Source: a virus. Taken from it: DNA of 38,773 bases. The notes beneath the pieces are model-generated. The model made no database searches, was not told where the DNA came from, and worked only from the letters and a program-made list of their open reading frames with translations. Shown piece after piece: positions 1-38,773 of this stretch (its first letter is position 1; each line of letters opens with the position of its first letter). The DNA is taken from IMG/VR virus record IMGVR_UViG_3300010401_000055, positions 1 to 38,773 of that record; one strand, written 5' to 3'. The position numbers and the translations under genes were made by a program.

Positions 1-60
1 CGTTTAATCCTCGTTGGCAACGAGGCACAATATCTTATCTGTCACACCCGCATATTTTAG

Positions 61-120
61 AGAGGATATTGCAATCGCGTTTTGCAACCTGCGGTGGGGC
101 TACCACACAGTTTATCCTCT
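61..120 (-). ncRNA. small tRNA-sized structured element
   Basis: A perfect 8-bp helix (61-68 with 113-120) encloses two further hairpins: GTGG/CCAC around 94-106 and a TTGCA/TGCAA stem around 69-87. It is about the size of a tRNA and sits at the edge of the tRNA array, but it has no T-arm and no encoded CCA, so it is not an ordinary tRNA. It could be a decayed tRNA or a small RNA. Positions 1-60 hold a short hairpin near 9-25 and nothing else recognisable. Confidence 0.35.
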
Positions 121-123
121 TTT

Positions 124-198
124 TGGTGCGCCGCCGAGGAATTGCACCCCGTTCCCCTGGTTAAGAGCCAGGTGTTCATCTGCTAAAACTTGCAGCGC
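124..198 (-). tRNA. tRNA-Lys (anticodon CUU)
   Basis: Full 7-bp acceptor GCGCUGC/GCGGCGC, anticodon arm CCUGG-CUCUUAA-CCAGG, 5-bp T-stem and encoded CCA. The T-loop is UGCAAUU rather than UUCRANN, a variant shared by several tRNAs here. Reads AAG. Confidence 0.9.
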
Positions 199-203
199 GT
201 CTA

Positions 204-277
204 TGGAGTCGATGGTTGGAATCGAACCAACGTGGATGGTTTTGCAGACCACCGCCAATCCCCTTGGCTACATCGAC
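204..277 (-). tRNA. tRNA-Cys (anticodon GCA)
   Basis: Acceptor GUCGAUG/CAUCGAC, anticodon loop CUGCAAA, canonical T-loop, discriminator U73 (the cysteine identity base) and encoded CCA. It lies 5 nt from tRNA-Asp. Confidence 0.92.
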
Positions 278-281
278 GTAA

Positions 282-357
282 TGGCGCTCTCGACGGGTAA
301 CGATCCCGCTTCATTCCTGATTGACAATCAGGCGTCTATCCTACAGACTCCAAGAGC
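282..357 (-). tRNA. tRNA-Asp (anticodon GUC)
   Basis: Acceptor GCUCUUG/CGAGAGC, anticodon arm CCUGA-UUGUCAA-UCAGG, discriminator G73 as expected for Asp, encoded CCA. Its 5' end is 1 nt beyond the stop codon of the small zinc-ribbon gene at 359-502. Confidence 0.92.
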
Positions 358-358
358 A

Positions 359-502
359 TTATTCTTTTTGTGCGTCCTTCGCTTCCTTTTCCATTCGCTG
401 AATCTTATCAAGTTCCTTGGGTGTCCATCGCGGCTCGTTCCCAGTCTTATTGGGTTTGCACATTGGGCAACTACGGCGTTTGCGGCGATAGATTCTTCCC
501 AT
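359..502 (-). CDS. 47-aa basic zinc-ribbon-like protein
   Basis: A 47-residue frame begins MGRIYRRKRRSCPMCK and ends AQKE. The start is preceded by GAGGAG 3 nt away. One CPMC knuckle follows a strongly basic N-terminus, suggesting a nucleic-acid-binding peptide; with one Cys pair it would need a dimer or other ligands to hold zinc. It is embedded between tRNAs and ends immediately before tRNA-Asp, so it is probably carried on the tRNA precursor. No family recognised. Confidence 0.6.
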   Translation of the reverse strand: MGRIYRRKRRSCPMCKPNKTGNEPRWTPKELDKIQRMEKEAKDAQKE

Positions 503-512
503 AGACTCCTCG

Positions 513-599
513 TGGTTCTCGCCCCTGGAATTGAACCAGGCTCATGAGTTGTGCATTGGGAGGCCTCCCGCACAACGGCAGCCGACCTGCGGCTCGAAA
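513..599 (-). pseudogene. tRNA-like element with aberrant anticodon arm
   Basis: The 3' half is convincing: encoded CCA at 513-515, 3' acceptor strand GGCGAGA and T-arm CCUGG-UUCAAUU-CCAGG. The 5' half is not. Only about five acceptor pairs can form, a D-like stem GCAG/CUGC is present, and the anticodon position holds a 7-bp stem GUUGUGC/GCACAAC whose 15-nt loop contains the palindrome GGGAGGCCUCCC. It may be a decayed tRNA, a tRNA with an insertion in the anticodon loop, or a separate small RNA. No isotype is assigned. Confidence 0.4.
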
Positions 600-668
600 A
601 TCGACGGGGGTTCCCGATTCAACATCGGCCCCCTTACCCCTAGCATCTCAAAAGACTTCGGGACTATA

Positions 669-752
669 TGGTGGGTGTGCAAGGAATCGAACCTTGTTGA
701 TGGCTAGACCGGGTTACAGCCGGCCCCTTCACCCATGTTAGGCTCCACACCC
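669..752 (-). tRNA. tRNA-Tyr (anticodon GUA)
   Basis: Acceptor GGGUGUG/CACACCC, anticodon arm GCCGG-CUGUAAC-CCGGU, long variable region as usual for bacterial tRNA-Tyr, canonical T-loop UUCGAUU, A73 and encoded CCA. 84 nt. Confidence 0.9.
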
Positions 753-768
753 ATATGTTCTACTGAAT

Positions 769-845
769 TGGCCCCGCCCTAGGGAATCGAACCCCACTGT
801 GATACAGACCGCGAAATCTGACCACTGATCCCACAATCGGGCGGG
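769..845 (-). tRNA. tRNA or tRNA-like, isotype unclear
   Basis: A perfect acceptor (CCCGCCC/GGGCGGG), a canonical T-arm with UUCGAUU loop and an encoded CCA are present. The centre is abnormal. The best stem, CAGAU/GUCUG, leaves a 6-nt loop UUCGCG, and an outer helix UGUG/CACA replaces the D-arm. Depending on register the anticodon would be UCG (Arg) or CGC (Ala). Position 8 is G instead of U. It directly follows the large ncRNA. Confidence 0.5.
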
Positions 846-848
846 AAA

Positions 849-1640
849 AAATAAAGGGTAAGTTAATCAGCCTTGAGGCCTTTGCTGAGTGGGCCGCGCT
901 TCCCATGTCTGGACTTACTTTAGTGGCCAGACTACCTTACCACGACAATCTAAAATGGAACAGGACGGTGGAATTTCACCCTTCTTTTGGCTATTCGGTG
1001 TTAACCCCTAGCAGCCTCAACCATTGCATCAGGCTCAAGGCCTCTTAGCGCCGGTCCGCCCCGCTGTGCCTTCTTGCGAAGGACTTAAACTGCACGACGG
1101 TATGCTCGCCTGATACATCAGAGTTATGTTTCCACAACCCATTGGGACTCGCACCCAATCCAACCGTCAGTTCTGCTCCTGGTGTTCTGAGGAGACTTAA
1201 AATCAAAGGGTGCCTTGCTCCTCAGTTATTCCCCGGCAGGGAGGAGTCCACGAAAATTGCCGGGCCAGATGTTCCCATGTAGCACCCTTGGGGAACCCAC
1301 GAATCACGTTGCACCTGGGAAGATTTCACGTTCGTACCAACTTCTTTGGACTGTACCAGTACACTGGCGCGGGGGGTTGACCCGCCATCCGTTGGTATTT
1401 CCGATGCAACTCTCTGCTCACGGTGTCCTGGTGAGACTTAATTTTGCATTGGGTCAATTATTTTATGTCGCTGACCGCCTTGCAATTATGACGACAATCT
1501 CTCTGCTCCTGGTGTTCTGAGGAGTCTTAAAATCTTGGCGGTCTTTTTTTGAGAGGCCGCCAATCCTCTGTTCCGTAGACTACAGGGTACCCGAATTGAG
1601 TACGGTCTGCCGCGTTGACTTTGCCAACCTCGCGTCTACT
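849..1640 (-). ncRNA. large ornate structured ncRNA (GOLLD/ROOL-type candidate)
   Basis: About 790 nt without a credible gene, transcribed from the promoter at 1647-1674 and ending in a U-rich run (844-855) just before a tRNA. Seen helices (plus coordinates): 1575-1580/1634-1639 at the very 5' end; 1096-1100/1164-1168; 1208-1213/1282-1287; 1271-1276/1291-1296; hairpin 1232-1238/1258-1264, whose loop pairs at 1241-1246 with 1218-1223 (pseudoknot); 907-912/927-932; 857-862/936-941 near the 3' end. There are GNRA hairpins at 1123-1138 (GAAA loop) and 1069-1082 (GCAA loop). A covarying hairpin occurs three times (1176-1194, 1417-1435, 1506-1524). Known giant phage RNAs GOLLD and ROOL sit beside tRNAs and have this size range, but I cannot match the consensus by eye, so the family is inference. 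Confidence 0.72.
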
Positions 1641-1646
1641 GTTATA

Positions 1647-1674
1647 AGTCTATCATAACCACAGAAAATGTCAA
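1647..1674 (-). promoter_or_regulatory. sigma70-like promoter of the large ncRNA
   Basis: Minus strand TTGACA, 16 nt, TAGACT, with an upstream TGA giving an extended -10. The predicted start is near 1640, one or two nt before the first closing helix of the ncRNA, so the RNA would begin almost exactly with its structured domain. Confidence 0.75.
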
Positions 1675-1725
1675 GAACTATTTTCGTATCTAAGTCGTTG
1701 ATTTTATTCAACTTACAAAAATAGT

Positions 1726-1815
1726 TGGTACACCCGCTTGGAATCAAACCAAGTCAAGGCACTGATCTAGTGCGACGGGCTTATAAGGCCCCTCTGCCTA
1801 TCAAGGCACGGGTGC
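1726..1815 (-). tRNA. class II tRNA with UAU anticodon
   Basis: 90 nt with acceptor GCACCCG/CGGGUGU, T-arm CUUGG-UUUGAUU-CCAAG, A73 and encoded CCA. It has a true long variable arm (GCACU/AGUGC), a mark of Leu/Ser/Tyr tRNAs. The anticodon arm GGGC-CUUAUAA-GCCC gives UAU, an isoleucine (AUA) anticodon normally carried on a class I body. The amino acid is therefore uncertain; Ile by anticodon, Leu by architecture. Confidence 0.75.
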
Positions 1816-1948
1816 AAAATGGAGCCCACCCCAGGGTTTCCCCCGTTATGCTAGCCAGGTGGGCGTAATCTCTATGAGGGGAATGCTACTAACTCCGCAT
1901 TCCTTTACGCTCTACGGTGTCTCAGTAAGTGTAGAGCCTCACAAATCT
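1816..1948 (-). ncRNA. structured spacer RNA between two tRNAs
   Basis: 133 nt with no gene, flanked by the CCA end of one tRNA and the 5' end of another. Stems: CTCTAC/GTAGAG (1910-1915 with 1931-1936), GGAATGC/GCATTCC (about 1880-1903) and GCCCACC/GGTGGGC (about 1823-1863). The first stem-loop carries the ACACC-stem-C signature of the hairpin repeated three times in the large ncRNA, so it may be a related or detached domain. Confidence 0.45.
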
Positions 1949-2026
1949 TGGTGCCGTTGAGGAGACTCGAACTCCTAAGCACTACGTTCTAAGCGTAGTA
2001 GGTATGCCAATTCCCTTCACAACGGC
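1949..2026 (-). tRNA. tRNA with UAG anticodon (Leu, class I body)
   Basis: Acceptor GCCGUUG/CAACGGC, anticodon arm CUACG-CUUAGAA-CGUAG (anticodon UAG, reads CUA), T-loop UUCGAGU, A73, encoded CCA. The variable loop is only 5 nt, whereas bacterial tRNA-Leu has a long variable arm, so charging by LeuRS is not certain. Confidence 0.85.
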
Positions 2027-2031
2027 GTATA

Positions 2032-2104
2032 TGGTCGCTTCGGATGGAGTCAAACCATCGTGGTACGCCTTATGAAAGCGTCCAGGCAATCGTACCGCGA
2101 AGCG
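2032..2104 (-). tRNA. tRNA-Met/Ile2 (anticodon CAU), elongator type
   Basis: Acceptor CGCUUCG/CGAAGCG fully paired, anticodon arm ACGCU-UUCAUAA-GGCGU, A73, encoded CCA. A paired 1-72 and the absence of a GGG/CCC anticodon stem argue against an initiator. A lysidine-modified Ile2 tRNA cannot be excluded. Confidence 0.85.
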
Positions 2105-2108
2105 TATT

Positions 2109-2184
2109 TGGTTGCGGGCACTGGAATTGCACCAATGACCTCGGGTTATGAGCCCAAGAGGAGAACTATCCCCATCCACCCGCT
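2109..2184 (-). tRNA. initiator-like tRNA-fMet (anticodon CAU)
   Basis: Anticodon arm UUGGG-CUCAUAA-CCCGA has the three consecutive G-C pairs typical of initiators. The first acceptor pair (A1/A72) is unpaired, the other initiator hallmark. T-loop UGCAAUU, A73, encoded CCA. 76 nt. Confidence 0.82.
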
Positions 2185-2192
2185 ATAATTCT

Positions 2193-2269
2193 TGGTGCCT
2201 CTGAGAGGACTCGAACCTCCACTGAGTAGGCTCTCGACCTACCGACTCTGCCAATTGGTCTACAGAGGC
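2193..2269 (-). tRNA. tRNA, probable GAG anticodon (Leu)
   Basis: Acceptor GCCUCUG/CAGAGGC, canonical T-loop UUCGAGU, A73, encoded CCA. The anticodon arm GUAGG-UCGAGAG-CCUAC gives GAG in the normal register but with C instead of the near-universal U33, and the variable loop is short. The first 10 nt of the tRNA overlap the end of the Pth2-like gene. Confidence 0.75.
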
Positions 2270-2607
2270 GTAAATTCACTCAATGCTAACGGAAATTTCT
2301 TACAGAACTTTCGTGACTTATTTCCGGCTTCAATCGCAATCGCAGTCAACTTCCAATCAAGGTCCGGTTCGTGCCACACTGAAACCGCGAGTCCTTTACG
2401 TTCGGCTTTCACTGCCAACTTTCGTAATTCATGTTCGTCTTTGACGGACAGAAATCCAAGAAAGTTTGATCGCTCCTGCCATGCACTATTCAGTGTCGGA
2501 AACTCCCTAGCGAATTGTTGCGCGGCATGGATGCTTTGGACTGCCTGATATCCAGGTGCCAAATCCCGCCGGGTCACAATATAGAGTTTGTCTCCTCGTT
2601 TCATCAT
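2260..2607 (-). CDS. Pth2-like peptidyl-tRNA hydrolase
   Basis: 115 residues matching the PTH2 fold family in order: N-terminal strand with YIVTRRDL (about 9-16), the helix GYQAVQSIHAAQQFA (about 19-33; Pth2 proteins have the xxAQxxHAA helix here), a central NFLGFLSV strand and a C-terminal LAVSVWHEP segment. Pth2 frees tRNA from prematurely released peptidyl-tRNA. Its place within a tRNA array fits that role. The TAG stop lies inside tRNA 2193-2269 (its positions 8-10). No clear Shine-Dalgarno; ATGATG start directly after tRNA-Phe. Confidence 0.75.
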   Translation of the reverse strand: MMKRGDKLYIVTRRDLAPGYQAVQSIHAAQQFAREFPTLNSAWQERSNFLGFLSVKDEHELRKLAVKAERKGLAVSVWHEPDLDWKLTAIAIEAGNKSRKFCKKFPLALSEFTPL

Positions 2608-2615
2608 AATACTTA

Positions 2616-2690
2616 TGGCGCGACCTCGGTGACTTGAACACCGTCGACCAGTTCTTCAAACTGGCGTTCTACCAGTTAAACTAAGGTCGC
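2616..2690 (-). tRNA. tRNA-Phe (anticodon GAA)
   Basis: Acceptor GCGACCU/AGGUCGC, anticodon arm CCAGU-UUGAAGA-ACUGG, T-loop UUCAAGU, encoded CCA. The discriminator is G where Phe tRNAs usually carry A. Confidence 0.88.
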
Positions 2691-2694
2691 ATAA

Positions 2695-2772
2695 TGGCTC
2701 CGGTCCCAGGGATCGAACCTGGCTCGTTCCTGATTAACAGTCAGGCGCCCTCACCCTGAGGGCTAGACCGGA
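2695..2772 (-). tRNA. tRNA-Asn (anticodon GUU)
   Basis: Acceptor UCCGGUC/GACCGGA, anticodon arm CCUGA-CUGUUAA-UCAGG, T-loop UUCGAUC, G73 as expected for Asn, encoded CCA. The first 10 nt overlap the end of the HNH gene, whose TAG stop is tRNA positions 8-10. Confidence 0.92.
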
Positions 2773-3068
2773 ATAAAAATCAATTCCAACTTACTAATAT
2801 CGAGCATCCCTTCGTGTACCTCTGCGTGGCAGTTACCACACAACAGAATACACTTTTTCGCTTCTTCGCTTATCTTTTCCCAAGACTTGGGGTTCGCTCT
2901 TATCGCTCCAAAACCAAACTCTTTCTTTGAAGGATCAAAATGATGTAAGTGTAAGGCTTGATGGCATCTATCGTAGCCGCATACTCTGCATCTTCCTCCG
3001 AGACAAGCGACAAGTCTTTTCTTTGAATTGACTCTCCACCTCTTCTGCCGCTCAGATAACTTCGACAT
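2763..3068 (-). CDS. HNH endonuclease (small, zinc-finger type)
   Basis: 101 residues. The HNH core is CRVCGYDRCHQALHLHHFDP followed by CILLCGNCHAEVHEG: two CxxC-type zinc ligand pairs, the LHLHH general-base histidines and the terminal NCHAEVH. Such free-standing HNH nucleases in phages are usually homing endonucleases or packaging-related nickases; the position among tRNAs favours homing. The stop codon overlaps tRNA-Asn; the start overlaps the upstream zinc-ribbon gene by 17 nt. Confidence 0.82.
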   Translation of the reverse strand: MSKLSERQKRWRVNSKKRLVACLGGRCRVCGYDRCHQALHLHHFDPSKKEFGFGAIRANPKSWEKISEEAKKCILLCGNCHAEVHEGMLDISKLELIFIPV

Positions 3069-3252
3069 CTTTACACTTCGTCATTTTCTTACATACTGGA
3101 CAATAGTGTGTTCGTCCATAGTACACACTCGATGGTCCTCGGTTGCTAGCATCTAGTGTGCCATACACTCGAAACTCTGTCAAGCACCAGGTGCATTTTA
3201 CATTGCGCCTTTTTCTGAACTTAACTTTCTGCCACCTGGGATGCTCAAACAT
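3052..3252 (-). CDS. 66-aa zinc-ribbon protein
   Basis: 66 residues with paired knuckles CTWC (about 21-24) and CPVC (about 51-54), separated by a strand-rich segment, as in zinc ribbons. The ends are basic (KFRKRRNVK), so nucleic-acid binding is likely. It overlaps the following HNH gene by 17 nt and lies just downstream of tRNA-Gln. No named family recognised. Confidence 0.62.
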   Translation of the reverse strand: MFEHPRWQKVKFRKRRNVKCTWCLTEFRVYGTLDASNRGPSSVYYGRTHYCPVCKKMTKCKDVEVI

Positions 3253-3262
3253 ATCAACCTAA

Positions 3263-3337
3263 TGGTAGGGGCACCTGGAATCGAACCAAGTCCAACTGGG
3301 TCAGAGCCAGTCGTGCAGCCGTTAACACCTTACCCCT
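3263..3337 (-). tRNA. tRNA-Gln (anticodon CUG)
   Basis: Acceptor AGGGGUA/UGCCCCU (one wobble), anticodon arm ACUGG-CUCUGAC-CCAGU, T-loop UUCGAUU, A73, encoded CCA. Position 8 is A rather than U. Eight nt of the 5' end overlap the metallophosphoesterase gene, whose TAA stop is tRNA positions 6-8. Confidence 0.88.
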
Positions 3338-3863
3338 GTTCAACCTCAAATGTTTCTTCGTTCGCCCAACGGAATCGACTTCTGATTTCTTCCAAGGCAA
3401 TCGGCTTGTAATCCGTATGCTCCACACACACGCACACATACCACGGATCGGGAATTTGATTCGCGTGAGTGTGCCCATGCACATTCGCCTTGAATCGTCC
3501 CTTGCTATCAGGGTGGACAGGGATGTGTGAAAAAATCATCCGGTCCATCACATGATACGCTCGCACGTCACGAAAATACTTCGTGTAATCCGTCAACTTG
3601 AAAATGTCGTGGTTCCCCTTAATAAGAACCTTGTCTCCGTTCAAACGATCCAGGATGGCTAATGCACGGCGATTGATAACTACGTCTCCAAGGTGGTAGA
3701 CCTTATCAGTCGGGCGCACCACTTCATTCCACCGCTTCACCATTTCTTCGTCCATGTCAGCAACAGCATCCCAGGGGCGAAGTTTACTACCGTCTCCATT
3801 GAGAAATCGGCAAATACCTTCGTGGCTGAAATGTGTGTCTGCTGTCACGAAAACGTTCATCAT
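3330..3863 (-). CDS. calcineurin-like metallophosphoesterase
   Basis: 177 residues with the complete dimetal motif set in order: TADTHFSH (D-x-H, about 8-15), LGDVV (about 58-62), KGNHD (about 81-85), SHIPVH (about 111-116) and HGHTHAN (about 129-135). The short single-domain form resembles the COG4186-type phosphoesterases common in phages. The substrate is unknown; cyclic nucleotide, 2',3'-phosphate or phosphodiester activity are all possible. Its TAA stop lies in the 5' end of tRNA-Gln. Confidence 0.88.
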   Translation of the reverse strand: MMNVFVTADTHFSHEGICRFLNGDGSKLRPWDAVADMDEEMVKRWNEVVRPTDKVYHLGDVVINRRALAILDRLNGDKVLIKGNHDIFKLTDYTKYFRDVRAYHVMDRMIFSHIPVHPDSKGRFKANVHGHTHANQIPDPWYVCVCVEHTDYKPIALEEIRSRFRWANEETFEVEQG

Positions 3864-3870
3864 AACCTTA

Positions 3871-3944
3871 TGGTAGGGATACAGGGTGCCGCCCCCTGGA
3901 CTAGTGGTTCAAAGCCACTCGTGATTCTGTTTCACCATATCCCG
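3871..3944 (-). tRNA. tRNA-Gln (anticodon UUG)
   Basis: Anticodon arm AGUGG-CUUUGAA-CCACU, six acceptor pairs with a C1/U72 mismatch, A73, encoded CCA. The T-arm stem CAGGG/CCCUG is intact but its loop is GGCGGCA, lacking U54, U55 and A58. Confidence 0.82.
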
Positions 3945-3946
3945 AT

Positions 3947-4021
3947 TGGTGCTCCCAGAGAGTATCGATCTCTCTTTTCCTGCTTGAAAGGCAGGCGAAC
4001 TAGCCAGTATTCGATGGGAGC
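3947..4021 (-). tRNA. tRNA-Glu (anticodon UUC)
   Basis: Acceptor GCUCCCA/UGGGAGC, anticodon arm CCUGC-CUUUCAA-GCAGG, T-arm GAGAG-AUCGAUA-CUCUC (A54 instead of U54), encoded CCA. A73 where Glu tRNAs usually have G. Confidence 0.88.
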
Positions 4022-4026
4022 GTATT

Positions 4027-4065
4027 TTATGCAAGTGTCCTACCACTTGGACGATAAGCGATGTT
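4027..4065 (-). pseudogene. 5' half of a broken tRNA
   Basis: The minus strand shows a D-arm-like GUCC-AAGUGGUA-GGAC preceded by a possible acceptor strand, then an A/U-rich stretch that runs into the 5' end of tRNA-Glu. There is no T-arm or 3' acceptor, so this is most likely tRNA debris. Confidence 0.35.
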
Positions 4066-4069
4066 CCTT

Positions 4070-4145
4070 CGCCTACAGGGTCCTCGAACCCCCGATTTCT
4101 TGCCTGTATCGGCCGTCGTCCTAACCCCTAGACGATCTCAACTCT
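4070..4145 (-). pseudogene. degenerate tRNA
   Basis: A good D-arm (GUC-UAGGGGUUAG-GAC) and a T-arm-like GGGG-UUCGAGG segment are in the right order and spacing. The acceptor strands do not pair, no anticodon stem forms and no CCA follows. Most likely a decayed Glu/Asp-type tRNA. Confidence 0.35.
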
Positions 4146-4202
4146 GACCTTTAGGAGCGACCCAAAGGAAGCATACTGATCCGGTGCACCGGGGTTTCTG
4201 CT

Positions 4203-4240
4203 TGGCTGAAAGTGGGAGTCGAACCCACATTTACGGCACT
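4203..4240 (-). pseudogene. 3' half of a broken tRNA
   Basis: A perfect T-arm (GUGGG-UUCGACU-CCCAC) and a CCA-like end are present, but the next tRNA's CCA begins only about 25 nt upstream, leaving no room for D and anticodon arms. A truncated tRNA copy. Confidence 0.4.
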
Positions 4241-4241
4241 A

Positions 4242-4316
4242 TGGTCTAGGTGACAGGACTCGAACCTGCATGGTCTCCGCCCCAAACGGAGTGGTCTGCC
4301 ATTGACCCACACCTAG
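4242..4316 (-). tRNA. tRNA-Pro (anticodon UGG)
   Basis: Acceptor CUAGGUG/CACCUAG, anticodon arm CUCCG-UUUGGGG-CGGAG, T-loop UUCGAGU, A73, encoded CCA. All arms normal. Confidence 0.92.
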
Positions 4317-4382
4317 TCTTTTTCTTGTGCCGGTCATTTAATCTCACCGAGACGTGAGCACCTTTCGGCTGACCGATCTTCT

Positions 4383-4457
4383 TGGTGGACCTTCCGGGCT
4401 TCGCTCCCGGCGTTCCGCATTGCGAATGCGGTGTTTTCCTGAATAAACTAAAGGCCC
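4383..4457 (-). tRNA. tRNA-Ala (anticodon CGC)
   Basis: Acceptor GGGCCUU/AAGGUCC (one wobble), D-stem GUUU/AAAC, anticodon arm CCGCA-UUCGCAA-UGCGG, A73, encoded CCA. T-arm stem CCGGG/CCCGG with the non-standard loop AGCGAAG. The first 10 nt overlap the gene at 4448-4705; its TAG stop is tRNA positions 8-10. Confidence 0.85.
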
Positions 4458-4705
4458 TTCAACTCAACTTCCACAACATCGTACCACGGTGCTCGCCACA
4501 CTTTGGGTGACTTTGCTTCCGGGTCAAACGGACTGTCAAATGGATGGTTCCACTGACTGCCAAACTGGTACGCATACCCGCTGGCTTGCTTCTCAAAGGC
4601 ATCGGCGGCTTCCTTGGTCAAGAAGGCACCCACATACCTTGGAACTCCTTCGTCACGCCATGAGTCAAACGCTACAACCACATACACATACACATACTTA
4701 GTCAT
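4448..4705 (-). CDS. 85-aa protein of unknown function
   Basis: 85 residues beginning MTKYVYVYVVVAFDSW with a strand-rich N-terminus, followed by an ALTKEAADAFEKQ-like helix (about 29-41) and an aromatic, acidic C-terminus. No membrane segment. The pattern recalls small phage proteins that pair a beta strand with an 'EA..A..FE' helix, but no family is assigned. It ends inside tRNA-Ala(CGC). Confidence 0.6.
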   Translation of the reverse strand: MTKYVYVYVVVAFDSWRDEGVPRYVGAFLTKEAADAFEKQASGYAYQFGSQWNHPFDSPFDPEAKSPKVWRAPWYDVVEVELKGL

Positions 4706-4720
4706 AATAAACCTTACTTA

Positions 4721-4795
4721 TGGTGGACCCATTCGGTACTGCCCCGAACCTTCCGCAGTGCAAGTGCGGTGTGCCCCTATCAACACCTTGGGCCC
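4721..4795 (-). tRNA. tRNA-Ala (anticodon UGC)
   Basis: Acceptor GGGCCCA/UGGGUCC, anticodon arm CCGCA-CUUGCAC-UGCGG, A73, encoded CCA. T-arm stem UUCGG/CCGAA with the non-standard loop GGCAGUA. Confidence 0.85.
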
Positions 4796-4805
4796 ATGTA
4801 TCATC

Positions 4806-4867
4806 CTGTAAAGATTGGAGGATTGCTCTTGCCCGTGAGGGATCATCTTTGCCAGCAACCTTTACAG
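4806..4867 (-). ncRNA. small tRNA-sized structured element
   Basis: An 8-bp helix CTGTAAAG/CTTTACAG (4806-4813 with 4860-4867) encloses a nested TTGCT/AGCAA stem and a CCC/GGG mini-hairpin. No tRNA arms or CCA. Lies between tRNA-Ala(UGC) and tRNA-His. Confidence 0.35.
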
Positions 4868-4877
4868 AATATCAATC

Positions 4878-4927
4878 GATAGCAGTTTCCCCGTTGCTCA
4901 CAGCCCACGTCTCAGGTGGGTGCTATC
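4878..4927 (-). ncRNA. small structured element with anticodon-like hairpin
   Basis: A 7-bp helix GATAGCA/TGCTATC (4878-4884 with 4921-4927) encloses CCCAC-CTGAGAC-GTGGG (4904-4920), which has the geometry of an anticodon arm (5 bp, 7-nt loop, apparent GAG). There is no D-arm, T-arm or CCA. It may be a remnant tRNA-Leu or an unrelated RNA. Confidence 0.35.
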
Positions 4928-4958
4928 ATGCTTCGTGCCAATCTTCTATGATTGGCTT

Positions 4959-5033
4959 TGGGGTGACCAACGAGACTTGCACTCGTTTTGCTGGTGCCAC
5001 AAACCAGCGCATTACTGCTTATGCTATGGTCAC
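4959..5033 (-). tRNA. tRNA-His (anticodon GUG)
   Basis: Acceptor GUGACCA/UGGUCAC, anticodon arm CUGGU-UUGUGGC-ACCAG, T-loop UGCAAGU and discriminator C73, the histidine identity base; encoded CCA. The nucleotide before position 1 is U, so G-1 would have to be added post-transcriptionally. Confidence 0.87.
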
Positions 5034-5062
5034 AATCGTTCCTCAGTATTTCTCTGAGGATA

Positions 5063-5138
5063 TGGAGCCGGTTGCTGGACTTGCACCAGCCTAATCCGCC
5101 TTACAAGAGCGGCAATCAACTATCTGACTCAAACCGGC
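5063..5138 (-). tRNA. tRNA-Thr (anticodon UGU)
   Basis: Acceptor GCCGGUU/AACCGGC, anticodon arm CCGCU-CUUGUAA-GGCGG, T-arm GCUGG-UGCAAGU-CCAGC, encoded CCA, U73. Begins 1 nt after the stop codon of the HNH gene at 5140. Confidence 0.9.
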
Positions 5139-5139
5139 G

Positions 5140-5667
5140 TTAAGTGAGTACCGTATTCCAATACAAGTAATCTGACCAGTTTTCTGGTGTCTTACGCAAC
5201 CCGATTGTCACGGTGACAACCTGTGCCCAGACTGGCTGCTTCGGCTTCTTGAGCAACTTCATTTTCGCTTGCTCAGGTGTTCTGCCTTCCTTGCGGGAGT
5301 TACAGGACACACATGCCGTCGCAATGTTTTCCCACGTTTTCTTTCCCCCTTGGGCGACTGGTACAACGTGGTCAAACGTCAACTCTTCCGATTCAAACGT
5401 CTCACCGCAATACTGACACTTGAAACCATCGCGGGTGAAGATGTTCAATCGCGTAAACTTCACAGGTGCGCGTCTCTTGATACGCACTGGGAGCAACATT
5501 CTGAGTACCGAAGGAATCTTCATTGAAAACGAAATCGAGTGAATCTCTTCTTCGTGTTCCTCAAGCACCTCAACCTTACCCTGCCAGAGGAGCGTGATCC
5601 CACGCTGCCACCCAACGACCTGGAGGGGTTCATACGTGTTGTTGAGTAAGAGAGTCATTGCTTGCAT
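5140..5667 (-). CDS. HNH endonuclease (McrA-like family)
   Basis: 175 residues. The N-terminal MTLLLNNTYEPLQVVGW followed by GKVEVLEEHEEEIHS is the conserved leader of a widespread bacterial/phage HNH family. The nuclease core is KCQYCG (about 89-94), TFDHVVPVAQGG (about 102-113), WENIATACVSCNSRKEG (about 117-133). Likely a site-specific or homing-type nuclease. Start chosen at the ATG preceded by AAGAGGAAA. It ends 1 nt before tRNA-Thr. Confidence 0.87.
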   Translation of the reverse strand: MQAMTLLLNNTYEPLQVVGWQRGITLLWQGKVEVLEEHEEEIHSISFSMKIPSVLRMLLPVRIKRRAPVKFTRLNIFTRDGFKCQYCGETFESEELTFDHVVPVAQGGKKTWENIATACVSCNSRKEGRTPEQAKMKLLKKPKQPVWAQVVTVTIGLRKTPENWSDYLYWNTVLT

Positions 5668-5700
5668 GATATTTCCTCTTCGTTACTTTCTACTAGCACA

Positions 5701-5775
5701 TGGCAGAGGGTGCAGGAGTCGAACCCGCTCTTGCTGTTTTGGAGACAGTCGTGCCACCGTGTACACTCACCCTCT
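5701..5775 (-). tRNA. tRNA-Trp (anticodon CCA)
   Basis: Acceptor AGAGGGU/ACCCUCU, anticodon loop CUCCAAA on a 4-5 bp stem, T-loop UUCGACU, G73 as in bacterial tRNA-Trp, encoded CCA. Confidence 0.9.
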
Positions 5776-5782
5776 ATGTGTA

Positions 5783-5858
5783 TGGTACGCCGGGTAGGAT
5801 TTGCACCTACATATGCCCACTCATCGGGTGGGTGCCTTGCTAGTTAGGCTACCAGCGT
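5783..5858 (-). tRNA. tRNA-Ile (anticodon GAU)
   Basis: Acceptor ACGCUGG/CCGGCGU, anticodon arm CCCAC-CCGAUGA-GUGGG, T-loop UGCAAAU, A73, encoded CCA. Position 33 is C instead of U, as in the GAG tRNA at 2193. Confidence 0.83.
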
Positions 5859-5870
5859 GTAATTCTAATA

Positions 5871-5944
5871 TGGTGGAGCCTGCGGGTACCGCCCCCGCCT
5901 TTCCGACATGCCATGCCGGGGTAATCCTAATATACGAAGGCCCC
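5871..5944 (-). tRNA. tRNA-Ala (anticodon GGC)
   Basis: Acceptor GGGGCCU/AGGCUCC, D-stem GUA/UAC, anticodon arm CCGGC-AUGGCAU-GUCGG, A73, encoded CCA. T-stem GCGGG/CCCGC with loop GGCGGUA. This is the first tRNA of the array in transcription order. Confidence 0.83.
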
Positions 5945-5953
5945 TTCAAAACA

Positions 5954-6044
5954 GGCGGTGGATATAGCGTCTAGATGCCTAATCACATTGGGCACGTGAC
6001 CTCCCAAGAGGCTTTCAGTCACGACTACTAATCTCAACACCGCC
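5954..6044 (-). ncRNA. structured RNA at the head of the tRNA array
   Basis: A 7-bp helix GGCGGTG/CACCGCC (5954-5960 with 6038-6044) encloses GTGCC/GGCAT and GTGAC/GTCAC hairpins, the latter containing CCTC/GAGG. The closing helix would begin within about 6 nt of the start predicted for the weak promoter at 6051-6080, the same arrangement as for the large ncRNA. No tRNA features. Positions 6081-6157 have no gene; a TAGTC/GACTA stem is the only structure seen there. Confidence 0.4.
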
Positions 6045-6050
6045 GTTGCT

Positions 6051-6080
6051 CTATAAAACGGGCCGCATGACCTTTTCCAA
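6051..6080 (-). promoter_or_regulatory. possible promoter of the tRNA array
   Basis: Minus strand TTGGAA, 18 nt, TTATAG: a weak match, proposed because the array otherwise lacks a promoter downstream of the terminator at 6158-6184. Confidence 0.3.
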
Positions 6081-6157
6081 CTGGGTAGTCAATCCTGCTG
6101 GCTGCTGACTAGGCAGAGGGTCTACGACCACTGCTCAAAAATTCTTTCCCCACAAAC

Positions 6158-6184
6158 AAAAAAAGCGGGGGATTTCTCCCTCGC
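6158..6184 (-). terminator. rho-independent terminator
   Basis: Minus strand stem GCGAGGGA/TCCCCCGC (one A-C mismatch), GAAA loop, then seven T. It closes the small transcription unit 6230-6411 and separates the coding operons from the tRNA array. Confidence 0.85.
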
Positions 6185-6229
6185 TTCGTCTACTGCTTCC
6201 CGGTCACCCGGGAGATGGGTGAATGGGAC

Positions 6230-6346
6230 TTAATCTTTCATGCCTCCGAATTGAATAGTGGCGGATGCTGGCCACGCCATATAATTCACAGGCTGTGGGC
6301 ATTCGAGGCTATTCAGTTTTGTATCGAGGCTATGTGAACTACGCAT
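6230..6346 (-). CDS. 38-aa peptide of unknown function
   Basis: A 38-residue frame starting MRSSHSLDTKLNSLECP, with AGGAA 4 nt before the ATG. It lies alone between the promoter at 6383-6411 and the terminator at 6158-6184, which supports it being an expressed unit; the RNA itself could also be the product. No family recognised. Confidence 0.45.
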   Translation of the reverse strand: MRSSHSLDTKLNSLECPQPVNYMAWPASATIQFGGMKD

Positions 6347-6382
6347 TGGGTTCCTGTTGGTTCTGTTCCGACTGTTCTCAAG

Positions 6383-6411
6383 ATTGTAACACAAAATTCT
6401 ACGCTTGTCAA
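6383..6411 (-). promoter_or_regulatory. sigma70-like promoter
   Basis: TTGACA, 17 nt, TACAAT on the minus strand; start near 6376. Drives the short unit ending at the terminator 6158-6184. Confidence 0.7.
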
Positions 6412-6418
6412 GCACTAT

Positions 6419-6700
6419 TTAGCAAACTTTTTCTTTTCTCTGTCTGGAGACTAATTTCACTTCTTTTTCAAGGACTTCCTCGGCTGCCAGTGAACCATTC
6501 CACTTCAAATCATAATTTCCACTGAGGAAGTATACAAGTGTGTAGGTCCAAGATTTCGCCAAGGTGTTCCAAGAAAAACTCTCAACGATGAACTTGATAT
6601 CATCGCCGCCTTCCCAAAGACTCCAATCCACTTTGTCGCCTGGATAAAAGAGAGGGTCGGGGATCGTAATAATGTCTGTCTCCGTGTTATAATCTTTCAT
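6419..6700 (-). CDS. 93-aa protein of unknown function
   Basis: 93 residues; acidic N-terminal half (ITIPDPLFYPGDKVDW) with strand-like segments, ending in a basic tail. The promoter at 6707-6735 puts the predicted transcription start on the A of its ATG, so the mRNA would be leaderless or nearly so; the only AGGA lies within the -10 element. No family recognised. Confidence 0.6.
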   Translation of the reverse strand: MKDYNTETDIITIPDPLFYPGDKVDWSLWEGGDDIKFIVESFSWNTLAKSWTYTLVYFLSGNYDLKWNGSLAAEEVLEKEVKLVSRQRKEKVC

Positions 6701-6706
6701 GCTATT

Positions 6707-6735
6707 ATCCTATCATAATGAAATGGCTTTGTCAA
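6707..6735 (-). promoter_or_regulatory. sigma70-like promoter
   Basis: TTGACA, 17 nt, TAGGAT on the minus strand with an upstream TGA. It begins inside the end of the preceding gene and feeds the 93-aa gene. Confidence 0.65.
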
Positions 6736-6738
6736 GAA

Positions 6739-6894
6739 CTATTTTTCTTTGAGAACTTTCCCAACGAAATCATCCACTAAGGACCGCATTCTGGCTTGGG
6801 CAACTGGTTTTGCCAACGAATAACTTCCGTGGCGGTCAGTTAAGGCTTCCAGGTCTTTGAGAAGTTGTATGGATGCCTTGTCCTGTTTGCTCAT
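6739..6894 (-). CDS. 51-aa protein of unknown function
   Basis: A 51-residue frame, MSKQDKASIQLLKDLEALT to the end VLKEK: helical and charged, no Cys. It begins 8 nt after the previous stop with only a weak ribosome site (AAGTGA). Last gene of the operon started at 7888. Confidence 0.5.
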   Translation of the reverse strand: MSKQDKASIQLLKDLEALTDRHGSYSLAKPVAQARMRSLVDDFVGKVLKEK

Positions 6895-6902
6895 TCACTT
6901 AT

Positions 6903-7097
6903 TTATGAAGTAGCAAGAAACGCAAAAACCTTTCCCTTTGATAAATCCATCGTTGGGGAGTCGCCCTTGTGAATCACCTTACCAGTCACACGATCATACA
7001 CGTCATAATGATACAGGTCATTGACCACGTTCATTACGACCTGACGATCACCGTCTCGCCAATACCACAACCCTGCCGGCATGATAAATCGTTGCAT
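6903..7097 (-). CDS. 64-aa beta-rich protein of unknown function
   Basis: 64 residues starting MQRFIMPAGLWYWRDGD, with alternating hydrophobic strands. Start chosen because the ATG follows the upstream stop in the TAACATG junction used throughout this genome. No family recognised. Confidence 0.6.
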   Translation of the reverse strand: MQRFIMPAGLWYWRDGDRQVVMNVVNDLYHYDVYDRVTGKVIHKGDSPTMDLSKGKVFAFLATS

Positions 7098-7098
7098 G

Positions 7099-7737
7099 TT
7101 AGATGCCCATATCCTTCCGGCAGACAGGTCCAATCCCAAAGGCACGGCTCACTTCATCCGTTAACTGCTTGCGACAATGACCGCACTGCCCGATCTCTTT
7201 TCCAAACCGTTTCAGGGCTTCAATTGGGTCCTTGGCAATCTCAGTATAAATTCTGTTGCGTTCATTCTTATCTCGAACGGAAATCTTATTGTCTCCGCTC
7301 ACCTGAGAGAGGAATACGAACCCATTCCACTTACCCTTATTCGGAGTACGCACTTGGTAAAACTTCAACACTGAATCCTGTGGGTCAACAATCGCATAAT
7401 ACCCCTGAGCAATCTTGACGGTCTGCACCGGGGCACTTGGACGGCGATACGGAATCCATTCGCGTTTCATCCAAGGGAGCCCGATTAACCACTGAATCGT
7501 GGAGGTGATCGTCTGCTTAGTCAGTACGGGCAGCGAGGACAATAACTGGGTGCGCTGATCCTCGGTCAATTCCTTACCCTTCACCAACGCATGAAAAAAC
7601 TGTACCTGCTTATCGGTCGGGGCATTCGGTGACTTTTGCGCCTGGGGAACAGGGGCAACAATAGGCTTTGGCTGTTCCGCCAGTTTTTGCTGCGCCTGGA
7701 CTTCGCGGAGGTGACGTTCTAAGACTTCGCTCAACAT
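7099..7737 (-). CDS. DUF6011-domain protein
   Basis: 212 residues. A helical N-terminal region (about 1-45) is followed by a DKQVQFFHALV segment (about 43-53) like those in phage DUF6011 proteins. The C-terminal signature CGHCRKQLTDEVSRAFGIGP with a following VC forms a Cys-rich zinc-knuckle domain typical of that family. The start MLSEVLERH has GGAGGTGG 8 nt upstream; longer start positions would overlap the membrane peptide gene upstream. Function unknown; such proteins often sit near phage helicases or RNA-processing genes. Confidence 0.7.
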   Translation of the reverse strand: MLSEVLERHLREVQAQQKLAEQPKPIVAPVPQAQKSPNAPTDKQVQFFHALVKGKELTEDQRTQLLSSLPVLTKQTITSTIQWLIGLPWMKREWIPYRRPSAPVQTVKIAQGYYAIVDPQDSVLKFYQVRTPNKGKWNGFVFLSQVSGDNKISVRDKNERNRIYTEIAKDPIEALKRFGKEIGQCGHCRKQLTDEVSRAFGIGPVCRKDMGI

Positions 7738-7738
7738 G

Positions 7739-7852
7739 TTATTTCCACCTCCGTCTTTCATCCCAGTGAACAATCACAAAGATGATGGTGGGAAGAATCC
7801 ACAACACCAGGGCAGCGGCGGCCGCCAAACCAAAAAATTGACTGAGACTCAT
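7739..7852 (-). CDS. 37-aa single-pass membrane peptide
   Basis: MSLSQFFGLAAAAALVLWI followed by a hydrophobic run and the basic tail DERRRWK: one membrane segment, C-terminus probably cytoplasmic. GGGAG precedes the ATG; joined to the next gene by TAACATG. First gene after the promoter at 7888. Confidence 0.6.
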   Translation of the reverse strand: MSLSQFFGLAAAAALVLWILPTIIFVIVHWDERRRWK

Positions 7853-7887
7853 CGTTCACTCCCTTGTGGTTATCCACTGACACTATA

Positions 7888-7915
7888 AGTCTATCATAGT
7901 GCGGCAAAAAGTCAA
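7888..7915 (-). promoter_or_regulatory. sigma70-like promoter
   Basis: TTGACT, 16 nt, TAGACT with extended TGA on the minus strand. Reads into the operon 7852-6739. A TGTACA inverted repeat lies about 40 bp upstream. Confidence 0.75.
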
Positions 7916-7945
7916 GGGGATTTCTGAACATTAGAGAATTTTAAT

Positions 7946-7963
7946 GTGTACAATTTTGTACAC
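7946..7963. promoter_or_regulatory. TGTACA inverted repeat, putative operator
   Basis: GTGTACA-N4-TGTACAC, followed on the minus strand by ATTAAAA. The same arms recur upstream of the promoters at 11532, 13713 and 22667, while the 4-nt centres differ. Arm conservation favours a DNA-binding site over an RNA hairpin. Confidence 0.5.
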
Positions 7964-7995
7964 TGGGGAGGGAGTCCTAACCTACGGATATCAGG

Positions 7996-8196
7996 CTATT
8001 GACCCGTCTCCGACCCGTTTTGCCCCTTTTTAGGGCTAGTTCCTGGCATCACCTCAACATCAGGGAAATAATGGATAATCTCTTCCGAGTAGTCCAGGTG
8101 TCCGATAGGAGGGTATTGGCGGTAGAGCCGTTCGCACAGCATACAGACCCCCTCGGTAATCTCACCGAATCCCTTAGAGCACCACTGGTGGTGCAT
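7996..8196 (-). CDS. 66-aa Cys/His-containing protein
   Basis: 66 residues from MHHQWCSKGFGEITEG. C-x10-C-x2-C spacing (WC...VCMLC) with nearby His could bind a metal. Start set at an ATG with AAGGA 8 nt upstream; a GTG 36 nt earlier would overlap the upstream gene. Last gene of its operon. No family recognised. Confidence 0.55.
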   Translation of the reverse strand: MHHQWCSKGFGEITEGVCMLCERLYRQYPPIGHLDYSEEIIHYFPDVEVMPGTSPKKGQNGSETGQ

Positions 8197-8213
8197 CTTG
8201 GTATCCTTGTCTG

Positions 8214-8687
8214 TTACGCTCCCCTTTTCCACAGCAACCCCTCCACCACTTCATCAAGTGTACGGTACATCTTGATCCCAAATCGCTTACATAGAATATC
8301 CACGTTTCCCTTACGCCAAAAACCTTGAGGGCAGCACACCAGGCACTTCTGCGGAATAATACCCACCATCAATCCCAATTCCATGAGGGTAATAGGCGAC
8401 TGACTACCAGGGGCAAAATAGAATACAGCATAATCCGCGTACTCCAAGGCGTCCAATTCCCAATTCACTTGTTCGTTGAATTGAGGATTGTCAATGCTCT
8501 GTTCCCAGGACGAATCCCACGCTTCTCGGCGAGGATTGAAGATACACAGGTTCGTTTCCTTCAACTGGTTAACAACCCATCGCTGCCAATCCATTGAATT
8601 ACCCATATCAATGGTGCCAGCGAGGAATACTTGCGTTTCATTCATGGGTCTGTGCCCCCATGAGGCGGGTGGTCGTATCTCAATCAT
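8214..8687 (-). CDS. nucleoside 2-deoxyribosyltransferase-like protein
   Basis: 157 residues of the Nuc_deoxyri_tr type: VFLAGTIDMGNS (about 20-31; substrate loop), IFNPRREAWD (about 49-58), NWELDALEYADYAVFYF (about 75-91; the E of WELDALE is in the place of the usual catalytic Glu), SPITLMELGLMVG (about 97-109) and VCCPQGFWRKGNV. Family members move deoxyribose between bases or act on modified nucleotides, so nucleotide salvage or base modification is likely. Start coupled to the RNA ligase by ATGA, with AAGGAT at 7 nt. Confidence 0.78.
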   Translation of the reverse strand: MIEIRPPASWGHRPMNETQVFLAGTIDMGNSMDWQRWVVNQLKETNLCIFNPRREAWDSSWEQSIDNPQFNEQVNWELDALEYADYAVFYFAPGSQSPITLMELGLMVGIIPQKCLVCCPQGFWRKGNVDILCKRFGIKMYRTLDEVVEGLLWKRGA

Positions 8688-9244
8688 TCTGTCGATCCTT
8701 TCGGTTTTTCGTCGCCCTCAATGGTTTTCTTGAAATAGAGTTTCGCGGCGGAATGGTAAATCACCACACCCTCAGGTTTCATGAATCCCGGTGAGACTAC
8801 GCTGCCGTTCGTCTTAAGAGAATTCAGACAATCCTGAATGATGGTTTGGTTGAAGATACCTTGAAATAACACAGGCACCACATGGCAACACTTTGGGCGC
8901 ACAGCATCGTCGGTCCAGGTATGTGTGTTGAATAGGGAGAAACGCTTTTCCTTGAGGTCATAGCGTCTCTGGATACCCGCACCCCACCACTCACCATAAT
9001 GACGACCAATCCCAAGACCTGGAATCAATTCGTCCTTGTGCTCAAGCACCCAACGACCGAATCCAAAGTTATCCTCTAAGATACCTTCCGGTGTCAAAAG
9101 CCAACGTGAACGACTGCCAGCAAATAACTGTCCATCCTCAGTAATGAGGATTTGAGCATTGGTGCCGTCAATCTTTTCTGTGACGGTACACTCGCGGGAG
9201 AGTCGGGCAATCTTGGCAAAGGTTTCAAATTCAGGCGTAATCAT
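8684..9244 (-). CDS. RNA ligase (T4 Rnl2-like nucleotidyltransferase)
   Basis: 186 residues with the ligase motifs in order: motif I EKIDGTNAQ with nucleophile Lys24; GSRSRWL (about 43-49); motif III-like HYGEWWGAGI (about 82-91); FSLFN (about 102-106); motif IV PEGVVIYH (about 157-164); motif V KKTIEGDEKPKG near the C-terminus. It should join RNA 3'-OH and 5'-P ends through an AMP-enzyme intermediate. In a phage with its own tRNA array, repair of cleaved tRNAs is a natural role. It lacks the long C-terminal domain of T4 Rnl2. Confidence 0.85.
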   Translation of the reverse strand: MITPEFETFAKIARLSRECTVTEKIDGTNAQILITEDGQLFAGSRSRWLLTPEGILEDNFGFGRWVLEHKDELIPGLGIGRHYGEWWGAGIQRRYDLKEKRFSLFNTHTWTDDAVRPKCCHVVPVLFQGIFNQTIIQDCLNSLKTNGSVVSPGFMKPEGVVIYHSAAKLYFKKTIEGDEKPKGSTE

Positions 9245-9828
9245 TTCTTCCGTCCCTTACCTTTAAGGTGAATCAATTCACGATTCTTTCTGGTTGCTAT
9301 CTTCGCACACAATGCCTGAGTGAGACCCTTCTCTAACTCTATGTTGTGCGCTTTCAGGAACTTTACATCACCTTCCAGTTTCATGACCTGGGCATCAGCG
9401 ATACGCTTCTCACCTATGTAGAATTCAAGTTTCTCCATCGTCTCTCGTAAATGGACGACCACTAGTGCCTTTTCCGCTGTTCGCTCAGTAATCACCCCGC
9501 TCAAATCCTCTGCAAGTTTCTGGAGAGTCGCAATTCTCGTCTCCTGTTCCTTCATCTTCGGGGTCAACTCTTGCCTGATAGCGGCATGAAGTGTGGTCCG
9601 GGCATCGTCCATTGCCGCGACCGTCATATCCAACGTCCGTATCTGACTTAATGCTTCTTGATACTTACTGAACCATCGGCTCCTGGTGGACAATGACTCA
9701 AGGGTGTCCTTTGTCAATCTGGATACATACCCCAGGAGAAGGTCCGATTTCTCTGAGACCCAATCCTTAAGTGAGGCGCCAATGACAAACGCTATCAACA
9801 TCAATCCCAAAAATCCTAACAATCCCAT
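9241..9828 (-). CDS. membrane-anchored coiled-coil protein
   Basis: 195 residues: one N-terminal membrane segment (GLLGFLGLMLIAFVIGAS), then a long mostly helical charged region (about 60-185) with heptad-like spacing, ending KGKGRKK. It could tether a complex to the membrane. Follows a TAACATG junction and overlaps the ligase start by ATGA. No family recognised. Confidence 0.68.
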   Translation of the reverse strand: MGLLGFLGLMLIAFVIGASLKDWVSEKSDLLLGYVSRLTKDTLESLSTRSRWFSKYQEALSQIRTLDMTVAAMDDARTTLHAAIRQELTPKMKEQETRIATLQKLAEDLSGVITERTAEKALVVVHLRETMEKLEFYIGEKRIADAQVMKLEGDVKFLKAHNIELEKGLTQALCAKIATRKNRELIHLKGKGRKK

Positions 9829-9829
9829 G

Positions 9830-9940
9830 TTACTTCCCCCTTATACTCCGAATGATTTCTCTTACAATCCACATGAGAACCAAACAAGACGCGAATCCTG
9901 CAAAGGACAACGCAATTGTTGATTCGTCAAAGGTAAACAT
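9830..9940 (-). CDS. 36-aa membrane peptide
   Basis: MFTFDESTIALSFAGFASCL, then a hydrophobic stretch ending in a basic tail IIRSIRGK. One membrane segment. It starts by TAATG overlap with the upstream gene and ends by TAACATG into the coiled-coil gene. Confidence 0.55.
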   Translation of the reverse strand: MFTFDESTIALSFAGFASCLVLMWIVREIIRSIRGK

Positions 9941-10360
9941 TATACGTTCGCGTTTTCAATCTGCTCGGCGAGTAACACTGCCTTATCAAGTGGACCACTG
10001 TAGACCCGAGTCATATCACTGACTGACATGGGGTCGATACCTGTAACCTTATAGACGATCAACCTCCACTCAGGAATCGCACCGACATGCTGCTCAGACT
10101 TCACTTCCAGAATGTAATACCACTCAATGTCGCCGTGCAATTCATGTCCCTGTTCCATTTCGTATCCGTGCGGGTCCTCTGCCATGACAAAGGACACGAC
10201 CTTACCGATGCGGCCGTGCTTCCACTCAGGCTTATAAGCACCTGCGATAAGCGGAATCATCGCGGTCGGATATCCGTCACAATGATGGTAGAGGGGTGAA
10301 CGATTCTTTCGCTTTGTTGACGCCCTGTTCCTTGATTTTCACTTGACAACGTGTAGACAT
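9940..10360 (-). CDS. conserved phage-type protein, frame interrupted
   Basis: The intact C-terminal frame is 9940-10260 (106 residues from MIPLIAGAY). Upstream in the same frame lies YHHCDGYPTA, and a separate frame begins at 10360 with a good ribosome site and reads MSTRCQVKIKEQGVNKAK. Proteins starting 'M-T-RCQ' and continuing 'Y-H-DGYP' are common in phages, so these are two halves of one gene. One base must be skipped at the CCCC run 10293-10296; total length is 3n+1. Either a sequencing/assembly error, a mutation or programmed +1 frameshifting. Confidence 0.65.
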
Positions 10361-10368
10361 GATGTTCC

Positions 10369-10495
10369 TTATCCTGCATTGAAAGACGCAAGAATGACAC
10401 GCTTGCGCTTGTAGTTTGTGGTGCCGATCAATAATACAGCAACGTCACTCGGGTCTGTCGCCCACATGTGGGACACTGATTAAGTATAAATTCAT
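10369..10495 (-). CDS. about 41-aa protein, frame interrupted
   Basis: Begins MNLYLISVPHVGDRP (start joined by ATGA to the upstream gene) and, after skipping one base at the CCC near 10450, continues SDVAVLLIGTTNYKRKRVIL to a stop 8 nt before the next start. The total is 3n+1, the same displacement as its neighbour. No family recognised. Confidence 0.5.
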
Positions 10496-10860
10496 GATAC
10501 GAGTCTCACTATCAGAAGGTACGTCAACTGGTGCAACAACTGATCTAATCCCAAAAGCCACCAATACTTTTCAGAATTCGTAGGGGACAGTTCAAAATAC
10601 TTGGTGAGTTTCACCTTTCCCCAGTCAATGTGGTAGTGCGCGAAAAAATCCAATGCGCCAAGAGCCCATGACAGTCCGAGGGGTATCCCACAGAGCACTA
10701 AGACCAATGACGTTCCGACCCAATGCAGCCAGGAATGTACAAGACCACCTCGGTGTCCATAGGTGCCCTTGTTCAGATACATGAAGGGCGTTTGAAGCAA
10801 AAAGTCAATAATGAAATGCTTCAACAATAGCCCGAGGATCATGTATTCAATCAATGTCAT
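10492..10860 (-). CDS. DUF3307-family membrane protein
   Basis: 122 residues with several hydrophobic helices and the family hallmark segments KHFIIDFLLQTPFMYLNKGT (about 14-33), GGLVHSWLHWVGT (about 38-50), LDFFAHYHIDWGK (about 70-82) and a C-terminal LDQLLHQLTYL. DUF3307 proteins are multi-pass, His/Asp-rich and of unknown function, often in phages. Starts by a 4-nt overlap with the upstream gene. Confidence 0.8.
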   Translation of the reverse strand: MTLIEYMILGLLLKHFIIDFLLQTPFMYLNKGTYGHRGGLVHSWLHWVGTSLVLVLCGIPLGLSWALGALDFFAHYHIDWGKVKLTKYFELSPTNSEKYWWLLGLDQLLHQLTYLLIVRLVS

Positions 10861-11081
10861 TTGAAGTACCGTTGGATCAATTCAGAATCTTCTGGGCGTG
10901 AGTTTTTACGGAGAGATTCACTCATGCCCTGCGCCTTCCACTTCCCATCTTCCTTGAAACAAAACCCCGCGCTGACAACCACCGTTCTGAGATGGTTTAC
11001 CGCTCCATTATGATTGATACACTCAGGAAACAGAATCGGCGACTCCTCACCCTGATTGTCAATAACAATAACGTACTTCAT
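10857..11081 (-). CDS. 74-aa protein of unknown function
   Basis: 74 residues, MKYVIVIDNQGEESPILFPE..., an alpha/beta pattern with a strand-turn-helix N-terminus and a basic C-terminus. Two Cys (CINHN, FCFK) are not arranged as a zinc site. Upstream neighbour ends 2 nt before the start. No family named. Confidence 0.62.
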   Translation of the reverse strand: MKYVIVIDNQGEESPILFPECINHNGAVNHLRTVVVSAGFCFKEDGKWKAQGMSESLRKNSRPEDSELIQRYFK

Positions 11082-11083
11082 GG

Positions 11084-11494
11084 TTATTTCGTGACCTCGT
11101 ACGGCTTATCCCACTGACCGATGTTCACGTTCACATACCAACCCACATCAAAATAATCCGATTGGATATCGGAGCGATCATGGTTCCCGACATTCAATGC
11201 GGTGATGGCTTTTTCAAGGACTTCCAGGGCTTTCCCAGTGAAGTGTTCCTTGTACCAATAAACATTGACATTGATAGACTTCTGCTTTTCAATGGCATGA
11301 TTGCCCGAGTACCGCGGGTTCAGTGCGGCGACTTCAAAGGCGTTCGTGAGGAAGTCAATGGGACCAGATTTGATATTCAGATTGATTGAGGAGTGATGAT
11401 GGACACTGATCGTGTACTTGATACCGGTACCGGCCAAGGCTTTTTTGACACCTTCGGCTAACTGCTTTTTTCTATCTTGACTCATAAATGCCAT
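11084..11494 (-). CDS. LPD29-like conserved phage protein
   Basis: 136 residues from MAFMSQDRKKQ. A helix plus KYTISVHHHSSINLNIKSGP and a C-terminal YFDVGWYVNVNIGQWDKPY are characteristic of a widely spread phage/plasmid protein that resembles the LPD29 'polyvalent protein' domain. It may be an internal or accessory host-takeover protein; function unknown. Start chosen over a longer frame because that would begin upstream of the transcription start predicted from the promoter at 11532; GGGAG lies 6-7 nt before this ATG. Confidence 0.68.
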   Translation of the reverse strand: MAFMSQDRKKQLAEGVKKALAGTGIKYTISVHHHSSINLNIKSGPIDFLTNAFEVAALNPRYSGNHAIEKQKSINVNVYWYKEHFTGKALEVLEKAITALNVGNHDRSDIQSDYFDVGWYVNVNIGQWDKPYEVTK

Positions 11495-11531
11495 AACATA
11501 CTCCCTTGTTAGACTCTCCACTGACACTATA

Positions 11532-11559
11532 AGTCTACCATATCCGGTGGGTTTGTCAA
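11532..11559 (-). promoter_or_regulatory. sigma70-like promoter
   Basis: TTGACA, 16 nt, TAGACT with TGG before the -10 on the minus strand. Heads the operon 11494-7996. TGTACA inverted repeat about 20-35 bp upstream. Confidence 0.75.
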
Positions 11560-11577
11560 GGGGTCATTTGGCGGGGT

Positions 11578-11595
11578 TTGTACATTATTGTACAA
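11578..11595. promoter_or_regulatory. TGTACA inverted repeat, putative operator
   Basis: TTGTACA-TTAT-TGTACAA between the end of the 11608 gene and the promoter at 11532-11559. Same arms as at 7946, 13770 and 22735. Confidence 0.5.
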
Positions 11596-11607
11596 GTGTG
11601 TCAAAAA

Positions 11608-11808
11608 TCACACACGCATTTCAATGCCTGGGGGAAAGGACTCAACCCCACATTCATGTAGGCTATAACCGAGGCGCATGGAAAAGAAAATCACAAGAAG
11701 TAGTGAAAGAATGATACCGGTGACACTGATCCAACGACGGTCAGCGATAATCATGCTATACATACCGACGATCACCGCAATAAACAGCACAGTGTAGAAC
11801 ATACCCAT
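11608..11808 (-). CDS. 66-aa two-pass membrane protein
   Basis: Two hydrophobic segments (TVLFIAVIVGMYSMIIA and SVTGIILSLLLVIFFSM) separated by a DRRW turn, then a short tail. TAATG start. It is the last gene of the operon from 13713. No family recognised. Confidence 0.62.
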   Translation of the reverse strand: MGMFYTVLFIAVIVGMYSMIIADRRWISVTGIILSLLLVIFFSMRLGYSLHECGVESFPPGIEMRV

Positions 11809-12116
11809 TATGATGCGATGCCTTCCTTGATTGGCATGATGCCCTTTTCAATCGTTTCAAACTCAACCACCACACACCCAAGGTACGGGTCCTTGGACTT
11901 ATCATAGGTCGCATAGCGCCGGGTGGCTTCGTATCGCTGCCCAGTGATAGGGTTGAGAAGTAGTGCCGTGAATCGTGAACGCTCCTCACGTATCAATGTG
12001 AGGTGCGCCCTGATGTGGTTCAAGGCAACCCAGGTTTTCCCTTTGGGAGTCCAGGTTGGTCGTGAACCTCCGGTGCTGAATAATCCCTGCGGATTACGAA
12101 TTTTGAAGATTCGCAT
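11808..12116 (-). CDS. 102-aa protein of unknown function
   Basis: 102 residues from MRIFKIRNPQGLFSTGG. The motif RNPQGLFSTGG..P.W...GK.W recurs in small phage proteins, and the rest is helix plus strand. GAGGA precedes the ATG; the start overlaps the upstream gene by 23 nt. The longer MLRNM start is possible. Confidence 0.63.
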   Translation of the reverse strand: MRIFKIRNPQGLFSTGGSRPTWTPKGKTWVALNHIRAHLTLIREERSRFTALLLNPITGQRYEATRRYATYDKSKDPYLGCVVVEFETIEKGIMPIKEGIAS

Positions 12117-12393
12117 GTTCCTCAGCATGTTTGGTGGTGGCTTTGCGGGCCCGTGCCTTTAGGTACTTGACCCTCGCAGCGGGTTTCGGCTTTGCCAATG
12201 AATCAACAAAAGAGAACAACTTGGTAAAATACTCTGCGGCAGTCATGGTGACGACTTGCGGCTTCGTGTTCGCAAGGTCTCTACGCTCCTGCTTGGTTTG
12301 GTGATGGGGCTTCGGTGCCACAGGCGCCTGATGCTGCTTGTCTCTCCACTCCTGCCGTGATGCCTTCTTCTCTGCGCTCAATTTCGTTTTCAT
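12094..12393 (-). CDS. 99-aa basic protein
   Basis: 99 residues rich in Lys, Arg, His and Gln (MKTKLSAEKKASRQEWRDKQ), with a central helical PQVVTMTAAEYFTKLFSFVD segment and a basic tail. Likely nucleic-acid binding or disordered. Coupled to its upstream neighbour by ATGA. Confidence 0.58.
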   Translation of the reverse strand: MKTKLSAEKKASRQEWRDKQHQAPVAPKPHHQTKQERRDLANTKPQVVTMTAAEYFTKLFSFVDSLAKPKPAARVKYLKARARKATTKHAEEHANLQNS

Positions 12394-12617
12394 GATTTTC
12401 CTTTTGGGGTGTAAGTTATCAACACATGTACAGTGCCTTGATATTCACCGATAAGCACCGAATTATTATCTGAATCAATGGCTTCGCAAATATCGCGCTC
12501 CATGTCGTAGAGTGACTCGAACCCCACATATTTCTTATTGAATATGATGGTGTGTTTCTTGGAAGTCAGTTCCTTCCAATCATCGCTGCATTGCTGCCTG
12601 TCACTCTTCTTGGGCAT
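12390..12617 (-). CDS. 75-aa protein of unknown function
   Basis: 75 residues: charged N-terminus, then HTIIFNKKYVGFESLYDMER, an acidic stretch and two strands ending in TPKGKS. No motif recognised. TAATG at one end and ATGA at the other. Confidence 0.58.
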   Translation of the reverse strand: MPKKSDRQQCSDDWKELTSKKHTIIFNKKYVGFESLYDMERDICEAIDSDNNSVLIGEYQGTVHVLITYTPKGKS

Positions 12618-12829
12618 TATGCACGTTCTTTCTCAGCGGTGTCATACCCGTCCGAGAATCCCTTATCATAGGCTTGCCGGACATTCCCACCACCTCCGCT
12701 GTCCTTCGCGGCTTGAATGGCAGTTTCAACCAGGGTTTCAAACTGCTTTTCGGTCATGTGCGTTTTCAGGTACGCCTGCATGATCTCTTCAACCGCAGGG
12801 TTCGGATTTGAGATACGAGTGTTTTTCAT
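12617..12829 (-). CDS. 70-aa protein of unknown function
   Basis: 70 residues, mainly helical, with VRQAYDKGFSDGYDTAEKER near the C-terminus. The 'AYDKGFSDGYD' element, a helix with GxxxG-like spacing, is common in small phage proteins. Coupled at both ends. Confidence 0.6.
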   Translation of the reverse strand: MKNTRISNPNPAVEEIMQAYLKTHMTEKQFETLVETAIQAAKDSGGGGNVRQAYDKGFSDGYDTAEKERA

Positions 12830-12993
12830 GCTTGTTCATCCTTTTCGGTGAGAAATTTTTGGAGTTCCTTATCTGACATGACTCGGCGAATGCCTGTATC
12901 AGCAGATCGTATAACACCACTCGCTGCCATCAACACAAAGGCTTTGCGTACACGTTCTCTGCGCTCGCGTCTCTCTTTAAGAAATTTTATCAT
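12826..12993 (-). CDS. 55-aa basic helical protein
   Basis: MIKFLKERRERRERVRKAFV followed by a small hydrophobic helix and a charged tail. The ATG overlaps the upstream stop (ATGA); an upstream alternative start adds 5 residues. No family recognised. Confidence 0.52.
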   Translation of the reverse strand: MIKFLKERRERRERVRKAFVLMAASGVIRSADTGIRRVMSDKELQKFLTEKDEQA

Positions 12994-13361
12994 GATACAA
13001 GTTTCCATGAGGCACGGTCACTATTAAAATGTTTATGGAAATCCTTTGTTGGAATTTTATCGGAATTCGCCACCGACATGGATCTGGTGAACCGATTACC
13101 GTCGTCTATATCCAGGAGATTGACCACACATGATTCTGTCTGTGCAAGAAGGAACACACCACAGAAATGTCTTTGGGTGTCAGTAAATCGCTGCCCAATG
13201 TGATAGAATTCCTCTTCTTGCGGTTTTGGCGACCTGAGTTTCTTGTTCTCTTTTTGCAGGTCAGCAATGTGCGTTCTGAGACCCTCATTGGCTCCTTTCA
13301 ATTCCTTAAAAATTGCTCGGATGCCTTCCAACTTCGCTTCAAATTCATCTTGTAATGTCAT
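12990..13361 (-). CDS. 123-aa protein with N-terminal coiled coil
   Basis: Residues about 5-45 form a coiled coil (EFEAKLEGIRAIFKELKG...LRTHIADLQKENKKL). The rest is strand-rich, with FYHIGQRFTDTQRHFCGVFL and VNLLDIDDGNRFTRS resembling a small beta-barrel of phage accessory proteins. ATGA at the start. Confidence 0.62.
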   Translation of the reverse strand: MTLQDEFEAKLEGIRAIFKELKGANEGLRTHIADLQKENKKLRSPKPQEEEFYHIGQRFTDTQRHFCGVFLLAQTESCVVNLLDIDDGNRFTRSMSVANSDKIPTKDFHKHFNSDRASWKLVS

Positions 13362-13567
13362 AATTCCTCAACGATAAAATTCACATCATTCCTAAGTTCT
13401 ACCCAACGACAATCACGGCCGTCTAGGGATTGAATCATCAGACTCCCAATGGGCGGAGGTGTAATGGCTTCCACGGCACCCTCAACGATGTTCCATACAT
13501 TTCCAGACATACCAATGCGGGTCTTACCCTTCATGGTTTTGCCTGTCAATCTTACCTGCTTAGGCAT
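13358..13567 (-). CDS. 69-aa beta-rich protein
   Basis: 69 residues from MPKQVRLTGKTMKGKTRIG; Gly-rich strands like a small SH3/OB barrel. The longer frame upstream overlaps the membrane peptide gene; this ATG sits in an 8-nt overlap (ATGCCTAA) with its stop and has GGAG about 10 nt upstream. Confidence 0.58.
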   Translation of the reverse strand: MPKQVRLTGKTMKGKTRIGMSGNVWNIVEGAVEAITPPPIGSLMIQSLDGRDCRWVELRNDVNFIVEEL

Positions 13568-13685
13568 TGTAGAATTTCTCCATTTCGTCGGCTTCCACAA
13601 CCAACATACGCATATACGCCTGTAGTTTGGGAATCACGAAAATCAATACCAACGTAATCACTGCCATGTATCCTAACAATTCCAT
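13560..13685 (-). CDS. 41-aa membrane peptide
   Basis: MELLGYMAVITLVLIFVIP, then an amphipathic charged tail. One membrane segment. AGGAG precedes the ATG by about 5 nt. First gene after the promoter at 13713. Confidence 0.58.
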   Translation of the reverse strand: MELLGYMAVITLVLIFVIPKLQAYMRMLVVEADEMEKFYNA

Positions 13686-13712
13686 AATGCTCCTGTGTTA
13701 CTGCCTACTTTA

Positions 13713-13740
13713 ATTATAGCAGAACCCAGGAAAGAGTCAA
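13713..13740 (-). promoter_or_regulatory. sigma70-like promoter (consensus -10)
   Basis: TTGACT, 16 nt, TATAAT on the minus strand: the closest match to consensus in the window. Start near 13706; heads the operon 13685-11608. Confidence 0.8.
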
Positions 13741-13769
13741 GCCGAAAGAGAGGCAAAATCGCTTTTAAT

Positions 13770-13805
13770 GTGTACATTTCTGTACACTGTATCATTTTTG
13801 ATACA
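13770..13805. promoter_or_regulatory. double inverted repeat, putative operators
   Basis: GTGTACA-TTTC-TGTACAC (13770-13787) abuts TGTATCA-TTTT-TGATACA (13788-13805). The first has the arms found upstream of three other promoters; the second has the same geometry with altered arms. Together they fill the space between the 13806 stop and the promoter. Confidence 0.5.
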
Positions 13806-13973
13806 CTATTTGGTGTCTTTGAGGGCTCCGTTGAGTTTTGAAGCAACGGCTTTCCAGGCGCGTTTTTCTCCCAATGACATAACATTACCATCCATCAAAG
13901 ACAAGCATTCACAATCCTGCTTGATTTCTTGCACCTGCACCCTAAGGATACGGAGTTTTTCTGCGGCGGTCAT
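13806..13973 (-). CDS. 55-aa protein of unknown function
   Basis: MTAAEKLRILRVQVQEIKQD then CECLSLMDGNVMSLGEKRAW: two helices with a C-x-C turn. ATGA start. Last gene of the operon headed by the promoter at 18124. Confidence 0.52.
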   Translation of the reverse strand: MTAAEKLRILRVQVQEIKQDCECLSLMDGNVMSLGEKRAWKAVASKLNGALKDTK

Positions 13974-14170
13974 GATTTCCCTTTCATTAAAGCGTCAAGC
14001 AAGACAATTCTCGCCTGTTGTTTTTCCCATAGTTCCAACATGCGCTCGGCGGCTTTTTGTAACTCTTCCATCGCCACAAGGCACTCACGAATTTTTTCTT
14101 CAAGTTCCTTGATTCGGCGTTCTTTAATTTGCAATTGCTCCACTAGGGTCTCTTCGCGTTCACTGGGCAT
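13970..14170 (-). CDS. 66-aa coiled-coil protein
   Basis: MPSEREETLVEQLQIKERRI and onward: almost entirely heptad-patterned helix up to about residue 60. Start set inside an 11-nt overlap with the upstream gene, with GGAA 8 nt before. Could be an oligomerisation partner of a neighbour. Confidence 0.55.
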   Translation of the reverse strand: MPSEREETLVEQLQIKERRIKELEEKIRECLVAMEELQKAAERMLELWEKQQARIVLLDALMKGKS

Positions 14171-14498
14171 CGGGACGTTCCTTTTCATTTGAGAAAATTT
14201 CAAGAAATTGATTGCTGTCAACCTTTGGGTCTGTGAGGATCATAGTGTAATCTTTCCCACGATAGACCCACTGCTTCAAATGCCTCTGTCTGTAGATTTC
14301 CGACTCGTAGTATTTCCCTGTTTCATCTTCCAATTCCTTTTCTGTCTCAGCAAACTTCACCAGTCTATTGACAAGGCTTACTGACCAGAAAAATTCTGTA
14401 GAATCCTGAATCGGGAGAACTCGCCAATTTTCTTTGTACCCAAAGTAGGTAAAAAGTTCGTGCCGCGCTTTTTGCTCTGCCATCAATAAATCAAACAT
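14160..14498 (-). CDS. 112-aa conserved phage protein of unknown function
   Basis: 112 residues, including HELFTYFGYKENWRVLPIQD, EFFW and WVYRGKDYTMILTDPKVDSN. This combination ('FGY-EDWRV-PL-D-T..FW', 'VYRG-DYTMI-VD') recurs in phage hypotheticals, so it is a real family without known function. TAATG start. Confidence 0.65.
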   Translation of the reverse strand: MFDLLMAEQKARHELFTYFGYKENWRVLPIQDSTEFFWSVSLVNRLVKFAETEKELEDETGKYYESEIYRQRHLKQWVYRGKDYTMILTDPKVDSNQFLEIFSNEKERPDAQ

Positions 14499-14770
14499 TA
14501 GAAGTTCACTCCTATCATGAGGGACCATAAATCAATCCCACTCGCTGGTCGTGGTGCGCCCGCACTCGGCATCTTCCACAAATCCAGACTCAGGAAATAC
14601 TCCTTGTCTGTCAATACCGCTCGCGTGTCAATCTCAAAATACGTGCTGAGAGGGCGCGTGAATGGGGTGGGGAGAAACGCATTCGGGCGTTCCAATGTGG
14701 TGTATAGCCCGCTGGGGCAGGATTGCCACAGGCTGGTCGCCATCACAAATGGGAGAATCAAACAATCCAT
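14498..14770 (-). CDS. 90-aa protein, possibly secreted
   Basis: MDCLILPFVMATSLWQSCPS looks like a weak signal peptide. A polar region with FEIDTRAVLTDKEYFLSLDL and Pro/Ala-rich SAGAPRPAS follows. No family recognised. Confidence 0.52.
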   Translation of the reverse strand: MDCLILPFVMATSLWQSCPSGLYTTLERPNAFLPTPFTRPLSTYFEIDTRAVLTDKEYFLSLDLWKMPSAGAPRPASGIDLWSLMIGVNF

Positions 14771-14772
14771 AA

Positions 14773-14919
14773 TTACGAAAACTGGGGGAATGTGGGGCCG
14801 CTAATCACGGCTTCAAGTTCCTTGATACGCTGTTCTAACGCCTGAATCTTTTCATCCTTCTCACGACTGGTGCGCTCAAGGTGTCTGACATATTGATCGG
14901 ATTGTTGTTCCTCAGACAT
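14773..14919 (-). CDS. 48-aa coiled-coil peptide
   Basis: MSEEQQSDQYVRHLERTSRE, then KIQALEQRIKELEAVISG: a clear heptad repeat. Overlaps the upstream stop by 8 nt (ATGTCTGA). Similar in style to the 66-aa coiled-coil protein at 13970. Confidence 0.55.
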   Translation of the reverse strand: MSEEQQSDQYVRHLERTSREKDEKIQALEQRIKELEAVISGPTFPQFS

Positions 14920-15277
14920 GGGACACCGCAATCTCTTCCGCCGGTTCCTCAAAGACCTTTCGGTCTTTCAAAATATCAACATAGGCAACCGCACTAAGAT
15001 AATGGTCCAACATGCGCTCATAGTTATGGACGCGACTCTGATAGTCCTCGTGATACTCCATCTGCCCTCGCACTGGATATGATGGTCTTTCACCCACATA
15101 ATGTTGTAGCAATTGAATGGCTCGGTTCCACACTCGGCGACGTTCGGACGCCAGGCGCTTCACCATCAAATCCTCTGCCATAATTGGATTCTGGCGGCAA
15201 ACTAAAACAATAGCCTGGGCTTCCTCCAGGCGTCTCACGACATTCTGTGAATGATGGTTTGGGTGTTTCGTTTCCAT
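14912..15277 (-). CDS. 121-aa helical protein of unknown function
   Basis: 121 residues, predominantly helical and charged, with RRVWNRAIQLLQHYVGERPS and ERMLDHYLSAVAYVDILKDR segments. No catalytic motif seen. SD-like GAGG 6 nt before the ATG. Confidence 0.6.
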   Translation of the reverse strand: METKHPNHHSQNVVRRLEEAQAIVLVCRQNPIMAEDLMVKRLASERRRVWNRAIQLLQHYVGERPSYPVRGQMEYHEDYQSRVHNYERMLDHYLSAVAYVDILKDRKVFEEPAEEIAVSHV

Positions 15278-15280
15278 GAT

Positions 15281-15562
15281 TTACCTCTCTGAGTATGATA
15301 TTACAGTAAACCCGGCGGTGAAGGAGAAGGGTCCCACTTGTTCACCGTCATCAAACAATCTCACGAATTCTTTGGCTAAATCCGGTAACATGGTGGTGAG
15401 CGTGTGCGTCGGAAGCACCACATCAATGGATTCGCTTCCCACGTCCACACGATCCGCTTCTGGAAAGTGCTGGCGCACAGCCAGAGCAATCGGACACCAA
15501 TAGGGGTCGTTGGGGTGTCCCTCAGCGATACGCTCTTGCGAGACTTCAATAATCTTTTGCAT
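15281..15562 (-). CDS. 93-aa protein of unknown function
   Basis: From MQKIIEVSQERIAEGHPNDP. The segment YWCPIALAVRQHFP (a helix with Cys) and an FVRLFDDGEQVGPFSFTAGF C-terminus match a recurring small phage protein. Start from the TGATG overlap; a TTG one codon earlier is less likely. Confidence 0.6.
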   Translation of the reverse strand: MQKIIEVSQERIAEGHPNDPYWCPIALAVRQHFPEADRVDVGSESIDVVLPTHTLTTMLPDLAKEFVRLFDDGEQVGPFSFTAGFTVISYSER

Positions 15563-15933
15563 CAAAACACCTGTATTCCCTGTTGCTGGTGCATCTTCTC
15601 TCGAATCTGATCGCGTAATTTTATAGTCCGTTCCATCAGACAGGTCATATCTTTACAGTCGGCCGTCACGGAATCAAATCCCTCTACCAACTTTATCCAG
15701 CGGTCTTTGTCCATCGGCTGGGCACCCCTGGATGCCAGGGCAAGGTCCAATCCCATCACGACACCTGCGACATAGGCGGCGCGTTCATTCTCGGTAATGG
15801 AGTCTGTCACCTGGGGCGCTCTCCACTTCTGAATCGCGTTTGTTAACCCGTAGATGCAGAGTCCCAACACGGCGCCTAAAATTATCGCAAGAAGCGCAAA
15901 CGAAATCTGTTCACGTAATTTCCATCCACTCAT
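15562..15933 (-). CDS. 123-aa single-pass membrane protein
   Basis: N-terminal MSGWKLREQISFALLAIILG membrane segment (about 9-35), then a helical domain with two Cys (VTADCKDMTCLMERT). The tail ends HQQQGIQVF. TAACATG start. Confidence 0.6.
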   Translation of the reverse strand: MSGWKLREQISFALLAIILGAVLGLCIYGLTNAIQKWRAPQVTDSITENERAAYVAGVVMGLDLALASRGAQPMDKDRWIKLVEGFDSVTADCKDMTCLMERTIKLRDQIREKMHQQQGIQVF

Positions 15934-15934
15934 G

Positions 15935-16081
15935 TTAATCCTTGTACACCAGGACAGGTCCGTAGACCTCCTGGACAATAGGCACCGGTGGTTGGGGTGG
16001 GGGAATCGGAGGTGCCATGCTTCCGATCATCAACGCAAAACTCACGGCTTTCATCACTAAGAGAATCGTCGTAAAATCCAT
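15935..16081 (-). CDS. 48-aa membrane peptide with poly-proline stretch
   Basis: MDFTTILLVMKAVSFALMIG is a membrane segment, then MAPPIPPPQPPVPIV, a proline-rich arm that could bind an SH3-like partner or span a periplasm. TAACATG junctions at both ends. Confidence 0.57.
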   Translation of the reverse strand: MDFTTILLVMKAVSFALMIGSMAPPIPPPQPPVPIVQEVYGPVLVYKD

Positions 16082-16082
16082 G

Positions 16083-16205
16083 TTATACCTTCTTCTTGAG
16101 ACACTTAGCAAGCCAATCGATGCACCGCTTGCAATGAACCTTCCAGCGAGCATTAAATCCTCGTAACTCTCGCTTGCATCGATAACACTTAAAGGGCTCA
16201 ATCAT
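16083..16205 (-). CDS. 40-aa zinc-finger-like peptide
   Basis: MIEPFKCYRCKRELRGFNAR...VHCKRCIDWLAKCLKKKV: paired CYRC and CKRC knuckles plus basic residues, a complete four-Cys ribbon. Likely nucleic-acid binding. ATGA start. Confidence 0.58.
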   Translation of the reverse strand: MIEPFKCYRCKRELRGFNARWKVHCKRCIDWLAKCLKKKV

Positions 16206-16534
16206 AATCCGTTCCAATGAATGTTGCCCCAGGAGGTCGGATCGTTCACGTCACCGCGGGGGAAATTCTTTGCTGGGGCTTTCCACGAAGCCGACTTCCA
16301 AATAACTCCTTTATAATCCACAAACGAATGACAGGATCGGCTGCCATGACTTATCGTAAAGACTCGGATATACTTTGATCCTGCTTTGAACTGAACATCC
16401 CACAATGGGTCTCCGCCCATTTTTTGATAATCCATCAGCAGGTGCCTGCGGTAATCCAAGAGGCACAGCACCAGTCGCGCATCCACCTTCGGAGACTTGG
16501 CACCCACCGGCACATCATAAATTTGCGTACTCAT
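16202..16534 (-). CDS. 110-aa conserved phage protein of unknown function
   Basis: Segments KYIRVFTISHGSRSCHSFVD and ASWKAPAKNFPRG are the signature of a phage hypothetical family ('S-HSFVD...KAASWKAPAKN-RG'). N-terminal half helical. Function unknown. Confidence 0.67.
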   Translation of the reverse strand: MSTQIYDVPVGAKSPKVDARLVLCLLDYRRHLLMDYQKMGGDPLWDVQFKAGSKYIRVFTISHGSRSCHSFVDYKGVIWKSASWKAPAKNFPRGDVNDPTSWGNIHWNGL

Positions 16535-16731
16535 AACCCAGGGTACTTTTCGTCTACAAAATCAGCCACAAGGTCTTTCGCCTTTGTGAGTAAATTGATC
16601 GCCTCCGTGAGCCGTACATCACACCCTAAATCTTCCACCGTATGAATCGCGTCACGAATGTCAAGTTCCGCCAGTGTCATACGGTCCACAAAACAACGCC
16701 GGGGCATCGGATTACCGTAAGAATCGTTCAT
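16531..16731 (-). CDS. 66-aa helical protein
   Basis: MTLAELDIRDAIHTVEDLGC and RLTEAINLLTKAKDLVADFV: two long helices, a helical-hairpin pattern seen in many phage hypotheticals. ATGA overlaps on both sides. An internal ATG at residue 18 is a possible later start. Confidence 0.6.
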   Translation of the reverse strand: MNDSYGNPMPRRCFVDRMTLAELDIRDAIHTVEDLGCDVRLTEAINLLTKAKDLVADFVDEKYPGL

Positions 16732-17036
16732 CGTGTCCTCACAAAAGGCGCCGGAAGGGGAAGGTTGGACTGCACCACTTTACATTTCGTCCATTGTTCC
16801 GATTGCGAAGTCATAACCCGTTCATGCTTGTCCGTATCAATGACACGGAAGGAACTTGTTGACAATCCCACAGAGATATCGTGCATCGTGTTCGTGTGAA
16901 AGCGAAAGACTTCACCATCACGGAGGTCTGTGCATTCCATCCACTGCGGGCGTCCAGTATACTCGGCCTCGGTTTGGGCTTCACCGCAACCTACCACGAA
17001 CAATGCTGTAAGGATTAGGAGACTTCTGGATAACAC
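16728..17036 (-). CDS. small lipoprotein
   Basis: Signal sequence with lipobox LFVVGC and mature N-terminal Cys followed by GEAQTEAEYTG, about 102 residues in all. GTG start at 17036 preferred: GGAG lies 8 nt upstream and it leaves a normal-length signal peptide (VLSRSLLILTALFVVGC). ATG starts at 17066 or 17084 would overlap the upstream gene by 52-70 nt. The mature part has EWTKC and MECTDL Cys residues that could form a disulfide. Possible envelope or superinfection-exclusion role (inference). Confidence 0.6.
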   Translation of the reverse strand: MLSRSLLILTALFVVGCGEAQTEAEYTGRPQWMECTDLRDGEVFRFHTNTMHDISVGLSTSSFRVIDTDKHERVMTSQSEQWTKCKVVQSNLPLPAPFVRTR

Positions 17037-17338
17037 GTTGGCACTCCAATCTGTTTTCGTAACCATTGACCTGGGCGAACGCACCCTTCACAGGTCTCCA
17101 GGCTATTGATATGCTTGGTGTCGTATCCGTAGGCACGACCCACAAGTTGTGCCAAACGATCGGCTTCATCATCCAGCCTCATTACATCAGCCAATTCAAG
17201 TTCCTCTTCTTTTGCCCAGGCGCGGACCATGAAATTATCATAGGCAGCAAGGGCGAACAAGGTATTCGGGTGCCTCAATTGCCTCATATACTGTTCATAA
17301 GCGTCAATAGACGCGAATTTGACTGGTATACTGTTCAC
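17015..17338 (-). CDS. 107-aa protein of unknown function
   Basis: From a GTG start overlapping the membrane peptide stop (GTGA): NSIPVKFASIDAYEQYMRQL, helices with LADVMRLDDEADRLAQLVGR, then CEGCVRPGQWLRKQIGV with a lone CxxC. A longer GTG start at 17428 is possible but would run through the small membrane peptide gene in another frame. Confidence 0.58.
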   Translation of the reverse strand: MNSIPVKFASIDAYEQYMRQLRHPNTLFALAAYDNFMVRAWAKEEELELADVMRLDDEADRLAQLVGRAYGYDTKHINSLETCEGCVRPGQWLRKQIGVPTCYPEVS

Positions 17339-17421
17339 TTTTTGCCTCGCGTATCGTGTCCGACCGCATAGACCATCAGGAACAACAGGAGAAGGAGGGG
17401 AATCAAAATAAAGAGCAACAT
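17335..17421 (-). CDS. 28-aa membrane peptide
   Basis: MLLFILIPLLLLLFLMVYAV plus GHDTRGKK: a single strongly hydrophobic segment with a basic C-terminus. Starts 3 nt after the upstream stop and ends in a GTGA overlap. Reading it removes the need for the long N-terminal extension of the next gene. Confidence 0.48.
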   Translation of the reverse strand: MLLFILIPLLLLLFLMVYAVGHDTRGKK

Positions 17422-17424
17422 TAC

Positions 17425-17712
17425 TCACACATGCCAGGGTTGACGATTGGGAACGATATACACAGAGAAACGATTCGCGTCTTTCTTCGCAGTGAATCCT
17501 CGCGTATAATCATGGCGGGGACCACGGAAGCGGTAACGAATATGATAACCCTTGGGGCACGTCTTACGGAGACGATCCTGGGTTTCTTTAAGCCACATGA
17601 TGGGGATATTCTTGTAGGTGGCGACCTCAAAACTGCGGGCCCTGAATGAGTCAAGGTTAGTAGGAAGGTCCGTACCGAGCGGGGCAATACCTGTCAAGTC
17701 AAGTTGTGTCAT
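17425..17712 (-). CDS. 95-aa protein of unknown function
   Basis: From MTQLDLTGIAPLGTD; central helix and a basic C-terminal region KGYHIRYRFRGPRHDYTRGF, probably RNA- or DNA-contacting. ATGA start. Confidence 0.6.
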   Translation of the reverse strand: MTQLDLTGIAPLGTDLPTNLDSFRARSFEVATYKNIPIMWLKETQDRLRKTCPKGYHIRYRFRGPRHDYTRGFTAKKDANRFSVYIVPNRQPWHV

Positions 17713-17963
17713 GATAATTCCTCTATGGTCCATTCACTTAACGTGACGATCTGTGACTTGTTCGCCCATTCATCACTGCATAGGTGCGTATAGTAACGGT
17801 CGCCCAGATAGGACATACTCGGGCGTTTCGTATAGACTTTCCCAGTCTTGGACAAGTTTGACTTTGCGTATGTAACGTACCCATCGCACCGCGGTACCTT
17901 GACGGTCCTGGATGGAATGAAAAACATCCCCGAAGGAATATGTCGGATGCGGTAGGTTTTCAC
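17709..17963 (-). CDS. 84-aa protein of unknown function
   Basis: MKTYRIRHIPSGMFFIPSRT and later TKRPSMSYLGDRYYTHLCSD; the RIRH-PSG-FF-PSR element is frequent in phage hypotheticals. GTG start 2 nt after the upstream stop. Confidence 0.62.
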   Translation of the reverse strand: MKTYRIRHIPSGMFFIPSRTVKVPRCDGYVTYAKSNLSKTGKVYTKRPSMSYLGDRYYTHLCSDEWANKSQIVTLSEWTIEELS

Positions 17964-17965
17964 GA

Positions 17966-18100
17966 CTACGCTTTCACCACATTGAGCGCCAGCAAGTCTT
18001 TGAGCGCCTGGATCAAATCCTTTTGCGCTTCAATCATCGTATCCTGCTTGGCGATCAGGTCTTTAAGAATCAACACTTCTGAGAGTTTCGCGGTATCCAT
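17966..18100 (-). CDS. 44-aa amphipathic helical peptide
   Basis: MDTAKLSEVLILKDLIAKQD and QKDLIQALKDLLALN: continuous heptad-like helix. GGAGAA lies 6 nt before the ATG. First gene of the operon driven by 18124-18151. Confidence 0.57.
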   Translation of the reverse strand: MDTAKLSEVLILKDLIAKQDTMIEAQKDLIQALKDLLALNVVKA

Positions 18101-18123
18101 TAGGGTTCTCCTTCTACACTATA

Positions 18124-18151
18124 AGTCTATCATATCCAGCGGGAAAGTCAA
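18124..18151 (-). promoter_or_regulatory. sigma70-like promoter
   Basis: TTGACT, 16 nt, TAGACT with extended TGA on the minus strand; start near 18117. Heads the operon 18100-13806. The stretch 18152-18276 upstream has no convincing gene, only a 28-codon GTG frame (18181-18267). Confidence 0.75.
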
Positions 18152-18276
18152 GTGTTATTTTCGCCTGGAATATCAAGCACTTAGGGAGGATTGGGGCGCC
18201 TCGGTCGAATGAAAAGCGTATATGCGTCACCCAACCAGGGTGAAAGAAAGGTCAGCCAGCGCCCCACTCCCCAAAA

Positions 18277-18405
18277 TCAGCATCCGTTACTTTCGTCTTG
18301 GAGACGCGCCCAGCGTTCGAGGGCCCTGCGTCCTTGTGGTGTATCAGAAAATTCCTGCGGTTCCTGTGTCTCTTCTTCCAGTTGTTCCTGGTGTGTCGTA
18401 TTCAT
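18277..18405 (-). CDS. 42-aa acidic peptide
   Basis: MNTTHQEQLEEETQEPQEFS, then QGRRALERWARLQDE: acidic first half, basic amphipathic second half. ATGA start. No family recognised. Confidence 0.5.
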   Translation of the reverse strand: MNTTHQEQLEEETQEPQEFSDTPQGRRALERWARLQDESNGC

Positions 18406-18728
18406 GGTTTCAACACAATGCCTTTCGCCCTCAGGGCATCCTCGGCGGCCTTCCGCTCAGTCATGATACGGTGCAGCATATACTCGGCACGTGCCTTTGA
18501 CTCTCTGAGGTGCGTCTCCACCACTTCCCTGGTCAGCGTCACGGCAACCTTCAATGCAGCATCATACCCGTCATAGATTTCACGATTACTGAGGATAGAG
18601 GTTGGATTCATTGACGCCGAGGGACAATAGTAGTGCTTGAGGGTGCGGTAGAACGGATGCCACCAGGCAAACTTATACTTCACCACATAGTACCGCTTAA
18701 AATACCATCTGACTTTGACGTAGATCAT
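18402..18728 (-). CDS. 108-aa protein of unknown function
   Basis: From MIYVKVRWYFKRYYVVKYKF, an unusually aromatic, basic N-terminus, then a helical C-terminal half (LREVVETHL-like, ARAEYMLHRIMTERKAAEDA). TAACATG start. Confidence 0.6.
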   Translation of the reverse strand: MIYVKVRWYFKRYYVVKYKFAWWHPFYRTLKHYYCPSASMNPTSILSNREIYDGYDAALKVAVTLTREVVETHLRESKARAEYMLHRIMTERKAAEDALRAKGIVLKP

Positions 18729-18729
18729 G

Positions 18730-18936
18730 TTAGTCCGTAATCTCGTAGGGGTCCTGGATGCCGAGCATGACGATTTCATACCCCATCACCAGCAAGCAAT
18801 CCCGGCTCCACAGATACTCCGTGGCTTCCCTGAACGTTTTGAATGTTTTCACCCCAGGCACCCCGGGTTCGGTGGGCGCCATATACATACCCTTTTCCAT
18901 CCGATCTTGCAGCACAAAACACGTAAAGTCTATCAT
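18730..18936 (-). CDS. 68-aa protein of unknown function
   Basis: From MIDFTCFVLQDRMEKGMYMA; PGVKTFKTFREATEYLW suggests a strand-helix element. TAACATG start; the longer frame would overlap the upstream gene. Confidence 0.58.
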   Translation of the reverse strand: MIDFTCFVLQDRMEKGMYMAPTEPGVPGVKTFKTFREATEYLWSRDCLLVMGYEIVMLGIQDPYEITD

Positions 18937-18937
18937 G

Positions 18938-19204
18938 TTATACTCCCTGGTCCTTTGTGGGCTCGACGGCAACATGATCCAAGACGATCCTCAGAGCGAG
19001 TTCGTCCTTTGGGGACCATGCGGCCATCCCAATCATATCCTTGAGCACCTTCACCTGGCATTCAAGCGATTGGCATTCGGCGCGAAGTCCGACAATCTCC
19101 TGTCGGTTCAACGTGGCATTGCGGACCTCACACATCACGGCTTTGAGGATATCCGTGGCGTGACTGATGGCCTGCATTCTCTTTTGATTCTTTGAGAGTC
19201 TCAT
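18938..19204 (-). CDS. 88-aa helical protein
   Basis: From MRLSKNQKRMQAISHATDIL, two long helices, the second (GLRAECQSLECQVKVLKDMI) coiled-coil-like, then DELALRIVLDHVAVEP. TAACATG start. Confidence 0.58.
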   Translation of the reverse strand: MRLSKNQKRMQAISHATDILKAVMCEVRNATLNRQEIVGLRAECQSLECQVKVLKDMIGMAAWSPKDELALRIVLDHVAVEPTKDQGV

Positions 19205-19205
19205 G

Positions 19206-19484
19206 TTACCACACTTGTCCATTCGGGTCGCCCTTCGACCAATCGGGTTCGTCGCTGAGGTTATCAAATACTGACACGATGACGCTATGTTCTGCTTGCG
19301 GTAGATCGCGGTTCTTTTCGTACATGAGCACCCCATTGACGTGCAACGTGCGCTGGTGAGCATACGCCCAATCCAACAGGTGCGCGACTTGATCCACCTC
19401 GGCACCTGAGAGCCCTTGCACAGGCACCCCGCTCAGAGGACCGTCATAGAAATCTCCGTGATCTATCGTGACGTGGACTATCAT
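19206..19484 (-). CDS. 92-aa protein of unknown function
   Basis: MIVHVTIDHGDFYDGPLSGV and GLSGAEVDQVAHLLDWAYAH: beta then helix, acidic C-terminus. Starts directly after the upstream TAG. No family recognised. Confidence 0.58.
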   Translation of the reverse strand: MIVHVTIDHGDFYDGPLSGVPVQGLSGAEVDQVAHLLDWAYAHQRTLHVNGVLMYEKNRDLPQAEHSVIVSVFDNLSDEPDWSKGDPNGQVW

Positions 19485-19706
19485 CTAAAAATACCGTCCT
19501 GTTTTATGGTGCAACTCTTCTTCAATAGGCTTAGTGAACCTGAAAATCAGGGTTTCAAGTTCTGAGATATCCCGTTGAAGGGCCCGGAGGTCCTCGGGTG
19601 CCATCTCTCGGAGATCACGTTTGAACCCCTTGGAATTCCGAGGGAATAGCGCCTGCACCGTCTTAAGGTTGAGAACCGCGGCGTAAAATGCTGGGGTCTT
19701 TGTCAT
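19485..19706 (-). CDS. 73-aa protein of unknown function
   Basis: MTKTPAFYAAVLNLKTVQAL, then helices LREMAPEDLRALQRDISELE. Lies directly downstream of the sigma region 4 gene with ATGA coupling, so it might be a partner of that protein (inference). Confidence 0.58.
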   Translation of the reverse strand: MTKTPAFYAAVLNLKTVQALFPRNSKGFKRDLREMAPEDLRALQRDISELETLIFRFTKPIEEELHHKTGRYF

Positions 19707-20134
19707 GCGTTCACCAAAAAGTCTTTCAGGTACTTGGATCGTGCTGGATGCCGCAGTTTTCGTAAGGCTTTCTGATAAATTTGACGGATACGCTCTGGAC
19801 CAACATCAAATACCACGCTCGTTTCTGCTAAGGTATGGGCGTCGATGACCCCAATCCCAAACAGATACCGCACGACTTTTTCCTCTCGCGGCGTCAGGGT
19901 TTCCAGCGTCGATTCAATACACTGCTTGAGGTCAATCTGTCGGATACCGCCATCATAGGTGGGATGGGGTGCATAGGTCGGATGCTGGACTGTACCGAGA
20001 TCAGCAATCGCCACGACCCCCAACCGAGGAGAGGGTCGCCCCTTCTTTCCAAACAACAACCCTCGCTGATACCGCGACTCAAGGTTGTGAGTCCAGGCGG
20101 GGTCTCGTTCCTCATACTTGTGGGGTTTTCCCAT
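19703..20134 (-). CDS. stand-alone sigma70 region 4 protein
   Basis: 143 residues. The C-terminal half is a near-complete sigma70 region 4: LTPREEKVVRYLFGIGV (about 80-96), then TLAETSVVFDVGPERIRQIY (about 101-120) and KALRKLRHPARSKYL, mirroring the RpoD helix-turn-helix that reads the -35 element. Region 2 (the -10 reader) and region 1 are absent; the first 75 residues are a basic, Pro-containing segment. It may work as a transcription activator or competitor that occupies the beta flap, or as half of a split sigma factor. The overlapping downstream gene may be its partner. Confidence 0.82.
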   Translation of the reverse strand: MGKPHKYEERDPAWTHNLESRYQRGLLFGKKGRPSPRLGVVAIADLGTVQHPTYAPHPTYDGGIRQIDLKQCIESTLETLTPREEKVVRYLFGIGVIDAHTLAETSVVFDVGPERIRQIYQKALRKLRHPARSKYLKDFLVNA

Positions 20135-20136
20135 GA

Positions 20137-20268
20137 TTACTTCACTTCTCTTTCAAAGGGTTCTGGACCGACTTGACAGGATAACTCGAACCCCGCAAAG
20201 TGGGATGCCTGAACCGTCTCGACCGTCAGTCCAATACGTTGACAGAATTCCTCAAAGGTTTCTTCCAT
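20137..20268 (-). CDS. 43-aa acidic peptide
   Basis: MEETFEEFCQRIGLTVETVQ to FEREVK, with two Cys. Ends 2 nt before the sigma-like gene. No family recognised. Confidence 0.5.
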   Translation of the reverse strand: MEETFEEFCQRIGLTVETVQASHFAGFELSCQVGPEPFEREVK

Positions 20269-20270
20269 GA

Positions 20271-20438
20271 CTACTTGATCCTCGTAATATGGCTCTGCCA
20301 CACATACATGCCATCGGTCATCGTATACAACGTCTCGTGCCCCGGGTCAATAGTAATCTTGGCAACTTCACTGATCGCCAGGACCCCACCATTCCGGTAT
20401 TCGGCCCAATCGCCTATCTTAATAAGAAATTCGTTCAC
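20271..20438 (-). CDS. 55-aa beta-rich protein (GTG start)
   Basis: VNEFLIKIGDWAEYRNGGVL, then ISEVAKITIDPGHETLYTMT, ending HITRIK; a compact beta fold. GTGA overlap with the upstream gene. Its C-terminal RIK and size recall the upstream neighbour, so the two may be distant duplicates. Confidence 0.55.
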   Translation of the reverse strand: MNEFLIKIGDWAEYRNGGVLAISEVAKITIDPGHETLYTMTDGMYVWQSHITRIK

Positions 20439-20653
20439 TTGATCCTCACCGCAACCGACGTAATATCCTGCACATACACGTCGCCCATTTCCCCGTTGGG
20501 GCAGATCGGCGTCACGACATCACAAAACCAACGGGCATACGGCTTGTTATCATCCGCCTGCCACTTCTTGAGCACATACCAGGTCCACGATCCGGCTCGC
20601 CAGACTTCGTAGGCATTCTCTCGCTTGACTGTTTTTGCATAGATGTTTTTCAT
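20435..20653 (-). CDS. 72-aa protein of unknown function
   Basis: From MKNIYAKTVKRENAYEVWRA; WTWYVLKKWQADDNKPYARW is a recurring aromatic motif in phage hypotheticals. AGGAG lies 5-6 nt before the ATG. ATGA with the upstream gene. Confidence 0.62.
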   Translation of the reverse strand: MKNIYAKTVKRENAYEVWRAGSWTWYVLKKWQADDNKPYARWFCDVVTPICPNGEMGDVYVQDITSVAVRIK

Positions 20654-20817
20654 GAAAACTCCTGTTTTGAACGTTTTGTGATCTCTTCCTGAAACGCCCA
20701 TATGGCGGTCTCAAGATTGTGGGGCACCGGAATTGAGTTCTTTTCGAGGGTACCCTTCGCCGCGACCAGGTCGGCTAACTCTGCACGAAGGGCTAACTCT
20801 TTGAGTAGTCTATCCAT
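20650..20817 (-). CDS. 55-aa helical protein
   Basis: MDRLLKELALRAELADLVAA, then a Pro-containing linker and AIWAFQEEITKRSKQ. Possible helix hairpin. Follows the upstream stop by 2 nt. Confidence 0.55.
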   Translation of the reverse strand: MDRLLKELALRAELADLVAAKGTLEKNSIPVPHNLETAIWAFQEEITKRSKQEFS

Positions 20818-20819
20818 GC

Positions 20820-21224
20820 TTACCGTCCCTTCACTTCCATAGACTTGATATACCCTGACTGATCCACGACCTTGTAGTACCGATGGCCCTTCGCGTCTTG
20901 CTTCGTGAAACTCACATTCTGAATCGGGTGCGTACCCATCCCCATCAACTGGCGAATGTCCACGGAACCCTCTGACATGCAGGGCACCGGGTGACTATAA
21001 TTCGTTCCGCTGCCAATATGCACCAGAGAGAAGAATTTCCAGATTTTGCCATCGCTGTATTCTTTGGACTGTTCATGGCTCAGAATCGTCATGACGACCA
21101 CATACTCGGCACGGTCGCTCGTTCGCACTCGGTCACCCGCGTGAACGTAGAACTGCTTGAAATCACGATCACATTCCACGATAATGCGGTCCATCATGGC
21201 TTTGGATTCTTCGGCGGTCATCAT
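20820..21224 (-). CDS. 134-aa protein of unknown function
   Basis: Helical N-terminus (EESKAMMDRIIVECDRDF), then a beta-rich core (AGDRVRTSDRAEYVVVMTIL) and a C-terminal GHRYYKVVDQSGYIKS strand pair. TAACATGATG start. No catalytic motif seen. Confidence 0.6.
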   Translation of the reverse strand: MMTAEESKAMMDRIIVECDRDFKQFYVHAGDRVRTSDRAEYVVVMTILSHEQSKEYSDGKIWKFFSLVHIGSGTNYSHPVPCMSEGSVDIRQLMGMGTHPIQNVSFTKQDAKGHRYYKVVDQSGYIKSMEVKGR

Positions 21225-21225
21225 G

Positions 21226-21447
21226 TTATTTGCTGCGCTTTCGCATCAGACGGGCAATGACGTTGCGGGCGACTTGCTCGCTCTTATAGCCATCGCGGTT
21301 ATTGGAAGGTGTATTGAAACCCGCATGGCCCATCGTGATAAAGAATCGTCCGGTGGGGGCTTGCTTGACGGCTTCGGGGCACGTCTCACAAAGACCGCGG
21401 TTATCAAACGAATCAAGACAGGTGCTATACAAGTAACTGGGTATCAT
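21226..21447 (-). CDS. 73-aa conserved phage protein
   Basis: Contains CLDSFDNRGLCETCPEAV (Cys cluster) and GRFFITMGHAGFNTPSNNRD, a Gly/Asn-rich motif repeatedly seen in phage hypotheticals. TAACATG start. May bind a metal through the C-x9-C-x2-C set. Confidence 0.62.
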   Translation of the reverse strand: MIPSYLYSTCLDSFDNRGLCETCPEAVKQAPTGRFFITMGHAGFNTPSNNRDGYKSEQVARNVIARLMRKRSK

Positions 21448-21448
21448 G

Positions 21449-21655
21449 TTAGGCAGTATTCCGTTCTTCTAAGATGGTGAGGGCTCGATGGGCGACGGTT
21501 TTAATCGCTTGAATATCACAGTATTGCAGGGGCCCGACGACGCCCGCAGCATCAATCTGTCTGAGCGCCGCTTGCATTTCGAGAAACGACCTCTCCTCAA
21601 TGAGACGATAATTCCGTGCGTCAATCCGAATAGTTTTGTGAATCGTTAAGTTCAT
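21449..21655 (-). CDS. 68-aa protein of unknown function
   Basis: From MNLTIHKTIRIDARNYRLIE; strand plus two helices. AGGAGG precedes this ATG closely; an ATG 12 nt upstream is possible. First gene after the promoter at 21681. Confidence 0.58.
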   Translation of the reverse strand: MNLTIHKTIRIDARNYRLIEERSFLEMQAALRQIDAAGVVGPLQYCDIQAIKTVAHRALTILEERNTA

Positions 21656-21680
21656 AATCCTCCTCATTCCCTACACTATA

Positions 21681-21708
21681 ATTGTATCATATCTACCGGG
21701 AATGTCAA
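21681..21708 (-). promoter_or_regulatory. sigma70-like promoter
   Basis: TTGACA, 16 nt, TACAAT with extended TGA on the minus strand. Heads the operon that includes the sigma region 4 gene. Confidence 0.77.
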
Positions 21709-21726
21709 GTCCTCTAAGTGCTTGAT

Positions 21727-21810
21727 TTAATTAACGATTTCCCAGGCAATCAGTACGGCCGACACGACCATAGCGATATACGTGAGCATATCTCTCTGTT
21801 TTTGGGTCAT
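21727..21810 (-). CDS. 27-aa membrane peptide
   Basis: MTQKQRDMLTYIAMVVSAVL then IAWEIVN: one membrane segment with a basic N-terminus. Follows the upstream stop by 2 nt. Last gene of its operon. Confidence 0.45.
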   Translation of the reverse strand: MTQKQRDMLTYIAMVVSAVLIAWEIVN

Positions 21811-21812
21811 GA

Positions 21813-22382
21813 TTACCGCACGATCCTTTCAAGTTCCATGCACCGCGGGGGCACATTCCACGTCTTTTGGTCATCGGTGCGTACTTGCACCCGGGTTCTG
21901 TTAATCTTGACGATCTTTCCACGCAACCCATTGGACAATCTGACTCGCACACCAATCGTGAACCCTGCGCCCACGGCGGCGTTCAACTTGTCCATGCGTT
22001 CCTCAGTGCGCCGTTGACGGGCTTGACGAAACATGGGGTGCTGAATGCGGCGACGGTGGCGTGACGAGAGGCCTCCAAGAATGGTGTCCAGAATAGACAG
22101 TCCATCCTTCGCGCCTTCATCCACAGAGATAAACCCTCCGCGGTGCGCGGTGATACCGAGTAACGTCTGACAATGGGTCAGGGCCCTGTTGAGTTCCGCG
22201 GCCTTCTTGGAGACCTGGGTGCTTGACAATTCGCCATCACAGGTGAGGTTTTCGGGGCTGAGTTCGTTCTCAATGCGTTCGATCCACTGGCGAGCATTCG
22301 CTGGGCGGGGCATCGTGAGACCGAAACCGGTCTTATTCCCAAATAATCTGAGGTGTTCGAGTGTTTTTTCAAAATAGTTCAT
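21813..22382 (-). CDS. 189-aa protein with KOW-like C-terminus
   Basis: The N-terminal 130 residues are helical and basic (RHRRRIQHPMFRQARQRRTE). The C-terminal 50 residues (GVRVRLSNGLRGKIVKINRT, then VQVRTDDQKTWNVPP) have the Gly-centred beta pattern of KOW/SH3-like RNA- or protein-binding domains. Possible RNA-binding regulator; function not established. ATGA start. Confidence 0.63.
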   Translation of the reverse strand: MNYFEKTLEHLRLFGNKTGFGLTMPRPANARQWIERIENELSPENLTCDGELSSTQVSKKAAELNRALTHCQTLLGITAHRGGFISVDEGAKDGLSILDTILGGLSSRHRRRIQHPMFRQARQRRTEERMDKLNAAVGAGFTIGVRVRLSNGLRGKIVKINRTRVQVRTDDQKTWNVPPRCMELERIVR

Positions 22383-22528
22383 GCTGATTCTCCCTGATGG
22401 TGGGCGTAGAGGTACGCAAGACGAACAAGGCGCTTTTGGTCGGCGGTCATGTTCCGATAGGTCGCTCGATCTTCGTCAAGCAACAAGTTTGACAGCCATT
22501 CCTTCTCTGGAAATTGGGGGATCAACAT
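22379..22528 (-). CDS. 49-aa protein of unknown function
   Basis: MLIPQFPEKEWLSNLLLDED, then YRNMTADQKRLVRLAYLYAH: helical, ending HHQGESA. ATGA coupling with the next gene. Confidence 0.55.
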   Translation of the reverse strand: MLIPQFPEKEWLSNLLLDEDRATYRNMTADQKRLVRLAYLYAHHQGESA

Positions 22529-22531
22529 GGA

Positions 22532-22612
22532 TTAGGACGCCAGCGACAAGGTAAGGGCTGCCGTAGCGACACAGGCGAACAAAAACCACATGACATTGGA
22601 TAACGACCGCAT
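22532..22612 (-). CDS. 26-aa membrane peptide
   Basis: MRSLSNVMWFLFACVATAAL, TLSLAS: one membrane segment. GGAGG 7 nt before the ATG; first gene after the promoter at 22667. Confidence 0.48.
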   Translation of the reverse strand: MRSLSNVMWFLFACVATAALTLSLAS

Positions 22613-22666
22613 GTTACAACCTCCAAAAGTGTGTGAGGGGAATTCCCTCTCATTTCCTACACTATA

Positions 22667-22694
22667 ATTCTATCATATTGCATAGAAAAGTCAA
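22667..22694 (-). promoter_or_regulatory. sigma70-like promoter
   Basis: TTGACT, 16 nt, TAGAAT with extended TGA on the minus strand. Start near 22660; the leader contains a small GAGGGAATTCCCCTC inverted repeat. Heads 22612-21727. Confidence 0.75.
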
Positions 22695-22734
22695 GGGCCT
22701 AGGGGTGCTTTACCGCAAAAAAGCGGTTTTTAAT

Positions 22735-22752
22735 GTGTACAATCCTGTACAA
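22735..22752. promoter_or_regulatory. TGTACA inverted repeat, putative operator
   Basis: GTGTACA-ATCC-TGTACAA, followed on the minus strand by ATTAAAA as at 7946 and 13770. About 45 bp upstream of the promoter at 22667. Two ACCGC-N6-GCGGT hairpins flank it (22712-22727 and near 22796-22809). Confidence 0.5.
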
Positions 22753-22816
22753 ACGTACAAAACTGAACTACCGAGATAGGAAAAACGGAGGAAACCGCAG
22801 AAAAGCGGTAAGAATG

Positions 22817-22963
22817 CTACTTATGGGGCAGGACGCGGTGATAGGTATGAATCAATGTGTGACAATCGGCGCAATACCGGTGCACCAAGACCGTATCGTC
22901 ATGGGGTCCAGGTGTCTTGGCATCCGTCTCAGTGAACCGCAGGTGGTCGCAACGAATCAACAT
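22817..22963 (-). CDS. 48-aa Cys/His-rich peptide
   Basis: MLIRCDHLRFTETDAK, HRYCADCHTLIHTYHRV: CxxC plus several His form a plausible zinc site. GAGGT 8 nt before the ATG; TGATG overlap upstream. Last gene of the long operon beginning at 29009. Confidence 0.55.
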   Translation of the reverse strand: MLIRCDHLRFTETDAKTPGPHDDTVLVHRYCADCHTLIHTYHRVLPHK

Positions 22964-23127
22964 CAGTGATACCTCATGGGCTCGACCACCCAATGGTGCC
23001 CGGTGCCTTGTATCTCACTATTATCGTTGAACATCGCCGCATGTTCCTCGGCTTGTGCGAGCGTCAAGTTCTCTGCGCTCCACACAATGGCACCCTCACG
23101 GGTTCGGCACACAATTTTGTAGTTCAT
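22963..23127 (-). CDS. 54-aa protein of unknown function
   Basis: MNYKIVCRTREGAIVWSAEN, LTLAQAEEHAAMFND: beta hairpin followed by an amphipathic helix, the 'IV-R...LTLAEA-E-A..' layout of small phage proteins. ATGA start. Confidence 0.57.
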   Translation of the reverse strand: MNYKIVCRTREGAIVWSAENLTLAQAEEHAAMFNDNSEIQGTGHHWVVEPMRYH

Positions 23128-23264
23128 CTGGTCCCCCTTGCCTCATCAATCACCTGTGACCCTGGATAAGTAAAATACGCTTCCTTCGGTGTCTGATCTA
23201 TCGCAGAGGCACCCCACGCAATCAGAAACGCCGCCAGAATAATTCCCAATGTTTCAATAATCAT
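23124..23264 (-). CDS. 46-aa membrane peptide
   Basis: MIIETLGIILAAFLIAWGAS, then a polar tail YFTYPGSQVIDEARGTR. Start with AAGGT 7 nt upstream; a longer frame would overlap the upstream peptide gene. Confidence 0.52.
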   Translation of the reverse strand: MIIETLGIILAAFLIAWGASAIDQTPKEAYFTYPGSQVIDEARGTR

Positions 23265-23265
23265 A

Positions 23266-23355
23266 TCAATACCTTCGTAGTTTCCATACGACCACACACA
23301 GGCATCCGAATGCCCACGCCAATTCACCGAGGATCAACCATTCCAAGGGTGTCAT
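23266..23355 (-). CDS. 29-aa membrane peptide
   Basis: MTPLEWLILGELAWAFGCLC, VVVWKLRRY: one membrane helix with basic C-terminus. ATGA start. Confidence 0.47.
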   Translation of the reverse strand: MTPLEWLILGELAWAFGCLCVVVWKLRRY

Positions 23356-23633
23356 GACAGCAGGGTCCTCGCCAACCCAATGGCATCAATCACGAGAAAC
23401 CCTGAGTACAACGCCACCAATCCGGTTGAGCCTCTGGAATAGGACGCTGACAACAGGAGGGCGCTGGCAATTTCCCATAACACGTAACAGAGGAGCATCG
23501 GTGGAAACGGTGTGGTCGCCGCAATCAACATCGTGGCGCCCAAAGAAATCCCCATACCCAAGGACTCCACTAAGAGCCGCAGCGGATGGGTCGCATAATC
23601 TTTCTTAATAAATTCAACGGTGGAGGCAATCAT
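23352..23633 (-). CDS. 93-aa multi-pass membrane protein
   Basis: From MIASTVEFIKKDYATHPLRL: a soluble helix, then three hydrophobic segments (GMGISLGATMLIAA, MLLCYVLWEIASALLLSA, LVALYSGFLVIDAIGLA). The 'F-K-DYA-HPLR--VE' lead is known from phage membrane proteins of unknown function. ATGA start. Confidence 0.62.
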   Translation of the reverse strand: MIASTVEFIKKDYATHPLRLLVESLGMGISLGATMLIAATTPFPPMLLCYVLWEIASALLLSASYSRGSTGLVALYSGFLVIDAIGLARTLLS

Positions 23634-23728
23634 ACCCCACCATCCTTCCACAGGTATAACAGCCACCCAACGAGCACCCCGACTAACACACCGACGGCGA
23701 CGAGGCTCGCAAGCATTCCAATCAACAT
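23630..23728 (-). CDS. 32-aa membrane peptide
   Basis: MLIGMLASLVAVGVLVGVLV, GWLLYLWKDGGV: one membrane helix with Val/Gly periodicity. Seven-nt overlap with the upstream stop. Confidence 0.5.
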   Translation of the reverse strand: MLIGMLASLVAVGVLVGVLVGWLLYLWKDGGV

Positions 23729-23931
23729 CCTTCACCTCCCATATCCATCGCTTCACTCAACTTTTCAATGGCTTGCTCCACCAATGCAATACGCTGCATT
23801 TTCTTTTTCCCGCCACCCTGTTCATGGATCAAGTCGACCTCTCCGTCCAGCAGGCCCTCCAAGTGACTCAACACAATAGGCAAGTCATAACCATGTTCAT
23901 AACTCAGTGACCCAATCCCGAACGCTTTCAT
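23722..23931 (-). CDS. 69-aa protein of unknown function
   Basis: From MKAFGIGSLSYEHGYDLPIV; then GLLDGEVDLIHEQ and a C-terminal helix ending DMGGEGC. The ATG lies in an ATGA overlap. No family recognised. Confidence 0.57.
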   Translation of the reverse strand: MKAFGIGSLSYEHGYDLPIVLSHLEGLLDGEVDLIHEQGGGKKKMQRIALVEQAIEKLSEAMDMGGEGC

Positions 23932-24146
23932 GATCGTCCCTTCCACGGCGCCAGGATCAACGCGGTAAACACCCAGGTGACTAAGAAGGTCACGATGGGA
24001 TGGTGCATCACCGCGTAGAGGATGAACAGCCCCGCGATGATCGTTAAGGGTACCGCCAGCATCAAGCACCCCACCCAATTCTGCCATCGCATCTCTCGGA
24101 ACCCGGGGTTCCAGGTAATCAATACTCGCTGAATAGACTGTAACAT
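23928..24146 (-). CDS. 72-aa two-pass membrane protein
   Basis: A soluble, Trp-rich N-terminus (LQSIQRVLITWNPGFREMRW), then GCLMLAVPLTIIAGLFILYA and PIVTFLVTWVFTALILA. Ends APWKGRS. Confidence 0.6.
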   Translation of the reverse strand: MLQSIQRVLITWNPGFREMRWQNWVGCLMLAVPLTIIAGLFILYAVMHHPIVTFLVTWVFTALILAPWKGRS

Positions 24147-24147
24147 C

Positions 24148-24288
24148 TCACCAGTTCTCCCATAACCATGCTAGCATAATGAGCACCGCCACGCACCCCT
24201 GTGCCACCCAAAACCACTGTAACCCTCGACACAGGATACAGGTGCTCTGTGCACCGCAGGGAATAAACACATGCTTCCAGTTAATCAT
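24148..24288 (-). CDS. 46-aa membrane peptide with CxxC
   Basis: MINWKHVFIPCGAQSTCILC, then a Trp-rich hydrophobic helix ending LAWLWENW. The CILC near the membrane could bind metal or be redox active. Eight-nt overlap (ATGATTAA) with the upstream gene. Confidence 0.52.
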   Translation of the reverse strand: MINWKHVFIPCGAQSTCILCRGLQWFWVAQGCVAVLIMLAWLWENW

Positions 24289-24508
24289 GGTCCAGCGCCT
24301 TATGGTTCAATTCCTTACCGCATTCCTGACAGACCTCCCAGTAGTAGAGGCTCCCATAGGATCGGTCATAGTAAGGCAGTTTGTCTATATGTTGGCAGGT
24401 GTCCAGTACACCGCGGTTCATGATGCGGATGCGTGACGCATAAAAGTTCTGCATCGTGAAGTCTAACGCGGTAGCATAGAGACCCTGGAAATAGGCGAGG
24501 TCGCTCAT
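24281..24508 (-). CDS. 75-aa protein with C-terminal zinc knuckle
   Basis: Helical first half (FQGLYATALDFTMQNFYASR), then VLDTCQHIDKLPYY and WEVCQECGKELNHKALDHD; Cys and His spacing fits one zinc site. ATGA start. Confidence 0.58.
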   Translation of the reverse strand: MSDLAYFQGLYATALDFTMQNFYASRIRIMNRGVLDTCQHIDKLPYYDRSYGSLYYWEVCQECGKELNHKALDHD

Positions 24509-24744
24509 ATCACCAAGCCTTTATCAGGTGCGCTGTGGTCCTCAACGAATTGTGTGTTGCGCACCCTTAGAATGATTTTGTTATCCTCGGTGGCGAAGAA
24601 CTGGACACCTGCCACCTCTTTGCGTATATCATCGATCTCTGCGGCACTAAACACCTGCTCACCACCTAAGCGATAGAGCAAGCATCCTAAGAACATCCGT
24701 TGCAGGTGCTCAGAGAGGTCTGCGGTATTGATTGGGTCCATCAT
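24505..24744 (-). CDS. 79-aa protein of unknown function
   Basis: Helical N-terminal domain (NTADLSEHLQRMFLGCLLYR), FSAAEIDDIRKEVAG, then FATEDNKIILRVRN: a helix-helix-strand pattern seen in phage hypotheticals. The 151 bp upstream (24745-24895) hold no gene with a normal start but do hold an open frame; see findings. Confidence 0.58.
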   Translation of the reverse strand: MMDPINTADLSEHLQRMFLGCLLYRLGGEQVFSAAEIDDIRKEVAGVQFFATEDNKIILRVRNTQFVEDHSAPDKGLVI

Positions 24745-24895
24745 GATCCTTTCAGGGTCGCACCACGGACCCCCTGTTTTTGAGGAGTCTGGGTGCCTTG
24801 GTAAATTCTGTATCCAATGGCTACAGAAATTGATATTCCGGTAACTATCCTATTTCCTACTGATCGGTAGCCTACCGACTTGACTGCGGTATCTT

Positions 24896-25084
24896 CTATT
24901 CCGGTAGATCACTGGAATAGTCAGTTTTACAGGGCACATAGCCTCTGTTGGCACGTAGGTTCATAATTCGTCGTTGCGCCCTTTGTCGGTCAATTGTGAC
25001 CCTTAGGGTGAAGGTTTTGAACGGTCCTCTGACTGTATACCATTCCAACTCCCAATTAGTTACCGGAGTAGTGGTATCAATCAT
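24896..25084 (-). CDS. 62-aa protein of unknown function
   Basis: From MIDTTTPVTNWELEWYTVRG; strands then a helix RQRAQRRIMNLRANRGY. Eight-nt overlap (ATGATTGA) with the upstream stop. Ends in a TAG beside which another frame stays open. Confidence 0.55.
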   Translation of the reverse strand: MIDTTTPVTNWELEWYTVRGPFKTFTLRVTIDRQRAQRRIMNLRANRGYVPCKTDYSSDLPE

Positions 25085-25286
25085 TGTCATGGTTCCAGGC
25101 CTTCCAGAACCGTTTGGCTTCATCAGGCGTCAATGACAATTTTTGTCCCTCAATCCAGGTGAGGTGCAACCCTCGTTCATCAAGGCCCACTACTTCCGTT
25201 TCTTGGAGAATAAGAAGATACTCGGTGCACACAAAAAATTTAGGGTGTCCGTCGGGCTTGACGTTGACATAATGTGATCGGTACAT
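25077..25286 (-). CDS. 69-aa protein of unknown function
   Basis: MYRSHYVNVKPDGHPKFFVC, then strands, ending LTPDEAKRFWKAWNHDND. Strong AGGAGGG ribosome site 8 nt upstream. Confidence 0.6.
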   Translation of the reverse strand: MYRSHYVNVKPDGHPKFFVCTEYLLILQETEVVGLDERGLHLTWIEGQKLSLTPDEAKRFWKAWNHDND

Positions 25287-25320
25287 GATTAGTCCCTCCT
25301 GTGTTTATCGCAGCACTGAT

Positions 25321-25557
25321 TCATCGGGTCCTCTTAAATCCTGGTCCCGTGTCAATAATGCCATCACACCGATGGGGCACACGTTTCTTAGGTATGGGTG
25401 TCTCCTCGTAGGTACACAGGCCCGTCGCATGGTGGGCAAGTTCCGTGGCGCGAAAGGTAATCAAATCCTTATCAGCATCCGTCTTGACTAATTGTGTCAA
25501 GATATCAAGTTGTGCCAGCAGGCGTGTCTTGGAGCCTGGGGTGAGTCTTAGTCCCAT
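25321..25557 (-). CDS. 78-aa basic protein of unknown function
   Basis: From MGLRLTPGSKTRLLAQLDIL; helical, then a Cys/basic tail (GLCTYEETPIPKKRVPHRCD). Start chosen to give a 10-nt overlap with the upstream gene; an in-frame ATG 12 nt earlier is equally possible. Confidence 0.55.
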   Translation of the reverse strand: MGLRLTPGSKTRLLAQLDILTQLVKTDADKDLITFRATELAHHATGLCTYEETPIPKKRVPHRCDGIIDTGPGFKRTR

Positions 25558-25733
25558 CCTGGCCCCCATGATTGACGGTCCAGGGTACGCTGATATCCTG
25601 CGGCAATCGCAATAATAAGGCGCTTGACGGCGGCTTCCTGATCCTGGGTCAACGGCGTGATGCCGAGGCATTCCTTAATGGCACGGTTGAGCCACGCGGC
25701 ATCGTCATGTTCTTTCTTATCAAACTGGATCAT
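25548..25733 (-). CDS. 61-aa helical protein
   Basis: MIQFDKKEHDDAAWLNRAIK, CLGITPLTQDQEAAVKRLII: helical, ends RQSWGPGWD. ATGA coupling to the MazG-like gene upstream, so perhaps functionally linked. Confidence 0.58.
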   Translation of the reverse strand: MIQFDKKEHDDAAWLNRAIKECLGITPLTQDQEAAVKRLIIAIAAGYQRTLDRQSWGPGWD

Positions 25734-26128
25734 GATTTGTCCCTCGTATGTTTACCGCATCCTGTTGTATCCAGGGTCCAGGTGCGCTGTCGGTTCACTT
25801 GCATCTTCGCATCAATCAGATCATGCAGGTCATAGCCCATACGGTCAGACAAACGATAGAGCACAATCATGATATCGGCGATTTCTGTGGCGGCTTTGGG
25901 ACTCGTATCGGAGACGGAGAGTTCACGGAGCAATTCTGCCATTTCTTCATTGGCGCGTATGGCGACACGGAGATTGGACTTGGTGTTGCCAAACGTCTTG
26001 GAGGCCCAGGTGGAAATGGTGGTTTGTGTTTCGGCGTATTCGTTCGCCTGTTCACGCGCCTTGGCTTTCTGTTGCTTCTTTTCCAGGCGCTTGGCAATTT
26101 TCACCACTTCATCATGGAAGGCTTTCAT
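25730..26128 (-). CDS. MazG-like nucleotide pyrophosphohydrolase
   Basis: 132 residues. The all-alpha NTP-PPase motif is present: NEEMAELLREL (about 60-70; the ExxE part) and, one helix later, EIADIMIVLYRLSDRMGYDL (about 82-101; the ExxD part). A long charged helix (1-40) precedes it. Phage MazG-type enzymes hydrolyse dNTPs or (p)ppGpp-related nucleotides, or remove non-canonical dNTPs; the substrate cannot be told from sequence. Fits the dNTP-handling genes elsewhere in the window. Confidence 0.78.
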   Translation of the reverse strand: MKAFHDEVVKIAKRLEKKQQKAKAREQANEYAETQTTISTWASKTFGNTKSNLRVAIRANEEMAELLRELSVSDTSPKAATEIADIMIVLYRLSDRMGYDLHDLIDAKMQVNRQRTWTLDTTGCGKHTRDKS

Positions 26129-26307
26129 GGTATCCTCTTACAGACAGGTTCAAGATAGGGTCCGGTCATGTGCATATCTTCTTTCAACGCATTGGAGAGC
26201 ATACGGCCCTCTGCCATACATTCCTTATAGGTGGCATAGTGCATCAGGGTCTCCACCAGCGTACCGCCATCCAGGGTCACAAACAGAATCCAAGGTAACA
26301 GGTGCAC
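26125..26307 (-). CDS. 60-aa exported peptide, paralogue A
   Basis: LLPWILFVTLDGGTLVETLM, HYATYKECMAEGR, then LEPVCKR. Signal-like N-terminus and two Cys that could pair in the periplasm. About half the positions match the next gene (LPW-LF--LDG---VET--HYATY--C), so the pair is a tandem duplication. GTG start. Confidence 0.57.
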   Translation of the reverse strand: MHLLPWILFVTLDGGTLVETLMHYATYKECMAEGRMLSNALKEDMHMTGPYLEPVCKRIP

Positions 26308-26310
26308 GAC

Positions 26311-26493
26311 TTATTTCCTAATGTTGAGACACTTTGGCTCAAGGGTGCGATTCACCAGGCGTAATTCCACTTTTGCTGCCATCGCACGAATCGTCCCATC
26401 TGAGATACAATCCTCATAGGTTGCATAATGAAACGGTGTTTCTACGGCAAGGTTGCCATCCAAAATGAGAAAGAGCACCCAGGGGAGCATCAT
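26311..26493 (-). CDS. 60-aa exported peptide, paralogue B
   Basis: MMLPWVLFLILDGNLAVETP, HYATYEDCISDG, LEPKCLNIRK. Paralogue of the downstream gene with the same signal-like start and Cys positions. The gene at 36568 has a related layout. Confidence 0.6.
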   Translation of the reverse strand: MMLPWVLFLILDGNLAVETPFHYATYEDCISDGTIRAMAAKVELRLVNRTLEPKCLNIRK

Positions 26494-26651
26494 CGTTTCA
26501 CCAAGAGATACAGACTACCCACCGCATAGGCAACCAGCAGGAGCAAGCCAAAGAACACCAAAAGCGCCCCAGTGCGGTACATCATGTAGCACGACAAGAC
26601 ACTGACTGGAACAAAGAGCAATCCGGCTCCCACATAATTATACCACTTCAT
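26490..26651 (-). CDS. 53-aa two-pass membrane protein
   Basis: From MKWYNYVGAGLLFVPVSVLS; second segment ALLVFFGLLLLVAYAVGSLY. The ATG overlaps the upstream peptide stop; GAAAGG about 7 nt before. Confidence 0.57.
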   Translation of the reverse strand: MKWYNYVGAGLLFVPVSVLSCYMMYRTGALLVFFGLLLLVAYAVGSLYLLVKR

Positions 26652-26752
26652 TTTGTGCCTTTCAGACTGAGATACACGGCAATCAGCCATACGGTAAAGA
26701 TCGGAAGTAAGAGCGCAATGACCATCAGGTTTTTCGTATCCAGATAACTCAT
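26648..26752 (-). CDS. 34-aa membrane peptide
   Basis: MSYLDTKNLMVIALLLPIFT, VWLIAVYLSLKGTK: one membrane helix. Four-nt overlaps with both neighbours; directly downstream of the nicotinamide PRTase gene. Confidence 0.52.
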   Translation of the reverse strand: MSYLDTKNLMVIALLLPIFTVWLIAVYLSLKGTK

Positions 26753-28218
26753 GATCGCTGTGCCGCCAATCGTGTGCGGATTTCCGCGAGGGTGGTCAAG
26801 TTTGGTGTAGCGCCATTCAAGAAAATGGTTTGAAGCATACCGGTTTGCTCCTCGGCTTCTGTGACATCCTCACTTAACGACAAATCTGCATTGACTCTGA
26901 GCAAACCACGGGCAGACTTCTTCAATCCGTTATCCGTCTTGGGGTCCTTAAAGATTGCTCGGCGTTGTCCATTGACCACACCCGAGGTGGCTTTCATCGC
27001 AAACCCATAGGTATCACGGGTCACATACTGATAGGTGAATGAACCAATCCCAAATACGATATTGGTTGACGCAAATCCTTGCTGTTCTAATCGTGCCAGA
27101 ATATCCTTGGCACGGTCTATCGTGATTGAATCCCCATAGATGCACCCAATATGATCGTCTAATTGCTTATAGCCTTTGCTATTCGTGCGTCCACCGAAGG
27201 TTTCCCATAACAATTGAATGGTGCCCTTGTACTCAGGGCTGCCCACAGGTGCCTTCTTATCGCCGCAGATAATATCGGCTGGGTCACCTGAATCAGGACG
27301 AATCACGACTTTCCCCTCACGCGCCATGATTTCATCTTTGAGCGCCGGAAGTGTCTCGGTCAGAATCTTAAAATAATCCCAGGTGTCTGACACGATGCTG
27401 ACAATACCCTTGGAATATACGGTATGGATCAAGCGTCGGAAGGTTTCGAGTTCTCCCGCTTCTCCACCCAAACACATAACAGAGTGTTCGGTGGCAGGCA
27501 CAGAGCACCCAACTAATTCACGGTCTGAGTTCGCGCCATAGTATTGTTCAAGGTAATCAATGGCAGGGATGGTATCGGTACCACTGAAACTTAACAGGTG
27601 GCCCATACCACTCACACAGGCAGATTCAAAACTTGAATGCCCTCTCATGCTGAAATCATGCCCTTGGAATTGGGCAAAGTCAGGCATATCAGAGGTAGCG
27701 CGAGCGTAACGATCCAAGAGCACACGATACTGGTGCGCGGTCGTCGCACTGGTCATGGGCATCCAGGTCACTACCGACAGCAGTGTTTCAAGGAAGTTCG
27801 GCAACCAATAGAATTCCGGTAATGTTTCTTGGAGCGTAATGAACGGGGTACGCATCGGGCACAACATACCTTCTGCCAATGCCTTAACTCTCAGCGGAAG
27901 GAATTGGAGATCATGGAGCGCATAGATATGGTCCATTTGCACAGCATCCTTACCGAGGGCATTATCCAATCGGCGTTTGTATTGCGGGACCACAATCTCA
28001 CGCGGCTGCATGAAAAAATCATTATTAAATCGCTTCGTGAGATATTCCAACACAAAGTATTGCAATCCAAACACAACAACCTTATCCACTCCCTCAACAC
28101 GCGACCCTCTCGGCGTCATGTTGGAATAGACACTTGTGGTGCCATCCGGGTACTGGCGTCTGTGGTCAGTCTTGTAGAAATCCGAAAATGTAATTGGGGC
28201 AATCGCTGAAATCATCAT
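26749..28218 (-). CDS. nadV: nicotinamide phosphoribosyltransferase-like (NARP1 Namat candidate)
   Basis: 489 residues, the usual length for NAMPT/NadV. Conserved elements: ITFSDFYKTDHRRQYPDGT (about 9-27), HDFSMRGHSS (about 187-196), ATEHSVM with His245 (human H247), IRPDSGDP with Arg307 and Asp309 (human R311, D313), and GIGSFTYQYVTRDT (about 390-403). Canonical enzymes join nicotinamide to PRPP to give NMN. In phages, the homologue paired with a Prs-like gene was shown (NARP1) to join nicotinamide to ADP-ribose pyrophosphate, remaking NAD+ directly. It lies 5 nt after the Prs-like gene, sharing TAGGAG as stop and ribosome site. No NMN adenylyltransferase is visible, which favours NARP1. 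Confidence 0.93.
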   Translation of the reverse strand: MMISAIAPITFSDFYKTDHRRQYPDGTTSVYSNMTPRGSRVEGVDKVVVFGLQYFVLEYLTKRFNNDFFMQPREIVVPQYKRRLDNALGKDAVQMDHIYALHDLQFLPLRVKALAEGMLCPMRTPFITLQETLPEFYWLPNFLETLLSVVTWMPMTSATTAHQYRVLLDRYARATSDMPDFAQFQGHDFSMRGHSSFESACVSGMGHLLSFSGTDTIPAIDYLEQYYGANSDRELVGCSVPATEHSVMCLGGEAGELETFRRLIHTVYSKGIVSIVSDTWDYFKILTETLPALKDEIMAREGKVVIRPDSGDPADIICGDKKAPVGSPEYKGTIQLLWETFGGRTNSKGYKQLDDHIGCIYGDSITIDRAKDILARLEQQGFASTNIVFGIGSFTYQYVTRDTYGFAMKATSGVVNGQRRAIFKDPKTDNGLKKSARGLLRVNADLSLSEDVTEAEEQTGMLQTIFLNGATPNLTTLAEIRTRLAAQRS

Positions 28219-28223
28219 AACTC

Positions 28224-29009
28224 CTATTGTGTGAACCGCGCTGACTGATCGTTGACTGCTATGACCTGATCTATAATTCCCTTAAAGACGTTGGGACCCT
28301 TGGTAAAGAATCCATGCGTCACATATAGATGGATTTTCTGTGCACCCTGTTTGCGTAATTCTTTTGCCAATTCAATGAAGGTGCGTCCACCATCACAGAT
28401 ATCATCAACAATGACAAATGTTTCATCAATAGGGAAAAGTGTAGGCATGTACACAACGGTGCCTGTGATTTCACCTGTAGAGGTGTCACGAATTTTGCTG
28501 GACTCAATCACACCCTTGAGTCTGGAAGTGTTGAGGAGTTGAGCGAGTTTGTGTGTTTTCTTAAGCGCCCCAGCATCAGGACTGACAAGCCAGAAGTTGC
28601 CGGACGTGTGAGCATGAATCACTCCATCCATTAAATCCCATTGATTGGACACACGACAATTATGAATAAGCGCGGGGGTTACGTCTGAGTGCGGGTCCAT
28701 AATATGGACATTTTCAAACGCGAGGGAGTTAATCAGATTGGCAAACACAAACAGGCTGAATGATTCGCCTTTGGCATTGGTACGATCTTGACGGCTGAAC
28801 GGCACATAATCCATGTAGAGATTGGTAAGTGTCTTGCCGATCCGCTTAGCCGCATCACAGAACAGGAGCAATTCAATTATGTCCTCGTTTTTCTCAAAGA
28901 CAAATTTTACATCTACATGGGAATAGCCGGGACCGTGGGGAAGGATGTTAACCTGCATTTCCCCAACAGGGAACTTGAAGGTCTTAAATGGGATGTTGGA
29001 AGTAATCAT
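28224..29009 (-). CDS. prs: ribose-phosphate pyrophosphokinase-like (NARP1 Adps candidate)
   Basis: 261 residues, about 50 shorter than bacterial Prs. Recognised parts: catalytic loop YVPFSRQDR (about 68-76), MDPHSD (about 104-109), SPDAGALKK (about 143-151) and the ribose-phosphate binding motif FVIVDDICDGGRTF (about 198-211). Prs moves pyrophosphate from ATP to ribose-5-phosphate. Its phage relatives in NARP1 (Adps) act on ADP-ribose. First gene after the promoter at 29048, with the nicotinamide PRTase next. The divergent motif DICDGG in place of the usual D-IDTGGT is worth noting. Confidence 0.92.
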   Translation of the reverse strand: MITSNIPFKTFKFPVGEMQVNILPHGPGYSHVDVKFVFEKNEDIIELLLFCDAAKRIGKTLTNLYMDYVPFSRQDRTNAKGESFSLFVFANLINSLAFENVHIMDPHSDVTPALIHNCRVSNQWDLMDGVIHAHTSGNFWLVSPDAGALKKTHKLAQLLNTSRLKGVIESSKIRDTSTGEITGTVVYMPTLFPIDETFVIVDDICDGGRTFIELAKELRKQGAQKIHLYVTHGFFTKGPNVFKGIIDQVIAVNDQSARFTQ

Positions 29010-29047
29010 GATACAAATAGTCCCTGGGTGAATTCAACCATGCTATA

Positions 29048-29076
29048 AGTCTATCATAATGGGGAGGGATTGTCAA
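29048..29076 (-). promoter_or_regulatory. sigma70-like promoter of the NAD+ operon
   Basis: TTGACA, 17 nt, TAGACT with extended TGA on the minus strand; start near 29041, 32 nt before the Prs-like ATG. It overlaps the end of the PRTase gene by no coding base. Confidence 0.78.
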
Positions 29077-29094
29077 GCCTTCTAAGTGCTTGAT

Positions 29095-29508
29095 TTATTG
29101 AAGATTCTCGTTTAGATGGAAGAGTGCGGTGACGTTCTTTGGTACTGGACCCCTGGCGAATAGCACAACGCCATGCCATAGGAAATCCTCATTGATTGGT
29201 GTGTGAATCATGGTTCGGTTGACGACCAACCCCATGCTAATGCCTGTGGTCCACACGTCATCAACAATCAAGACCCGATGTTCACCTGGTACTCTGTAAT
29301 GCTCAAGAATGGATGCCCAGGCGTCTCCCCCGCGAGGGACAGACACCACACGACCATATGGCGGAAGTATTGGGCGAACAATGCGTCCCAACGAATGCCA
29401 CTCTTCGGGAGAGATTGCATCACATTCCAATTTGAATTTGGATTTCTTACCGGAAGCAAGAACAAACTCAGCGAATTGAAACAATGGACTCCCATTCCAC
29501 TCACTCAT
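29095..29508 (-). CDS. type I phosphoribosyltransferase (orotate PRTase-like)
   Basis: 137 residues. VLIVDDVWTTGISM (about 78-91) is the PRPP-binding motif of type I PRTases; FVLASGKKSKFKLECDAIS (about 15-33) resembles the OprT lead segment, and VVSVPRGGDAWA the substrate loop. Shorter than OprT (about 210), so it lacks part of the hood domain. Sits just upstream of the Prs-like and NAMPT-like genes, but with a promoter between. The substrate may be a nucleobase or a modified nicotinamide; unresolved. Confidence 0.75.
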   Translation of the reverse strand: MSEWNGSPLFQFAEFVLASGKKSKFKLECDAISPEEWHSLGRIVRPILPPYGRVVSVPRGGDAWASILEHYRVPGEHRVLIVDDVWTTGISMGLVVNRTMIHTPINEDFLWHGVVLFARGPVPKNVTALFHLNENLQ

Positions 29509-29948
29509 GATTTCTTCCTGGGTATGAAAAAGGTATCAGGTGCCTTGGGTTTCGGACCTCGTGACATCCACGCGGCTGCACTAAACAATCCACCCTCTGA
29601 CCAATAACTTTCTTTGAGCGTACCCTTAAAGAATACTTCTTCTTTAGGTTCTCGCAGGTGCGGGTATTGTTTCAGGAAGCGATTATGTAAAACAGAATCC
29701 AAATAGGTCAATCCAAATGCAGCAGTTAGTTGTACATCCACTTTTCGTGCAAAGGGGTCGGCACCTGAGGTCCAGGTATCCCAACTGGCGCGAGGATCAA
29801 ACTTCGCACGGACGTTTTCATCCAAGAGCGCAGCATCATAGGATACCATGATCGTCTGAGGAATGTTCCCCTCAAAGTGAAGGTGAATTTCCTTCTGTTG
29901 GTGTTGAATCCGCCCATTCTCATGTACGAAATAACAATTGGCGATCAT
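29505..29948 (-). CDS. 147-aa protein of unknown function
   Basis: N-terminal beta region (NCYFVHENGRIQHQQKEIHL), central LLDENVRAKFDPRASWDTWT, then a C-terminal basic tail ending FIPRKKS. TAATG start, ATGA into the PRTase. No family recognised. Confidence 0.6.
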   Translation of the reverse strand: MIANCYFVHENGRIQHQQKEIHLHFEGNIPQTIMVSYDAALLDENVRAKFDPRASWDTWTSGADPFARKVDVQLTAAFGLTYLDSVLHNRFLKQYPHLREPKEEVFFKGTLKESYWSEGGLFSAAAWMSRGPKPKAPDTFFIPRKKS

Positions 29949-30379
29949 TATTCCTTACACATGCTGGGTGAGAATCCTGATCCGAAAATCTTAGTGAGGT
30001 ACAATCGTGTCTTGGTATCATCCACCGTATTATATTCAAATCCTCCCTTGGTGCGCTCATTGATCGTCACCCACTCTTTGTACATCGCACAGGTCTTAGC
30101 CACAACATCTGATTGCTGTGAGGGTTCAGGTGCTTTGCTTGGAGTGACTACAGGAGCATTGAGGGACTTGGTATGTTCAAGGGTGCCAGAAGAATAGGAA
30201 GGGACCACAGAGAGCGCAGGACCAGCCACGGGTACACACCCCATGATATTTTTGTTTGTGTACATGGTCGTGCCGTCCATCTGTGTACAGGCAAGCATAT
30301 TGCTTTGTCCGAACGCATAAGTGAATGCGGTAATCAAAAACATCACAGTAAACAATGTCATCAAAATAGATTTCATCAT
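29948..30379 (-). CDS. periplasmic protein, DUF4124-like
   Basis: 143 residues: signal peptide (KSILMTLFTVMFLITAFTYA), then ACTQMDGTTMYTNKNIMGC, the short beta-hairpin with two Cys seen in DUF4124-type periplasmic proteins, a Pro/Ser linker, and a helical C-terminus with two more Cys. GGAGG precedes ATGATG; the second ATG is better spaced. Probably exported to the envelope. Confidence 0.68.
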   Translation of the reverse strand: MMKSILMTLFTVMFLITAFTYAFGQSNMLACTQMDGTTMYTNKNIMGCVPVAGPALSVVPSYSSGTLEHTKSLNAPVVTPSKAPEPSQQSDVVAKTCAMYKEWVTINERTKGGFEYNTVDDTKTRLYLTKIFGSGFSPSMCKE

Positions 30380-30396
30380 GACCTCCGGTTAATAAT

Positions 30397-30682
30397 GGAA
30401 CGGTGGTAGGGATGCCAACCCCTACAACGTTCACCTGAAACAAATTTAACTATGCGATAGACCTCCAGGATGTTGCAACATTCCCTTCAACGATCTAGGG
30501 GGATTTTACCCTCCCACACACGCTTGCTAGTTGTATAGGTTACGTGTGATTCGTTCCTCATACACCCCACACCAGAGTTTGTATGATCGACGGCACTATT
30601 CAATTTCAGACTACTTGTTCTTTCGCAGGTGCAACTACTCAGCCTTACCCTCGCAAGAAGGGGACTTCGGCCACACCGTTCC
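30397..30682 (-). ncRNA. second large structured RNA candidate
   Basis: The 345-bp gap between genes holds no credible frame. A perfect 9-bp helix GGAACGGTG/CACCGTTCC (30397-30405 with 30674-30682) encloses the region. Inside are GTAGGG/CCCTAC (30406-30411 with 30420-30425), a CACACG/CGTGTG long-range stem (about 30519-30548), an AGGG/CCCT hairpin near 30498-30513 and a CCCT-CGCAAGA-AGGG hairpin (30648-30662) inside a GCC/GGC pair. No own promoter seen; it would be read through within the 32333 operon. No known family recognised. Confidence 0.5.
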
Positions 30683-30724
30683 GTTTTCCTTTCCTAGTCG
30701 TGTTCGTATTCTTCTGTGGTGATT

Positions 30725-30955
30725 TCATGGCTTCTGGTGCTCTAATAAACGATATTCGTATTGATCGGCCATCTCTGAAACGATCCATTGTTTATTCAAC
30801 CTACGCTCAATCGTAGTCAACCACACAAAGGTTTCGTAGACCTCTGTTTTGCTATGCTGAGTGATCTTAGTGTTTTTTATGAGACGCGGAAACAACACAA
30901 AGAATCGCTGCCACACATATTCCCCATCATACATGACTAGATCGTGGTGAATCAT
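30725..30955 (-). CDS. 76-aa protein of unknown function
   Basis: From MIHHDLVMYDGEYVWQRFFV, helices, then VYETFVWLTTIERRLNKQWI. ATGA start. It precedes the structured RNA gap. No family recognised. Confidence 0.58.
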   Translation of the reverse strand: MIHHDLVMYDGEYVWQRFFVLFPRLIKNTKITQHSKTEVYETFVWLTTIERRLNKQWIVSEMADQYEYRLLEHQKP

Positions 30956-31248
30956 ACAATTGTGTTCCAAATGCCTTTTTGCAGGCGTTGATCCAAAACC
31001 ACTTTCTCAATTTTCCTTCGGCGCACGTCAAAACCTTCTTTAATCAAATACTCCGACACCATCATGGTATGCTTGTGGGCATCGGTCTCTTTATCAAAAT
31101 GATTGGTGGCGTAGCAGAATATGAAGTCGCCGAGGAGGGGGTCACCTGCAATGCGGGAGAATGACCATCCATAAGTTTCAATGTAGGAGCGCAAGAAATC
31201 TATTCTGTGCATCAAACACTGAACGGTAATGTGGCACTCAAAGGTCAT
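30952..31248 (-). CDS. 98-aa conserved phage protein
   Basis: MTFECHITVQCLMHRIDFLR, SRIAGDPLLGDFIFCYATNH, FDVRRRKIEKVVLDQRL: matches the 'FECHITV...RIAGDP-LG-..C' phage family. The paired HITV and HKHTMM segments resemble the two HxT motifs of 2H phosphoesterases, but the match is only suggestive. ATGA overlaps. Confidence 0.65.
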   Translation of the reverse strand: MTFECHITVQCLMHRIDFLRSYIETYGWSFSRIAGDPLLGDFIFCYATNHFDKETDAHKHTMMVSEYLIKEGFDVRRRKIEKVVLDQRLQKGIWNTIV

Positions 31249-31427
31249 GCTGTCGCTTTCTTCTCTGCCATCTGTTGAGCAATCTTGGCGCGTTCCTTTT
31301 TGGACGCCCCAGGTGCCTTATCAAGTTTCGCTAGTCGTGCCTCAAGAGACATGGACGCATGGGCCCTCTGTCTATCCTCTGCCTCTTCGCGTTTACGACG
31401 AACCTCTGTTTTGACTTTCGTTGCCAT
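31245..31427 (-). CDS. 60-aa basic helical protein
   Basis: From MATKVKTEVRRKREEAEDRQ, with SLEARLAKLDKAPGASKKER, a motif common in phage hypotheticals ('LEAKLAKLD---GA-KERAKL'). GGGAAA 2 nt before the TAATG start; longer frame rejected. Confidence 0.62.
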   Translation of the reverse strand: MATKVKTEVRRKREEAEDRQRAHASMSLEARLAKLDKAPGASKKERAKIAQQMAEKKATA

Positions 31428-31558
31428 TATTTCCCTTTCAGGGTACTTGTGAATAAATTCCAGGCATAATGCAGACACACAATGAGTCCTGATAGCACCA
31501 GCAATCCGAGAACTAGCGTGATGCAGGTTGCTACAAATTGTAGTGCTATCAGTATCAT
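31427..31558 (-). CDS. 43-aa membrane peptide
   Basis: MILIALQFVATCITLVLGLL, VLSGLIVCLHYAW: one or two membrane segments. AGGAG 7 nt before the ATG; overlaps the next gene by TAATG. Confidence 0.57.
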   Translation of the reverse strand: MILIALQFVATCITLVLGLLVLSGLIVCLHYAWNLFTSTLKGK

Positions 31559-31579
31559 CGTTCAACTCCTAGTTAGGAA

Positions 31580-32284
31580 TTAGCAGCCGTGAGCGGTTCC
31601 GCTTGAACTAGTGCATCCCTGTGAACTGGCGCTTCCACCCTGTCCACCATCGCCACCCTGTCCACCGTTACCACCCTGTCCACCGTTACCGCCAAGTCCA
31701 CCCTGGCCATTACCACCGGCTCCGCCGTTTCCGACTCCGCCGTTTCCACCGCTACCGCCGTTTCCGACTCCGCCGTTTCCATTACCACCGGCTCCCCCAT
31801 TACCCTGTCCGCCGTTATTGCTACCGGAGACTGACTGAGTGTTCCCGTTGGTGTTGGTTGTGCTGTTCGTGGTTCGTGAACCGGAGTTACCGATACCTTT
31901 ACCAATTTCATGTCCAGCATACGCGACTGATCCGGCAATCATCCCTGTCTGAATGACTGGACCAACCACACCTGCGACCCAACCTGTGGTTGTGGTCTTT
32001 TGTGCTGTCTGAGTCAAGGCAATCATCGGTTCGCAATTGCGATAATCGGTGCTTGTCCAAAACTTCATGAAGGGACTTGTGACTCGGTCACAGACTTCCA
32101 ACCATGAATAGCGTTCGGTTGGGGCGAGAGCGCCCGTATCAACGCCTGCTCGCAAGCCAATCGTCTGGCCTACTGGCATACCGCGCGGGTCATCTTCAAT
32201 GACCAGGAAACCCTTGCTACTACAACCCACGGACGCGACAAGCGCCAGGATTACGAGCATTGTTGAAAAAGAACGATTAAACAT
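31580..32284 (-). CDS. Gly/Asn-rich lipoprotein
   Basis: 234 residues. Signal peptide with lipobox LVASVGC (Cys about 21), a globular part to about 135 (AGHEIGKGIGNSGS), then about 85 residues of GNGG/GGNG/GQGG repeats, ending GCTSSSGTAHGC with two Cys. First gene after the promoter at 32333, GGAGG before ATG. The repeat tail would form an extended surface arm, perhaps a host-envelope coat or exclusion protein (inference). Confidence 0.72.
   Translation of the reverse strand: MFNRSFSTMLVILALVASVGCSSKGFLVIEDDPRGMPVGQTIGLRAGVDTGALAPTERYSWLEVCDRVTSPFMKFWTSTDYRNCEPMIALTQTAQKTTTTGWVAGVVGPVIQTGMIAGSVAYAGHEIGKGIGNSGSRTTNSTTNTNGNTQSVSGSNNGGQGNGGAGGNGNGGVGNGGSGGNGGVGNGGAGGNGQGGLGGNGGQGGNGGQGGDGGQGGSASSQGCTSSSGTAHGC
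31640..31810 (-). repeat. degenerate short tandem repeat coding Gly-Asn-Gly
   Basis: A run of 9-15 bp units (GGTGGTAACGG-like, GGCGGAGTC-like) underlying the Gly/Asn tail of the lipoprotein. Units vary at third positions and in length. Such tracts can expand or contract by slippage. Confidence 0.6.
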
Positions 32285-32332
32285 AAAACCTCCAAAAAGT
32301 TAGTAAAAGGACCCAAGACACATTGTACATAT

Positions 32333-32361
32333 ACTATATCACAAGGCTTTTGGGTTGTCAA
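32333..32361 (-). promoter_or_regulatory. sigma70-like promoter
   Basis: TTGACA, 17 nt, TATAGT on the minus strand with TGA before the -10; start near 32326. Heads the lipoprotein operon, overlapping the end of the upstream gene's trailer. Confidence 0.75.
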
Positions 32362-32367
32362 GCACTA

Positions 32368-32697
32368 TTATTTAAGAGCAAGACGGTCGGGGTAATCTAT
32401 TGATTTTATTGTGGTATATCGGAATGAGCGCCAATCCTGCTTTTCCACGTCAAACACAGTAATGATATGTGGGTCCCGGTCCGGGGTCTCCATCTCGGTA
32501 ACCTGCATATCTGTAGAATTCTCTACAGGCTTATGCTTGGGGTGCTTCGCCTCAGGAATAAGCGCCAGTTGCTTCGTGCAAATCATCGTGCGCTCGCTGC
32601 CATCCTTCTTGGTGAACACCACCTTAACATGTCCCTCATAGAGGTACCCGGTCAACATCTTGACCCCAACATCAATCAAATCAGCATCAATAATCAT
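32368..32697 (-). CDS. SH3-like beta-barrel protein
   Basis: 109 residues with VVFTKKDGSERTMICTKQLA (about 25-44), LIPEAKHPKHKP, ITVFDVEKQDWRSFRYTTIK: the fingerprint of a widespread phage SH3-fold family ('TFTKKDGTER-M-CT...VFDVE---WRSFR'). Function unknown; possibly a small RNA- or protein-binding adaptor. ATGA start. Confidence 0.78.
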   Translation of the reverse strand: MIIDADLIDVGVKMLTGYLYEGHVKVVFTKKDGSERTMICTKQLALIPEAKHPKHKPVENSTDMQVTEMETPDRDPHIITVFDVEKQDWRSFRYTTIKSIDYPDRLALK

Positions 32698-33158
32698 ACC
32701 TTCTCCTTTGGTTGTTCTTTTTTCTTTCCAGGATAGAAAATATCCTTGCCCTCGTCATTCTTGAGGACAAACCCGTACTCACTAGCATGGAACCACATAA
32801 TCTCTTTCAAGAATTGTTCTGCTAATGCCAGTGAGACATGGTTTTCTTTTATCATGACCCCAGTGAATCCCGCATGAGCGACACGGCGAGCATACACAAA
32901 TGGATCAAGAAAATTGGACGTAAACGGAATTTCAATATGCACTCTCCCACGACGGGCTGAGGAGAGAATGACATGGAAGGCGATACGATCTGCGGGAATG
33001 CTTGGATCGCCTGTCAGAGGACCATACTTCTGTGAGTTTTCATCAAAGAAGTAAAATTTGATTGTACCATCGTCATCACGAAAGAATCCGAATCCATCCC
33101 ACACCTTGGGAATATCTTCATCGTTCGAGAGTGTGGAGACCGGTTGTGATTTCCTCAT
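32694..33158 (-). CDS. 154-aa protein of unknown function
   Basis: From MRKSQPVSTLSNDED; beta-rich middle (GFGFFRDDDGTIKFYFFDEN, IAFHVILSSARRGRVHIEIP), then a helical part and a Lys-rich tail. Start set at the ATGA overlap. No family recognised. Confidence 0.62.
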   Translation of the reverse strand: MRKSQPVSTLSNDEDIPKVWDGFGFFRDDDGTIKFYFFDENSQKYGPLTGDPSIPADRIAFHVILSSARRGRVHIEIPFTSNFLDPFVYARRVAHAGFTGVMIKENHVSLALAEQFLKEIMWFHASEYGFVLKNDEGKDIFYPGKKKEQPKEKV

Positions 33159-33382
33159 GACTTCTCTCTCCTGAACAATCCTTTGATCCACACAACGAAT
33201 CGTGAGATTGCCATGACGACAATTGAGAGCCCATAGATCACCCCTGTGAAGGCGGTAATCAGAACTGCCATCACCATAAAGAGTATGAAGGCAGAGATTG
33301 CACAGGCAATGATAAGGGGCAACAGAAGCATTGCAGCAATCACCATCAGGATCACCATAAGAACTTCAACAAGGGTTATCAT
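33155..33382 (-). CDS. 75-aa membrane protein
   Basis: Nearly all hydrophobic (MITLVEVLMVILMVIAAMLL and onward) with two or three membrane segments; basic C-terminus GLFRREKS. Could be a small accessory subunit of the neighbouring LemA/TPM-like membrane proteins. Confidence 0.62.
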   Translation of the reverse strand: MITLVEVLMVILMVIAAMLLLPLIIACAISAFILFMVMAVLITAFTGVIYGLSIVVMAISRFVVWIKGLFRREKS

Positions 33383-33391
33383 AGAGGCTCC

Positions 33392-33949
33392 TTACTTAAG
33401 AGAAATAGGTCCGGCTTGCTTCGTCTCAAAGGCAGACTCAGTATCCGCACTAGTGACGATGCCATACTTATTCATGTCAATCTTCGGGAACCCGAGGATT
33501 GCAAGCACAAACCCGCGGGGCATTTGTTTGTAGTAGACTTCGTAAATCTGCTTCTTGTCAATCAAGGTCTTTTGGTTTGCCTCAAAGTCATTACGATTGG
33601 CTTCAATGAGAGACTGAATCTTGGTATAGACTTTGGCATCAACCTGCGGGTTCTGTTCCTGAATCCAGGTGAACATCGCCTTAGCGCCATCCTTCCCATA
33701 TCTCCCTTGAATGGCTGAATCATAAACTTTCTTCAATCCATCAATGTACATATCAGGCACTTGTGCCACTTCTTTAAGTGAATTGAACATCTTGGTATAG
33801 TTGTTCTTATTCTGATCGTACTGTGCGGTGATAGTGGTCTCCATCTGCACGGCGGTGTTATAATAGCCGAGGATGGTGAGGACCACGGTTAACACGATCA
33901 CACCGAGGACTCCTGCCACTCCAATACCTGCTAACAAAAACTTATTCAT
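33392..33949 (-). CDS. LemA-like membrane protein
   Basis: 185 residues: one N-terminal membrane segment (GIGVAGVLGVIVLTVVLTIL), then GYYNTAVQMETTITAQYDQN, the LemA-type 'YN-LV..E..V..A..QV' opening, a long helical domain and a C-terminal segment ending GPISLK. LemA proteins have a cytoplasmic or periplasmic helical bundle; function unclear, often next to a TPM-domain protein as here. GGAG before ATG. Confidence 0.75.
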   Translation of the reverse strand: MNKFLLAGIGVAGVLGVIVLTVVLTILGYYNTAVQMETTITAQYDQNKNNYTKMFNSLKEVAQVPDMYIDGLKKVYDSAIQGRYGKDGAKAMFTWIQEQNPQVDAKVYTKIQSLIEANRNDFEANQKTLIDKKQIYEVYYKQMPRGFVLAILGFPKIDMNKYGIVTSADTESAFETKQAGPISLK

Positions 33950-33957
33950 GACAACTC

Positions 33958-35031
33958 CTATTCTTCGTCAAACACGTCTTGTGTGTAAAACACATAAGAC
34001 AATCCGGTTGAAATCAAAATTCCAACCACTAACAAAATCCACATGACCGTCTCAGAGGGCTCCATTCCTGCCATCAGGTACTTATAGTCCTCCATGTTCA
34101 TACGGACGAATCCGCGCTTGATCTGTTCATCCAGCATCGCTATGATGGCATCACGTTTATCAAGACTACCGATCTCTAACAGTGCATCGCGCACCTCCAC
34201 TTTGAGTAATTCAGAATGCGACCATGATATCACACGCGCCCAATTGATTGTGTGTCCATCCGTTGATCCCACGATAATAATGAGGTCATTCTTTTTGCCA
34301 CCGAGCCATGCGTTTTGGAGCGCATGGGAAAAGGACTCGCTCTCTTTTGTCACCACAAACACAATGTTGACTTTCTTTTCCACACCGAGCGCCGCATTGA
34401 GCACCTGGAGTTTAGTATTCCACTCAGCGGCAGACTCAATAGGGTCGACATGCACAAGACGGTCGACATAATGATAATCATAGACACTCAAGGGATAGGT
34501 AGGAATAGCGTACTGGGTGCCTTCCTCAGTCTTATTGAGAAGTGACCAGGGATTGGCTTTGATATAGTTGGTGAATGAATGTGTCAGGGCTGTGGGGTCT
34601 CCCATGCGTACCGCGGTCCATCGTGGAGGCTCTGAGGTACCCTGTCGGTCGATACGATCAATCTCAAAGGATTCTTTGGCAGTCGTATAGACATACCACG
34701 ATATATCATAGAGGTGTTCGTAGCAGGTATCACAGTGAACGGTGGAGCAATTCTTTCCGCAACTCACAGGTCGGCAGCGGCAAGGATAGGAATGGGAACA
34801 GGAGACTCGTTGGTAGTCTTTACTTTCCACCTGAGCATTCCAGATTTCCGTATCAGAAGTTGATTGATAGCGAGCCATGAAGTACCCGCTGGTCATGAGG
34901 ATAGCGACCACAGCAATTTGAATGAGAAATTCCTTCCAAGTGATCTGATAGCGACCACCTTGAAAGACGGAGAGAATATAGAAGCACAGACCCACGAATA
35001 GTGGGATAAAGAGTAGTGCTAGCAAACCCAT
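33958..35031 (-). CDS. Cys-rich TPM-like membrane protein
   Basis: 357 residues: two N-terminal membrane segments (LALLFIPLFVGLCFYILSVF and FLIQIAVVAILMTSGYF), a Cys cluster SCSHSYPCRCRPVSCGKNCS then VHCDTCYEH (about 75-104), a domain with VNIVFVVTKESESFSHALQN and DLIIIVGSTDGHTINWARV resembling TPM/DUF477 folds, and a C-terminal membrane segment (MWILLVVGILISTGLSYVF). Pairing with a LemA-like gene is a known neighbourhood. GGAGG before ATG; promoter 35061. Confidence 0.68.
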   Translation of the reverse strand: MGLLALLFIPLFVGLCFYILSVFQGGRYQITWKEFLIQIAVVAILMTSGYFMARYQSTSDTEIWNAQVESKDYQRVSCSHSYPCRCRPVSCGKNCSTVHCDTCYEHLYDISWYVYTTAKESFEIDRIDRQGTSEPPRWTAVRMGDPTALTHSFTNYIKANPWSLLNKTEEGTQYAIPTYPLSVYDYHYVDRLVHVDPIESAAEWNTKLQVLNAALGVEKKVNIVFVVTKESESFSHALQNAWLGGKKNDLIIIVGSTDGHTINWARVISWSHSELLKVEVRDALLEIGSLDKRDAIIAMLDEQIKRGFVRMNMEDYKYLMAGMEPSETVMWILLVVGILISTGLSYVFYTQDVFDEE

Positions 35032-35060
35032 GTCAACGGTCCTCCATCACGAATGGTATA

Positions 35061-35089
35061 AGTCTAACACAGCAGGGTGGGGTTGTCAA
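35061..35089 (-). promoter_or_regulatory. sigma70-like promoter
   Basis: TTGACA, 17 nt, TAGACT on the minus strand; start near 35054. Drives the TPM-like/LemA-like operon. The plus-strand endonuclease starts 25 bp away, so the two units are divergent. Confidence 0.72.
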
Positions 35090-35113
35090 GCACTAAATAG
35101 GGCAGGAGGCACT

Positions 35114-35575
35114 ATGAACTGGCAATATAAAGGCATTGATTTTATTGATCCGGCCGGATACTTTGGCTTTATCTACCGGATTACGTGCATACCTACCGGA
35201 AAAATGTATATCGGTAGGAAACTATTCACCAAAGCCAAGATCAAAGCGGTAACCAAAACGAACAAGCGTAAGAAGAAACTCAGGGTCGCTAATGACTGGG
35301 AAAACTATTACGGGTCCAGTGCGGACCTCCTGGAAGATATCAAGACGCTGGGTAAGGATCAATTCAAGCGTGAAATCCTCCACCTCACAACCATGCGCGG
35401 GGAAACGAACTACCTTGAGGCACTGGAAATCCTCACCTCGGGTGCCCTGCTCTCGGACAACTACTACAATAAGTGGGTGAGTCTCAAGTTACACAAGTCA
35501 AGCCTTGCTCACCTATCTTCGTCGCCCCAATCCTCAGCATCGTCTGCACCAGAAATTCCTGGCATATCCTCATAA
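35114..35575 (+). CDS. GIY-YIG-like homing-type endonuclease
   Basis: The only plus-strand gene. 153 residues: GFIYRITCIPTGKMYIGRKL (about 15-34) holds the GIY/YIG halves (FIY...YIG with the following Arg), then KTNKRKKKLRVANDWENYYG and SSADLLEDIKTLGKDQFKRE, matching phage GIY-YIG proteins ('SW-NYYGSS--L--DI...G---FKREIL'). AGGAGG is 4 nt before the ATG. Its last 67 nt run antisense to the minus gene at 35509, and the C-terminal LSSSPQSSASSAPEIPG looks like read-in sequence. Probably a late, mobile insertion. Confidence 0.8.
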   Translation: MNWQYKGIDFIDPAGYFGFIYRITCIPTGKMYIGRKLFTKAKIKAVTKTNKRKKKLRVANDWENYYGSSADLLEDIKTLGKDQFKREILHLTTMRGETNYLEALEILTSGALLSDNYYNKWVSLKLHKSSLAHLSSSPQSSASSAPEIPGISS

Positions 35576-35700
35576 CTTGATTGTGTTTCATCGCTCAACT
35601 CTTCTCCACAGAATGGGCAGAACAATGGCGTCCCATCCATTTCATCATACTTGAGCGATACTCGGCGATTGCAACTCGGACAATCTTGTGAAAAATTCAT
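35509..35700 (-). CDS. 63-aa zinc-ribbon protein
   Basis: From MNFSQDCPSCNRRVSLKYDE; DCPSC and LFCPFCGEEL form a four-Cys ribbon, acidic tail ending WGDEDR. GGAGG 7 nt before the ATG and ATGA overlap. Overlaps the plus-strand endonuclease antisense by 67 nt. Confidence 0.66.
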   Translation of the reverse strand: MNFSQDCPSCNRRVSLKYDEMDGTPLFCPFCGEELSDETQSSYEDMPGISGADDAEDWGDEDR

Positions 35701-35882
35701 CGTGTCTCCTCCGTTTGTTCTACTGCATTTCTCCATGCACTCATGGCATACCCGTGTTCATCTGCTTGACCACAACCACACGCCCACTCCGGTCGACTTA
35801 AGGCTGGGCAACCCACCTGGTGCCCGAAGGCAGCAACCAACATCTTGCCTGCCTCTATCAACGCACGTTCATTCTTGGTCAT
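35697..35882 (-). CDS. 61-aa Cys-containing protein
   Basis: From MTKNERALIEAGKMLVAAFG; then VGCPALSRPEWACGCGQADE with three Cys. Overlaps the upstream DUF4326 gene by 14 nt. No family recognised. Confidence 0.55.
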   Translation of the reverse strand: MTKNERALIEAGKMLVAAFGHQVGCPALSRPEWACGCGQADEHGYAMSAWRNAVEQTEETR

Positions 35883-36144
35883 TAGCAAGTCTCACTAGCG
35901 TCTCAGCGTGACAACGCTTTGGGGTGCACCAACAGGCGAGGTTTTTTCCCACCAGTGGCATCAGCCATTGCGGGTCCACTGTGAGGCGCCACGTAGCATA
36001 TTTCTCGTAGAGATTGCAGACCCGTTGACGTTCCGCCTCAGTGTGATTCTGAGGGATGAAGGGATTACCCCACTCGGTCCCCCGATCCACCCTCACATAC
36101 TGGACACCTGACATGATGTTACGCAAACTCAGAATCTTTGGCAT
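35869..36144 (-). CDS. DUF4326-family protein
   Basis: 91 residues: VQYVRVDRGTEWGNPF (about 14-29), a helical middle and LVGKNLACWCTPKRCHAETL (about 64-83) are the hallmarks of DUF4326 ('VDRGTPWGNPF...L-GK-LACWC-P--CHAD'). CWC and CH may bind metal. Function not established; common in phages. TAACATG start. Confidence 0.8.
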   Translation of the reverse strand: MPKILSLRNIMSGVQYVRVDRGTEWGNPFIPQNHTEAERQRVCNLYEKYATWRLTVDPQWLMPLVGKNLACWCTPKRCHAETLVRLANDQE

Positions 36145-36145
36145 G

Positions 36146-36571
36146 TTAAGGTGCCTGCTCAATTGGGCGACCCCCAGTGCTTCGGGCACTTGGATTGCCA
36201 AACACTCTCACTGCATAATACACAATCTTAGCACGAACCCACCACATACCATCCTCACGAACAATGCGATAGAGTTCTCTATCAGCCAAAATACGCCACA
36301 CATTTTTGTCTAAGTGTCCCTCTCGTATCAATTGATAGAGGGCATCATGCACGATTGAACCACGCATGAAATTCTTGGTGTCAATGGTCGGGCCTGATGG
36401 GCCGTCCCACGCATACCCTTCCTTGATAATTAGTCCTCCATCCTCACTAAGCCACAAAAAATTCGTTTCAATTTCATGAGGGACAAACGGATAAGTTAGC
36501 GGGAGTTGGTGAACATAATCAAGGAGCAACTGATACTTATACCCTGATTGATAATTGATATAGGACTTCAT
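36146..36571 (-). CDS. DUF1353-family protein
   Basis: 141 residues with the DUF1353 core: LIIKEGYAWDGPSGPTIDTK (about 47-66), FMRGSIVHDALYQLIREGHL (about 68-87), then ADRELYRIVREDGMWWVRAK. The HD-containing helix and the surrounding Asp/Trp residues suggest metal binding. Found in phages near lysis or tail genes; function unknown. Confidence 0.82.
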   Translation of the reverse strand: MKSYINYQSGYKYQLLLDYVHQLPLTYPFVPHEIETNFLWLSEDGGLIIKEGYAWDGPSGPTIDTKNFMRGSIVHDALYQLIREGHLDKNVWRILADRELYRIVREDGMWWVRAKIVYYAVRVFGNPSARSTGGRPIEQAP

Positions 36572-36783
36572 TTGGTATTCTCCTCGGTGGGAATGTGTGG
36601 TATTTCTAACTTCACAGCATCCTCTTGAGGCACGGACATGACTTCACACCCACTCACCTCATAGCCACGCCGATCAAGAAATTCCTTAACACTGTGGCAT
36701 TCCTCAAGTGTGTAGGGACCAACCTCAACAGGCCACTCCCGCCACGTCACAATGATGAAAAGAAAATAGGCAACTTGTAACAT
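36568..36783 (-). CDS. 71-aa exported peptide, distant paralogue
   Basis: From MLQVAYFLFIIVTWREWPVE: signal-like start, then YTLEECHSVKEFLDRRGYEV, SGCEVMS: two Cys spaced as in the two paralogues at 26125 and 26311 (signal, Trp, 'YT-EEC', C-terminal Cys). TAATG start after the reductase gene. Confidence 0.6.
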   Translation of the reverse strand: MLQVAYFLFIIVTWREWPVEVGPYTLEECHSVKEFLDRRGYEVSGCEVMSVPQEDAVKLEIPHIPTEENTK

Positions 36784-38567
36784 TATATCTGGCAGACTCC
36801 GCTCGGGCATTCCATCACGGCCTCTGTCCCTGTAGTGTGGGTTTCCTTAAATCGTTTCTTGGCTTCTTTCAAAGGGATTGCACTCAATGGGGGTTCTTGT
36901 ACCTCCCCAGTCTTAGGGTCCACATATCCTCGGGTCGCTTCTCGGTAGAATGTGGTGCCCTTGAGGTGCGGAAGGTACTCAAGCCACAACTTTTCCATGT
37001 CCTCAATGGGATAGTCGTGCGGAAGGTTGATGGTCTTAGAGACCGCATTGTCCACATGCTTCTGAATGATGCGCTGGACCTCGAGGTGATCGCGCACAGT
37101 CAAATCATGCGACCCAATAAAGTGGCTGACATCTTTCTTTTCCAACATGAACTTTTCAAACAACGGATGGAACACCAACTCGGTCTTACGTTTATCCATC
37201 TCCCAATAACGGCGCTCATAGGCAGGGGCGAACATCGGCTCAATCCCCGAACTGCAATTATCAGAGAGGATGCTCACGGTGCCTGTTGGTGCCTGAGTGA
37301 GGATCGCACAATTACGAATCCCATGCTCCATCACTAATGACTTGATCTTGTGCGGCATACGCTTCATAAATCCCGACTCAACATGCTTCAATGGGTGGCA
37401 CAGTGGGAACGCGCCCTTTTCAACTGCCAATAACACACTTGATTCATAGGCAATCTTGCTGATAAATCGGTATAACTTCTCAATGAATTTGTTACCCTCT
37501 TCTGATCCATAACGGTGTCCTAATAGCGCCAGGGTATCAGCGAGGGCGGTCGTGCCTAGTCCAATGCGCCTGAGGTCATTGGACTTGATCTTCATGGCAG
37601 CAAGGGGGAAGTGATTCACGGATAACGCATTATCCAAGAAACGTACAGCAAGACGAATGGTATCGGCGAGCATCGCCCAATGAATATCACCATTGATTAC
37701 AAATCGGCTGAGCACCACATGACCAAGGCAACACGGCTCCATTGCGGCTAATGCCAATTCACCACATGGGTTTGTGGTCACCAGGTTCTCAATGTAGTAG
37801 ATGTTACTTTCGTGCTCCACCAATTCCCAATTCAGGAACCCTGGCTCGGCTGAGTTGTACGCATTCTTGACGATGGTATCCCATAGCGTTCGTGCCTTCA
37901 CCTGCTTCTTGTATTTGCCTTTCCAATGGCATTCAATCTCTCCATCTTCCTTCACGGCTTTGATAAAGGCTTTGGTGTGGCGGGAGCGAACTGATACGTT
38001 AGCATGGGTGAGTTCACCTTTAGTAAGTTTCGCACTAAGGAATTCTTCAATGTCAGGGTGAGAGAGGTCGAGCGAGAACATAAGTGCCACGCGGCGCTGG
38101 CCCCCGTTGCGTACTGGCTGGGCACAGGCATCAATGAGCCGCATAAGTTCCACCGCGCCTGGGGCGGCACCCCGTTGTGAACCAATGGACGCGCCTCTGG
38201 GTCGTACATCTGAGAAATCGTCTCCACACCCACCTCCTGTCATACTGGTGACAATCATATCATACGCAGACTGCCCCCATCCTTCTTTGCTGTCTTTAAT
38301 GGGATTCAACACAAAACAATTGAGTAATTGAGGATTCGTGCGCCCTGAGTTATACCAGATACGTCCACCTGGAACAAACAAATTGCTTGAGAGCACCTTG
38401 TAGAACCGATCCAGGTACATCTTTTGTTTATCGGGGGTCTCAGCGGTTGCCATCTGATGGGCAACACGCGAGCAGGCTTCTTGCCAGGTTTCTTCTGGAG
38501 TAAACGCATAGCGATCTTGAAAAATCTTTAGCGAAAACCCCGAAGGGTTGTATTCTGGAGCATCCAT
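36783..38567 (-). CDS. nrdJ: adenosylcobalamin-dependent ribonucleotide reductase (class II)
   Basis: 594 residues. NPQLLNCFVLNPIKDS (reducible Cys), GGGCGDDFSDVRPRGASIGS, NPCGELALAAMEPCCLGHVV (thiyl radical Cys with the conserved Glu), TGTVSILSDNCSSGIEPMFA, and the C-terminal redox pair CPSGVC. No partner radical subunit is encoded nearby, as expected for class II, which makes the radical from vitamin B12 coenzyme. It turns ribonucleotides into dNTP precursors. ATG with AGGA 8 nt upstream; a longer GTG/TTG start would overlap ThyX. Confidence 0.93.
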   Translation of the reverse strand: MDAPEYNPSGFSLKIFQDRYAFTPEETWQEACSRVAHQMATAETPDKQKMYLDRFYKVLSSNLFVPGGRIWYNSGRTNPQLLNCFVLNPIKDSKEGWGQSAYDMIVTSMTGGGCGDDFSDVRPRGASIGSQRGAAPGAVELMRLIDACAQPVRNGGQRRVALMFSLDLSHPDIEEFLSAKLTKGELTHANVSVRSRHTKAFIKAVKEDGEIECHWKGKYKKQVKARTLWDTIVKNAYNSAEPGFLNWELVEHESNIYYIENLVTTNPCGELALAAMEPCCLGHVVLSRFVINGDIHWAMLADTIRLAVRFLDNALSVNHFPLAAMKIKSNDLRRIGLGTTALADTLALLGHRYGSEEGNKFIEKLYRFISKIAYESSVLLAVEKGAFPLCHPLKHVESGFMKRMPHKIKSLVMEHGIRNCAILTQAPTGTVSILSDNCSSGIEPMFAPAYERRYWEMDKRKTELVFHPLFEKFMLEKKDVSHFIGSHDLTVRDHLEVQRIIQKHVDNAVSKTINLPHDYPIEDMEKLWLEYLPHLKGTTFYREATRGYVDPKTGEVQEPPLSAIPLKEAKKRFKETHTTGTEAVMECPSGVCQI

Positions 38568-38578
38568 TGTAGAGGTTC

Positions 38579-38773
38579 CTATTTCTTTGTAAGTTGTAAT
38601 TCTTCCCACGCCGTGACTGCCACTGGACAGATAGGGCGGATTAACTCAAGCATCGCAACGGCATAAACCCGAATCTCATATTGAGCATGGGAGTGAGTCC
38701 TGAGCCCAAGGAAATGGAAGAGGTTGTGCAAGTTCACTGTACCGAACATCTGACTATATGTAGCCACGGGTAG
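38579..38773 (-). CDS. thyX: flavin-dependent thymidylate synthase, C-terminus (partial)
   Basis: The last 64 codons of a gene that continues past the window edge. PVATYSQMFGTVNLHNLFHF followed by LRTHSHAQYEIRVYA is the ThyX C-terminal region (R-x-PHAQxEIR type; folate/dUMP site). ThyX makes dTMP using FAD and methylene-THF. Paired with the class II reductase, it points to phage-directed dNTP synthesis. Confidence 0.88.
   Translation of the reverse strand, partial: LPVATYSQMFGTVNLHNLFHFLGLRTHSHAQYEIRVYAVAMLELIRPICPVAVTAWEELQLTKK

Follow-up and report, generated by a model that had tools for sequence, protein, structure and literature searches.

A predicted class of phage non-coding RNA with two interlocked halves, natural circular permutation and an embedded hammerhead motif

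Comparative sequence analysis identifies a conserved RNA core at positions 1208-1301, minus strand, of virus record IMGVR_UViG_3300010401_000055 (the window, i.e. the whole 38.8-kb stretch of 38,773 nt that was analysed) and, on this comparison, the core represents a new class of non-coding phage RNA, the existence of which we regard as nearly certain. The core lies in a block (849-1640, minus strand) within a tRNA array, which a preliminary description had read as one structured RNA of about 790 nt. The structured RNA is real, but the unit is different: the conserved part is only the ~95-nt core, the sole region conserved in all relatives, while the other conserved parts of the block occur in a single contig (L010). 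The core has two interlocked halves and is supported by blastn matches to named phages, by covariation and by a match of 96.3 bits (E = 4.6e-21) to a search model that carries helices P2 and P3 only and has the window copy among its 38 training sequences.

Read 5' to 3', the core runs CGUGGG-P1a-P2a-P1b-CAUCUGG-P3a, a loop, and then CGUGGA-P4a-P3b-GAAUAACUGA-P4b-P2b. Its fold comprises four helices arranged as two crossing pairs, P1 with P2 and P3 with P4 (all coordinates on the minus strand). P1 is a hairpin (1272-1295) in which 1291-1295 (UUCCC) pairs with 1272-1276 (GGGAA); 98.9% of its cells are paired and five of five pairs have two-sided changes. P2 (1208-1287) crosses P1, joins 1282-1287 (GGGUGC) to 1208-1213 (GCACCC) and has 5-10 bp in all copies. 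P3 (1232-1264) joins 1259-1264 (CCCGGC) to 1232-1237 (GCCGGG), with 100% of cells paired in 38 copies and two-sided changes in three pairs. P4 (1218-1246), which crosses P3, joins 1243-1246 (CUCC) to 1218-1221 (GGAG), also with 100% of cells paired. The hairpin-loop pseudoknot proposed earlier between 1241-1246 and 1218-1223 is helix P4 with 2 bp added, and P4 covaries in relatives.

Covariation was scored in 38 aligned copies with inserts removed, where the four helices amount to 23 pairs. Paired cells made up 94.7%, and two-sided changes were found in 19 of the 23 pairs. There were 167 cells changed on both sides, compared with a shuffle mean of 38.9; when the register was slid by 1-3 columns as a control, paired cells dropped to 30-53%. 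Registration of the same copies by hand gave P3 and P4 paired in all, P1 paired in 188 of 190 cells and P2 free of mismatches throughout. Across 101 copies, P2 has 92 different sequences, all paired, and P4 has 36 complementary variants. The invariant unpaired stretches of the core are CAUCU and GGGAAUAACUG. The window copy has every feature of the class (P1-P4 in crossing order, CGYGG twice, CAUCU and GGGAAUAAC), and a model search of the 38,773-nt record returned no second copy. Minimum free energy does not set the block apart from shuffled sequence (z = -0.63), and z is +0.50 even for a core established by covariation. As pseudoknots lie outside the energy model, energy is uninformative for both, and the case must therefore rest on relatives.

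Phage records, searched at high sensitivity with the entire block, matched it only at 1212-1301 of the window. The first matches were Arthrobacter phages Karkharias and Constance and Microcystis phage Mwe-JY26 (the last within a tRNA array), and pattern scans of virus contigs yielded many further copies; distinct copies with all four helices number 101, from phage, prophage and virus contigs. Named examples include Mycobacterium phage Gaia, M. abscessus phages phiGD24-3, prophiGD24-3, prophiT46-3 and prophiBWHA-1, Enterobacter phage SDFMU_EhYP, Dickeya phage Setonix and Pectobacterium phages Pappous and Taid. Most relatives have the element in compact form, at about 95-165 nt. In the collections searched, the element is nearly restricted to phages and prophages: the plasmids gave no match, and matches in bacterial and archaeal bins (L054-L086) were mostly due to chance, only L070 and L073 being real. 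A permuted form of the core (see below) occurs in 15 of 5,426 E. coli genomes, with no annotated feature under any of the 15 matches; the normal-order core had no match in these genomes. Two phages whose hammerheads have been published, Pseudomonas PaP3 and Burkholderia Bcep176, did not show the conserved motifs in the portions examined. A divergent core copy (L052 4823-4983, 35 bits) carries a hammerhead and is followed by further structured-looking sequence.

The order CGYGG-hairpin-tail occurs twice per molecule, which gives the two similar halves. The tail of half 1 and the loop of half 2 form P3, and the tail of half 2 and the loop of half 1 form P2; because the halves interlock in this manner, the molecule can be opened at either of two equivalent junctions. 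Both gene orders are found: half 2 precedes half 1 in 12 of the 101 copies (e.g. L040, L093 and L094), with all four helices kept, and these 12 occur in several settings and in sequences that are not alike. The open junction is enriched in a closing helix, P0 (8.2 versus 5.4 nt). One 205-nt unit (L093 2460-2664, and L197, L198, L101 and L144) is 96-99% identical between copies and has the same borders. It is carried by E. coli prophages and a lytic T7-like phage, among other contigs, suggesting recent exchange between unrelated phages. In the E. coli prophages L200, L201 and L202, the permuted RNA has its place in a hairpin frame, CACAACAGGTAAGAGCA...TGCTCTTTCCGTTGTG, downstream of an antitermination gene; the loop of this frame can be filled by about 30 nt, by a tRNA remnant or by the RNA. 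We considered whether the 205-nt unit is a mobile element and rejected this: its ends are the hairpin frame that also holds other inserts, so the sharp borders are no proof of transposition.

A looser motif test places a CUGANGA...GAAA hammerhead at one fixed site, shortly before half 2, in 71 of 101 copies, and 19 of the 38 aligned copies could be parsed in full. By gene order, it is found in 59 of 89 normal and 12 of 12 permuted copies. The 19 parsed copies have an intact hammerhead core, three stems and H17. In 70 of the 71, U-H stands directly before N-CGYGG, which puts the predicted cut 1 nt 5' of the invariant CGYGGA, and stem I takes in the CGY of this same motif. Rfam Hammerhead_1 (RF00163) matches L093 with E = 3e-5, below the gathering score, and HH9 (RF02275) matches L038 weakly. 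Judged by its motifs, the embedded hammerhead is predicted to be type I and to self-cleave. The window copy lacks it and has a short loop, AUUUU (1253-1257, minus strand), at the site. In the AT-rich copies L041, L043, L047 and L048, hammerhead stem III is extended by ~35-55 nt, with motifs common to some of the extensions (GGAGTAATTAA and TATGAATGT.AAC). In Gaia (L091 ~2463-2470) the insert looks degenerate, with TTGATAA replacing CTGANGA; the core may persist after ribozyme decay.

Around 37% of copies have a tRNA no more than 1 kb away, versus 16.5% for a random position, and such nearby tRNAs are on the strand of the copy in 163 of 163 cases. Loci with at least 10 tRNAs account for none of the 71 hammerhead copies versus 12 of the 30 hammerhead-less ones (p = 7e-8, a value that ignores phage relatedness); our reading is that tRNA processing replaces the hammerhead in tRNA-rich loci. 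Stand-alone copies show a modest enrichment of upstream promoters (12% versus 2.5%), and intrinsic terminators were recognized by eye downstream of L147 and L178. No conserved neighbour gene was found around the copies. The permuted copy lies between an antitermination gene and a holin in two E. coli prophages, and on the strand opposite to adjacent terminase and portal genes in another. A role as leader or riboswitch is unlikely because the neighbours are variable with no common downstream gene, a reading frame is lacking, and the prophage copies L197 and L198 stand in opposite orientations to their neighbours. The permuted E. coli copies come directly after a terminator with little promoter room, and therefore depend on outside transcription.

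Several features that had been read from the block itself held up. There is no credible gene in 849-1640, the longest overlapping open reading frame (101 aa) being on the opposite strand and without a Pfam match. The block has its own sigma-70-like promoter, TTGACA-16-TAGACT with a TG (1674-1647, minus strand), matching 10 of 12 consensus positions; shuffles of the region gave a mean of 0.6 promoter-like sites. TTGACW-17-TATACT was seen by eye upstream of the RNAs of L010 and L016. The U-rich 3' end, UUUAUUUUUUC, is at 845-856 (minus strand), and the L010 RNA has the same ending just before a tRNA. The placing of the block beside a tRNA is correct on the upstream side (tRNA-Ile, 1726-1815), but on the downstream side there is a T-arm-like sequence (783-797) that ARAGORN does not call.

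Outside the core, the covarying hairpin described in three copies was borne out on the minus strand at 1172-1202 (directly 3' of the core), 1410-1442 (CUCAC/GUGAG, compensated) and 1499-1532 (CUCCU/AGGAG); the stems compensate, and L010 has a fourth compensated copy (CCUCU/AGAGG), equivalent to the one at 1410-1442. Module A, a GAAG...CUUC hairpin 5' of the core (1316-1347, minus strand), is near-identical in L010 only, and module C, a GUCUGG...CCAGAC hairpin (907-932, minus strand), is common to L010 only. A 3' domain (857-941, minus strand) is closed by 936-941 (GGUAAG) pairing with 857-862 (CUUACC) and encloses module C and a hairpin at 867-888; by eye, the closing helix is compensated in L010 (GGUAAC/GUUACC). 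L010 is an 89-kb contig with a tRNA array and a related RNA. Within ~385 nt, this RNA has the core, modules A and C and the repeated hairpin in common with the window, and likewise a 3' domain whose final U run precedes a tRNA. L016 has only the core in common with the window, within other structured-looking sequence, and the 5' third of the block (~1446-1640) with its proposed 5' closing helix has no homologue among the relatives. From these comparisons, the window's phage group likely has a longer RNA around the core with a fast-changing periphery.

Other elements were noted as well. The 21-gene tRNA array of L010 includes a phage-encoded tmRNA (663-967; RF00023, 120.9 bits). A second structured-looking RNA, without an Rfam match, occurs in phage tRNA arrays on the minus strands of L010 (~4480-4575) and L016 (~2835-2925), with the pattern GGCGGGG..CAAGCGCCCCAA...GGCGGGTTGCTTG...CCACTA.GAAGTG...GCCCAAAG. 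The window encodes an RNA ligase (8684-9244, PF09414) and, inside its tRNA array, a peptidyl-tRNA hydrolase PTH2-like gene (2260-2607). At 26749-29009 a nicotinamide/nicotinate phosphoribosyltransferase adjoins a PRPP synthetase-like gene, which looks like phage NAD+ rebuilding against NAD-depleting defences.

An Rfam search of the block, as proposed beforehand, and of relatives left the core without any Rfam 15 family. Against all Rfam 15 models, the block (E up to 5) matched only neighbouring tRNAs and chance sequences, the latter including lysM-TM7 at 1607-1726 (E = 1.4). Scans of the window, L010 and other loci gave only tRNA, tmRNA, hammerhead and weak chance matches, and the window element is matched as tRNA or tmRNA by neither Rfam nor ARAGORN. 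The suggestion of a new structured phage RNA class beside tRNAs thus stands for the core, which has homologues, covariation, no conserved frame and no known family; that of a GOLLD-like or ROOL-like giant RNA does not, as neither the block (E up to 5) nor its L010 relative (E up to 2) has a match. GOLLD (RF01998) is a phage/prophage RNA with conserved and variable parts, often beside tRNAs (PMC12286853). The window element shares this setting, but GOLLD has ~800 nt and the core ~95 nt, two interlocked pseudoknots, a hammerhead insert, permuted forms and no model match. ROOL, also a phage/prophage RNA, lies near tRNA islands, contains pseudoknots and is of unknown function (PMC12286853); the core is far smaller and does not match its model. 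Type I hammerheads (RF00163) are represented by the insert in 71 of 101 relatives, with catalytic letters intact, whereas the core, conserved without the ribozyme and lacking it in the window, is a separate RNA. Permuted hammerhead ribozymes combine natural RNA permutation and pseudoknots, the hammerhead itself being permuted non-circularly (PMC10085705). Here, by contrast, a standard-type hammerhead sits in a host RNA that is circularly permuted. The c-di-AMP (ydaO) riboswitch, a cis-regulator of genes, is a pseudo-two-fold RNA with a pseudoknot; the core resembles it in both respects, but is unrelated in sequence and has no Rfam match. A search of open-access literature (subscription papers and supplements being outside its scope) found no description of the conserved letters or of such a phage RNA, the two matches to the letters being chance occurrences in unrelated papers. 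As far as these searches reach, the element is absent from Rfam 15 and undescribed.

There is about an even chance, in our estimate, that the core is a trans-acting phage RNA. It would be made during phage growth, often alongside phage tRNAs or late genes, and would bind a host component common to bacteria as different as actinobacteria, cyanobacteria and enterobacteria, perhaps one of translation, RNA turnover or defence. Hammerhead cutting would give a nicked two-piece RNA in the normal order, whereas permuted copies would gain a free 5' end. The window core would sit in the middle of a longer RNA specific to its lineage, and tRNA-type processing, not a hammerhead, would probably release that RNA. 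In favour of a trans-acting RNA are the covarying fold, the invariant unpaired letters, the variable neighbours and the stand-alone positions of copies. Against it, the promoter enrichment of stand-alone copies is modest, the permuted E. coli copies rely on transcription from outside, and the benefit of an internal cut in the normal order is left without explanation. A cis-acting processing or stability element, whose fold blocks exonucleases or separates neighbouring transcripts while the hammerhead cuts, is a serious but clearly less probable alternative. It would fit the shared tRNA strand (163 of 163), the location, in several phages, behind terminators and between late genes, and the missing hammerhead where tRNA processing is available; but the neighbours are variable, in one E. 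coli prophage the adjacent terminase and portal genes are encoded on the other strand, and the conservation of unpaired letters exceeds the needs of a mere roadblock.

The dense invariant nucleotides at the junctions might instead indicate that the core is catalytic, or a ligand-binding domain controlling the embedded hammerhead, in the manner of a natural allosteric ribozyme. As the CGY of CGYGGA is also part of hammerhead stem I, core fold and ribozyme may compete, and the pseudo-two-fold layout would suit a two-fold ligand. However, there is no conserved downstream gene to regulate, and 30 of 101 copies keep the core without a hammerhead, so gating is not the core's only job; we regard this as unlikely. 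The same low probability attaches to a bolder version, in which a free-standing, naturally permuted class forms a new ligand-binding or catalytic domain that controls or cooperates with the hammerhead, a self-nicking two-piece machine against a universal host component. Less probable still is that the whole of 849-1640 is one giant GOLLD/ROOL-type ornate RNA assembling into multimers: size, promoter, tRNA setting and the four flanking modules common to L010, some with compensating changes, speak for it, but there is no GOLLD or ROOL match, most relatives have the core alone and nothing homologous to the 5' third was found. A last reading, chance similarity or else an element conserved as coding sequence or as DNA, could draw on the strong primary sequence identity of some parts. 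It is refuted by covariation, with two-sided compensating changes at 167 versus 39 in shuffles; moreover, no reading frame could survive the indels of 1-2 nt or the 41-95-nt loops that bear hammerheads, and permutation preserves pairs but not order. We consider it to have almost no probability.

Copies exist in E. coli prophages and an M. smegmatis phage, so expression and function are testable at the bench, and with interlocked halves, natural circular permutation and a built-in hammerhead, both the fold and the cut are directly testable. The core also supplies a natural context in which to ask what phage hammerheads are for. More generally, it adds a widespread RNA class without an Rfam 15 entry, and indicates that phage tRNA arrays hold more than tRNAs, GOLLD and ROOL.

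Follow-up and report, generated by a model that had tools for sequence, protein, structure and literature searches.

A predicted large structured RNA family in the NAD-salvage operons of three large phages

ROOL and GOLLD are large structured RNAs of phages and prophages with kissing loops between subunits, some of them symmetric and palindromic (PMC12286853). The element described here, 286 nt at positions 30397-30682 on the minus strand of a 38.8-kb viral contig (the window, that is, the whole stretch of DNA analysed), resembles them in being phage-encoded and in its multi-branch fold and conserved loops; the phage of the window also bears many tRNAs. A hint, and only a hint, of the RNA-only homo-oligomers of ROOL and GOLLD is a palindromic UUGCAA loop that is invariant in all three known members of the element. 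However, ROOL and GOLLD are several hundred nucleotides long and lie near tRNA islands, whereas the element is about 286 nt long, has no Rfam match and a different architecture, and sits some 24 kb from the tRNA array of the window, with the nearest tRNA at 5783-5858. Because it falls outside these families in sequence, length and location, we have not filed it with them, and a literature search found no description of this RNA, GOLLD and ROOL being the nearest kind. Species 1 and 2 of the phage T4 tRNA cluster, stable RNAs without known function, likewise come from a large phage with a tRNA cluster, but they are shorter and lie inside that cluster, and BLAST of the element gave no significant match to any phage record. 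NAD+ and PRPP riboswitches are represented in Rfam and are much smaller than the element; genes of NAD and PRPP metabolism do lie downstream of the element, but it is larger and matched no riboswitch family. Phages also carry an NAD+ salvage cassette of nicotinamide phosphoribosyltransferase (NAMPT) and PRPP synthetase (compare the NARP pathways, PMC12774641). The operon that contains the element holds both genes in all three phages. We know of no RNA part of such a cassette.

The element lies in a 345-nt gap (30380-30724) between the open reading frames at 29948-30379 and 30725-30970. The first-pass annotation had reported this gap correctly, but its description of the operon as otherwise gap-free is loose, as the window has further gaps of 120-280 nt, for example at 5950-6229. 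The perfect 9-bp complementary ends on which that annotation relied are present: positions 30397-30405 read GGAACGGTG, and the exact reverse complement, CACCGTTCC, occupies 30674-30682, with the arms 268 nt apart. Among 2000 dinucleotide shuffles, some perfect 9-bp inverted repeat turns up in 13.5%, and 2.2% have a repeat whose arms are separated by 200 nt or more. Nor does the whole gap fold with unusual energy (z -0.22); for the 286-nt element alone the signal is modest (z -2.03 for the minus strand and -2.49 for the plus strand). In view of these shuffle rates and unremarkable energies the single-sequence case is weak, and it is covariation in relatives that establishes the structure. The absence of a gene from the interval was borne out, since stops interrupt all six frames of the element in each of the three homologs and leave no conserved reading frame, and hence no conserved protein.

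Relatives were reached through the structural-protein gene at 33958-35031, for which 50 contigs were returned. One of these, G001 (176 kb), is a true relative, with 64% identity to the window in the structural protein and 85% in the ribonucleotide reductase. When the entire G001 record was searched as DNA, the element proved to have a homolog there (E 3e-55, 78%), and the similarity spans exactly the element, starting and stopping at its ends. A degenerate DNA pattern made from the invariant motifs located a second homolog on L082, together with a near-identical copy on L093. The independent members therefore number three, all on metagenomic contigs, with pairwise identities of 76, 77 and 81%. 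A covariance model (R1) built from the full RNA scores these members at 321-346 bits and gave no credible match in 75 other IMG/VR records searched whole and no credible homolog in eight phage isolates, of which three had been selected by a NAMPT match; weak matches of 9-11 bits were discarded as not credible. BLAST against 50,697 phage records and a plasmid collection returned nothing significant, 84,980 genomes of bacteria and archaea scanned with a DNA pattern yielded two chance matches only, and beyond the known members later patterns matched by chance alone. One pattern match, on L115, was rejected because it lies inside a gene and fails the covariance model. Two nearby genes, each used as a single-protein query against viral contigs, led to no relatives. 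The Rfam search that had been proposed assigned no identity: the window element has no match at the gathering threshold or at E<=10, and the elements of the two relatives have none at E<=3. On these comparisons, the element is an RNA family of its own, absent from Rfam and so far confined to three large phages.

When two sequences were compared, double changes were already seen in 19 of the 83 pairs predicted. The three-sequence alignment holds 82 pairs in 14 helices, one of which is a putative, never-varying kissing pair, and 99.2% of the 246 cells (82 pairs in three sequences) can pair. Covariation in related phages, the check that the first-pass annotation had proposed, is clearly present: double changes affect 21 of the 82 pairs, against 7.2 in shuffles, and none of 500 shuffles reached as many. 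Sliding the 3' partners by 1-3 columns lowers pairing to 37-49%, and an unsupervised stem search ranks the same helices on top. The RNA contains two to four stems with at least two compensated pairs, whereas coding stretches with a similar degree of identity contain none or one. Conservation is just as high in unpaired as in paired columns (91/130 and 108/156 invariant, respectively), as would be expected if the folded loops matter. Judged by the paired changes in the two relatives, the element is under selection to fold as RNA, and the earlier proposal of a large structured RNA closed by a 9-bp helix is strongly supported. We assign the RNA to the minus strand because its G-U pairs (34 of 234 cells) would be A-C mismatches on the opposite strand; the genes around the element are also on the minus strand.

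Comparison of the three members shows, at the level of predicted structure, a closing helix of 9-10 bp, a long covarying P4, a multi-branch core and invariant loops. The order is P1, P2/P2a, P3, GAAAGAACAAGUA, P4, the P5 junction (P5a/b, P6, P7 and P8/8a) and P9, all on the minus strand. The closing helix P1 (5' strand 30674-30682, 3' strand 30397-30405) is paired in all three phages and has been kept through compensatory changes, with two double changes of the types A-U/G-C and C-G/A-U. The P2/P2a hairpin (30641-30672) has three pairs with double changes; P2 joins 30669-30672 with 30641-30644 and P2a joins 30659-30663 with 30647-30651 around an invariant 7-nt loop, UCUUGCG, at 30652-30658. 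P3 (30625-30635) is a mini-hairpin of 2 bp with double changes in both pairs and a conserved CACCU in its loop, and it is followed by the unpaired GAAAGAACAAGUA (30612-30624), identical in all three. The strongest helix is P4, in which 30603-30611 pairs with 30433-30441 with four double and three single changes. P5 (30593-30596 with 30452-30455) closes the inner multi-branch junction; its GUGC/GCAU strands are invariant, hence without covariation. Within the junction lie P5a/P5b (30552-30592; five pairs with double changes, invariant loop region ACUCUGGUGUGGG), P6 (30517-30548; two pairs with double changes, loop GCAAG at 30523-30527), P7 (30498-30514; an invariant GGAGGG...CCCCC stem with a variable loop) and P8/P8a (30458-30497; three double changes), whose apical loop is the palindromic UUGCAA (30473-30478). 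In the 8-bp hairpin P9 (30406-30425; GUAGGGGU/AUCCCUAC, loop UGGC) a single pair has changed, on one side. Within the P2a loop, CUUGC (30653-30657) is a putative kissing partner of the GCAAG loop of P6, with five Watson-Crick pairs invariant in all three phages, and CACC of the P3 loop is complementary to GGUG of the P5b loop. Because these segments are invariant and show no covariation, such loop-loop contacts and any self-pairing of UUGCAA are suggestive only.

The element is intergenic in all three phages and always just upstream of a gene, but the genes that touch it change. The directly upstream gene is different in each phage. The directly downstream gene of the window (29948-30379, 143 aa, with a signal-peptide-like start) is replaced in the relatives by a family of 97 aa (G001) or 88 aa (L082), and its homolog lies one gene further on in both. 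The first-pass annotation had offered the element as a possible cis-regulator of this 143-aa gene, a proposal that these different next genes do not support; its other proposal, a processed ncRNA, may hold. The element stays conserved as DNA where amino-acid identity in neighbouring genes has fallen to about 40-60%. That the RNA persists whole beside changing neighbours speaks against a leader of the 29948 gene and favours a free-standing, co-transcribed RNA. Two genes are its constant companions in all three phages, both downstream within about 1-3 kb and in the same orientation: PRPP synthetase (28224-29009), at a distance of about 1-1.4 kb, and NAMPT (26749-28218). In the window the pair (26749-29009) constitutes an NAD-salvage cassette. 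On L082 (7448-9343) and L093 (3196-5091) we also observed a 631-aa NAMPT frame that spans the counterpart of the MazG-like gene of the window (25730-26128), possibly a fusion.

Upstream, the stop codon of the preceding gene lies only about 8 and 12 nt from the RNA in the two relatives; because this gap is so small, a promoter of the RNA's own would fall in unrelated coding sequence. A scan for sigma-70-like promoters directly upstream on the strand of the element found none. The scan covered the sigma-70 type only, and phage-specific promoters could be missed, since the window encodes a small protein (19703-20134) that contains a sigma-70 region 4 domain and might be a phage sigma factor recognising promoters of its own kind. 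A promoter-like TTGGCA...TATATT was seen in L082, at the element's 3' end, but the scan did not pick it up in the other two, and no terminator was found after the element. From the short upstream spacing and the lack of a sigma-70-like promoter and of a terminator, we infer that co-transcription with the operon is favoured.

The reading that we prefer, at roughly even confidence, is that the operon transcript is processed to yield a stable RNA that works in trans; we infer both the release and the trans action. An RNA of about 286 nt would be transcribed with the operon that bears the NAD-salvage genes of the phage and cut free within the short linkers that flank it, in the way that tRNAs are excised from long transcripts. 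The freed RNA would be shielded by its paired ends, and the folded molecule, held by loop-loop contacts such as CUUGC with GCAAG, would act in trans and might pair with itself through the UUGCAA loop. Against this reading it can be said that a regulatory leader could be conserved equally well and that the element always stands upstream of a gene. We further speculate, though we consider it doubtful, that the RNA belongs to a new class of trans-acting phage RNAs, excised from the NAD-salvage transcript and folded into a compact particle, perhaps a homodimer through its palindromic loop, that serves host take-over or defence against NAD-depleting immunity.

Control in cis, in which a riboswitch-like or protein-binding part of the operon mRNA would respond to a metabolite or protein linked to NAD/PRPP salvage and so set expression of the downstream genes, is in our view rather unlikely, but it stays the main rival because PRPP synthetase and NAMPT are the constant companions of the element. 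Multi-branch junctions with invariant loops are also typical of metabolite-binding RNAs, and an A+T-rich linker with the GGAGG ribosome-binding site of the next gene (30380-30396, minus strand), as read from the sequence, directly follows the element. An ATTATT-like linker and GAGG follow it in both relatives too, and the distance from the end of the element to the GAGG-type site is about 10-12 nt in the window and in G001. In L082, however, the GAGG lies at an unusable distance from the start of the next gene, the predicted occlusion of the ribosome site is inconsistent among the three, and no terminator-like hairpin is present. The gene immediately downstream varies, at least one gene separates the element from PRPP synthetase, and no Rfam riboswitch family matches.

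A self-processing or catalytic RNA, that is, a ribozyme or degenerate intron-like RNA cutting itself from the transcript, would account for the closed ends, the big multi-helix core and conserved unpaired stretches such as GAAAGAACAAGUA, but we judge it improbable: none of the ribozyme or intron families in Rfam matches even with the cut-off relaxed to E<=10, the element is intergenic rather than inside a gene, and no reverse transcriptase was found in the four records scanned. A group I or group II intron was rejected, as the Rfam intron models are unmatched and the location is intergenic in all three phages. The size and closed inverted-repeat ends resemble retron ncRNA, which is of comparable size and has ends of this kind, and the element might be the RNA component of an already described protein-RNA system (retron msr-msd, a TnpB/IscB guide RNA or similar). 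This is very improbable, since no reverse transcriptase or TnpB-type nuclease was found in the window, G001, G072 or G073, which excludes retron and TnpB-type systems in the available sequence; moreover, the neighbouring genes are unconserved, and among the proteins scanned a single HNH match was obtained, at 5140-5667, 25 kb off. Chance complementarity in a non-functional gap or degraded gene, with which the weak single-sequence statistics would agree, has a negligible probability and is refuted by the strong covariation and by DNA conservation amid diverged neighbouring genes.

The importance of the element is that it is a well-supported structured RNA family not in Rfam, of a size class (about 290 nt, with many helices and invariant loops) that usually accompanies a specific biochemical job. 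Its location in the NAD-salvage operons of phages touches current interest in phage-host conflict, and the fold is now precise enough for probing, RNA-seq and mutation. Several further features of the window were recorded. ARAGORN predicts 16 tRNA genes at 124-5858, all on the minus strand, and G001 has 25 tRNA matches; the 280-nt geneless stretch at 5950-6229 adjoins the tRNA array, and the matching interval of L002 seems shorter. A protein with an RNA ligase domain is encoded at 8684-9244. At 35030-35575, on the plus strand and opposite to its neighbours, lies a gene for a SegE-like GIY-YIG endonuclease, a candidate free-standing homing endonuclease.
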